Part shown: in pieces, positions 1 to 40,238 of the stretch
Layout: every line of letters begins with the position of its first letter
How positions within the stretch are numbered: the stretch's first letter is position 1
Assembly: GCA_028691615.1 (NCBI GenBank)
Contig: JAQUYX010000006.1
Location: 1-40,238 of the forward strand
Origin: Victivallaceae bacterium
GTDB lineage: Bacteria; Verrucomicrobiota; Lentisphaeria; Victivallales; Victivallaceae
Reading direction: 5' to 3'
Length of the DNA: 40,238 bases
Program-made: the position numbers and the translations under genes
Notes under the pieces: generated by a model
What the model saw: only the letters and a program-made list of their open reading frames with translations
The model's database searches: none
What the model was told of the DNA's origin: nothing

Positions 1-3000
1 CAAAGCCCACCCAGCCGTCGGAAACAAGCGTGCCCGCCGCCTTAACCGTACCGAGATCGCCGACATCGCCCTTCCCGCCGACGCTCTTGAAATTGGTCCA
101 ATCGTCGGAATTGTCGCGCCGCACCCGAAACGTCTGCGTCGGGCTCCATTCGGAAACATTGCCTCCTGCGTCCACCGAGCGAACCTGATAGAACCAATCT
201 CCCGTCGCCAAATCGCCGAACTGTTTCCCGCAAACAGTCAGAAATTCCCCGTCGCCGGACAGCGCCTCGGCATTGGCGTAGCGCAAATGATATCCGGCAA
301 TTCCGGAACCGCCCTCGTCGGCGGCGGCCGACCATTCCACAAAAATCCCGTTCCCGCGCCCATAATCTTTAAAATTCGCGGGCATCTCAGGTGCCGTCGT
401 GTCGATGTTGGATACGACATATTGCGCCGTCGCAGTATTTTGATTGTCGTCAACCGCCTGAAAATAGATCGTGGCATTTGCCGTGACCGTGACGCCGTCT
501 CCATAGTCAAGCCACTGCCCGTCATCAATCTTGTACTGCTTATGAAGCAGCGTCCCATTGTCCGCAAAGACCGCCGTGACCGTAACCGGCTGATTGGTGA
601 ACGCAGTCTGATCGGCAGAAATTGATTCAATCGTCGGCGCGGTCACATCCAGGACATTCAAGGTCTTGACGGTGCTCCACCCGGAATAATTTCCGCTCGC
701 ATCATAAGCCCGCAATTGGTATTCGTGCGCCCCGACCGCCAATTCCCCACAGCGATAGGACAATGCCGCAGTCCGAAAAACAGCATCCCCGATTTTCAGT
801 TCATACCCGGCCACCCCGACATTGTCCAACGCCGCGCGCCACGTGAACGTCGCAGTATATTGCCCCGCATTTTGAACCGCGGACGGCCCCCCATTGAGCT
901 CCGGCGCAATGACGTCGGGAGGCAGGATTCCGCTCACCGAGAGCACCGCACGCTGCTCCGCACCGGAGATGAGCTTCGAAAATTGATAGGTTGCTCCGTT
1001 CAGAACCACGTTTTCTCCTGCAGATAATGTCCGGGAAACCGTTCCAGAAGAGAGCGTAATCCGGCTCAGATCCCCCAAATTTGCCCCCCCGACCAGAGTG
1101 TATCCTCCGTTGGAATCCACCTCGGAAACGTCCACTGTCAGCGAAACGAGCGAATTCCATGTGCTGGTATTGACCCGAATCCCCTCCAGCGCCGCGTCCG
1201 ACAACACAATTTTCATTCCGGTGGAATACGAAGAAATAACGTCCGTGTACAATCGCGCATTGCCCTCGATCAGGATGGAGGAACCGGAAGACACCGCAAT
1301 TTTACCAATCACAAGGGCATTGCCGGAGAACCGCAGATTCCCCGTCCCGGTCGCATAGACTGCATACCGATCTTGCGCAAGCGCAAGCAGTTCAGTTTTG
1401 TTGGCCTCAAACGCAGCCAATTTCTGCAGGATGGTATCCTTGTCGTTGACGCCTTCGAAGCGGCCGGCAAAAATCGTTCCCGTAACGGTAATGTCAATCT
1501 TCTTACTGTAAATCGCATAGGCATTTGTTTCCGCGCCAACGGCAATCAACCCGGAGATTTCTCCGGAAACCACCAGCGCCTCCTGCGCATACAGTCCGTA
1601 GGCCGCTGAACCGGATGCGTTTCGACAGGAAAGGAAAATCGTTCCCGAAAGATCCCCGTTGACCTTCAGCACGTCTCCCGACGAAAACCCGTGCAGCGCT
1701 CCGTAGCGGTTGTATTTTGCGCCGGAAAAATCGAAGTGATTGTAAATCGTCCCGCCAAAATCACCGTTGATCGTCAAATCCCCGTCGGCCTTCACGCCGC
1801 AAGCCCGATTTGCCGCGGTATTCAATCCGTTCGTCGCCTCAAAAACAATGCTCTCAGCACCCGAAGCCGCCCCGACAAAGTTGAGCGTCAAATCATTGCC
1901 GACAATTCCCGCAGCGGTAATGCAGTCGGATACCTTCGAATCCAACGTGATATTCTCTCCGGCAAACGTTACCGTGCCATTCCAATGAGGCCCGTAGGAA
2001 TAGGTATCGACCCACGCGGCGTCGTCGCCAAACAGAATCGCAGCGTTCCGAATCGAAGAGCAGGAGAGCGTGTTATTTCCCGCCAGCGTCACGGATATCT
2101 CGTTGCCCATCAGTTGCAACGCCGCCGGATATGACGCGCGAATCGTTGCTCCGTCGGCAAGCACAACGTCCCCCTGAATTGACTGCGTACTTGTGAAAGT
2201 CCCGGAAATCGTTCTGGCGTAATCCACCGCGACCTCCGACGCAGCGGTCCACCCGGAAACATTGCCCGCCCCGTCAACCGCACGCATCCGCCAATACCAT
2301 GTCCCGGAGGGAAGCACAATGGAAATGTCATTCGAAATGGCTTCCTGCATCTGAGAATCTTCGAAATTGATATTTTTCGAATATTCAAGTTGATAGGAAA
2401 CTCCGGAAAAGTCCGCCACCGGTGTCCATGACAGCGCCAAGACGTTGTCGGTGAGCTTCTCCTCCAGCAGCTTGGGCGTCTCCGGCGGCATCTCGTCCGT
2501 ACCGGTGACGGACAGCACCAAGGTCGACTCCGCCGCCGCAAGCGACACAATTCTGCCGTCCGCCAGCGAAACCATGCCGCCCACCGTCAACGCCTTCCCC
2601 TCCCCGCCGGAATTCACCGTGATCGATGCACTTTGGATTTGGGAGAGATCCCCTTCGATCAGCCAATATTCCCCCCACGCGTTACTCACATCAACCTGAA
2701 TGACGGTATTTGCCGCCGGACCGGAACCGTCGGAAAAATAGAGCATCGAGTCTCCGCTCGGTTTCGCAAGATCAAACAGGAGGACATTCTGCGCCAGAAT
2801 CGCACCGGATTGCACCGCGACCCGTCCGCCGATCTTCCAATCACCGTCAACTTGTCCGCCGGAACTGACAAAGACTCGGCCTCCAAACTCAATGACCGAA
2901 TCCGTAGCCGTCCCGCCGGACAATACAATCTGACTGCCGCCGGAGCAAACCACGGTATCGTTCGCGTTCCCCTGAAGCCCCACATACTGCCGACCGCCGG

Positions 3001-5182
3001 AACTGACCCGCGTGAAGTGCGTAATCCCCCCCGCCGTACCGTTGCATACCCTCAGATATTGGATTCCGCCGTCATAAACCTCGGTGTTGTCGGCGGTCCC
3101 GCCGTAATAAACATATTCAATTCCGCCGGAGGACACGACCGTATCCACCCCGGAACCGCCACTGCTGATAATCTGTGTCCCGCCACTGGATAAGTGCGCA
3201 GAATAAGTCTTTGCCCCGCTATTGATGATTTGATGGGAATAATCCCCCCAGACGCGCGTATTGTAACTGATCGCGCCCGTATTCAACCACATCTGTCCCG
3301 CCGCCAGCACCTGCGTATGATACGCTCGCGCTCCGCTGCCAAAACTCAATCCGACCAGGGAATAAACGTCTTCGGCGGTTTCCCCGTATATCATGCAATT
3401 GCTTGCCACCGAACCGATGATCGAAAAATCGCCATCGGGATTGGTCCCCGTGATCGTCCTTTGATATTGGTCTCCGATGTAGCCGGAGAGGATTCCGCCG
3501 GATTCCTGCACAAGATCACGGATTGTGGCCCCGGGGGTCCACCCGAGATCAAGCATCCCCCCGCTGGCGATGGTCGTGGATACCACATTTGCACTGCCGT
3601 AAACTTTCTGTTGGGAGAATCGATCCAAATAAGTGTCGATGACCGTTCCCCCCGAAACATATTGCACGGAATCCTTGGTGAAATCAGTCGAGGAGGTTCC
3701 CGACAACGTCGTCCCCGACGCGCTGCCGCCGGAATAAACATACTGCGCGCCATTCATGATCGAAGTATTCAACGCGCTTCCGCCGCTGCTGACAATCTCG
3801 ATTCCCCCGGAACCAATGTCCGTCTGCGCGGCGACGCCTCCATTTTTGACATACAACGTGCCGCCGCTGCCAATCAAGGTGGAAGTCATCTGCCCGTTCT
3901 CAAGCGTCACGCTCGATCCACGGATGATTCTGTTGTAATTGGCGGTCGCACTGGCGACATCCAGAATCTGCTCGGTCACATTGTTGGTGCGATTGGTCTC
4001 CGCCGTGAGTTTCCCGTCGGGATCGATGACAATGGCGATTCTGTGACTGCCCTGCGCAAGTTTTCCGATGGAAATATCCCGTTCCAAAACATATTCTCCG
4101 GCGCCGACCGAGAGGATGGACACGGTACTGACCGTCACGCCATCCACGGTGACGGCCGCTACGAACGCGCCCGACGCGGTCGTGCCGAGATTCTGCACTG
4201 CGAAATTGACAAAAAGCTCCTTCTGGGCATCGGGCGAACCGGTCTGGGTCAACGCGCCTCGGGTATCGGAGATCACCAGCGCGGAGGACCATCCGGCAGG
4301 AATGTAGGTTGCATTCAAATCGACGGCGTCGACGGTGAATACCACCGTGGAAATGGAGGTCAGCGGCCGGTTGGCGTAGGAAAAATAATAACTTCCGTTC
4401 CAGCTCATGCGCTGATCGTGCCGATAGGTGTCGTCGAAGATGATCTCCCGCGTGTCCGCGTCATACCCGTAGCCGATCATGCTGTGTCCTTCAATACTCA
4501 CAATCACGGGTCTGCCCGCATCAATCTCCGCCATGTATTTTTCAAACGTGAACGAACCGCCGTTGCCGTCGACCTTAAATGTTCCCGATTTGGCGGCGTC
4601 CAGAGAATACCCCCGGGAGTTGACATACAAATAGAGTCCGTACATCATGCCGGTATCTCTGGAGTACATGGTTCGCGACACGCCGCCGGCACTCACCGTG
4701 ATGGTGTTGGTGCTGGCCAGTTCCCGCTCCAGCGTCGCATAAAAGAGGCAGGTCGCATAATCCGTCTGTCCCCGCCAATATTGTCCGGTGCCGAGATAGT
4801 CCGCAAGGCAGTTCCATTCGGATACGTTCAATTCGGAGATTCCCGAATCGACACCGCCGCCGACAAAGGTGTATTCCAGCTCTGTTTCGGGGGTTGTCTC
4901 AAAAAAACGTCCGACATACTCCTCGGAGGCGATGAAACGCCCCAACACAGAGGAGAACTCATTCATATTGTAGGCGTCTCCATCGGAGCCGCGGGAATCG
5001 ACCGTGATGGTTCCTTCGATCAGATTGGAGAAACTGCTGTTGGAATAGCCATAAAGGTCATAATAGCCAAGCAGCATTCCCATCGCAGTGGCGGTGCAGC
5101 CGTACATATATTCCGCTTCCGGCATGGCGTTGGGCAACAATACTTCCGCCGCGGAAGAGGCCAGTTCGCTTTGACTTTCCAT
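1..5182 (-). CDS. Giant C39-like peptidase / CARDB / AIDA-repeat / FN3 surface protein, 3' end outside window
   Basis: One frame stays open from the ATG at 5182 to the left edge (1727 codons seen), so the C-terminus is missing. Domains in order: a papain-like peptidase head (about residues 20-265) with the motif YGCTATAMGMLLGYYD (Cys29), GHSMIGYGYD (His233) and a following DDT (Asp251), the Cys-His-Asp order of C39-type proteases; a CARDB-like beta domain (about 290-420); AIDA-type SGG repeats (about 420-785); an FN3-like domain ending in VDGAGNVSGW (about 900-985); a long beta-rich passenger-like stretch; a second FN3 domain with the same ending, an Ig-like domain and a third FN3. The last visible residues (GTLVSDGWVGF) look like the start of another beta domain. 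No N-terminal signal peptide is visible, so type I secretion or another route is likely. A GGGAG box lies about 11 bases before the start. Role inferred: surface adhesin or self-processing exoprotein. Confidence 0.88.
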   Translation of the reverse strand, partial: MESQSELASSAAEVLLPNAMPEAEYMYGCTATAMGMLLGYYDLYGYSNSSFSNLIEGTITVDSRGSDGDAYNMNEFSSVLGRFIASEEYVGRFFETTPETELEYTFVGGGVDSGISELNVSEWNCLADYLGTGQYWRGQTDYATCLFYATLERELASTNTITVSAGGVSRTMYSRDTGMMYGLYLYVNSRGYSLDAAKSGTFKVDGNGGSFTFEKYMAEIDAGRPVIVSIEGHSMIGYGYDADTREIIFDDTYRHDQRMSWNGSYYFSYANRPLTSISTVVFTVDAVDLNATYIPAGWSSALVISDTRGALTQTGSPDAQKELFVNFAVQNLGTTASGAFVAAVTVDGVTVSTVSILSVGAGEYVLERDISIGKLAQGSHRIAIVIDPDGKLTAETNRTNNVTEQILDVASATANYNRIIRGSSVTLENGQMTSTLIGSGGTLYVKNGGVAAQTDIGSGGIEIVSSGGSALNTSIMNGAQYVYSGGSASGTTLSGTSSTDFTKDSVQYVSGGTVIDTYLDRFSQQKVYGSANVVSTTIASGGMLDLGWTPGATIRDLVQESGGILSGYIGDQYQRTITGTNPDGDFSIIGSVASNCMIYGETAEDVYSLVGLSFGSGARAYHTQVLAAGQMWLNTGAISYNTRVWGDYSHQIINSGAKTYSAHLSSGGTQIISSGGSGVDTVVSSGGIEYVYYGGTADNTEVYDGGIQYLRVCNGTAGGITHFTRVSSGGRQYVGLQGNANDTVVCSGGSQIVLSGGTATDSVIEFGGRVFVSSGGQVDGDWKIGGRVAVQSGAILAQNVLLFDLAKPSGDSMLYFSDGSGPAANTVIQVDVSNAWGEYWLIEGDLSQIQSASITVNSGGEGKALTVGGMVSLADGRIVSLAAAESTLVLSVTGTDEMPPETPKLLEEKLTDNVLALSWTPVADFSGVSYQLEYSKNINFEDSQMQEAISNDISIVLPSGTWYWRMRAVDGAGNVSGWTAASEVAVDYARTISGTFTSTQSIQGDVVLADGATIRASYPAALQLMGNEISVTLAGNNTLSCSSIRNAAILFGDDAAWVDTYSYGPHWNGTVTFAGENITLDSKVSDCITAAGIVGNDLTLNFVGAASGAESIVFEATNGLNTAANRACGVKADGDLTINGDFGGTIYNHFDFSGAKYNRYGALHGFSSGDVLKVNGDLSGTIFLSCRNASGSAAYGLYAQEALVVSGEISGLIAVGAETNAYAIYSKKIDITVTGTIFAGRFEGVNDKDTILQKLAAFEANKTELLALAQDRYAVYATGTGNLRFSGNALVIGKIAVSSGSSILIEGNARLYTDVISSYSTGMKIVLSDAALEGIRVNTSTWNSLVSLTVDVSEVDSNGGYTLVGGANLGDLSRITLSSGTVSRTLSAGENVVLNGATYQFSKLISGAEQRAVLSVSGILPPDVIAPELNGGPSAVQNAGQYTATFTWRAALDNVGVAGYELKIGDAVFRTAALSYRCGELAVGAHEYQLRAYDASGNYSGWSTVKTLNVLDVTAPTIESISADQTAFTNQPVTVTAVFADNGTLLHKQYKIDDGQWLDYGDGVTVTANATIYFQAVDDNQNTATAQYVVSNIDTTAPEMPANFKDYGRGNGIFVEWSAAADEGGSGIAGYHLRYANAEALSGDGEFLTVCGKQFGDLATGDWFYQVRSVDAGGNVSEWSPTQTFRVRRDNSDDWTNFKSVGGKGDVGDLGTVKAAGTLVSDGWVGF
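2830..3920 (-). repeat. AIDA-type degenerate repeat array inside the giant protein
   Basis: The encoded protein repeats a unit of about 19-20 residues built on SGG...V.SGG.A..T.V. Examples are SGGIEIVSSGGSALNTSI, GGTQIISSGGSGVDTVV and GGSQIVLSGGTATDSVI. Roughly ten units can be counted, with two irregular inserts in the middle. Such repeats form right-handed beta-helix passengers in AIDA-like adhesins. The repeats have diverged at DNA level, so they are old rather than recently amplified. Confidence 0.8.
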
Positions 5183-5340
5183 TCTAAAAATTCTCCCTGC
5201 GTTTGAGCACCAGGAAATCAAATCGCGTAAATTTTTTCGATCCCTTCATCGCTCATGATACCAATAGCACCGGAACAATCGTTTTCTGTCGCAAACTCTT
5301 AAAGATCAAGCCAAAGGAAGATCATTTTTCTGCTTTTTTT

Positions 5341-5370
5341 GGCATATCGACTAATGCTCTGCAATGTCAA
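5341..5370 (-). promoter_or_regulatory. Candidate promoter of the giant protein gene
   Basis: On the minus strand a perfect TTGACA (5370-5365) is followed after 18 bases by TATGCC (5346-5341). The -35 is good and the -10 is weak. The start codon at 5182 would leave a leader of about 155 bases, long enough for regulation, but I recognise no riboswitch in it. Confidence 0.35.
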
Positions 5371-5408
5371 ATGGAACCGTTTCATTTTCACAATAGTCTT
5401 ACTTTGAG

Positions 5409-5432
5409 ACAAATGCAAAAACAAATGCAAAA
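5409..5432. repeat. Perfect tandem duplication of a 12-mer
   Basis: ACAAATGCAAAA occurs twice head to tail (5409-5420 and 5421-5432). It lies between the stop of the AraC-type gene and the promoter region of the giant protein gene. It could be a direct-repeat binding site, upstream of the -35 on the minus strand, or simple AT-rich slippage. Confidence 0.6.
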
Positions 5433-5459
5433 AAATATAAAAAATCTTGTCCCGTCAAG
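5431..5459 (-). terminator. Weak intrinsic terminator after the AraC-type gene
   Basis: Reading the minus strand just past the stop codon, CTTG-ACGGGA-CAAG forms a four-pair stem followed by ATTTTTATATTTTT. The U-tract is good but the stem is short, so termination would be partial at best. Confidence 0.3.
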
Positions 5460-5462
5460 GTT

Positions 5463-6314
5463 TCAGATTGCGTCCTTTTTCCTTGCCCGCCGGCGGTAGT
5501 CGCTCGGCGAGACGCCCATGCTCTCCTTGAACACCCTGCTCAGGTGAAATTCATTGGCAAACCCGCAGCGGCCGGCAATCACCCGCAGCGGGAAATCCGT
5601 CCCATTGAGCAGATACGCCGCCTGGTCCAGACGATATTTGCGCAGCATCCGCGAAAAGGGCTGCCGGAATAATTTCTGGACGACCACGCTTGCGTAAGAG
5701 ACCGACAGATGCAATTCCGCGGCAAGATCCGGCAGTCCGATCGGATCTGCAAAATGGCGCAATAAATAATTATGAATCCGGATCGCCTTGCTGTCGGGAT
5801 CATCCATCAACAGTTTTTTGCGCTTGAGATGATGAATCAATCCGTCCGAGAACAGCTCCAACAAAGGCAAATACCGGTCGCCCTGAGACTCCGACCAGAC
5901 CGGAAGCCGGTCATATTCCAAGTAGAACTCCTCCGGCAGCGTCGCATCCTTCTCCGCCGGACACTTCCCGGCGGTTTTCCACGTTCCGGCATACAGCATC
6001 CCGTAATGGAAATTCCGGTCAATCAACGGCACGACCAATTGCACGACGCCTTTCCAGCAGCAGGACGAAAAGGGCTGCTGCCGTTCCAAACAGATTTGAT
6101 TCATCCGATAGCGGCAGTTGTCAATGCAACGGTCGCAAAATCCGCATCGGCACACCATGTTTTTTTGGTGCGATGCCCGTTCCAAAGTAAAGATCGATTG
6201 GCTCTGACGCCAGCGTAAAATTCCGTCCTGATCCACGATCGTCAATTTGAGGGAAATCGTCTCTTCCAGAAGAGCGATCTTCCGCTCCAACTGCTCATAT
6301 TCTCTTTGATCCAT
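5463..6314 (-). CDS. AraC family transcriptional regulator with cysteine-rich PocR-like sensor
   Basis: A one-component regulator of 283 residues. The C-terminal 100 residues form the double helix-turn-helix of the AraC family (LPDLAAELHLSVSYAS... and IAGRCGFANEFHLSRVFKE). The N-terminal part resembles the PocR sensory domain. It holds Cys55, Cys57, Cys60, Cys63, Cys67, Cys75, Cys85 and Cys86, and residues 57-67 have exact C-x2-C-x2-C-x3-C spacing, as in [4Fe-4S] ferredoxins. A possible short coiled coil precedes it (about residues 5-22). I chose the ATG at 6314 because upstream codons lie in AT-rich promoter DNA. A nine-codon frame (6343-6314) ends in TAATG overlapping this start and carries the nearest GGAAGGA. 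The gene is divergent from the 719-residue lyase-like gene, its likely target. The PocR assignment is by pattern only. Confidence 0.85.
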   Translation of the reverse strand: MDQREYEQLERKIALLEETISLKLTIVDQDGILRWRQSQSIFTLERASHQKNMVCRCGFCDRCIDNCRYRMNQICLERQQPFSSCCWKGVVQLVVPLIDRNFHYGMLYAGTWKTAGKCPAEKDATLPEEFYLEYDRLPVWSESQGDRYLPLLELFSDGLIHHLKRKKLLMDDPDSKAIRIHNYLLRHFADPIGLPDLAAELHLSVSYASVVVQKLFRQPFSRMLRKYRLDQAAYLLNGTDFPLRVIAGRCGFANEFHLSRVFKESMGVSPSDYRRRARKKDAI

Positions 6315-6431
6315 TAGGATATTCGCGTGCGGCGTCCTTCCATGATGCGGGGCACCCCCCTTTTTTTTAGAAAAAATATCTATATTTATCCAAAACAATA
6401 TCAATATATATGAAAAACGAAAAAATAGCCA

Positions 6432-6459
6432 TTCCTTTTTGAAAAAAAAATAGTATAAT
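6432..6459 (+). promoter_or_regulatory. Promoter of the lyase-like gene (weak -35, consensus -10)
   Basis: A perfect TATAAT (6454-6459) lies 16 bases after TTCCTT (6432-6437), within about 120 bases of very AT-rich DNA separating the divergent AraC-type gene. A poor -35 with a strong -10 is typical of promoters needing an activator. An AAGGA ribosome site lies just before the ATG at 6484. Confidence 0.55.
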
Positions 6460-6483
6460 ATCTACCAAAAAAAAGGATCCGTC

Positions 6484-8643
6484 ATGTCCGCAGCAAATGT
6501 GACTTCAAAAACCGCAACCGCAATCCTCAATTCCTGGCTTGACCGGCTCGACCAGTCCCTGACAACGCCCGCCGAGGCGCCGAACGTGCAATATTACGGA
6601 ACCGGCGAGTCCACACACTGGGCCATCCAAAGCAACTGGAATGTCGTCGGAGCGCTCACCGCACGGGGGGTGCTGCAAAAAGACCCGCGCAGCATCCATA
6701 CTGCGCTCGCGATCTTCCGCTATCTCCTCGGCACCCACCGGACCGGCGATCTTGTGGCGACCGACGGCAAACAGTGGCAGAATCACTGGATCAGCGTTTT
6801 GGGAATCGAGCGCGCGGCGTGCTGCCTCAAACTGTTGACCCCCTTTATGACCGCCGAAGATCAACTGCGGTTCAAAAATCTTCAGCTTGATATGGCCGAA
6901 TGGCTGCTCGATGAATACGATGTCGCCGCCGGACTGGATGGCCTCAGCGGCAGGAACCGCCCCGAGTCCAATCTCTGGAACGGCGCATTTCTTCATCGCA
7001 TGTGTCTGGATTATCCGGATCATCCCCGCTGTCATGAATTCCGCAAAAAGGGGACGAAACTGCTCCTCAACGGAATCTCTCTGGAACAGGATGCGAGCAG
7101 TTTATCGCGTTTCGATGGCATCGCATTGCAGGAATGGCATGTCGGAGCGAATTTCACCGAGAATTATTCGCTCGACCATCACGCCTATATGAATATCGGG
7201 TACAGTTTCATCTGCCTTTCCCACGTCGCCTTCACGCATTACTACTTCAAGCTCTCCGGCGCACAAGCGCCGGAAGCGCTTTATCTGCACGCGAAAGAGC
7301 TGTGGCAGACGGTGAAAAACTTTGTTTTTGCCGACGGCAGGCTTCTGCGAATCGGCGGAGACACCCGCGCAAGATACACCTACTGTCAGGTCTATGCACT
7401 AGTCGTGTTTCTTTTTGCCGGCGATTATTGGCAGGACGAGGAGGCCCGGAGTATGCAGTCCGGCTTGCTTGCGATTTTGGACAAGGAACAGCAAATCAAT
7501 CAGGACGGCAGTTTCTACGGAAAACGGCTTGCCAATATCCGGCAGCAGTCTTATTACTATTATACCCGTCTGGAATCCGATCCGGCGGTGGCGCTGGCGA
7601 ACGTGCTGACGATCTCCGATCGGCTGGGAATTTCCGATTCCGGAACCATCGGAGGAAAGCAAAATCCGCCCTGTTTCTGGACGGATGATTTTCATGCCGC
7701 GGCGCTCTTGAGAACCGGCAATAGCATCCGATCTTTTGTCGCCGACGGCGGACAGGGGCCGATGGCGCTCTGTCTTGCTGCGGATCGCAGCGACATGGCC
7801 GAATGGCAGAGCAATTTCTTTTTTAATTTCGGGCTGCACCGAAATCAGCATCACGTTCTCCGGCACAACATTCTGCGGGGCAAAGATCAATTTGTCGGCA
7901 CCTCCGTTACGGAATGGAGCGAAGAGGAACCGTATGGCGAAGGCGAAGAAGTGTACCGGGTGATTCGCAGTTATGCCGCGGTGGCGGGACTGCCGGACGG
8001 AAAAACGCTTCTGGTCTGCGAATATGTCATTGCGATCAAAGATGCCACGCTGGATTTCCGCCAGACGGTCAATTGGCAACTGCCCAACGATTGTTTCAAC
8101 GGCGGCAAGCGTTGGTATCGCGGCGGCAACAACTTCACCTGCACGACCGCGTCCCGTCCGGGGCAATCGCTTCTCATCCCCACGCATACGACCTTGCTGC
8201 ATGTCGACGGCACAACGCTCGAATCGATATACGGTGTGGAGCAGTTCTTCATTCGTCAGCGCGAAACCCCGGCGATCGTCGGGCAGTCGATGCGCGCACG
8301 AAAACTGCATTCTCTTTTCACCGACGAGATTTGTGGAGAATATCATCCGTCCGCCCGCGTGAAGAAAGGCGCATGTCTGGCGGACACTGCTTTTTGCATC
8401 ACTGCGGACACGCAGTGGGAGCAGTCAATCGCCAATGCGGGAAAAACACAACAACTCCCAACCGAAGGATTGCTGCGGGCGATGCTCTGTCGGGGCGTCA
8501 ATCGTGTGCAATATGGGTTCGCCGTCAACTTTGACACCGTCGCGCACAAAGAGTTCAACCGTACGCTCTCTCCGGGTGAAGCGATTCTGGTGGAAATATC
8601 TTCCTCCGAGTTGGAATCTCAGGCAATTGTTCACGGCCGGTGA
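6484..8643 (+). CDS. Putative cytoplasmic polysaccharide lyase / (alpha/alpha)6-toroid glycan enzyme
   Basis: 719 residues with an AAAGGA site before the ATG. The N-terminal half (about 1-400) is helix-rich with aromatic motifs (STHWAIQSNWN, QNHWISVLGIE, ESNLWNGAFLHR) like the alpha/alpha toroid of heparinase/alginate-lyase-type enzymes. NYSLDHHAY at residues 227-235 offers His232, His233 and Tyr235 as candidate catalytic residues. The C-terminal half is beta-rich (WSEEEPYGEGEEVYRVIRSY, NGGKRWYRGGNNF), fitting the beta-sandwich that follows the toroid in heparinase II/III-like lyases. There is no signal peptide or membrane segment, so it should act on imported oligosaccharides or unsaturated fragments in the cytoplasm. 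It is a single-gene unit, divergent from a cysteine-rich AraC regulator. I cannot name the family with certainty; a DUF with the same fold, or a glycoside hydrolase, is possible. Confidence 0.6.
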   Translation: MSAANVTSKTATAILNSWLDRLDQSLTTPAEAPNVQYYGTGESTHWAIQSNWNVVGALTARGVLQKDPRSIHTALAIFRYLLGTHRTGDLVATDGKQWQNHWISVLGIERAACCLKLLTPFMTAEDQLRFKNLQLDMAEWLLDEYDVAAGLDGLSGRNRPESNLWNGAFLHRMCLDYPDHPRCHEFRKKGTKLLLNGISLEQDASSLSRFDGIALQEWHVGANFTENYSLDHHAYMNIGYSFICLSHVAFTHYYFKLSGAQAPEALYLHAKELWQTVKNFVFADGRLLRIGGDTRARYTYCQVYALVVFLFAGDYWQDEEARSMQSGLLAILDKEQQINQDGSFYGKRLANIRQQSYYYYTRLESDPAVALANVLTISDRLGISDSGTIGGKQNPPCFWTDDFHAAALLRTGNSIRSFVADGGQGPMALCLAADRSDMAEWQSNFFFNFGLHRNQHHVLRHNILRGKDQFVGTSVTEWSEEEPYGEGEEVYRVIRSYAAVAGLPDGKTLLVCEYVIAIKDATLDFRQTVNWQLPNDCFNGGKRWYRGGNNFTCTTASRPGQSLLIPTHTTLLHVDGTTLESIYGVEQFFIRQRETPAIVGQSMRARKLHSLFTDEICGEYHPSARVKKGACLADTAFCITADTQWEQSIANAGKTQQLPTEGLLRAMLCRGVNRVQYGFAVNFDTVAHKEFNRTLSPGEAILVEISSSELESQAIVHGR

Positions 8644-8826
8644 ACCTGCCGAGGGATTCCGGATGGATCGGGAATAAAGGATAAAAGCGAGGATTTTGAT
8701 CAAAAGTTGCTCGGCAAGTTTCGACCGGGAAGTTCCCGTTTCAGGCCGTTTCAAGATTCCGAGAGACACGGCGCGAATTTTGCGGAAAGCCGTCCGCCAG
8801 TAAAAAAATAAAAAAATCAAGCACAA

Positions 8827-9540
8827 TCAATCGGAAATGATTTCCGTAAAGGTACGACGCGTGGCGATTTTGAACAAGCCGTTGCGTTTGAATTTTCCTT
8901 TATCGACCAAAAGATAGCTCAATTCCGCTTTTTCCAGCACCTCTGTCAACAGCAGCGAATGATATTCGTGGTTGGTCGTCACGCGTTCCTCCGTTACACC
9001 GAACGCGGAAACAAACGCTTTGCGGATCGACAGCCGCTCCAGCTCCCGGATGGCAGCCTGCCCGAGAAAGGCATTCAGCTGCAAATCGTAACTTCCTCCC
9101 AGCGCGATCAGAACATAGTGCGCCGGAAAGCGATGAAAATTCTGGATCACCGACACCGAATTCGTCACGATCGTCAGATTGGAAAACGCCGAACCGATCA
9201 ACCGTTCTGCAAGGCATCCGACAGTGGTGGACGAGTCCAGATAGAGGATGTCCCCCTCGCAAATTCGCTCCAGTGCTTTTTGCGCAATCGCCTGTTTCCC
9301 GGCTCTGTTCCATTCGACGCGATCCAAAAACGGCGACGACATTTTGTCCGCCCGCGCAGGCGTCTCGATAAACGCCACACCGCCGTGCATCTTGCGCAGC
9401 ACATCCCGCGCCGCCAGCTTGGCAATATCCCGATGGATGGTGGCTGACGAGACGCCGAAATGCCGTCGCAATTCATTGACAGTGCAATATTTTCGGCTCT
9501 TCATAAAATCAATGATGGCAAATTCCCGGATCGTTTGCAT
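8827..9540 (-). CDS. DeoR family transcriptional regulator
   Basis: 237 residues, the usual DeoR length. An N-terminal winged helix (VNELRRHFGVSSATIHRDIAKL, about residues 18-40) is followed by LRKMHGGV, the standard link to the sugar-phosphate-sensing domain. That domain carries LDSSTTVGCLAERL and TIVTNSVSVIQNF, typical of the ISOCOT effector fold related to ribose-5-phosphate isomerase. DeoR proteins usually repress until a phosphorylated intermediate accumulates. The gene is divergent from the PfkB-led sugar operon, with 215 AT-rich bases between, so it is the probable repressor of that operon and of itself. B. subtilis IolR and E. coli YihW are DeoR-type relatives in similar contexts. Family is certain; ligand is unknown. 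Confidence 0.93.
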   Translation of the reverse strand: MQTIREFAIIDFMKSRKYCTVNELRRHFGVSSATIHRDIAKLAARDVLRKMHGGVAFIETPARADKMSSPFLDRVEWNRAGKQAIAQKALERICEGDILYLDSSTTVGCLAERLIGSAFSNLTIVTNSVSVIQNFHRFPAHYVLIALGGSYDLQLNAFLGQAAIRELERLSIRKAFVSAFGVTEERVTTNHEYHSLLLTEVLEKAELSYLLVDKGKFKRNGLFKIATRRTFTEIISD

Positions 9541-9564
9541 GCGTTCGCGCTTCCCCTCTCTTTT

Positions 9565-9592
9565 TCAAAGAGAAGATACTTCCATCTCTTGA
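9565..9592. promoter_or_regulatory. Inverted repeat upstream of the DeoR gene (candidate operator)
   Basis: TCAAAGAGA (9565-9573) and TCTCTTGA (9585-9592) are complementary apart from one extra base. The repeat starts 25 bases before the DeoR start codon and is well placed for autoregulation. Confidence 0.4.
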
Positions 9593-9616
9593 GAAAATCA
9601 AGCAGAAAAAGCACAA

Positions 9617-9657
9617 GAAATGAGAAATTATGAATCATTTATCATTTTGTTTCATTT
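9617..9657. promoter_or_regulatory. Cluster of ATGA/TCATTT half-sites in the divergent control region
   Basis: GAAATGA (9617) faces three TCATTT copies (9635, 9642 and 9652), giving several hyphenated inverted and direct repeats in 41 bases. Repeated half-sites are common for DeoR-family repressors that bind as tetramers. The region is AT-rich, so chance is a real alternative. Confidence 0.35.
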
Positions 9658-9685
9658 TTATTCTAAACTTCTCATTCCAAGCCAC

Positions 9686-9713
9686 TTGTTTTTTTACGTC
9701 GCGCGGCTATACT
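9686..9713 (+). promoter_or_regulatory. Promoter of the seven-gene sugar operon
   Basis: TTGTTT (9686-9691), a 16-base spacer and TATACT (9708-9713) form a plausible sigma-70 promoter, with transcription expected to begin near 9720 and the first start codon at 9756. The candidate DeoR sites lie just upstream. Confidence 0.5.
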
Positions 9714-9755
9714 TCTTCTATAAAGCGACAATCGTCTTAAGGAATCTAAAAAAAA

Positions 9756-10664
9756 ATGGCATCCTTGAAACAATTTGATTTCGTCGGACTGGGCTTCGCC
9801 AGCAATGACGACCTGTCGGTTCTGCCTTGCATCCCGATTGACAGCAAGGTCAAGATCCTCCATCACATGGTACAAGGCGGCGGACCATCTGCCAATTCCA
9901 CCGTCGCCGCCGCACGGCTCGGTCTTTCCGCCGCATATCTGGGCGTCGTCGGCGACGATGCGCCGGGAACGGCGATTCTCGCCGATTTTCAAGCCGAACA
10001 CGTCGATATTTCCGGAATGACCGTCCGAAAAAACCGCACCTCCCCTGTCGCCTACTGCTGGATTGAGGAACCGACCGGGAAACGCAGTGTGGCATGGACG
10101 CGCGGCGATTTGGAGGAACTCGAAGCAGACGAAATCAATCTTGATTTTGTCCGCGGAGCAAAGATTCTGCACCTCGACGGCCACAATCCGAAAGCGGCGA
10201 TCGCGGCGGCGCGCGAGGCGAAAAAGCACGGTGCGCTGGTCAATTTTGACGCCGGAACCATCCGCGATGGCGTCGACGAGCTGCTGAAATTGGCGGATCT
10301 TCTAATCGCCTCCGAAGAGTTCGCCAGGCGCTACACCGGAGAGGACAAGCTGGAAAATGCACTTCACAAGCTCGGCACATTCGGTGCGCAAGTGACCGGA
10401 ATTACCATGGGGGAGCAAGGTTCCATGGCACTGGATGGACAGGTTGTTTTGCACTGCCCGGCTTTTCGCGTCCGGGCGGTCGACACCACTGGTGCGGGCG
10501 ACGTGTACCACACCGGGTTCGCGGTGCGGTATCTGGAAACGCACGACTTGATCGAGTGTATGCGTTTCGGCTCGGCAGTTTCGGCGCTCAAGTGTCTGAA
10601 AACGGGCGGCCGCACCGGGATTCCGGCGCGGCAGCAGGTAAATGATTTTCTGGCGACACATTAA
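9756..10664 (+). CDS. PfkB family sugar kinase, ketohexokinase/YihV-like
   Basis: 302 residues, normal for a ribokinase-fold kinase that phosphorylates a sugar with ATP. The N-terminal substrate signature is QGGGPSANSTVAAARLG and the C-terminal signature DTTGAGDVYHTGFA contains the catalytic base Asp249. After it comes ALKCLKTGGRTGIP, which closely resembles the same region of E. coli YihV (6-deoxy-6-sulfofructose kinase) and, more distantly, ketohexokinase. It does not look like standard IolC. It is the first gene of the operon, with a 25-base gap to the isomerase. In context it probably adds a phosphate to a ketose or keto-acid made by the neighbouring isomerases, priming it for the class II aldolase at the operon end. 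Family is firm; substrate is inferred. Confidence 0.9.
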   Translation: MASLKQFDFVGLGFASNDDLSVLPCIPIDSKVKILHHMVQGGGPSANSTVAAARLGLSAAYLGVVGDDAPGTAILADFQAEHVDISGMTVRKNRTSPVAYCWIEEPTGKRSVAWTRGDLEELEADEINLDFVRGAKILHLDGHNPKAAIAAAREAKKHGALVNFDAGTIRDGVDELLKLADLLIASEEFARRYTGEDKLENALHKLGTFGAQVTGITMGEQGSMALDGQVVLHCPAFRVRAVDTTGAGDVYHTGFAVRYLETHDLIECMRFGSAVSALKCLKTGGRTGIPARQQVNDFLATH

Positions 10665-10689
10665 TCTTGCTTAGAAAAGGACAGATTGG

Positions 10690-12063
10690 ATGACAAAGAA
10701 TTTCAAGATCGGGTATCTGCCGCTGACCAAGGCGAATTGGACCAATGATACGCTGGAAACGGCGCGCAAAAAAGCAAAATTATTTTTGCAGAACCTTCCC
10801 GGCGTGAAGGTCGTCGGCGGCGACCGCATGATCGACTTCGAGGACAAAGCCATCGCCGAGTTGGATTTTTTTGAGAAGGAACGGCCCGATCTGATCGTGG
10901 CGCATTTCATGACCTTTTCGCTCGGAGTGATCGTCCCAATGTTCGCTCAGCGTCTGAAAGTCCCGGTCGTCCTCTGGTCGATGAAAGAACCCGATCCGGC
11001 GGGAGGCCGGCTTCAGAACAACTCGTTCTGCGCGGCCAACATGAATTCGCATTTCCTGTACCGCATGCACGTTCCTTATTTCCACATTCACGCTGAAGTC
11101 GGTTCCCCTCAGGCCGACGCCGGACTGGAAAAAGCGATCCGTGTCACCCGTACGAACAACGTCCTGCAGCGAATGCGCATCGGGGTAATCGGCGGCCGCG
11201 TGCCGGGCTTCTTCACTTCCAGCTGCGATGAGATGCTTTTGCGCACCAAGATCGGGCCGGAGGTGAAATTCATTACAGAACACGAGGTGATTGAGGCGGC
11301 GCGAAGCCTTTCGGCAGCCGAGCTTTCCGAAGCGAAAAAAACCATTCTTTCCGACGCGTCCGTCCATCCGACCGACGGCCCCTGCGGCGAGCAGCTCGAT
11401 AAATCCGCAGCGCTTTATGCCGCCGTACTCAAGATGAGGGACAAATTCCTTGTCGATACCTTTGCCATGCGCTGTTGGCCGGAGTTCATTTCCAGCGATC
11501 TCTACGGAATCGCCGTATGCTCGACCATCGGACACCTGACCAACCACGGCTGTCTGACCGCCTGCGAGGGCGACGCATACGGCGCGGTCATGATGCGGAT
11601 CGAGCAGGAACTCACCGGAAAACTGCCGTTCTTCTGCGACATGATCGTCATGGAGGGAGAATCCGGCGTGGCATGGCACTGCGGCGCTGCTCCATGCAAA
11701 CTCTGCAAAGACGGCTTCCAGCCGCAACTCCGGCGCAGCGCCACCATCGAGGGCGGCGGTGTCAAAGGTGTTACCGACGAATTTCCGCTCAAACCCGGTC
11801 GGATCACGCTGGCGCGCCTCGGAGAAACGCGCGACGGCGAAAAATTCCGAATGCTGATCGCGACCGGAGAAGGACTGGACACCGATCTTTTTGTCCGTGG
11901 GAATCCGCTGAGAATCAAATTCGACGCAGGCTGTGACAAACTGCGTGAGGTCGTGATCGAACAGGGATGGGAACACCATTACGCGCTTTGTTACGGCGAT
12001 CTGGTCCCGGCACTGCTTGACCTCTGCCGAATTCTGGAAATCGAAGCTGTCGTTGTGCGCTGA
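10690..12063 (+). CDS. L-fucose/L-arabinose isomerase-like protein
   Basis: 457 residues, similar in size to arabinose isomerases and shorter than canonical FucI (about 590). The N-terminal third has a Rossmann-like pattern around DLIVAHFMTFSLG and VPVVLWSMKEP. Metal and catalytic candidates are Glu293 and Asp295 in TACEGDAYGAVMM, and His429/His430 in WEHHYALCYGDL near the C-terminus, matching the C-terminal histidine-GD signature of the FucI/AraA superfamily. CGAAPCKLC is an unusual cysteine cluster. Such enzymes interconvert aldoses and ketoses with a divalent metal. It follows the PfkB kinase and precedes iolB in the same operon. The family call is good, but many distant members of this superfamily have unknown substrates, so fucose or arabinose should not be assumed. 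Confidence 0.82.
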   Translation: MTKNFKIGYLPLTKANWTNDTLETARKKAKLFLQNLPGVKVVGGDRMIDFEDKAIAELDFFEKERPDLIVAHFMTFSLGVIVPMFAQRLKVPVVLWSMKEPDPAGGRLQNNSFCAANMNSHFLYRMHVPYFHIHAEVGSPQADAGLEKAIRVTRTNNVLQRMRIGVIGGRVPGFFTSSCDEMLLRTKIGPEVKFITEHEVIEAARSLSAAELSEAKKTILSDASVHPTDGPCGEQLDKSAALYAAVLKMRDKFLVDTFAMRCWPEFISSDLYGIAVCSTIGHLTNHGCLTACEGDAYGAVMMRIEQELTGKLPFFCDMIVMEGESGVAWHCGAAPCKLCKDGFQPQLRRSATIEGGGVKGVTDEFPLKPGRITLARLGETRDGEKFRMLIATGEGLDTDLFVRGNPLRIKFDAGCDKLREVVIEQGWEHHYALCYGDLVPALLDLCRILEIEAVVVR

Positions 12064-12086
12064 ACAGAAAAAAGGAGATTCGTATC

Positions 12087-12881
12087 ATGCCGAATTTGTT
12101 GATTCATCTCGATCCCCAACAGGGATATAACAATGTGTTTCAACTTGGCGAATACCAGATGAAGCTGACGCGCTTCGGAATCGTCCGACTCGCGAAGGGA
12201 AGTTCGCTTGAAGCCGACACCGGAGAAATGGAAGCCGCGCTGGTGATTCTCGGTGGGAAACTCTCAATCAAAGGCAACAACTTCGCATTCGACGAAGTCG
12301 GAAAACGCCGGAATGTTTTCGACGGAACTCCGCATACGATCTATCTGCCGCGGCGGACAAGTTACACTGTGACCGCGCTGACCGATGTCGATTACGCGCT
12401 CAATGAGTCCCCCGTTTCGCGCGATACGGCCAGGCCATGCGTAATTGCGCCGGAGCAGACGCGGTCATTTGCCATCGGGCGCGACAACTTCACCCGTGCC
12501 GCCACAGTCATGATCGACGAAAAATTCGACTCCGAACACTTCTACATCGGAGAAGGCATGATTCCGTCGGGCAATTGGTCCGGCTATCCGCCCCACCGCC
12601 ACGATTTTGACAATCTTCCGGACGAGATCGACATGGAGGAGACCTACTTCTACCGCTTCGATCCGGCGGGGGGATTCGGCATTCAGAAGGTCTATCAGCC
12701 GGACGGGAGCATCGACGAAACCTACACAGTCAAAAACAACGACACCGTCGCCATTGCAAAAGGGTTTCATCCACTCTGCGGCGCTCCCGGATACCGGATG
12801 TATTATCTCTGGACCATGACAGGCAAAAACAACCGCGGCTTAATCTCGCTCAAAGATCCCGCGCACAGCTGGGTGAAATAG
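12087..12881 (+). CDS. iolB: 5-deoxy-glucuronate isomerase family protein (IolB-like)
   Basis: 264 residues, the normal IolB length, with AAAGGAG before the ATG. IolB isomerises 5-deoxy-D-glucuronate to 2-deoxy-5-keto-D-gluconate in inositol breakdown. It is a bicupin, and strong family signatures are present: NVFDGTPHTIYLP in the first cupin, then PSGNWSGYPPHRHD (His170, His172 as metal ligands), EETYFYRF (Glu184/Glu185), GFGIQKVYQPDGSIDETY, and GFHPLCGAPGYRMYYLW with the last ligand His. The four-base gap to the FGGY kinase suggests translational coupling. None of the usual partners iolD, iolE or iolG is in the window, so a related 4- or 5-deoxyuronate could be the true substrate. Confidence 0.9.
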   Translation: MPNLLIHLDPQQGYNNVFQLGEYQMKLTRFGIVRLAKGSSLEADTGEMEAALVILGGKLSIKGNNFAFDEVGKRRNVFDGTPHTIYLPRRTSYTVTALTDVDYALNESPVSRDTARPCVIAPEQTRSFAIGRDNFTRAATVMIDEKFDSEHFYIGEGMIPSGNWSGYPPHRHDFDNLPDEIDMEETYFYRFDPAGGFGIQKVYQPDGSIDETYTVKNNDTVAIAKGFHPLCGAPGYRMYYLWTMTGKNNRGLISLKDPAHSWVK

Positions 12882-12885
12882 CCCC

Positions 12886-14394
12886 ATGAAAAACGACGGA
12901 ATCCTGCTGGGAATCGACTTCGGCACGGGGGGATGCAAAGCCTCCGCCGTGACCATTTCGGGTTCTTTGCTCGGCGATGTCAGCGTCGAATATCCGACCG
13001 AGTTCGCACATCCCGGCTGGGCGGAGCAGAATTGCGCCGACTGGTATGTCGCCATGTGCGATGCGTTGAAGAAACTGCGGGAAAACGGGGTCGACTTTGC
13101 CCGAGTCATCGCCGTGGCCTTCGATGGTTCGACGCACAACGCAGTCCTGCTCGACGGCGCGATGAAGCCGGTGCGCAAGACAATCATGTGGACCGACCAG
13201 CGCAGCACCGAGGAGGCTGCGGCTTTGTCCAGGGAGTACGGCAGAAGCATTTATGAGCGGGCATTTCAAATGCCGTCGCCGACATGGACGCTCCCGCAGC
13301 TGATCTGGTTGAAAAAACACGAGCCGGAAGCACTGGCGCGCACAAAGCATTTGCTGTTCGTCAAAGATTACGTCCGCTATCTGGTTTCCGGCGTGGCCGC
13401 AACGGACCACATCGAAGCGCAAGGAACGCTTTTTTACGACATGCACAACAAAACCTGGGCGGAGGATCTGGCCGCCCTTGCCGGATTGCGCGCCGCGATG
13501 CTGCCGGAATTGATCGCGCCGACCGACCGCTGCGGCAATGTGACCGCGCAAGCGGCGCAGGCAACCGGGATTCCCGAAGGCACACCGGTTATCTGCGGAA
13601 CCTCGGACTCCGCCGCCGAGGACTACGGCGCCGGCGCAGTCGAACCGGGGGACTGCATCATCAAACTTGCGACCGCCGGAAACGTCAACGTCATGACCGA
13701 TGCGCCGCATCCGTCGGAAAAAACCTTGACCTATTCCCATGTGATCCCCGGAATGTATTACAGCGTCGCGGCGACCAACGCCGCCGCGCTCTGCCAGCGC
13801 TGGTTCCGCGACGCGTTCTGCGAGGCGGAAAAAAGCGAGGCTGCACGCAGAAAGATCAATCCGTTTCTGCTGCTGGATAAACTTGCATCCGCGTCTTCTC
13901 CGGGGGCTGGAGGCGTCCTGTTCCACCCCTATTTGCAAGGCGAGCGGTCGCCGTACTGGGACGCAAAACTGCGGGCGAGTTTCACCGGAGTCTCCATTTC
14001 CTCGACCAAGGGGGATTTCCTTCGCGCGCTCTTTGAAGGCGTCGCCTATTCGTTGCGCGACTGCCGCACTGTACTGGATGAGATGCACTTGCCGGTCAAA
14101 CGGGCGTTTCTGATCGGCGGCGGCGCGCGGGGGGCGCTTTGGAGTGAAATCGTCTGCGGCGTTTTTAATCTGCCGCTGGCCGTACCGACGCCCGGAGACG
14201 CATCGTTCGGCGCGGCGCTGATCGCCGGAACCGGAATCGGAGTGTTTCCCGATGCGAAAACCGCCGTAAAACAGTGTTTGCGCATCGACAAAAATCTTGT
14301 TCCAAAGCAAGAGCTTGCGGCGTTTTACGCGCATGGATTTCAACGTTACCGGGCAATTCACGATGCACTTGCCGGGGTCTATTCCAATTTTTGA
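12886..14394 (+). CDS. FGGY family carbohydrate kinase, xylulokinase-like
   Basis: 502 residues, typical of FGGY kinases. The ATP-binding signature GIDFGTGGCKA opens the protein; HPGWAEQNCADWY and IMWTDQRS follow as in xylulokinase. The second domain holds FLIGGGARGALWSEIVCGV and the final APTP-like PTPGDASFGAALIAG. Where xylulokinases have SGQMHG, this protein has FDGSTHN (with a plausible catalytic Asp in AFDG), so its sugar may not be D-xylulose. The family phosphorylates ketoses and polyols with ATP. It starts four bases after the iolB-like stop without its own clear ribosome site. Operon context suggests it acts on the product of the FucI/AraA-like isomerase. A second kinase (PfkB) in the same operon implies either a bisphosphorylated intermediate or two converging branches. 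Confidence 0.9.
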   Translation: MKNDGILLGIDFGTGGCKASAVTISGSLLGDVSVEYPTEFAHPGWAEQNCADWYVAMCDALKKLRENGVDFARVIAVAFDGSTHNAVLLDGAMKPVRKTIMWTDQRSTEEAAALSREYGRSIYERAFQMPSPTWTLPQLIWLKKHEPEALARTKHLLFVKDYVRYLVSGVAATDHIEAQGTLFYDMHNKTWAEDLAALAGLRAAMLPELIAPTDRCGNVTAQAAQATGIPEGTPVICGTSDSAAEDYGAGAVEPGDCIIKLATAGNVNVMTDAPHPSEKTLTYSHVIPGMYYSVAATNAAALCQRWFRDAFCEAEKSEAARRKINPFLLLDKLASASSPGAGGVLFHPYLQGERSPYWDAKLRASFTGVSISSTKGDFLRALFEGVAYSLRDCRTVLDEMHLPVKRAFLIGGGARGALWSEIVCGVFNLPLAVPTPGDASFGAALIAGTGIGVFPDAKTAVKQCLRIDKNLVPKQELAAFYAHGFQRYRAIHDALAGVYSNF

Positions 14395-14405
14395 ACAATC
14401 AACAG

Positions 14406-14417
14406 GACGGCAGTGCC
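14406..14417 (+). repeat. GACGGCAGTGCC motif copy 1 (between FGGY and FAD genes)
   Basis: Exact GACGGCAGTGCC, sitting in the 50-base gap between two operon genes. The same 12-mer is found once more on the other strand at 17807-17818, and a one-base variant occurs twice elsewhere. Its core GGCASTGCC is a near-palindrome. Confidence 0.5.
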
Positions 14418-14444
14418 GGAGCACAACACAGCAAGGAGAAAAAA

Positions 14445-15899
14445 ATGCTGGTATCGAAAACAAGTTATATGTACGAGATGATCCGTACCGAGCTGACCGA
14501 CATCCTCGGCGCGGAGTTCGTTCGTACCGGAGAAGCCGACAAGTTCGGTCACTCAGTCGATTACTACTGGGTTCCGGAGATGTGGCACGACCGCGGCATG
14601 GAAACACCGAAGCCCGACTTCATCGTTCACCCGGGATCGACCGAGGAGGTCGCCAAAGTCGTCAAGCTCGCCAATCATTACAAGATTCCGGTCGTCCCGT
14701 GGGGCGGCGGTTCCGGTTCGCAAGGCGGCGCGCTGCCGATCTACGGCGGCATCATCGTCGACATGAAGCGCATGAACCACTTCATCAAGCTGGACAAAGA
14801 GTCGCTCACCGTCACCTGTCAGACCGGCATAATCGCCCGGCACCTGGAGTGGCAGTGCAATAAAGAAGGCTACTCCACCATGCATTTGCCCGCCTCGATC
14901 GCATGTGCGACAATCGGCGGCTTCCTCGCCCACCGCGGAACGGGAGTGCTTTCGACCAAATACGGCAAGATCGAAGACATGGTCATGAGCCTTGAAGTTG
15001 TCACCGGCACAGGCGAAATCATCCGCACGCTGCCGGTTCCCCGTCACGCCTCGGGGCCGGATCTTACCATGCTCTTTCTCGGCAGTGAAGGCACGTTCGG
15101 AATCATCACCGAAGTGACGCTGAAGCTCCAGCCGCAGCCGGAATCCCGTCAGTTCCGCGCCTATATCTTCAAAGATTTCCATACCGCGATGAGCGCGGGT
15201 GCGGAGCTGATGCGCAGCCGGCTTCAACCCTGCGCGGTGCGGCTGTACGACGAAGAGGAGACGATCCACCATGTCCGCAAAGTATTCGGCATGGAATTGG
15301 ATCAGGGAGCGTATCTGGTATTCGGCTTCGACGGGCGAACAGAGATTGTCGATCTTCAGATGAAATACGCTCGCGAAATCATGGAGAAGAAGTATAAAGG
15401 AAAGGATCTCGGCAGCAAAGGAGGCGAACTCTGGTGGGAGAATAAATACAAATTCTTCTATCCGCCGTTCATGTTCCACATACCGCAGGCGTTTGGCACG
15501 CTGGACACGGTCGCGACCTTCTCGAACATCGAAAACGTTTACTGGGCAATGAAAAAAGTCGTCAACGAGAACTTTCCCGCCGCTCGTTTCATCGGGCACT
15601 TTTCGCATTGGTACGAGTGGGGATGCATGCTCTATGCGCGCTTCATCTTCGAGGAAAAAGATGTGCCCAAGGACCCTCGCGAAGCGGTCGCTTTGTACAA
15701 CCGCGTCTGGGATATGGCCATCCGCGCGGCAATCGCCAACGGCGGAGTAATCAACGAACACCACGGCGTCGGTTTGAAGCTTGGACATTTCATGAAGGAG
15801 CTGTACGGCCCGGCAATGCCGGTTCTGGAGGGGATCAAACAGCAGCTCGATCCGAACAATATCATGAATCCCGGCAAGCTCGGTTTCAAAGGTCTTTGA
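14445..15899 (+). CDS. FAD-linked oxidase (GlcD / alkyl-DHAP synthase superfamily)
   Basis: 484 residues from the ATG at 14445, which follows GCAAGGAG at good spacing; the longer open frame upstream overlaps the FGGY gene and is rejected. The PCMH-type FAD domain runs from about residue 50 to 235: FIVHPGSTEEVAKVVKLAN, the pyrophosphate loop PWGGGSGSQGG, and MLFLGSEGTFGIITE. The C-terminal cap ends with NEHHGVGLKLGHF and DPNNIMNPGKLGF, standard for the FAD-oxidase C domain; the double His resembles alkyl-DHAP synthase as much as GlcD. Members oxidise 2-hydroxyacids such as glycolate or lactate. The next gene, 19 bases on, is a CCG-type Fe-S protein, the usual electron-accepting partner of GlcD-like subunits. 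Together they probably oxidise a hydroxyacid made in this pathway. Cytoplasmic or membrane-peripheral. Confidence 0.88.
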   Translation: MLVSKTSYMYEMIRTELTDILGAEFVRTGEADKFGHSVDYYWVPEMWHDRGMETPKPDFIVHPGSTEEVAKVVKLANHYKIPVVPWGGGSGSQGGALPIYGGIIVDMKRMNHFIKLDKESLTVTCQTGIIARHLEWQCNKEGYSTMHLPASIACATIGGFLAHRGTGVLSTKYGKIEDMVMSLEVVTGTGEIIRTLPVPRHASGPDLTMLFLGSEGTFGIITEVTLKLQPQPESRQFRAYIFKDFHTAMSAGAELMRSRLQPCAVRLYDEEETIHHVRKVFGMELDQGAYLVFGFDGRTEIVDLQMKYAREIMEKKYKGKDLGSKGGELWWENKYKFFYPPFMFHIPQAFGTLDTVATFSNIENVYWAMKKVVNENFPAARFIGHFSHWYEWGCMLYARFIFEEKDVPKDPREAVALYNRVWDMAIRAAIANGGVINEHHGVGLKLGHFMKELYGPAMPVLEGIKQQLDPNNIMNPGKLGFKGL

Positions 15900-15918
15900 G
15901 AGAAAGGAAAATTGCATC

Positions 15919-16956
15919 ATGCATATTGAAAATTATACCGACGCAACCCAAAACTGCCGTTTCTGTTTTATGTGCCGCCATCTCTCGGGGATCGGCAATG
16001 TGACCTTCACCGAGGCGGACACGCCGCGCGTCCGCGCGTCGATGATCTACGGCATCACACTGCACCCGGAGAAACTGTCGGAACCGGACTTCATCGACAC
16101 GATCTACCGTTCCGATCTTTCTGCGGCCTGCCGTTTTCACTGCGTGAGCCACTTCGACGAAAACGGCCTGAATCTGGCCGCGCGCGCCGACATCGTCGAG
16201 GCCGGGCTTGCGCCGGAGTACGTCAAAGTCATCGCAGAGGAGCTCAAACAATCCGCCAAGTGGAGCTCATCGGGACAAGGGAATGTCCTCTATTTTGAGG
16301 ACCGTTACACGTCGGAAGCGAAAACCGTCTCCGCCGCGTTCCGCAAAATCATGAAAAAAGCGCAAATCCCCTACATGACCATTCAGGGCGGTTGCATCGG
16401 CAAAGCGCTTGCCGTCCTCGGGTTCGGCAAGGATGCCAAAGAAGTGACCCAAGCCTTTGCGGCCGCAGTCAACGCAACTGGCGCAAAAACGCTGGTCGTC
16501 TCCAATCCGGCGGCTTACGATGCACTGACGAGCGACTTCCCGACGTTCGGGGCGAAGTTAAACGCCAAAGTCCAGCACACGAGCGAATACCTCGCGTCGC
16601 TGAAACTCAAAGTCACTCAAAAAGCGCCCGCCGTCTATTATCTGGAAAGCGATTTCCTTAAAAATTACGACGGCAATCTTCCCGGTCCGCGCGCATTGCT
16701 GAAGGCGATGGGGGCCAAAGTTCTGCCCTTCGGCACGAACAACGAGGAATCCTACACTTGCGCAGAAGGAGCGGTCGTGCTGCCGAAAATCGACGCCACG
16801 CTGGTCGAAAAGCTCGCTCATTATGTTGCCGCACGCGCCGATCATCCGGATGAGGACGTGATCGCGGTCGCTTCTCCCTACACCAAGATCCAGTTGGAAA
16901 AATACACCAAACTGCAGGTAAAGACGCTCGAAGAGCTGTTTGCCGCCGCGCTCTGA
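15919..16956 (+). CDS. Degenerate Fe-S / CCG-domain oxidoreductase subunit (GlcF/GlpC-like)
   Basis: 345 residues with AGAAAGGA before the ATG. The N-terminus looks like a two-cluster ferredoxin domain of GlcF/GlpC proteins that has lost one cluster. First motif: Cys13, Cys16 and Cys19, then Ser23. Second motif: Ser65 and Ser68, then Cys71 and Cys75. The retained set Cys13-16-19-75 is exactly the ligand set of one [4Fe-4S] cluster. The remaining protein aligns by eye with two CCG (HdrB-type) domains, but their cysteines are mostly gone: the usual CPTC positions read SNPAAY and ASPYT, and the CCG position reads YTCAEG. It lies between the FAD oxidase and the aldolase, probably passing electrons from FAD onward. 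The degeneration call is from motif spacing and needs an alignment. Confidence 0.75.
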   Translation: MHIENYTDATQNCRFCFMCRHLSGIGNVTFTEADTPRVRASMIYGITLHPEKLSEPDFIDTIYRSDLSAACRFHCVSHFDENGLNLAARADIVEAGLAPEYVKVIAEELKQSAKWSSSGQGNVLYFEDRYTSEAKTVSAAFRKIMKKAQIPYMTIQGGCIGKALAVLGFGKDAKEVTQAFAAAVNATGAKTLVVSNPAAYDALTSDFPTFGAKLNAKVQHTSEYLASLKLKVTQKAPAVYYLESDFLKNYDGNLPGPRALLKAMGAKVLPFGTNNEESYTCAEGAVVLPKIDATLVEKLAHYVAARADHPDEDVIAVASPYTKIQLEKYTKLQVKTLEELFAAAL

Positions 16957-16970
16957 AAAAGGATTGACTC

Positions 16971-17795
16971 ATGTCGCTTGTCACGATGAACGAAATTCTG
17001 CTTCCCGCGCGCCGGAACGCACGCGCGGTCGGAGCGTTCAATGTCGCAAACTACGAAACCGCTCTTGCCGTCATGCTGGCCGCGGAACAGGAAAAATCCC
17101 CGGTCGTCATCCAGCTTTACATGCGGCTGTTCGACTCGGAGAAGGCCTCCGATCTGGCCGGAATGCTTCTGCGTCTGGCGCGCCGCTCGTCGCAGCCGAT
17201 CGCGCTGCACCTCGACCACGGAGCGAACTTGCGTCAGGTGATGGTGGCGCTGCGCGCCGGGTACACCTCGGTGATGCTGGACGGGTCGCGTCTGCCGTTC
17301 GAGGAAAATGTGAAGATCACGAAACTCGCCGTGGAGCTGGCGCACGCCGCCGGAGCCAGTACCGAGGGGGAAATCGGCCATGTGGCACAGGGCGACAAAA
17401 CAGCGTTGACCGAGGTAAACGAGGCGGTGGAATTTGCGAAAGCAACGCAGGTCGATGCGCTGGCAATTTCGATCGGAACGGCGCACGGGTATTATCAAGC
17501 GACGCCGAAAATCGATGTGGAGCGTTGCCGCTCAATCGGAGAGGCATTGCCAAAACTGCCGCTGGTGCTGCACGGCGGTTCGGGAACTCCGCTGGAGGAT
17601 GTGCGAAAAGTGATCCGCGCCGGAGTATCCAAGGTGAATATTGCCACCGAGTTTCTAGACACTTATCTGAAAGCCACCCGGCACGAATTGAACACGCTGG
17701 ACGGAAAGTTTCTGCCGGTGGACAAGTTCTATGATCCGGTTGTCGACGCTTGCGCGGCTCATGCGGCGCGTCTGATCCGCTTCTTCGCGGACTGA
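16971..17795 (+). CDS. Class II fructose-bisphosphate aldolase family protein (GatY/IolJ type)
   Basis: 274 residues, normal for the family, which cleaves ketose (bis)phosphates to DHAP and an aldehyde using zinc. HLDHG gives Asp82 (catalytic) and His83 (zinc); EGEIGH, GTAHGYYQ and LHGGSGTP supply the other metal and phosphate-binding residues. NIATEFLDTYL near the end is also standard. It is the last gene of the operon, 14 bases after the Fe-S gene, and may yield DHAP plus an aldehyde from the doubly processed substrate. With IolB and a PfkB kinase in the same operon, an IolJ-like role (DHAP plus malonate semialdehyde) is one option; tagatose- or other ketose-bisphosphate cleavage is another. 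Confidence 0.92.
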   Translation: MSLVTMNEILLPARRNARAVGAFNVANYETALAVMLAAEQEKSPVVIQLYMRLFDSEKASDLAGMLLRLARRSSQPIALHLDHGANLRQVMVALRAGYTSVMLDGSRLPFEENVKITKLAVELAHAAGASTEGEIGHVAQGDKTALTEVNEAVEFAKATQVDALAISIGTAHGYYQATPKIDVERCRSIGEALPKLPLVLHGGSGTPLEDVRKVIRAGVSKVNIATEFLDTYLKATRHELNTLDGKFLPVDKFYDPVVDACAAHAARLIRFFAD

Positions 17796-17806
17796 ACTTG
17801 CGGGAT

Positions 17807-17818
17807 GGCACTGCCGTC
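17807..17818 (-). repeat. GACGGCAGTGCC motif copy 2 (after the aldolase gene)
   Basis: Identical to the 14406 copy but on the minus strand, in the 90-base gap between the convergent aldolase and MFS genes. Including its left flank it is almost a full palindrome (GATGGCA-C-TGCCGTC). Confidence 0.5.
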
Positions 17819-17885
17819 GTTTTGCGGAAGCCGTTCGGACAATTATGCGGATGAATTCTTTGCCGCTTGACGCAAAATGAGCTTT

Positions 17886-19124
17886 TTAAGCAACATAGCC
17901 GTCGGGCTGTTCCTTTTCTCTGTCGCTCCGGCATTTTCGTGCGGCCAGATGGAAAAACGGAATCGCCGCAAGTTGCATTCCACAGGAAAGTGCCGCCATC
18001 GTGAAAATGGAAATCGGATAAAGCACCCCCATTGCCCATGATCCGAAGAAAAAGGCGATGCCAAAGCCGGTCTGAAACACCCCGTACCCGGTGGAGCGTT
18101 TTTCCTTCGAAATAATCGTGACCACCGCCGCCTTCAAAATGGACTCCTGCGCCCCCATCCCAATCCCCCAGAGCGCCACGCCGATCCAGAGCCATCCGGA
18201 ACTTGGCACGGCGAAAACCAGCCACGCAAACGGTGCGGCAAGCAGAGTGGAAAGCATCAGGACATTCAATCCGAAGCGGTCGTACAGCCACCCGAAGAAC
18301 AGCGCGGCAAAGGCATCCACCAGCATTGCCGCGGCATAAATCAGCGGAATGGCCGTTTCGGAAATCAGGCCGGTCTTCATCGCATGCATGGTAATCAAAG
18401 GAAAGCCGATGAAGCCGAAGGCGAAAAAGCAAATTCCAGCCATGTAATAGAGAAACGCCGAATTTTTCCCGATAGACCCTTCGCTTGATTTTGTTTCCGG
18501 TTCGAAATTTTCCGGGTTCGGAAACTTCCGTCTGGCGTAAAACAAAAGAAAAATGGTAATCAAAGCCGGGATTCCCAGAATTGCCAGACATAGTTTATAA
18601 GCCCCAAAGAGATCGCCTCCCCGCTTCCACGTCAGCACCCCGAAAAGCACCATCGGACCGACAAATGCCCCGATCTGGTCGAGCAGCTCCTGAATGGCGA
18701 AACTCTTTCCCGCGCCATATTCGGAGGCCGCGAACGACAAAAGCGTGTCCTTGGCCGGCTTCTTGACCGCCTTGCCGATGCGCTGAATCACGATCAACGC
18801 ACAGGCCCAGATCCAACCGCCCTGCGGCACCAGAGCCAGCAGGGGAATGGCGATACAATCGACAAGATACCCGGCAATGGTAATCAGCCAGTAATTTCTG
18901 GTTTTGTCGGCCAGAACGCCCGTGACAATCCGCAGCGAATAGCCGATCAAACCACCCAGCCCGGTGATAAATCCAATCATTCCCGCAGATGCCCCGGCCA
19001 AGCTCAGATATGCGCCGATAATGCTGGCGGCCCCCTCATGGGTCATATCCGAAAACATGCTGACCACACCCATCAGGACAATGAATGCGAAAACGGCACT
19101 TTTTCTGCTGTCGATCCTCTTCAT
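17886..19124 (-). CDS. MFS transporter
   Basis: 412 residues from the ATG at 19124, preceded by GGAGAAG; the longer frame would begin upstream of the promoter. About twelve hydrophobic segments are visible. The cytoplasmic loop motif GVLADKTRNYW between helices 2 and 3, and GWLYDRFGLN in the second half, match the MFS signature. SDMTHEGA in the first helix region and FAIQELLDQIGAFVGP are seen in a poorly studied MFS branch. It is convergent with the sugar operon and codirectional with the GH4 gene but has its own strong promoter. Likely substrate: a sugar or organic acid from one of those neighbours. Nothing in the sequence fixes which. Confidence 0.88.
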   Translation of the reverse strand: MKRIDSRKSAVFAFIVLMGVVSMFSDMTHEGAASIIGAYLSLAGASAGMIGFITGLGGLIGYSLRIVTGVLADKTRNYWLITIAGYLVDCIAIPLLALVPQGGWIWACALIVIQRIGKAVKKPAKDTLLSFAASEYGAGKSFAIQELLDQIGAFVGPMVLFGVLTWKRGGDLFGAYKLCLAILGIPALITIFLLFYARRKFPNPENFEPETKSSEGSIGKNSAFLYYMAGICFFAFGFIGFPLITMHAMKTGLISETAIPLIYAAAMLVDAFAALFFGWLYDRFGLNVLMLSTLLAAPFAWLVFAVPSSGWLWIGVALWGIGMGAQESILKAAVVTIISKEKRSTGYGVFQTGFGIAFFFGSWAMGVLYPISIFTMAALSCGMQLAAIPFFHLAARKCRSDREKEQPDGYVA

Positions 19125-19149
19125 CTTCTCCGCTCCCCACAATTCCATC

Positions 19150-19178
19150 AATATAGCAGAAAAACTACTTTTTTTCAA
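19150..19178 (-). promoter_or_regulatory. Sigma-70 promoter of the MFS gene
   Basis: On the minus strand TTGAAA (19178-19173), a 17-base spacer and TATATT (19155-19150) form a near-consensus promoter. The expected transcript start leaves a leader of only about 20 bases before the ATG at 19124. Confidence 0.65.
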
Positions 19179-19300
19179 CCCACAGCGGACGATCGGCGGA
19201 AAAGATACAGGGGGGCCGTTTCTGTTTGACATATTTTCGTTTACATGGCATTTTAAAAGATAATTGCGAAGCTCACAAGCGCATGTTCTGGAGAGGGAAA

Positions 19301-19429
19301 ATGTATTCCCGAGACTTTTTTGAAAAACACCTTGTCTTTTTTAGCCTGCTGTTTTTGCTGCCCCCAAGCAACGGAAATTTCCGCGATGTGGTTCCCCTCC
19401 GCGGAAAATCCGATGGCGGCCAAGGATGA
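19301..19429 (+). CDS. Possible small hydrophobic protein (42 residues)
   Basis: This fills part of the 369-base stretch between the MFS and GH4 genes. The ATG at 19301 is preceded by GGAGAGGG at ideal distance. The peptide has a hydrophobic core (LVFFSLLFLLPP) after a charged start (MYSRDFFEKH) and ends in a basic, glycine-rich tail. GATAAT at 19259-19264 could be its -10, and the bidirectional terminator at 19447-19490 would end its transcript. The frame is short and codon use cannot be judged, so it may be spurious. The rest of the stretch holds the MFS promoter and that terminator. Confidence 0.25.
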   Translation: MYSRDFFEKHLVFFSLLFLLPPSNGNFRDVVPLRGKSDGGQG

Positions 19430-19446
19430 GCACAGGCATAAAAAAA

Positions 19447-19490
19447 AACGCGGGACGGAAAAAGCTCCGTTCCGCGTTTTGTCTTTTTTA
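19447..19490. terminator. Bidirectional intrinsic terminator
   Basis: A 13-base stem (19447-19459 with 19466-19478, one G-T wobble) closes a six-base loop. A run of A lies on the left and TTTTGTCTTTTTT on the right, so both strands have hairpin plus U-tract. It starts right after the GH4 stop codon on the minus strand and also ends any plus-strand transcript through 19301-19429. Confidence 0.85.
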
Positions 19491-19493
19491 CCG

Positions 19494-20882
19494 TCACTTA
19501 TACCCTTTGAGAAACGCTTTTTCCGCGGCGAAAAGTTTCCGGGTCATCGCCCGGATCTCCTCGGGGGCACAAACTGCCGCCGTCAAGGGGTCCAGCATAA
19601 GCGCCCGTTCCGCCTGCAGCTTGGACTTCTCAATGCAGGCGTCCGCGGCAAGATTGAAGAACGACTGATTCGACGCGCAAATTGCCGCGCACTGGCCGGG
19701 AAGTTTGCCGAAATAGGTCGGGAAAATTCCCTTGCGATTGACCAGACACGGCACTTCGACGACGTTGTCGGCAAAGAGGTTCGGGATCAATCCGGTGTTG
19801 GGCACGGTCAGATGCGCGACAAACGGGGCATTGGTCTCCATCGCTTCAATCAGAAAACTGGCGTATTCCCAGCTGCGCGAAGTGTCGATCGGCTCCTTGC
19901 CGGAGACAAAATCGTGCTTCTTGGCGTCGCTGTCGATCCGCCACTGCGGCCAGTTGTTGGCATAGAAGGAACTTTCCCCGAGATATTTTGCGCCGCAATG
20001 CTTGCGGATCAGCTCCGGCCGCTTGCGGTAATAGGGCAGATATTCGCTGAAATGTCCGCTCGATTCGGTGACGAAATAGCCCATGTATTTCATCATGTCA
20101 AAGCGCACGGGATCCTTGGCGAGAAGTTCCTTGTCCGAAGCCAATTTCTCCCGCAGAATCTCGTACACGTCTCGCCCTTTGTGTTCCAGACGGGTGAACC
20201 ATGCCAGATGATTGACTCCGCCGCAGTTCCAGATCAATTCGGAATAGGGAATCTGGGCGTAATCTGCCAGCTGATGACTGGTTCCCTGCACACTGTGGCA
20301 GAGCCCAACCACATGAAGTTTCGGATAGGCGCGCATCGCCGCAAGGCACATGATGCTCATGGGATTGGTGTAATTGAGCACCCAGGCATTCGGACAGAGC
20401 CGGCTGACGTCTTTGAGCACCTCCAGAAAAACCGGGACCGTCCGCAGCGCTTTGAACAATCCGCCCGCGCCCATCGTGTCGCCGATGCACTGATCCACGC
20501 CGTAGGAGGCCGGAATGTCATTGTCGAACCGCACGCAGCTGGTGCCCGATACTTCAATGCAGTTGATCAGATAATCGGCCCCTTCAAGCACCTCTTTGCG
20601 CTCAGTGGTTCCAATGACTTTCCAGCCGGGGCGCTTCATCGCCGCAATGATTTTTCCGCCGAGTTCCACGGAGAGCTCCAACCGTTTGCGGTCGACGTCG
20701 ACCAGCGCGATCGTCCCGTTCTCCGCGCCGGGAATATTCATAATGTCCGTGAACACCGGTTTGAAGAAACCGCTGCCCGCGCCGAGAAAAACAATCTTGA
20801 GCGGCCGCGATACCCCGGAGAGGATGCCGAGGTTATCCGCCTTTTTCATGTGCTCCTCGTGTCCGAATTTTTTCTCCGCCAT
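19494..20882 (-). CDS. Glycoside hydrolase family 4 (MelA/alpha-galacturonidase-like)
   Basis: 462 residues from the ATG at 20882, which follows AAGGAG; the frame extends upstream through the promoter, so the longer version is rejected. GH4 enzymes cleave glycosides by an NAD+- and Mn2+-dependent oxidation-elimination mechanism, usually in the cytoplasm. Visible signatures: the NAD loop FLGAGSGF (residues 32-39) and LVDVD (about 60-64); NYTNPMS; GLCHSVQGT with the metal-binding Cys and His; and GGVNHLAWF. The GLCHSVQGT form is like MelA and alpha-galacturonidases rather than the phospho-glucosidases. It is a single-gene transcript with its own promoter and terminator, divergent from an AraC regulator, and adjacent to an MFS permease. 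Likely substrate: an imported alpha-galactoside or galacturonide. Confidence 0.92.
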   Translation of the reverse strand: MAEKKFGHEEHMKKADNLGILSGVSRPLKIVFLGAGSGFFKPVFTDIMNIPGAENGTIALVDVDRKRLELSVELGGKIIAAMKRPGWKVIGTTERKEVLEGADYLINCIEVSGTSCVRFDNDIPASYGVDQCIGDTMGAGGLFKALRTVPVFLEVLKDVSRLCPNAWVLNYTNPMSIMCLAAMRAYPKLHVVGLCHSVQGTSHQLADYAQIPYSELIWNCGGVNHLAWFTRLEHKGRDVYEILREKLASDKELLAKDPVRFDMMKYMGYFVTESSGHFSEYLPYYRKRPELIRKHCGAKYLGESSFYANNWPQWRIDSDAKKHDFVSGKEPIDTSRSWEYASFLIEAMETNAPFVAHLTVPNTGLIPNLFADNVVEVPCLVNRKGIFPTYFGKLPGQCAAICASNQSFFNLAADACIEKSKLQAERALMLDPLTAAVCAPEEIRAMTRKLFAAEKAFLKGYK

Positions 20883-20939
20883 TTTTTCTCCTTGAACGTT
20901 TTTTTTGAATTCGCCTTGTAATATCACGAAACTGCCATT

Positions 20940-20968
20940 AATATATCTCCCGGGTCCTACGTTGTAAA
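20940..20968 (-). promoter_or_regulatory. Promoter of the GH4 gene
   Basis: On the minus strand TTTACA (20968-20963), a 17-base spacer and TATATT (20945-20940). The leader to the ATG at 20882 would be about 50 bases and contains the AAGGAG site. Confidence 0.6.
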
Positions 20969-20986
20969 TACTAAAAATGCGTAAAT
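20964..20986. promoter_or_regulatory. Direct repeat GTAAAT, candidate AraC-type operator
   Basis: GTAAAT occurs at 20964-20969 and 20981-20986, 17 bases apart in the same orientation. One copy overlaps the GH4 -35 and the other lies just upstream of the divergent regulator. AraC proteins commonly bind two direct half-sites next to the -35 of their target. Confidence 0.35.
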
Positions 20987-21003
20987 GATAGAACTTTTGC
21001 GAC

Positions 21004-21843
21004 ATGGAAAAATTCAGCAACATTCGAGATTTCATCTTCTCCGGCCATACCGTCGGACTGCATTCCATGCTGGTCAACGCCGGCTGTCAGGGGATCACCG
21101 GGGATTATAACTGGGACGGACTGCGCCGCGGCGACCGCGAATTTGCAATCTGGCAATACACCCTGGCCGGACGCGGCATGCTGCGCTTCGGCCGGACAGA
21201 ATATGTTCAGGAACCGCATTCGTCCATGCTGTTGATCGTGCCGGAGGATCATTGCTATTTTCTCCCGGACGATTCGCCGTACTGGGAGGTGCTTTTCGTC
21301 ACGATCCACGGCAGCGAGTGCATCCGGCTCGCGGTCGAGTTGCGCCGAAGGCTCGGAACGCCGTCGTTTCCGCTCTCCCCCGACGGACGCACCGTCCAGC
21401 TCGCGCGCAAGATTCTCGCATGGGATGAACCCTTGTCCGTGCCCGACCGTTTCGCGGCCTCGCTCAAAGCCTATGAATTTATGCTGACCTTGTTCTCCGA
21501 AGCGGAAATTGATCCACCCGGATCGGGCAAACAAAAACTCTTCGATCTCCTGCGCAACTATGTCCTTGAACATCTCGACGCGCCAATCTCGATCGACGAT
21601 CTATCCGCAGCGGCGAACATGAGCAAACGCAAGCTGGAACGGGAATTTCGCGCCGGAGGGATGCCGCCGCCGAATCAATTCATAGCGGATCTGCGGATGC
21701 GCAGCGCCCTGCGGATGCTTCAAACTACCTCCTTTTCGATCAAGGAGATCGCCGTGCGCTGCGGCTACGACTCTCCCAGTTACTTCATCCGGCGTTTTCA
21801 TGCGCGCTACCGGCAAAGCCCCGGCGCCTTCCGGAACCTATGA
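21004..21843 (+). CDS. AraC family transcriptional regulator
   Basis: 279 residues. The N-terminal 140 residues look like a cupin-type sugar-sensing domain (YTLAGRGMLRFGRTEY, MLLIVPEDHCYFLPDDSPYWEVLFVTIHG). The C-terminal AraC domain has both helix-turn-helix units: SIDDLSAAANMSKRKLEREFR and FSIKEIAVRCGYDSPSYFIRRFHARY. It is divergent from the GH4 gene across 121 bases and is probably its activator, responding to the freed sugar. No good ribosome site precedes the ATG at 21004, and the expected leader is very short. Its stop is 42 bases before uvrC, which has its own promoter inside that gap. Confidence 0.92.
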   Translation: MEKFSNIRDFIFSGHTVGLHSMLVNAGCQGITGDYNWDGLRRGDREFAIWQYTLAGRGMLRFGRTEYVQEPHSSMLLIVPEDHCYFLPDDSPYWEVLFVTIHGSECIRLAVELRRRLGTPSFPLSPDGRTVQLARKILAWDEPLSVPDRFAASLKAYEFMLTLFSEAEIDPPGSGKQKLFDLLRNYVLEHLDAPISIDDLSAAANMSKRKLEREFRAGGMPPPNQFIADLRMRSALRMLQTTSFSIKEIAVRCGYDSPSYFIRRFHARYRQSPGAFRNL

Positions 21844-21849
21844 AGGCAA

Positions 21850-21878
21850 TTGCAAAAACACCGCCCGGATGATATATT
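21850..21878 (+). promoter_or_regulatory. Promoter of uvrC, placing the transcript start at the start codon
   Basis: TTGCAA (21850-21855), a 17-base spacer and TATATT (21873-21878). Transcription would begin near 21885, at or within a base or two of the ATGATG at 21886-21891. No Shine-Dalgarno sequence is visible. Confidence 0.5.
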
Positions 21879-21885
21879 ATGTGTT

Positions 21886-23418
21886 ATGATGAAACGACCT
21901 TTCGCCAGCAATGAAGTTCCGCACCAACCGGGCGTCTACGTCTATCGCGACCGCTTCGGCACGGTCATTTATGTCGGCAAAGCCCGCGATCTCAAGCGCC
22001 GCATGTCCAGCTATTTTCAGCCGTCGCGCATGGTGCGCGCCGACGCGAAACTGCGTTCGCTGGTCAACTCCATCGACGACTGGTCGTTCGAGGTGGTTCG
22101 CACCGAAGACGAGGCGCTGATCCTCGAATCCCGATTAATCAAGGATTTCGCCCCGTATTACAACATTCTCATGCGCGACGACAAGCGCTATCTCATGCTC
22201 AAATGCGACCTGCGTGAAAAATATCCGACTTTCCGTCTGGCCAGAATCAAACGACCCGGCGCAATTTATTTCGGCCCCTTTCCCAACGGGACGGCGCTGC
22301 ATATGACCTTGGATTTTCTGCTGCGCTACTTTCGGCTCAAAAGCTGCAAATGCGACGCGCCGAACGCCGACAACCGCAAACACTGTCTCAAGCATCAGGT
22401 GCGCGATTGTTCCAGCCCCTGCGACGGAAGCATCTCGGAAGCGGATTATCGCGCGAAAGTCGAACAGGTTCTCGCGCTGCTCGAAGGGAGCATCCGCCCG
22501 CTGGTCGACAAGGTCAAAGAGGAAATGCTCGCGGCCTCCGCCGAGGCGAAATACGAGAAGGCGGCCATGCTGCGCGACGTCATGGTCAACCTCACCGCCG
22601 TCTTCGGGCGCAAGAACCGCTCCTTCGAAAACCCGGAACTGCCCGGACGCGCGACCAACGCCGACGCAACCGAGCTGGCGCAGCTGCTCGGCATTCCCGT
22701 GCCGGAGGAGATTGTCTGCTTCGACAACTCGCACCTCTTCGGGACTTACGCGGTCGGTTCGATGGTGCTCTTCCGCCACGGTCGGCCCGATCGCGGAGGA
22801 TACCGGCGCTTTCGGATTCGCAACGCGCAGACAAACAACGATTTCGCCATGATGACCGAATGTGTTTCCCGCGCGCTGGCGCACCGCATCAAAGAGGGAG
22901 GGAAACTCCCCGATCTCATTGTAATCGACGGCGGCAAGGAACAGTTGAAAAGCGCAATCGCGGGGATGGCCGCTGCGAACGCGCCGCCAGTGCCGATCAT
23001 TGCGCTGGCAAAACGCGAAGAGGAGATCTACGTACCGGGCAGGGAAATTCCGTTCCGTCTCGACCGTCATGACGGCGCGCTGCGCTTGATCCAAAGTCTG
23101 CGCGACGAAGCACACCGGTTCGCCGTCGGCTACAATCGGCAGCTTCGTCAGAAACGCATCAGCGAATCGGCGCTCGATGAAATCGGCGGCATCGGACCGC
23201 ACCGCAAGACCGCGCTGCTTCGCGCCTTCGGGTCGGTGAATCGTTTGCGCAAGGCATCGGCGGACGAGATTGCCGCGCAGGTTCCGGGAATCGGCGTATG
23301 TTTCGCGGAAAAACTTCTCGCTCGCCTCGGCGCCATGACCGATCCGCCGCCCGAAGAGGACAGCGCGCGGAAGAAAAATTCCGAAAAAACACTTGCGAAA
23401 GTCCGCCACGGAGAGTAA
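21886..23418 (+). CDS. uvrC: UvrABC excinuclease subunit C
   Basis: 510 residues from the first of two consecutive ATGs, shorter than the usual 590-620. UvrC makes both incisions in nucleotide excision repair. Order of domains: GIY-YIG nuclease (PGVYVYRDRFGTVIYVGKA); a cysteine cluster (KSCKC ... HCLKHQVRDCSSPC); a UVR helical segment for UvrB contact (about 190-240); the RNase H-like nuclease with Asp in CFDNSH, Asp in VIDGGK and His in DEAHRFA; and a C-terminal (HhH)2 domain (IGGIGPHRKTALLRAFGS and VPGIGVCFAEKLLARL). All catalytic residues appear present, so the short length reflects trimmed linkers. An in-frame TTG at 21850 would add 12 residues but lies on the -35 box. It leads a codirectional group with the HAD and thioesterase genes. 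Confidence 0.95.
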   Translation: MMKRPFASNEVPHQPGVYVYRDRFGTVIYVGKARDLKRRMSSYFQPSRMVRADAKLRSLVNSIDDWSFEVVRTEDEALILESRLIKDFAPYYNILMRDDKRYLMLKCDLREKYPTFRLARIKRPGAIYFGPFPNGTALHMTLDFLLRYFRLKSCKCDAPNADNRKHCLKHQVRDCSSPCDGSISEADYRAKVEQVLALLEGSIRPLVDKVKEEMLAASAEAKYEKAAMLRDVMVNLTAVFGRKNRSFENPELPGRATNADATELAQLLGIPVPEEIVCFDNSHLFGTYAVGSMVLFRHGRPDRGGYRRFRIRNAQTNNDFAMMTECVSRALAHRIKEGGKLPDLIVIDGGKEQLKSAIAGMAAANAPPVPIIALAKREEEIYVPGREIPFRLDRHDGALRLIQSLRDEAHRFAVGYNRQLRQKRISESALDEIGGIGPHRKTALLRAFGSVNRLRKASADEIAAQVPGIGVCFAEKLLARLGAMTDPPPEEDSARKKNSEKTLAKVRHGE

Positions 23419-23450
23419 ATTATCGCTGTGTCAATTCCAATTCAACCATC

Positions 23451-23466
23451 TTCCGCAAAAGCGGAA
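23451..23466. other. Perfect small hairpin between uvrC and the HAD gene
   Basis: TTCCGC-AAAA-GCGGAA forms a six-pair stem with a four-base loop. A run of eight T (23478-23485) follows only after 11 bases, so it is not a canonical terminator; it could attenuate transcription or protect an mRNA end. Confidence 0.4.
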
Positions 23467-23485
23467 CTTTACCAGAGTTTTTTTT

Positions 23486-24136
23486 ATGAAGTACAAGGCA
23501 CTGCTTTTCGATTTTGACGGGACTGTGGCGGACACCTACGATCTTTGTGTCGAATCCTTCCGTCTGACCTTGCTCGAAGCGCTCGGCAAAGAGCTTTCCC
23601 GCGCAGAGATCACCGCCCATTTCGGCTACAACGAAGAGGGTGTGCTCCGCCGTTTTCTCGGGGAAGAACGCGCCCGCGAAACGATGCCGCTTTTGTTGAC
23701 GCATTATCGCACCTTGATGCAGCAGCGCAACGCCGCCCCCTTCCCCGGCGTCCGGGAACTCTTAATGCAATCGCGCAAGCAAGGCTATCGCATCGCGCTG
23801 GCCACCGGCAAAAGTAAAGCGACAACCGATATTTCCCTCGATTGCTACGCATGGGGCGACCTCTTCGAATGCGTCACCACAGGTTCGCCGCTGACCCAGT
23901 CCAAGACCGGCACGATGAAGCAGGCGCTGACGCTGTTGAATGTCTCCCCGGAAGAGGCCCTCTACATCGGCGACGCGCCAAGCGATGTTACCTCCGCCCG
24001 CGGCGTTCCCATGCGCATTGCCGGAGCAGGCTGGGCGGCCTCGACCGACATTTCGTTATTGAAAAAAGCCGAGCCGGATTATCTCTTTGCCTCCATTGCA
24101 GAGTTGTCGCAATTTTTATCGGGAGACGCACAATGA
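23486..24136 (+). CDS. HAD superfamily phosphatase, phosphoglycolate phosphatase-like
   Basis: 216 residues from the ATG at 23486; the longer frame extends into non-coding DNA. HAD motifs are complete: motif I LLFDFDGTVADT (Asp9 nucleophile, Asp11), motif II ALATGK, a lysine in the TQSKTG region as motif III, and motif IV YIGDAPSDVTSA. The helical cap between motifs I and II (about 20-85) is type C1, as in Gph and PpaX, which dephosphorylate phosphoglycolate or pyrophosphate. The upstream region lacks a clear ribosome site and has only a run of T before the ATG. The stop overlaps the next start (ATGA), so translation of the two is coupled. Confidence 0.88.
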   Translation: MKYKALLFDFDGTVADTYDLCVESFRLTLLEALGKELSRAEITAHFGYNEEGVLRRFLGEERARETMPLLLTHYRTLMQQRNAAPFPGVRELLMQSRKQGYRIALATGKSKATTDISLDCYAWGDLFECVTTGSPLTQSKTGTMKQALTLLNVSPEEALYIGDAPSDVTSARGVPMRIAGAGWAASTDISLLKKAEPDYLFASIAELSQFLSGDAQ

Positions 24137-24876
24137 AAACTTCGATCCTCTTTGCCGCCGCCTTCTCGGGAATCCTCTTCGCCGCCGGAGCCGGTACGGT
24201 GGTCTATCGGGTCAACGGCAGTGAAAAAAGTATTTCCGACGCCAAGCTCATCAGCATCGACAACAAAATCGTCACCTTCAAGTACAACGGGGGAACCCAG
24301 CAGATCTCCGTGGGCAACCTGGTCAAATATTACGACTCCGATTCCGGCATCTCCGGCGGCGCGTTTGACGACGGGACGCTGGATTACAACGTATCCATCC
24401 GGGATGTCACCATGCCGGAGCGCGGCATGACCAGTTCCCACAAGAACCGTGTCGTCGCCGAAGCGAAAATCCGCTACGTCGTCGATCCGAAGCTCGAAAA
24501 AAATCGCAAGATGGTCATTCGCGAACCCTATTTCTATCTTTTCGTGCTCTCGGAGAGCAAAGACGGCAGCCGCCGGGCGCACCATGTGTTCAGCTATCCG
24601 GCCGCGGCGAAGTATCGGACCAAATATTACAACGAGCCGGACATTCTCAAACAGATCAATTCCCCCGACCGCGCACATATTTCCGGCGGCAACTTCAATA
24701 CGCTCGGAGGACTTTCGGGCGAAAAGAGTTTCAAAATTGCGCTCAAGGGAATCGGCGAACGCAAAATCGTCGCCTACACCGTGATCGCCTGGGGCAAAGA
24801 CCGCGAGGCGGGCCGCAAAAACTGGACGCGCAGCGGACTGAGCGTCTCGGAAAACTGGTTCATGCGGATTCGATAG
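24133..24876 (+). CDS. Exported protein of unknown function
   Basis: 247 residues with a clear signal peptide (MKTSILFAAAFSGILFAAGA, cleavage probably near residue 20). The start overlaps the stop of the HAD gene as ATGA. The mature part begins with a small beta-rich module (VVYRVNGSEKSISDAKLISI ... TFKYNGGTQQISVGNLVKYY), which resembles short SH3-like modules in Verrucomicrobiota exported proteins. The C-terminal 170 residues form a beta-sandwich-like domain (about 80-247). No catalytic motif is visible. Probable location: periplasm or outer surface. I do not recognise the family. Confidence 0.75.
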   Translation: MKTSILFAAAFSGILFAAGAGTVVYRVNGSEKSISDAKLISIDNKIVTFKYNGGTQQISVGNLVKYYDSDSGISGGAFDDGTLDYNVSIRDVTMPERGMTSSHKNRVVAEAKIRYVVDPKLEKNRKMVIREPYFYLFVLSESKDGSRRAHHVFSYPAAAKYRTKYYNEPDILKQINSPDRAHISGGNFNTLGGLSGEKSFKIALKGIGERKIVAYTVIAWGKDREAGRKNWTRSGLSVSENWFMRIR

Positions 24877-24914
24877 TTCCCCCCCCCTTTCATCCTTCAG
24901 GAAAGACCGACGAC

Positions 24915-25262
24915 ATGCATAAAGTAATCACCCGGCACCTGGTCAAGACCTTCGACATCGGAGTCAATGGCAATCTCTACGGCGGACGCCTTCTGGACTG
25001 GCTCGACGAAAGCGGAGCGCTTTACCTCAAGGAAACTTATCCGCATTTGCGCTTTGTGACCTACCTGATGGGGGAAACCGTCTTTCACAAGCCGGTTCGG
25101 CAGGGCGAGATGCTCACCTTCGTGGTCACCGCAGCTGTCGAAGGCGCGCATTCGGTGAAAATGAATATCAGCGCCATGCGCGCGGAAGAAACCGTGCTTT
25201 CCACTGTCACCGTCTTTGTCTGCGTCGACGCGCAGGGGAGCAAACGCGGCATTCGCGATTGA
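24915..25262 (+). CDS. Acyl-CoA thioesterase, hotdog fold (YciA-like)
   Basis: 115 residues, the size of single-domain hotdog thioesterases, which hydrolyse acyl-CoA to free acid and CoA. The helix signature GVNGNLYGGRLLDWLDESGAL (residues 16-36, with its conserved Asn-Gly and Asp-Glu) matches the YciA/BFIT-type acyl-CoA thioesterase motif, followed by the VFHKPVRQGEMLTF strand. The usual C-terminal tail of YciA is short here. It is the last plus-strand gene of the uvrC group and converges on the AsmA-like gene 48 bases away. Confidence 0.85.
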   Translation: MHKVITRHLVKTFDIGVNGNLYGGRLLDWLDESGALYLKETYPHLRFVTYLMGETVFHKPVRQGEMLTFVVTAAVEGAHSVKMNISAMRAEETVLSTVTVFVCVDAQGSKRGIRD

Positions 25263-25310
25263 CTTTTTGCCGATTCGCCCGGAAAATCCCGACCGAAACC
25301 CGCACGGAAA

Positions 25311-28295
25311 TTACCGGAGTTTCCGCAGTTTGTCGAGCAAAGTACGCGCCTTTTCGCCCACTTTCTCCAGAGAATCATTGCCGACGGAAATCTGCAAGTC
25401 GCGCATTTCCGGCGCCTCGCTGGTTCCGTCGATCCGCATAAAAATGCCCCCCAGCAGCAAATCCAGCTCGGAAGTCAGCGCCAATCCCAATGGATCGGCC
25501 AGCAAAACCTGCCCGGTAAAAGCGAGTTTCCGCACAATTTTTCCATTCAGCTCGAATTTTCGAATCATCCCCTTGCCGCCGCCGAAGAATAAGTTCATCG
25601 TCCCACGGTCAAACCAGATCTCCTTGTCGAGCCTGCCGATGCCGCCAAGCACGCCCGCATGGGGAATTTTGTCGATCATCTGAAACGGAATCGCAAAGAT
25701 CCGACCGACCACGCTTTCCAGAAAATGATGCGTCAGCACCACCTTGCCCGTCTCCAGTTCCACCGATCCGGCAAGCCGGTTGAGAAGCTGCGTCCGGGTA
25801 CGGCCTGAAGTATTTAAATTCCATTGCGCCCGGGTCAGCACACCGACGAGATCGTCGAACTGCGGGGAAATCACCAGCAGAAGATTGCCGAGATTCATCG
25901 CCCCCGAACTTGCGGCACGACTGCGGACAACCCAGGTTCCATCGGGCTTCGTAGTCAAATCAAAATTCCCGGCCACCTGTCCGGCGGACTCCCGAAAAAC
26001 AAATTCCCGACACAAAAGCTCTCCCCCCTTGAGTTCCGCCCCGAAGCGAAAGGCAAAATTGTGATTCCTGCCCGCAATGATCCGATCCAGTTGTCCTTGC
26101 AAAATCACCCGGCGCGGCCCGAAATCAAGGCGTGGAAGCGACTGCGCTTTCTTTGCTTCGGAAGCCCCCGCCGCCGTCCCGGAAGATGCGGATCCGGCGG
26201 ATTTTTCCTGCGTTTGGGGCAACTTTTCCCCGGAGCTGGTCGCGCCTCGAAGGTCCAACAATTTGGAAGAAAGATTCACCGTAACGGGCTGATCCAAATT
26301 GTCGGGGACGACGCCATGAATGGACAACTGGGCCACGTTCGAGCGTTTGTGCGCGAGATCGCAACTTCCTTGAATTTGCAACTTTCCCGACGCACGCGTC
26401 AGGGTTATTGCACAATGCCCCTGCACCAGTCGCGCTGGGTCAACCCATTGGAGCGCTCCCACCTCCAACTCGGCTTTCGCCGAATCGAAACAAAAATCGG
26501 AGAACCGGCAGCGAATCCTCCCGGAACTAAGAAATCCGGGCGCATCGCCAAACCATTGCAGCAACCGTCCGTCCAGACGAACCATCTCCCCGTCCGCGGA
26601 AAAATCCCCTTTCCCCGGCAGATACCGGAACGGGAGCTGAACCTCGAAGAGCGTCTTCTGCTTCTCTTGGAGCATCATCCGACAGCGGGACGCGACAATC
26701 TCTCCCTCCGGCCGCACGCCAAGAACAAAATCCACAGTGGCTTCCGGAGTGATCGGCCTTGAAATCGCGCGCCCGGAGAGTCGAAGCGCTTCCGTGGAAA
26801 TTTTGCCGGACAAACGCAATCCGCCTCGAGAGCGCGCATAGGATAAATGGAGTTTTCCATGCAGCATTCCCCCCGAAATCGTCACCGGCGATTGTGGGAC
26901 GGCACTGCCCAATAATTTTCCGGCATCGAGCGACCAGTCCACGTTTCCCCCGCCGTCAACCGACGAGGCGTCCAGCTGCCCGGTCAATACGCTGTCGAGA
27001 GCTCCCGTCGGCAACTCGAACCCGTTCTGCAGCAGTTTTCCCGCGTGGAAATTACGCATCACCACCTGCGCCTTCGCCCCCTTCCGGATCTCGCCGGAAC
27101 GCAGATGAATCCGAAGCGGCCGCAGCAACGTTCCGGTGCAATCGCCCCGGGACGAATCGACGGCGCGAAATTGGAACTTTTCGACCCGGAGCAACTTCTC
27201 CGCGCCGCCGGAAATTTCCAGCGACACAAGACAAGTCACCGCTGCGCCCTCCTTCAACCGCAGCGAGGCATTCCCCCCGATCTGAAGCTGTGACGCATTG
27301 AAATCGACTTTGCCTTTGCCGTCAAACCGCCCCTGTCCATACCGCCTGCCCAACAGAAATTCACAGACCGTCGCAGTCGCCAATTCTCCCGAATGCGCCT
27401 CAAACGCGAGTGTGCCGCGCTCAAAATTGGTTTCCACCACGCCGGTGGCAGAAAGAATCGCATCCGGGTTTCGTCCGGATTCCCCGGCGGTAAGAAGCAT
27501 CTGACCAATCCGGTACTCCTTGGCATCGACACGCCCGGACGCATCCAGTTGCAGATCGCGATTGTGAAACTTGCGCCCGTCAATCAGCGCGGTGAAACCT
27601 GCGGCGTTCGCACGCAGCTGCCATTGATCCTCGCCCTTCGTGCCGCCTTCCAGCGCAAGACGCGGAATCTCCAGAAGCGTTCCGGAGCGCGCACGCAAGG
27701 ACACCTTCGCTCCGCCGGCGATCTGAAATGTTTCCGGCGTCAGACAGCAGAGCGCCAGATCCACCTGTTCCATTTGCAAGACGCTTGCGTCCGCCTGCCG
27801 GATTGAGAGCGCGCCGTCCAGAATCCGGGCGCGCCGGATGTCGATCACCCAAGGATTGCTCCGGCGTCCCTCCGACGGTTCGGGAATGGGCGCGTCCTTC
27901 GGCACATTGACCACCGCGGGAAGCGCCGGTTGCTCCGGCTGATCCAAATTGATCTGAAGGCGCGGCTTCTCCAAATGCAAATCGGCCAGCGAAAAAAAGA
28001 AACCGCGCCGATAGCCCCAGCTGTACCGTCCCTCGGCACGCGCGGCGGTAAAAAGCACCGATTCGCCGTCCTGCCACCGGCAATCCCGGAGCGACACCCT
28101 GCCGCTCTTCGGGTTCCAAACGCACTCCCCGGCCGAAATCCGGCACCCCGAGACGAACCCGAGGAAAGGCAGCGTCACATGCCGCAATCCCCAAGGAGTC
28201 ACCGACACGCCGAACAGCACCGCAGCTGCCCCGACCACGCATGCAAATACGATTCCAGCACGGAGGCAGAGCCTTTTGACGCGACCACTACTCAC
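25311..28295 (-). CDS. Large AsmA-like / DUF3971-type membrane-anchored protein
   Basis: 994 residues. One N-terminal membrane segment (about residues 12-33, AGIVFACVVGAAAVLFGVSV) is followed by a long, repetitive beta-rich periplasmic body. The C-terminal part (ARTQWNLNTSGRTR-like region, VVLTHHFLESVVGRIFAIPF, GMIRKFELNGKIV) resembles the AsmA/YdbH C-terminal region of bridge-like lipid-transfer proteins that span the periplasm. An alanine- and serine-rich low-complexity linker with EKSAGSASSGTAAGASEA lies near residues 700-720. The start is a GTG at 28295 with GGAGGAGGAAGG 13-24 bases upstream; an ATG inside that stretch opens only a six-codon frame. It follows the small unknown gene by 27 bases, in one operon. 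Role inferred: lipid transport or outer-membrane maintenance. Confidence 0.72.
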   Translation of the reverse strand: MSSGRVKRLCLRAGIVFACVVGAAAVLFGVSVTPWGLRHVTLPFLGFVSGCRISAGECVWNPKSGRVSLRDCRWQDGESVLFTAARAEGRYSWGYRRGFFFSLADLHLEKPRLQINLDQPEQPALPAVVNVPKDAPIPEPSEGRRSNPWVIDIRRARILDGALSIRQADASVLQMEQVDLALCCLTPETFQIAGGAKVSLRARSGTLLEIPRLALEGGTKGEDQWQLRANAAGFTALIDGRKFHNRDLQLDASGRVDAKEYRIGQMLLTAGESGRNPDAILSATGVVETNFERGTLAFEAHSGELATATVCEFLLGRRYGQGRFDGKGKVDFNASQLQIGGNASLRLKEGAAVTCLVSLEISGGAEKLLRVEKFQFRAVDSSRGDCTGTLLRPLRIHLRSGEIRKGAKAQVVMRNFHAGKLLQNGFELPTGALDSVLTGQLDASSVDGGGNVDWSLDAGKLLGSAVPQSPVTISGGMLHGKLHLSYARSRGGLRLSGKISTEALRLSGRAISRPITPEATVDFVLGVRPEGEIVASRCRMMLQEKQKTLFEVQLPFRYLPGKGDFSADGEMVRLDGRLLQWFGDAPGFLSSGRIRCRFSDFCFDSAKAELEVGALQWVDPARLVQGHCAITLTRASGKLQIQGSCDLAHKRSNVAQLSIHGVVPDNLDQPVTVNLSSKLLDLRGATSSGEKLPQTQEKSAGSASSGTAAGASEAKKAQSLPRLDFGPRRVILQGQLDRIIAGRNHNFAFRFGAELKGGELLCREFVFRESAGQVAGNFDLTTKPDGTWVVRSRAASSGAMNLGNLLLVISPQFDDLVGVLTRAQWNLNTSGRTRTQLLNRLAGSVELETGKVVLTHHFLESVVGRIFAIPFQMIDKIPHAGVLGGIGRLDKEIWFDRGTMNLFFGGGKGMIRKFELNGKIVRKLAFTGQVLLADPLGLALTSELDLLLGGIFMRIDGTSEAPEMRDLQISVGNDSLEKVGEKARTLLDKLRKLR
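26898..26909 (+). repeat. GACGGCACTGCC motif copy 3 (inside the AsmA-like gene)
   Basis: One-base variant (central C for G) of the 14406 and 17807 copies. It lies within coding DNA, which weakens the case for a regulatory role. Confidence 0.4.
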
Positions 28296-28322
28296 TGCGG
28301 CGTTCCATCCTTCCTCCTCCGC

Positions 28323-28793
28323 TCAGCGCGAAAGCATCGCCTGCAGTTCGTCCTGAAATGCGATCGCATCCTCTTCGGTAGGTTTGCCGTTGACATTGTC
28401 CAAACTGAGTCGGCCCATCCGGTCGACGAACCAATCGGCCGTGGCGCCCGAGGCAAAGACCACGGAACCGGAAATTGCCATGCCGGGACGGGCGATCTTG
28501 CTGATTTCGATTTTGGTTTTTCCGGCGGCGGGGGCAGCCTCCCCCGCGGCGGGAGAAGCGGCGTCCGCCATCGCGGGATCGGCGGCGGGCTTCTTCTCCT
28601 CCTTGGGCGCGGCGGGCTTCGGATCGAACTTGCCCCAATCGATCTCATCGAGGGTCGAAGCAAGGATGCGGATTTCCATATAGGTATATTTGGTGGAGAA
28701 CTTTTCGTTGACCATCTGCTGCACCTGCGAAAGCGATTCGCCGTTTTCGATCAGGGGCGCCATGAACTTCTTGATTTCATTTTCATTTGTCAT
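28323..28793 (-). CDS. Small conserved-looking two-domain protein of unknown function
   Basis: 156 residues starting at the ATG at 28793 with AAAGGAG upstream. An N-terminal helical domain (about 1-55, FMAPLIENGESLSQVQQMV and YTYMEIRILASTLDEIDW) looks like a small helix-turn-helix-type fold. A linker rich in Ala, Pro, Lys and Glu (about 57-92) separates it from a C-terminal beta domain (KTKIEISKIARPGMAISGSV, ADWFVDRMGRLSLDN). No signal peptide, so cytoplasmic. It is the first gene of the unit that continues into the AsmA-like gene, and divergent from pepF across 101 bases. Function unknown. Confidence 0.8.
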   Translation of the reverse strand: MTNENEIKKFMAPLIENGESLSQVQQMVNEKFSTKYTYMEIRILASTLDEIDWGKFDPKPAAPKEEKKPAADPAMADAASPAAGEAAPAAGKTKIEISKIARPGMAISGSVVFASGATADWFVDRMGRLSLDNVNGKPTEEDAIAFQDELQAMLSR

Positions 28794-28894
28794 AGGAAAA
28801 AAACTCCTTTGAAAATGTTTTTTTGTTTGCCTATTTCGGTTTTCAGTGTAATTTACCGTGTCATACTTCTTTTTTCAACAGGAAAGGCAAAAAA

Positions 28895-30733
28895 ATGACG
28901 GCGAAAAACAATCCACGGCATTCCCTCCCCGCACGGAAGGATATCCCGGTGAATATGACTTGGGATCTGGCGGCGCTTTACCCGGGGGAAGAGCTGTTCG
29001 AGAAAGATTTCGCGGCCATGCAAAAGGCCTTCGAACGCTTCCTCTCCTATGAAGGCAAACTCGCGCAGTCCCCGGAGATTCTCCGCAGCGCCATCGAAGC
29101 CGAGGATGAATACAGCCGACTGGCGGAAAAACTTTACACCTTCCGCCACCTGCGCAGCGACGAGGACGTGGCAAATTCCCGCAACCAAAGCGCAACGTCG
29201 AAACTGGAGGTGCTCTTCGCTTCGATGGAGGCGAAATCCTCTTGGTTTGAACCGGAAATCATGCAGATTCCCGAGCCGAAAATGAAGGAATTTCTCGCCT
29301 CCGACGCGCTCAAATTCTACCGCCGGAGCTTGGAAGAACTGCTCCGGGAGAGAGCACACATTCTCTCCGGTGCCGAAGAACGCATCTTCGCGGCGCTCTC
29401 CGACGTGCTCGCCGCGCCGGACCGGATCGCGGAAATCGTCTCCGACGCCGAACTGCCGATGGTCGCCGTGACCGATGAGCAAGGCGAACGCCGGAAATTA
29501 TCCAGCGGCAATTACCGTGTTTTCATGGAAAGCGCCGATCGCGCGGTGCGCCGCAGGGCCTATCGCGGCATGATGTCCGCCTACGGAAAATTCAAACAGA
29601 CCTTTGCCGCGACGCTCGACAACGCGGTCAAATGCGAGGCGATTTCCGCCCGGCTGCACCATTATGGATCGAGTCTGGAAGCCAGTCTCAGCGACGATAA
29701 CATCCCCTGCAACGTTTACACCGATCTCATCGACGCAGTTCACCACAAGATCGGGTATCTGACAGAATACCTCAACGTGCGCAAAGAATATCTGAATCTG
29801 ACACGCCCGGCGATGTACGATTTGTACAATCCGCTGGTTCCTTCCTGCAAGCGCACCTATTCTTACGACGAGGCGAAAGCACTGGTGAAGGCGGCGCTGG
29901 CGCCGCTGGGCGCGGAATACGCCGCGCTGCTGGATCGCGCGTTCAACGAACGCTGGATTGATGTCATGGAGAACAAGAACAAGCGATCGGGGGCCTATTC
30001 CGGCGGCTGTTACGACTCCTACAGCTATATTCTGTTGAATTTCAACGGGACGCTCAACGATGTCTTCACGCTGGCGCATGAGTTGGGGCATTCGATGCAC
30101 AGCTGTTTTTCCAACGCGAACCAGCACTATCATTATGCAAATTACAGCATTTTTGTGGCGGAGGTGGCCTCGACGACCAATGAGCTGTTGCTGTTTGAGT
30201 ACCTGCTCAAACACAATGGCGGCGACCGGGAGTTCCGCATTTACCTGTTGAGTACGCTGGCCGACGAGATACGCGCGACGATTTACCGGCAGACCATGTT
30301 TGCGGAGTTTGAGCTTCTGACGCACCGTCTGGCGGAGCAGTCCGTTCCGCTCGACGCCGACCGGCTCTGCGGCGAATACCGCAAATTGAATGATCTCTAT
30401 TACGGCGGAGCGATCCGTTCCGATGCATGGATTGCCAATGAATGGGCGCGCATTCCGCATTTTTATTACGATTTCTACGTCTACAAATACGCGACGGGGA
30501 TGTCGGCGGCAATCAAGCTTTCGCGCAATATTCTTTCCGGCGACAGGGAACTTTTGAAGCGTTATTTTGATTTTCTGAAGGCGGGCGATTCGCGGGATGT
30601 TCTGGACATCATGCGGGATGCGGGAGCGGATCTCTCGACGCCGGCGACGGTGGAGGCGGCGCTGGACTATTTCGGTGAAGTAGTTGCCGAATTGAAGTCC
30701 TTGCGCAATGCATCCCCCGAAGCGCGCAGCTGA
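28895..30733 (+). CDS. pepF: Oligoendopeptidase F (M3B metallopeptidase)
   Basis: 612 residues from the ATG at 28895, preceded by AGGAAAGG; the typical PepF length is about 600. It is a cytoplasmic zinc peptidase that cuts short oligopeptides. The zinc site HELGH is at residues 395-399 within TLAHELGHSMHS, followed by the ASTTNE segment carrying the third ligand Glu. The N-terminal helical M3 domain starts with MTWDLAALYPGEE, and SGAYSGGCYDSYSYILLNF precedes the active site as expected. It is transcribed alone, divergent from the small unknown/AsmA-like pair. No defect seen. Confidence 0.95.
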   Translation: MTAKNNPRHSLPARKDIPVNMTWDLAALYPGEELFEKDFAAMQKAFERFLSYEGKLAQSPEILRSAIEAEDEYSRLAEKLYTFRHLRSDEDVANSRNQSATSKLEVLFASMEAKSSWFEPEIMQIPEPKMKEFLASDALKFYRRSLEELLRERAHILSGAEERIFAALSDVLAAPDRIAEIVSDAELPMVAVTDEQGERRKLSSGNYRVFMESADRAVRRRAYRGMMSAYGKFKQTFAATLDNAVKCEAISARLHHYGSSLEASLSDDNIPCNVYTDLIDAVHHKIGYLTEYLNVRKEYLNLTRPAMYDLYNPLVPSCKRTYSYDEAKALVKAALAPLGAEYAALLDRAFNERWIDVMENKNKRSGAYSGGCYDSYSYILLNFNGTLNDVFTLAHELGHSMHSCFSNANQHYHYANYSIFVAEVASTTNELLLFEYLLKHNGGDREFRIYLLSTLADEIRATIYRQTMFAEFELLTHRLAEQSVPLDADRLCGEYRKLNDLYYGGAIRSDAWIANEWARIPHFYYDFYVYKYATGMSAAIKLSRNILSGDRELLKRYFDFLKAGDSRDVLDIMRDAGADLSTPATVEAALDYFGEVVAELKSLRNASPEARS

Positions 30734-30764
30734 CGGTGCTGACAAGATTCGCGACGGGACTTTT

Positions 30765-30776
30765 GGCAGTGCCGTC
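30765..30776 (-). repeat. GACGGCACTGCC motif copy 4 (after pepF)
   Basis: Identical to copy 3 on the opposite strand and located in the gap between pepF and the LacI promoter. Three of the four copies in the window are intergenic. Confidence 0.45.
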
Positions 30777-30823
30777 GCAGCTGACCGCGCAAAAAAAATA
30801 TTTCTTTTTTTAACATTGCCCTC

Positions 30824-30852
30824 TTGACACGGGCTTTCTTTTCAGATATAAT
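30824..30852 (+). promoter_or_regulatory. Perfect consensus sigma-70 promoter of the LacI gene
   Basis: TTGACA (30824-30829), exactly 17 bases, then TATAAT (30847-30852). Twelve of twelve consensus bases with optimal spacing is rare and implies a very strong promoter that must be held down by a repressor. Confidence 0.9.
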
Positions 30853-30853
30853 A

Positions 30854-30866
30854 TTACATGATGTAA
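30854..30866. promoter_or_regulatory. Perfect 13-base palindrome, probable LacI-family operator
   Basis: TTACAT-G-ATGTAA starts two bases after the -10 box and covers the expected transcription start. A repressor bound here would block initiation. LacI-family proteins bind palindromes of this size, and the gene just downstream encodes one. A half-site-like TGTAACG appears again near 31911 before the next gene. Confidence 0.75.
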
Positions 30867-30911
30867 CGATTCAGCATAGAGTACATTCGCAAAAGGAAAA
30901 CCGCGGATATC

Positions 30912-31880
30912 ATGACGCCAACCCTGAAAACAGTCGCGCAAGAGGCCAACGTCTCCGTTTCCCTTGTTTCGCAATACCTTTCCGGATCTCCTGCGGCCCG
31001 CATGAAAGCGGAAACGAAAAAGCGGATCGATCAGGCCGTTGCACACTTGAACTACCGCCCCTCCGCTATTGCGCGCTCTCTGCGGCAGGGGCGTTCTCAC
31101 ACCATCGGGATGCCGATCGCAAATTTGCGCAACCGCTACTTCGCAACCATCGCCGATCTGGTGCTTGCGGAATGCAATGCTCACGGCTATCAACTGCTCA
31201 TGGGATACTGCGGGGACGGCAGACAATCCGAGCTGGCGGCGACGCAGATGCTGCTGGATCGCCGAGTCGACGGAATGTTTTTGCTTTTGTCGCAGGAAGC
31301 ACTCCAATCCACGCATATACCGGCAATCGCTTTCGATTTTGCCCAGGACGCAGTTCTGTGCGCGACGCGCGATTACCGGGATGCGTTTCGTGCGGCACTG
31401 AGTGCGCAGTCCGCGAAAAGCTGCACGCTTCTGGCGCCTCCTTGCAATGATTGGAACAGTCAGCTTTCGGAGGTCTGCCTAGAGCGGTCAATTCCGCTTG
31501 ACATCATAGAATTTGATTTTGCACAGATCAATGACAAGTCCAATTTTTTACGCGAGAATGTACTCCTGCGCGCACCCGAGACAATCTTTTGCCGAGGCTG
31601 GGCGTCCGCCGCGGCATTGATCCATTTCTGCCGCGAAAAAGCTCCGGACTTCAAGCCGCGGATCATCACAGACGCCCCCTTTTTCTTCCCGGAGCTTTGC
31701 GACGAACGCATTGCGGGCACAGCCAGTGTGGATCTCGCACTCTTTGTTCATCGCTGCATGGAAGAACTGATCGCAGAGATCGAACGGGGCGAAGGAAAAA
31801 ATTTCTCATCAAAGGCTCGATATTTCCCGGCTGCCGACTTCGCGAAACTTTTTCCAGAAGGGGAACGAATCTCCGAATAG
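30912..31880 (+). CDS. LacI family transcriptional regulator
   Basis: 322 residues. The N-terminal LacI helix-turn-helix (TLKTVAQEANVSVSLVSQYL, residues 4-23) is followed by the hinge region RPSAIARSLRQGRSHTIG. The periplasmic-binding-protein-like effector domain covers residues 60-310 (YFATIADLVLAECNAHGYQL, LLDRRVDGMFLLLSQ). It ends a little short of the usual 330-345 residues. Promoter and palindrome upstream indicate strong autoregulation. The four following genes are on the same strand; the first starts 70 bases downstream, and no terminator is seen between, so they may be cotranscribed. It probably senses a sugar released by the cassette. Confidence 0.92.
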   Translation: MTPTLKTVAQEANVSVSLVSQYLSGSPAARMKAETKKRIDQAVAHLNYRPSAIARSLRQGRSHTIGMPIANLRNRYFATIADLVLAECNAHGYQLLMGYCGDGRQSELAATQMLLDRRVDGMFLLLSQEALQSTHIPAIAFDFAQDAVLCATRDYRDAFRAALSAQSAKSCTLLAPPCNDWNSQLSEVCLERSIPLDIIEFDFAQINDKSNFLRENVLLRAPETIFCRGWASAAALIHFCREKAPDFKPRIITDAPFFFPELCDERIAGTASVDLALFVHRCMEELIAEIERGEGKNFSSKARYFPAADFAKLFPEGERISE

Positions 31881-31950
31881 GAAAATCTTATTTTTTCAAT
31901 TGTTTGCTGTAACGTTTTATCAAAAAAAAGAGAACAAGGGAAATTAGCTG

Positions 31951-33909
31951 ATGACAGTGGACGATTATCGGAAACAGTGTCTGGGGAAAGTGACCTACTA
32001 CACGAATTATGCGGATTTCGCGGAAGTGGAAATCTCCGAAGCGGGCGGCTGGCAGCTGGAGGAACGCACATTCGAGTCCGGTCAGCGCACCGTTCATTGC
32101 GCCAACGCACGGCTGGGATTTGAGTGGGATCTTTCTTTCCAGGAGGCCCAAGATTCCCTGATTCTCAGACTTCCGGTCGCGTCGATCCGGGAAAACAAAC
32201 AAAACAAGCTAAAAAGTATCCGGCTTCTTCCTGAATTCGGGCGGCAAAAAATCGGCGACGATGGAAACTTCATTCTGCCGCAACAGTCCGGCGTCGTCAC
32301 CTATTTCAAAAACCACGTGCGCGCATGCCACACAATCGGGATCTACGGCGGCGGCGTCTCGGAATGCACCATGCCGATCTGGGGCATCCGGGACGGAAGC
32401 AGCGCACTCCTCTGCGGCATCATCGCCTCGGGCAACTGCGATGCGGCATTGGTACTTGCCATCGATCAGGGGGAATTGCACAGTTGTACGCTCTCGCCGG
32501 AGTTCTATTTCCGTTATGAATTCAGTTTCCGCCGTCCCGATTTTCCGATCATGGCGGAAGACATTGAAGTGCGGTACAAGCTGCTTCACAACGTCGCGGC
32601 CCCCGGATACGCGCAGCTGGCAAAGGAGTACCGCAGCTATCTGCTGTCTACGGGACGGGTTCGATTGCTGCGAGATCGGGCGGCGGAATCCCCGGAACTG
32701 GCCTATTCGATGAACGCCCTGGAAATTCGCATCCGCTGCGCAATCAAGTGGCCGTATCCACCGAAGATCACCGAACAAACCCTTGACAACGAACCGGAAA
32801 CCCATGTGCTCTGTTCGTTCGAACACGCAGGAGAGATTGTCAATGAAATTGCGCGACAGGGGATTGCCCGGGCGGAATTCTGCATGGTAGGCTACGGTCC
32901 GGGAGGACATGACGGGCGGTGTCCTCAGTTCATGCCGCCGGAGGAGAAGTGCGGAGGCGAATTATCGCTGCGCAAACTCATTGAACAGGCGAAATCCTCG
33001 GGATACGCGATCGCGTCGCACGACAACAACCACGACGCCTACACTGTTTCTCCCGACTGGGATGAAAATATCCTTGCACGGTCGCAGGAGATGATGCCGT
33101 TGAAAGACGGGATCTGGGGCGGCGGACAGGCGTATTTGCTGTGTCCCGAGGCGATGCTGGCAAAATATACCGTCCGCAATCTCGCCGAGGAGAAGGCCTT
33201 GGGGTTCCGCGGATTGCATTTCACCGACTGCCTGAGTACAACCGGCTTGCGTCCCTGTTACGACAAGCGGCATTTTCTCAAGCGCAGCGACACGGCAAAG
33301 TTCCGGCGAATAATTTTGGAAACGGCGCGATCCTATTTTGGGGGCGTCCAATGCGAGGGGCCGTTGGACTTTGCGATTCCGGCGTTGGACCGAATCATGT
33401 ATGTGGAAAGCGCCGATGACGCACAATGCGGGCTGAAAACGCGCGATTACGTCGACGCGATCGTTCCATTGTGGGAAATGGTCTATCATGGAATTGTCGT
33501 ATATAACGTGTCGACGGACAGCATCAACGCGCTGCCGGGAAGCAACGAATATCTGCGCAATCTCGAATACGGCGCGATGCCCCTCTATTACTTCCACCGG
33601 AATTTCAACAGCGAAGATCGCGAACCGGAGATTTTGCCGGAGGGCTCGCCGGATTTTCGCGCAACGTCGCCGGAGAAACTCGCGATGGAAGTGGAGATCA
33701 TCCGTCGCGGGTATGAGGATTTCTGCGTCACCTTGGGCGACCGGGTGACAACTGGGATTGTGAACCACGAACGCCTCGGAGAAACTTTGGTGCGAACGAC
33801 GTATGAAGACGGGGTCTGTATCTACGTGAACTACGCTTTCACCGAGGAGAAAGCGGACGGCATTGTCGTCCCCCCCCGGTCATTTTATCGAAAAGCTCTC
33901 CAAATATAA
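31951..33909 (+). CDS. DUF5696-like putative TIM-barrel glycosidase
   Basis: 652 residues with AAGGGA before the ATG. The N-terminal 250 residues are beta-rich ([31 protein letters not shown]), then a linker ([21 protein letters not shown]) leads into an alpha/beta barrel (about 280-600). Its motifs include [48 protein letters not shown] and [21 protein letters not shown], giving candidate acidic catalytic residues (Asp in HFTD, Glu in QCEG). The arrangement resembles DUF5696 proteins and, more loosely, GH101-type enzymes. No signal peptide is visible, unlike the two enzymes downstream, so it should work in the cytoplasm unless exported by other means. Activity is inferred from fold and context. 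Confidence 0.6.
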
Positions 33910-33932
33910 CCACAAAAAGGAGGAATCACCAA

Positions 33933-34664
33933 ATGATGTCAACAAAAAAATTCACATTGATTGAGCTCTTGGTGGTCATTGCGATCATCGCGATCCTCGC
34001 TGGAATGCTCCTGCCGGCGTTGAATCAGGCAAGGGAAAAGGCCAGAGCGATCTCGTGTGCTCAAAAACTCAAACAGCTGGGACTGTATGCCACTATTTAC
34101 CAGCAAGATAATGACGACTGGTGTCTGGGGCAGCAACCGAACCGCGACATCTGGATGTATCACCTGCAAAAAGCATACAGCATGCCGCTGGAAAACACCA
34201 CACAGTGTCCTTCGGAAACAACCCGGTACAACACCAATAATAACGTCTACCAGTCCTCCAGCTACGGCATCAATAAACACAGTTACGGGGAGGCGGATGG
34301 AAATGTCAATCGGCCACTGGTCAAAGCATCCATGGTGATGCGGCATAAAGGTGGTCAGGGCGCCCTTTATTTTGCCGACAGCTGTCCCAAAAAACGCAAC
34401 GGCGTCACTTATCAGGCGCTTGACGGTAATATCGTGGCGCGCGGTTATGTTTATTTGCATACGGACCCGGTCAATGCAGGATGGACCTATCCTATCTTTG
34501 CCCGTCATTCCGCTCGGGCAAATTGTATCTTTTTTGACGGACATCTGGAACAGGCTGGCAAGCCGGAGCTGACGGACAACTCCGATTCGATCTCTGAAAA
34601 CGATCGGAAATACTGGTTCCCACGGTTCAGCACCGGGGCAAAATACACCATGTCAATTTGGTAA
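33933..34664 (+). CDS. Type II secretion-like pseudopilin with H-X9-DG signature
   Basis: 243 residues with AAGGAGG upstream of ATGATG. The N-terminus [20 protein letters not shown] is the prepilin-type methylation segment with Phe7 as predicted +1 and Glu11 at +5. The residue before the cleavage point is Lys, not the usual Gly. The C-terminal part contains [15 protein letters not shown], an exact H-X9-DG motif that marks a pseudopilin family expanded in Planctomycetota, Verrucomicrobiota and Lentisphaerota. Cysteine pairs (SCAQK, TQCPSE, DSCPKK) may form disulfides. It sits between a TIM-barrel enzyme and an exported esterase and starts 24 bases after the former. It is inserted in the inner membrane and may assemble into a short pilus-like structure. 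Confidence 0.93.
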
Positions 34665-34675
34665 AGGAAATTTTA

Positions 34676-36448
34676 ATGAAACATCTTCTCTTTCTTCTTA
34701 TGGTTCTGCTCTTCTGCTGCGGAAATGTCAATGCCGATCTTTATCTGGCAGGCAAAACGGATAAAAATCCTCTTGCATACCGTGTCGGAGAGACCATAAC
34801 GTTCCGCGTCGCCCTGTTTGACAACGGCCGGATGGTTCCTGGAAAACTCCTTCGCTGGACCCGATACGGCGACGACGGAAAAACACTCAAAGGAAAGGCC
34901 GCGTCCGACCGGGAATTGGTTCTGACGACCTCGATTGACCGCCCCGGATTCATTCGTCTGGAAGTCTTTGCGTTTGATGCCGACGGTAAAAAATTACGGG
35001 GCTATCCGGATCATCGGGAAGTGCGTTTTCACGGAGGCGCCGCCGCCGATGTGGAAAAGATCTCATCATGGCCCGAGGTTCCGGGGATGGATGAGTTCTG
35101 GAAGAAACAACTCAAAGCACTTCGCGCCATCCCTATGAATTTGAAATTAGCGGCAGCTCCCGGCAAGGCCCCCAAAATTCGCAGTGTAACATTTGAGTCC
35201 CCCATCGGCCCTGACTTTCGTCCAGCGACAGGATGGATCAGTATGCCGGTCGATGCAAAACCGAAATCGTTGCCGATCACGCTCTATTATCACAGTTATA
35301 GTTGCTATGGGATTCCGCCCTATCACGGCTATGTGTTCAATCGTGGAGGACAGATTGTAATTTCCGTGTCGGGATACGGTCTGCCGGCGGTGAAGGATGT
35401 TCAAATTTACCGCGATTTTGAAAAAAACCACCTCAAAGGATTTGGCTGGCGCGGGAACGACAAGCCGGAAACTTGTGATTTTCTCGGCATGATCCTGCGG
35501 GATGTGCGTTCTTTGGATCTTGCCAAAACGCTCCCGGAATGGAATGGAAAGGATATTATAGTCTCCGGCGGAAGCATGGGGGCATTTCAAGCTCTCGCTG
35601 TCGCCGCGCTTGCGCCGGAAACAGTAACCGGTTGCGAGGTGACAATTCCGTGGATGACCGGGATCGCCGGAAAGAGTAAACAAAACCGATTGGGCGGCTG
35701 GGCTCCCGATTATACCGAAGCGTTAAGTTTTTATGACACGGTTAATTTTGCAAAACGCATTTCCTGTCCCGTAACGATTGTCGCCGGATTGGGAGATTAT
35801 ATTTGCCCTCCGTCCGGGCAAATCGCGTTGTTTCACAATCTGCGCCGCGGACCGGTGAAGTTAAAATTCTATCAGAATATGGAACACGGAAAGCGTTATC
35901 AGCCGGGAGATTGCGGGTATACACTCGCCAAAAACGGAAAAGCATCCGCTGTTGTGGTTCAAAGCTTTGAAAGCGGGTCGAACTGGGACGAAAAAACCAT
36001 CTTCGAAACAAGTTTGGATTCTCCTCTCGATTTCTACAACTGGCCATGTTGGCCGAATTTCGCCGCCACCGAGGAGTCTGCGACAGCACAAGTGCTGGCA
36101 ATTCGGCGCGCTCCCGGAGTCGGCGGGGATCTTACCGTCACAAAGTGGTTCGACAAACGGGAATTTTCCCAATGCAGCGGCAAACGCATCAAGGCGGCCG
36201 TTGACGTCAAAGGCTCCGAAAAGGATTTAGCCGCGCTCCGGTTCGGTCTTCTTCTGCGTGCCATGCCGACACCGGCACAAAAATCACCGGTGGTTCAGAA
36301 AGAATTCGGAGACGGATGGAAGAAGATCGAATTTTCGGCGAATCTTGTTCCGGAGGCAAAGGGCGGCGGCATTCTGCTCGGTCTCACTCGTGATGGACAA
36401 GGTCCGGTTTACTTTCGAAATCTCAGCGTCATTGTGACGGACAAATAA
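34676..36448 (+). CDS. Exported acetyl xylan esterase / CE7-like alpha/beta hydrolase
   Basis: 590 residues from the ATG at 34676, after AAAGGA; the frame open from 34658 starts with TTG and overlaps the pseudopilin stop. The signal peptide MKHLLFLLMVLLFCCGNVNA is clear. A beta domain (about 20-125) precedes an esterase domain (about 130-420) with RGGQIVISVSGYG (CE7 RGQ-like), nucleophile Ser in IVSGGSMGAFQALA, acid Asp in VAGLGDYICPP and His in NMEHGKRY. CE7 enzymes remove acetyl groups from xylo-oligosaccharides and related substrates. The C-terminal 150 residues form a carbohydrate-binding-like beta-sandwich (FNLSVIV end). It is 11 bases after the pseudopilin gene and 18 before the last cassette gene, so certainly one operon. 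Deacetylation of a decorated polysaccharide is inferred. Confidence 0.8.
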   Translation: MKHLLFLLMVLLFCCGNVNADLYLAGKTDKNPLAYRVGETITFRVALFDNGRMVPGKLLRWTRYGDDGKTLKGKAASDRELVLTTSIDRPGFIRLEVFAFDADGKKLRGYPDHREVRFHGGAAADVEKISSWPEVPGMDEFWKKQLKALRAIPMNLKLAAAPGKAPKIRSVTFESPIGPDFRPATGWISMPVDAKPKSLPITLYYHSYSCYGIPPYHGYVFNRGGQIVISVSGYGLPAVKDVQIYRDFEKNHLKGFGWRGNDKPETCDFLGMILRDVRSLDLAKTLPEWNGKDIIVSGGSMGAFQALAVAALAPETVTGCEVTIPWMTGIAGKSKQNRLGGWAPDYTEALSFYDTVNFAKRISCPVTIVAGLGDYICPPSGQIALFHNLRRGPVKLKFYQNMEHGKRYQPGDCGYTLAKNGKASAVVVQSFESGSNWDEKTIFETSLDSPLDFYNWPCWPNFAATEESATAQVLAIRRAPGVGGDLTVTKWFDKREFSQCSGKRIKAAVDVKGSEKDLAALRFGLLLRAMPTPAQKSPVVQKEFGDGWKKIEFSANLVPEAKGGGILLGLTRDGQGPVYFRNLSVIVTDK

Positions 36449-36466
36449 TCAGAAAGGTCCTCGGCA

Positions 36467-39400
36467 ATGTTTCTGAAACGTATGTTATTGTTTTTTTGCA
36501 GCCTGTTGCTGTTCCATTGTTCCGCTGCAAAAAAACATCCGCATTGGGATATTTACAATAAAAGCGGAGGGGCGACGCACGAACTGATCGAATCTGCACC
36601 AGGATCCTTCACGTTGAATATCCAACGGGTGGACCAGACGAAACAAGCTTCCGTCGTGGCGATCACCAATATCAGAAAATCCATTCCAAGTCAGCATTTT
36701 CTGCTTTTCAGTGCCCGTTGTAATGGGGCTCCTGTTGCTCTTTCTCCGTTGATTTCCTCCAAGAAAAGCGGGAAATTCGGTCCCCGGTTCACGCTTTCCA
36801 GTTCCGCCTGGAAAAATTTCCGGCTTCCGCTGGACACAACGTTCCAGCTTCCAGACGGACTGTTTGACCTGCGGCAACTGAAATTTGCCTGCAATATCAG
36901 CGACCTGCCCGTCGGAGCCAAAACCTCGATCGAATTGAAAAACATTAGAATTGTTTCCCCGGAGGATGCCGGTTTTTCTGGAAATGAGATCCAACATATT
37001 CTGGTGCTTTCGCCAGCTCCGGAAATCAAACGGACAAAGAACGCGCTGAAAGTCTTCTTTCACCTTGATAATGATGACGATTCCAGATATCATTACAGCA
37101 ATCGCCGCCCGAAACTCGAGGACAGAAAATCCAGAATGCGCGGGTTCCGGGAAATGCTGCTCTCCCCAGTCGCAGCTCAGGTTACTTTCGCGAATTGTCC
37201 CGAGGAGGCTGACGTGATTGTATACTCCAGCACGACTCCCGACACGGAAATGGCCGGAAAAATTGCCCGGGCGGTGGAATCCGGGGCAGGCTTATTTGCC
37301 GCTTCTTCGATCATTGATCCAGAAATTGCCGCATTGCTGCCGGTGCGTATCGTTTCACGTCCGGAGAAGGGAATCCCGGAACGGCGCAAAATCGTATTCA
37401 CCGGCAACAACCATCCCCTCGAAAACGGCGGAGGTTGGAGCGACGCGGCATTCGGAATCTACCAGGATCTGGAGCCGAAAAAAGAGAGCCGCGTTCTGCT
37501 TAAATTCCGGGATGGAGGAGCCGCCGTCGTCGAAGGCGGATTCGGACGGGGACGGGTCATATACTCAACATTCACGCTCGGCGCGGATCTGATTCCGGGG
37601 AAAACCGCACATGACGCTTTTCTCATCCGTGCGCTCGGTTATCTCGGGAACAGGAGTCTGCCGGAGGCATCCCTCCCGATACAATCCCCGGATAAGGATT
37701 GCTTTCTTCCCGGTGCACATCTGGAGAATTTCGGGCGTTTCGGGCATTTGCTCGGAGATGGATTGCTGACGGAACAGATGACCAACAACTTGTTGGTATG
37801 CAACGGCGGGGCGGAGTATTCGTTCCTGGACGAAGGCATTCCCAAAATCAAAATTGAACGGTGGAATTTCCGTCTTCCGAATGCCGCCGGCACGGCTGAA
37901 AACGGAATGAAATTGTGGAATTTCAAATACGCTGCAATTGGTCAGGCGGAACTGACGGCAGAAACGATCATTCCAGAAACATGGCGGGGAAAACCCCTAT
38001 TCTTTTCGGTTGCCGATGGCATCGATGACACTGCGGAAGTCTATTTCAACGGCGTTGCCATCGGGAGCATCACCGAGACGACACCGATGCATTGGCAGGC
38101 AGCACACCGTCACCGGATTGCCCCCGAATTGATTCGCTTCGGCAAAAAGAACACGATCCGCATTGTTACGAAGAATTTGCGGGGGGACGGAGGGTTCAAC
38201 TCCTGTCCGGAATTGATTTCCGATCACGTGGTGCCTGCGAGAAAAGTAAGGATTGACCGGATCAATTGGATCGGAAAAGGAGGAGTCGTTTCGAGTGGGG
38301 ACAGGAAGCTGTTTCGCTTCGACACAAGTCTGGGATTCCCGGGCATCCGCTGGGAGTTTTTTAATCCAAGAACAATCCTAGCCTGCAGCAACATTGCGGA
38401 TTATGCCGCCTACAAAGACAGAAACGGAAAGATTCAGACGCTGGATCTTCGACAGGTCGAGCAAATTCCCGTCACCTGGGGGGCTCCCTATCTGCTTCTC
38501 TTCGGCAGAGAAAATCCGTTGCTTCTGGTCTTTGCGCAGGCACCGGGGCGGATTATTGTGAACCGGTCGGGGGAAAATGTGGACTCTCTGGAGATAATAT
38601 CCACAGCGAAAGATATCCCCGTCGGCATGATCGTCCCCGTGTGGATCAGCGGTCGCCGTACAGAAGAGAGCCAAAAATGGTTTCCTGCTCTTCCCGATCC
38701 GGTGGTGCGATCCTCGGATGATCTTGCCGCATTGGCGTTTCGTTATCCGCTGCAGGTTCATGAGTTTTTCCGAATAGACAGGAATGAGAAAAGAATCGAA
38801 ATTCGCAGCGTGTGGAAATATAAAACAACCGGGAATCAATGGAAGATAGAAGCTCCGTTCTATGCTCCGGTGCCGCCGCTAGCATATCTTAGTGACGGGC
38901 TTCTTTTCGCAACATCCGATCCAATGGAGGTTACGCAGGTCGCTTCAGGAATCGGTCCGTTTGTTCTACGGCGCGGCTCGGATACGGTCAATTGGTCGCT
39001 GCCTCTTCCCGACGAAAACGATGGTGCACCGACCATACATGTTGCCGGATTCGATTTGATCGAACGCTATGCGAACAAATTATATGCCGACGGCATCCGG
39101 TGGGCGGCCGGAGGACGGACAAAACTTGCGGATTGGTCGATGGAATATCCGTTTGGAAAAAACTTTCCGAACATGAAAAACATCAGTTTCTATGCGTGGA
39201 TGATGGGCATTCCTCAGAGTCTTGCCGCGCCGTTCGGTCTTGATGCGACGAACCGAGCGGCTCTGGAGGATCGCATCCGGATCCGGTATTATGCGCCGAT
39301 TGAACGCAATCAATATAAGGCGGCAATTCGCTGGCGAGAGGAACCGTTCAGCCGGATCTGTTATCCGATCTACTTCAACAGTTATTATCCGCATCGCACC

Positions 39401-40117
39401 TGTTATCAGGGCACGGGCGGATCGTTAGTCGATTTTGGCGATCAAAATGAGGCGTCGATGATGATTCTTGCGATCGCCAGAAGATTGGCCGATTATCAGG
39501 GACAACGCGAATTTGTGCGCGCAAACTGGAGTTTTCTCAAACATGCGGCAAGGATTCATCTGGTCAGCGACGATTGGGGACACATGTCCTGCCATTGCCG
39601 GGAGTCAGGCGGTCCGGCATCCATCGACATGCTCAATTGTGAATACCCGGCCATGTTGAATCTTGCCCGTTGCGCCGCAATTGCCGGAGATGAATCTCTG
39701 CGCGATCAGGCTCTTTACCGGGCGGCACGGCGGGCAGTTGCAACCATTGGTCGATATCGGATGCCGGACTATGTCAGAAAAGAGCGTTTGGCGATCTCTC
39801 CTGAAGATATAGATGCCGCGCTCGGTTATACGGAAGAGGGCTCGGTTTTCCGGAGATCCCCGGAGGTTCTCGGCCCGCACCATCTCTTTGATATGTCGCA
39901 GGGAACCGCCCCGGAATTGATTCGCGTTACCCGGCAGTATGCGGGGACTCAGATCGGAAAAATTCTTGACAACCAACTTGCGCTGATCCAAAACGGACGT
40001 TATCAGCCGGAACACGACCAGATGGAGGTGATCGCCATGCTCTGTCCGCAGGTGACAAACAACCAGTTGCAAGAGTTTATGGCAAAACTTATGCGCAATG
40101 AATCATTTAACAACTGA
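36467..40117 (+). CDS. Exported 1216-residue multidomain protein: GATase-like, lectin-like and alpha-helical toroid
   Basis: Signal peptide MFLKRMLLFFCSLLLFHCSA. Domains by eye: a beta-sandwich module (about 25-175, ITNIRKSIPSQHFLLFSARC and KTSIELKNIRIV); a glutamine-amidotransferase/ThuA-like domain (about 180-410, ADVIVYSSTTPD, RGRVIYSTFTLGAD), without an obvious nucleophile Cys; a galactose-binding, GH2-type jelly roll (about 470-590, VADGIDDTAEVYFNGVAIG); a beta-rich core; and a helix-rich C-terminal region (about 900-1216) with the pattern of toroid glycosidases or lyases (NSYYPHRTCYQGTGGS, DQNEASMMILAIARR, DWGHMSCHCRESGGP). This order recalls large exo-acting enzymes on complex glycans, but I cannot name a family. 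Last gene of the LacI cassette, 18 bases after the esterase. Confidence 0.65.
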   Translation: MFLKRMLLFFCSLLLFHCSAAKKHPHWDIYNKSGGATHELIESAPGSFTLNIQRVDQTKQASVVAITNIRKSIPSQHFLLFSARCNGAPVALSPLISSKKSGKFGPRFTLSSSAWKNFRLPLDTTFQLPDGLFDLRQLKFACNISDLPVGAKTSIELKNIRIVSPEDAGFSGNEIQHILVLSPAPEIKRTKNALKVFFHLDNDDDSRYHYSNRRPKLEDRKSRMRGFREMLLSPVAAQVTFANCPEEADVIVYSSTTPDTEMAGKIARAVESGAGLFAASSIIDPEIAALLPVRIVSRPEKGIPERRKIVFTGNNHPLENGGGWSDAAFGIYQDLEPKKESRVLLKFRDGGAAVVEGGFGRGRVIYSTFTLGADLIPGKTAHDAFLIRALGYLGNRSLPEASLPIQSPDKDCFLPGAHLENFGRFGHLLGDGLLTEQMTNNLLVCNGGAEYSFLDEGIPKIKIERWNFRLPNAAGTAENGMKLWNFKYAAIGQAELTAETIIPETWRGKPLFFSVADGIDDTAEVYFNGVAIGSITETTPMHWQAAHRHRIAPELIRFGKKNTIRIVTKNLRGDGGFNSCPELISDHVVPARKVRIDRINWIGKGGVVSSGDRKLFRFDTSLGFPGIRWEFFNPRTILACSNIADYAAYKDRNGKIQTLDLRQVEQIPVTWGAPYLLLFGRENPLLLVFAQAPGRIIVNRSGENVDSLEIISTAKDIPVGMIVPVWISGRRTEESQKWFPALPDPVVRSSDDLAALAFRYPLQVHEFFRIDRNEKRIEIRSVWKYKTTGNQWKIEAPFYAPVPPLAYLSDGLLFATSDPMEVTQVASGIGPFVLRRGSDTVNWSLPLPDENDGAPTIHVAGFDLIERYANKLYADGIRWAAGGRTKLADWSMEYPFGKNFPNMKNISFYAWMMGIPQSLAAPFGLDATNRAALEDRIRIRYYAPIERNQYKAAIRWREEPFSRICYPIYFNSYYPHRTCYQGTGGSLVDFGDQNEASMMILAIARRLADYQGQREFVRANWSFLKHAARIHLVSDDWGHMSCHCRESGGPASIDMLNCEYPAMLNLARCAAIAGDESLRDQALYRAARRAVATIGRYRMPDYVRKERLAISPEDIDAALGYTEEGSVFRRSPEVLGPHHLFDMSQGTAPELIRVTRQYAGTQIGKILDNQLALIQNGRYQPEHDQMEVIAMLCPQVTNNQLQEFMAKLMRNESFNN

Positions 40118-40238
40118 AGTTTCCCTGAAAATGCTGGGGAAATATCATGAAGCGTGAGCGAAAAGAGATTCTGCAACGAATTTAACGGCGGAGTTGATGA
40201 ATTCAGGGCAACGCCTTGAAGAATTCAGTTCAGCCCTG
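40118..40238. other. Right-edge noncoding stretch with inverted repeats
   Basis: After the last stop, TTTCCC (40120-40125) and GGGAAA (40137-40142) form a six-pair stem without a U-tract. Further on, CAGGGC (40204-40209) pairs with GCCCTG (40233-40238), enclosing a second small stem. GAATTCAG is present twice, 22 bases apart (40199 and 40221). No gene of useful length begins here; the window ends before the structure can be interpreted. Confidence 0.35.

Follow-up and report, generated by a model that had tools for sequence, protein, structure and literature searches.

The seven genes at positions 9756-17795 of the window (the whole 40,238-nucleotide stretch of Victivallaceae DNA analysed here) appear to form a single DeoR-repressed catabolic operon, with a sugar or sugar acid from galactosides as its probable substrate. 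We tentatively propose, with a confidence somewhat short of even, that this operon works through two enzyme modules which degrade a sugar freed from galactoside-type glycans. The original prediction had placed seven enzyme families here, and all of them are present. Its range, 9686-17795, contains the seven genes but does not begin at a gene start; the divergent DeoR gene belongs to the same unit, and so, probably, does the GH4 gene at 19494. Position 9686 itself falls on a −35-like TTGTTT. The features are as follows.

8827..9540, minus strand (divergent): DeoR-family repressor, the operon's own (PF00455 and PF08220; orthologue adjoins the PfkB gene in most loci)
9621..9645, no strand: operator-like inverted repeat TGAGAAA-N10-TTTATCAT (relatives have comparable repeats between their DeoR and PfkB genes)
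9686..9713, plus strand: putative promoter-like hexamers TTGTTT-16-TATACT (direct reading of the sequence)
9756..10664, plus strand: PfkB-family sugar kinase (PF00294, 167 bits)
10690..12063, plus strand: AraA/FucI-superfamily aldose-ketose isomerase, facultative (PF02952, 32.5 bits)
12087..12881, plus strand: IolB-type isomerase of the 5-deoxyglucuronate isomerase family (PF04962, 243 bits)
12886..14394, plus strand: FGGY-family sugar kinase, xylulokinase-like (TIGR01312, 362/380 bits)
14445..15899, plus strand: FAD protein of the alkyl-DHAP-synthase (AGPS) type (closest solved structures 2uuu and 4bby)
15919..16956, plus strand: divergent CCG-type Fe-S electron carrier (CxxCxxC + Cys75), HdrB/LutA-like (orthologues and structure model)
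16971..17795, plus strand: class II ketose-phosphate aldolase (PF01116, 271 bits)
17886..19232, minus strand: MFS transporter, possibly linked (PF07690; between the operon and the GH4 gene)
19494..20891, minus strand: GH4 alpha-galactosidase-like glycosidase, likely linked (PF02056/PF11975)

The seven genes lie on the plus strand in the order PfkB, AraA/FucI-type isomerase, IolB, FGGY, FAD protein, Fe-S protein and class II aldolase, with intergenic gaps of 25, 23, 4, 50, 19 and 14 bp. This tight same-strand order and the one operator support the single co-transcribed, pathway-like set that had been predicted. With the FAD protein used as a marker, the block was found in 48 of 388 genomes of the phylum, and at least four of the six core genes stand together at 49 loci; this bears out the co-occurrence of the families in other genomes, a check that the prediction had proposed. 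Dozens of assemblies from Lentisphaeria and Kiritimatiellae have the block with its order largely kept, and the catalytic residues of the enzymes vary little or not at all among orthologues. Because the same genes return in the same order in many independent assemblies and the catalytic residues are kept, the block is far beyond chance. Its carriers include many Verrucomicrobiota of gut, rumen and aquatic origin, in a phylum whose gut, rumen and sediment members are mostly uncultured; no named plasmid had the whole operon, plasmids holding parts of it only. No characterised operon of this gene order was found in the literature searched, in line with the prediction that the set is unlike known pathways, and we know of no pathway that the enzyme set matches. 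Widespread in the phylum, the operon would be a peripheral pathway missing from current maps.

The operator-like repeat occurs once genome-wide, in the promoter region common to the DeoR gene and the operon, and a regulon search of the same genome found no further operator-controlled genes. The putative hexamers were too weak for detection in a consensus promoter scan; at the equivalent place relatives carry TTGACA-17-TATTCT.

Module A would comprise IolB, the PfkB kinase and the class II aldolase; the AraA-type isomerase would be an entry step that some genomes lack. An aldose carrying an acid group at its far end would be converted to the ketose and phosphorylated at C1, and the ketose-1-phosphate would then be cleaved to DHAP and a C3 semialdehyde acid, in parallel with IolB-IolC-IolJ, the last part of inositol catabolism. 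It can be seen that IolB passes the curated cut-off of NCBIfam TIGR04378 (230.5 bits vs 205) and that its active-site HxH, Glu and His residues are conserved, which strengthens the uronate-like step on an acidic sugar that had been predicted. In bisphosphate aldolases, the Arg of the DPRKF motif and a Ser bind the 6-phosphate. Here Asp251 and Tyr-x-Arg52 take their place, R52 and D251 being found in 25 of 25 orthologues; with the bisphosphate Arg missing, the enzyme departs here from the fructose- and tagatose-bisphosphate aldolases. In the alignment Arg52 occurs also in IolJ (DRL) and in the SqiA-like aldolase (QRV), and KbaY has Gly. The enzyme is 39% identical to a Zymomonas SqiA-like protein, with basic residue 52 in common, IolJ and KbaY being equally close. 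Judged from sequence, Arg52 may bind the acid end of the substrate, and it might then serve as a readable rule for telling class II aldolases whose substrate ends in a phosphate from those whose substrate ends in another acid. Since the aldolase, PfkB and IolB resemble the lower inositol branch, a carboxylate-ended ketose-1-phosphate would be the likeliest aldolase substrate, by this analogy most likely split into DHAP and a C3 semialdehyde. The predicted formation of DHAP by PfkB and aldolase is likewise strengthened. Within the operon, no gene for use of the C3 product was recognised, which counts against the proposal.

The same resemblance might reflect a degenerate or variant inositol pathway, in which IolB, PfkB (as IolC) and the aldolase (as IolJ) act here and ring cleavage takes place elsewhere. 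The three lower-pathway families do stand together, a DeoR regulator is present as in an iol cluster, and Gfo/Idh and TIM-barrel genes lie downstream of the operon in some relatives. However, none of the 32 operon genomes has an IolD above the TIGR04377 cut-off, though 3 of 14 control genomes do; PfkB is only 24% identical to the IolC of a complete iol cluster (115 bits against the IolC model TIGR04382, cut-off 300, the ribokinase model scoring higher); and glycosidases lie within the operon. Inositol catabolism was dropped on the IolD result, which also tells against the predicted cyclitol option in the form of a canonical inositol route, and we regard the variant as most improbable.

Sulfoglycolysis was the first lead, from three sulfoglycolytic best matches among models and structures: SftI, sulfofructose kinase (the closest solved structure for PfkB) and 8q57, which we take to be a SqiA aldolase. 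Zymomonas and Chlorohelix have probable SqvD proteins that share 28-30% identity with the isomerase. Against the SqvD/SftI-type model NF048012, however, the isomerase scored 238 bits with a cut-off of 700. Of the presumed sulfonate residues of sulfofructose kinase (Lys27, Asn109 and Arg138), two are not kept in PfkB, Asn109 being replaced by Ala in 33 of 35 sequences and Arg138 by Asp in 35 of 35, and Lys27 is ambiguous. No sulfoquinovosidase, sulfolactaldehyde enzyme or sulfonate exporter was recognised in the loci read, and IolB, FGGY and the FAD/Fe-S pair would have no role. The lead was dropped when the SftI cut-off and the kinase residues failed, and the predicted sulfosugar-like option falls with it. 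Hybrid clusters combining sulfo-EMP and sulfo-EMP2 enzymes are on record (PMC9594981); a hybrid of this kind, or a pathway that degrades some other sulfo-hexose, seems very unlikely here.

Module B of the proposed pathway would consist of the FGGY kinase, the AGPS-type flavoprotein and the CCG Fe-S protein. FGGY would phosphorylate a sugar or polyol, the flavin would oxidise the product, and electrons may pass to the Fe-S partner. The FAD protein (start 14445 chosen for an AGGAG site upstream; 14274 in the ORF list) keeps R419, Y578, H616 and H617 of AGPS, conserved in 27-28 of 28 sequences, and these are the residues mutated in the AGPS structures 4bc7 and 4bca. A role as glycolate oxidase or D-lactate dehydrogenase GlcD was rejected, since the protein scored 205 bits against the GlcD equivalog TIGR00387, far below the cut-off of 568. 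The Fe-S protein of the window has no Pfam match itself, PF02754 being below cut-off; of 36 orthologues, 21 have a PF02754 match with an E value no higher than 1, the best being 2.5e-5, and the model of the Fe-S protein (pLDDT 95) gave Foldseek matches to EtfD, LutA and HdrB. The pair is thus an AGPS-like flavoprotein with a divergent HdrB/LutA-like CCG partner and not the plain hydroxyacid oxidase that had been expected. The deoxyhexose-to-lactate option found no positive support either: inspection by eye of the loci read turned up no lactaldehyde dehydrogenase or reductase. FGGY kinases are clustered with AGPS-type FAD proteins also in Mesorhizobium, in Enterococcus and Priestia, and in E. 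coli (ygcE/ygcU), and the FGGY here is 42% identical to that adjoining the Mesorhizobium FAD homologue. On sequence grounds, FGGY, FAD protein and Fe-S protein appear to be a module seen in part in Mesorhizobium and E. coli.

A bolder reading of the enzymes is a hitherto undescribed pathway of Embden-Meyerhof type that degrades an acidic hexose: the AGPS-type flavoprotein and its CCG partner would oxidise the sugar phosphate made by FGGY, and IolB, PfkB and the Arg52 aldolase would deliver DHAP and a C3 semialdehyde acid. If galacturonate were the substrate, tagaturonate-1-phosphate would yield tartronate semialdehyde. We consider this possible, though on balance unlikely.

A galactoside origin of the substrate is suggested by the glycosidases. 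The GH4 gene lies about 2 kb from the operon in a genome with only two GH4 genes, and GH4 and GH2 galactosidase-like genes are found within or near the operon in several lineages. The GH4 at one locus (L087) clears the cut-off of the alpha-galactosidase subfamily and shares 46% identity with E. coli MelA; the GH2 at another (L086) is close to beta-galactosidase GalA (766/900 bits). A short GH2 was rejected as beta-glucuronidase, as NxK, presumably the carboxylate motif of that enzyme, is absent by eye. The glycosidases suggest neutral galactose, but an acid is what IolB and Arg52 indicate; only a galacturonide or modified galactose as substrate would reconcile the two, and this conflict counts against the proposal. 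The operon genomes also carry UxaC (26 of 29) and GalK (28 of 29); therefore galacturonate and galactose are not strictly dependent on the operon, and the idea that the operon stands in for the Leloir pathway or the hexuronate isomerase route was dropped.

Alternatively, galactose freed by GH4/GH2 would be isomerised by the AraA-type enzyme to tagatose, phosphorylated at C1 and split by the aldolase to DHAP and glyceraldehyde, the latter being salvaged by the remaining genes. The galactosidase-like enzymes at L087 and L086 argue for this, as does the isomerase, whose model (pLDDT 91) is nearest in fold to L-arabinose isomerase (TM 0.84), closer than to FucI; the L-arabinose isomerase family converts galactose to tagatose. 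Its metal ligands Glu, Asp and His (E293/D317/H330) are invariant in 62 of 62 sequences. However, the isomerase is absent from the operon in several genomes, galactokinase is already present in nearly all, and IolB and Arg52 are left without explanation. A neutral galactose route therefore appears decidedly doubtful. The isomerase had been described as FucI/AraA-like, which holds for the superfamily, but it is nearer AraA and not essential to the operon.

It may also be that modules A and B are separate short pathways for two sugars of one glycan, with no compound passing through all seven enzymes. FGGY-FAD occurs alone in Mesorhizobium and on Firmicutes plasmids, the FucI-like isomerase gene stands apart from the other operon genes with NagA and an aldolase in L016/L017, and the set is divided between two contigs in G283 and G196. 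The core six are together in most loci under one common operator, which speaks against such a division, and we judge it unlikely. NagB/NagA lie downstream of the operon in other lineages; having no role in the preferred two-module explanation, they were counted against it.

Compared with known systems, the operon resembles sulfo-EMP/EMP2 (SqvD/SftI, SF kinase, SqiA) in isomerase superfamily, kinase and aldolase families and the aldolase Arg/Lys position, but none of the glycosidase, reductase and exporter genes typical of sulfoglycolysis was recognised. With the lower myo-inositol branch (IolB, IolC, IolJ) it shares the isomerase, kinase and aldolase families and the DRL-type arginine; unlike in myo-inositol catabolism, its genomes are without IolD, its kinase is not IolC by score and there are four additional genes. 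L-fucose and L-arabinose operons likewise combine an AraA/FucI-superfamily isomerase with an FGGY kinase, but both are only remotely related, and no FucA/AraD-type aldolase or epimerase is in the operon here. The FAD protein, with its AGPS residues aligned and kept, differs from AGPS in its catabolic setting, its dedicated Fe-S partner and the absence of lipid genes from the operon, which offers a catabolic context for the pairing of an AGPS-type flavoprotein with FGGY. That pairing is found in E. coli ygcE/ygcU, whose cluster also includes ETF-like and 4Fe-4S genes; the identity to the FGGY and FAD counterparts is only 29% and 33%, and the E. coli stretch read is without IolB, PfkB, aldolase and AraA-type isomerase. 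Since ygcE/ygcU is uncharacterised, work on the operon would bear on a gap in a model organism.

The seven sugar-catabolism genes are well supported as a conserved, singly regulated and uncharacterised catabolic unit. Their open reading frames follow one another with intergenic gaps of 4 to 50 bp, and a DeoR gene faces away from them:

8827-9540, divergent from the operon: DeoR gene
9756-17795, + strand: the operon of seven ORFs, in the order PfkB kinase, AraA/FucI-superfamily isomerase, IolB-family isomerase, FGGY kinase, FAD protein, Cys-rich (Fe-S) protein, class II aldolase

For the FAD gene the best start is 14445, which is preceded by an AGGAG site and was preferred over 14274. Repeats resembling TGAGAAA...TTTCTCA lie between DeoR and PfkB, and similar ones are found in relatives. 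The operator-like pattern TGAGAAAN{7,11}TTTMTCAT occurred a single time in the window's own genome, at 9621-9645 of the window, while its reversed control pattern had 0 occurrences there. Because the pattern was derived by eye from the same DeoR/PfkB regions to which it was then matched, its uniqueness supports a local regulator but falls short of proof.

The source assembly comprises 3.1 Mb in 282 contigs, and its nearest relatives within the named collection are Victivallales. A search of GTDB contigs with the isomerase returned 30 loci, assigned, where named, to Lentisphaerae, Victivallales, Oligosphaeraceae, Kiritimatiellae or another Verrucomicrobia. The FAD protein was matched in 48 of 388 genomes and 29 of 198 genera of the phylum (E up to 1e-100). 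Among the loci fetched, 49 held at least four of the core six genes (PfkB, IolB, FGGY, FAD, Fe-S and aldolase); 38 of them had the isomerase, 12 NagA and/or NagB, and 11 GH2 or GH4, these being counts of loci, not of independent genomes, and some genomes appear in two collections. One carrier genome (G083) is a single contig and another (G128) two, so faulty assembly does not account for the block. The operon stands without the isomerase in L140, L143, L149-L152 and L157; the genomes of L149-L151 have a homologue at another site (43-45% identity). A second isomerase clade (38-41% identity; L066, L067, L069-L071) neighbours sugar-phosphate isomerase/epimerase-like and Gfo/Idh genes and not this operon.

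Canonical inositol catabolism was rejected: it requires IolD, yet IolD was above cut-off in 0 of 32 operon genomes. Galactokinase and uronate isomerase are widespread (28 and 26 of 29 operon genomes, respectively); the operon is thus not just these bacteria's sole way of using galactose or hexuronates.

The predicted isomerase structure (mean pLDDT 91) is closest to L-arabinose isomerase (TM 0.84), followed by D-arabinose and L-fucose isomerase (0.75-0.78); against the sulfoquinovose isomerase model it scored 238 bits, the cut-off being 700. In the PDB, PfkB comes closest to sulfofructose kinase, at 124 bits against 99 for ribokinase; Ala and Asp, however, occupy the positions of the Asn109 and Arg138 that contact the sulfonate in that enzyme. 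The operon IolB is above its family cut-off, and its active-site core can be aligned with that of IolB from complete iol clusters. Given the result with E. coli extracts (PMC3578941), an acidic hexose is a reasonable substrate for the operon's IolB-like enzyme.

The FAD protein aligned best with alkyl-DHAP synthase (AGPS; 192 and 171 bits, against 139 for D-lactate dehydrogenase). It retains AGPS R419, Y578, H616 and H617, the first two being the positions visibly altered in the aligned structures 4bc7 and 4bca. In the Fe-S protein CxxCxxC is invariant, and its model (pLDDT 95) resembles EtfD, LutA and HdrB.

Glycosidase and Nag genes recur nearby. GH4 lies within the operon in L063, L087, L090-L092, L096 and L097 and adjoins FucI in L064 and L068. 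In the window it lies ~2 kb downstream of the operon, in a genome with only two GH4 genes, and G165 and G031 also have two GH4 genes each, one of them no more than a few kb from the operon; no rate is given for the fourteen genomes surveyed, since several were chosen for a GH4 already noticed there. L030, L081, L086, L087 and L097 have GH2 of galactosidase or glucuronidase type, either within the operon or adjacent to it. L005, L012, L031, L140-L143 and L156 carry NagB and NagA after the aldolase; in L012, NagA is above its cut-off (259 vs 226) and NagB below (138 vs 237). An acid-ended galacto-type sugar fits as candidate substrate, matching most of the facts, though not all.

Elsewhere in the window, an open frame of >1,700 residues (1-~5190, - strand) continues past the window start and is absent from the ORF list because it is open-ended; by eye, its beginning resembles a papain-like (C39-type) domain, with surface-protein-type repeats after it. 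The gene at 5463-6404 (- strand) encodes an AraC regulator, which has a weak PocR-type sensor domain. Neither Pfam nor NCBIfam gave a match for two large proteins, of 719 aa (6484-8643, +) and 1216 aa (36467-40117, +).

The class II metal ligands and Arg52 were retained in 25 of 25 aldolase sequences, and Asp251 replaces the DPRKF Arg of fructose-bisphosphate aldolases. Residue 52 may touch the far acid group of the substrate. Arg is shared at this position by IolJ of a complete iol cluster and by the Zymomonas SqiA-like aldolase; 8q57, a SqiA aldolase structure, has Lys, and KbaY has Gly. On the Zymomonas plasmid pZZM402 (L104), genes for an 8q57-like class II aldolase, aldose epimerase and SqvD-like isomerase are consecutive (128-3457) with an SSADH-type gene near them, possibly a sulfoglycolysis cluster.

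The operon can be divided into an IolBCJ-like module (IolB, PfkB, aldolase) and a kinase-flavoprotein-Fe-S module because such sub-groupings recur elsewhere, a reading with moderate support. On a Mesorhizobium plasmid, FGGY and the FAD protein (42 and 46% identity) sit together with a remote homologue of the Fe-S protein (21%), and plasmids of Enterococcus gilvus and Priestia have FGGY next to an AGPS-type FAD protein. The E. coli ygc cluster likewise combines FGGY with an AGPS-type FAD protein, ygcW and a transporter gene separating ygcU from ygcE. In iol clusters, IolB adjoins IolC, and IolJ can share that cluster.
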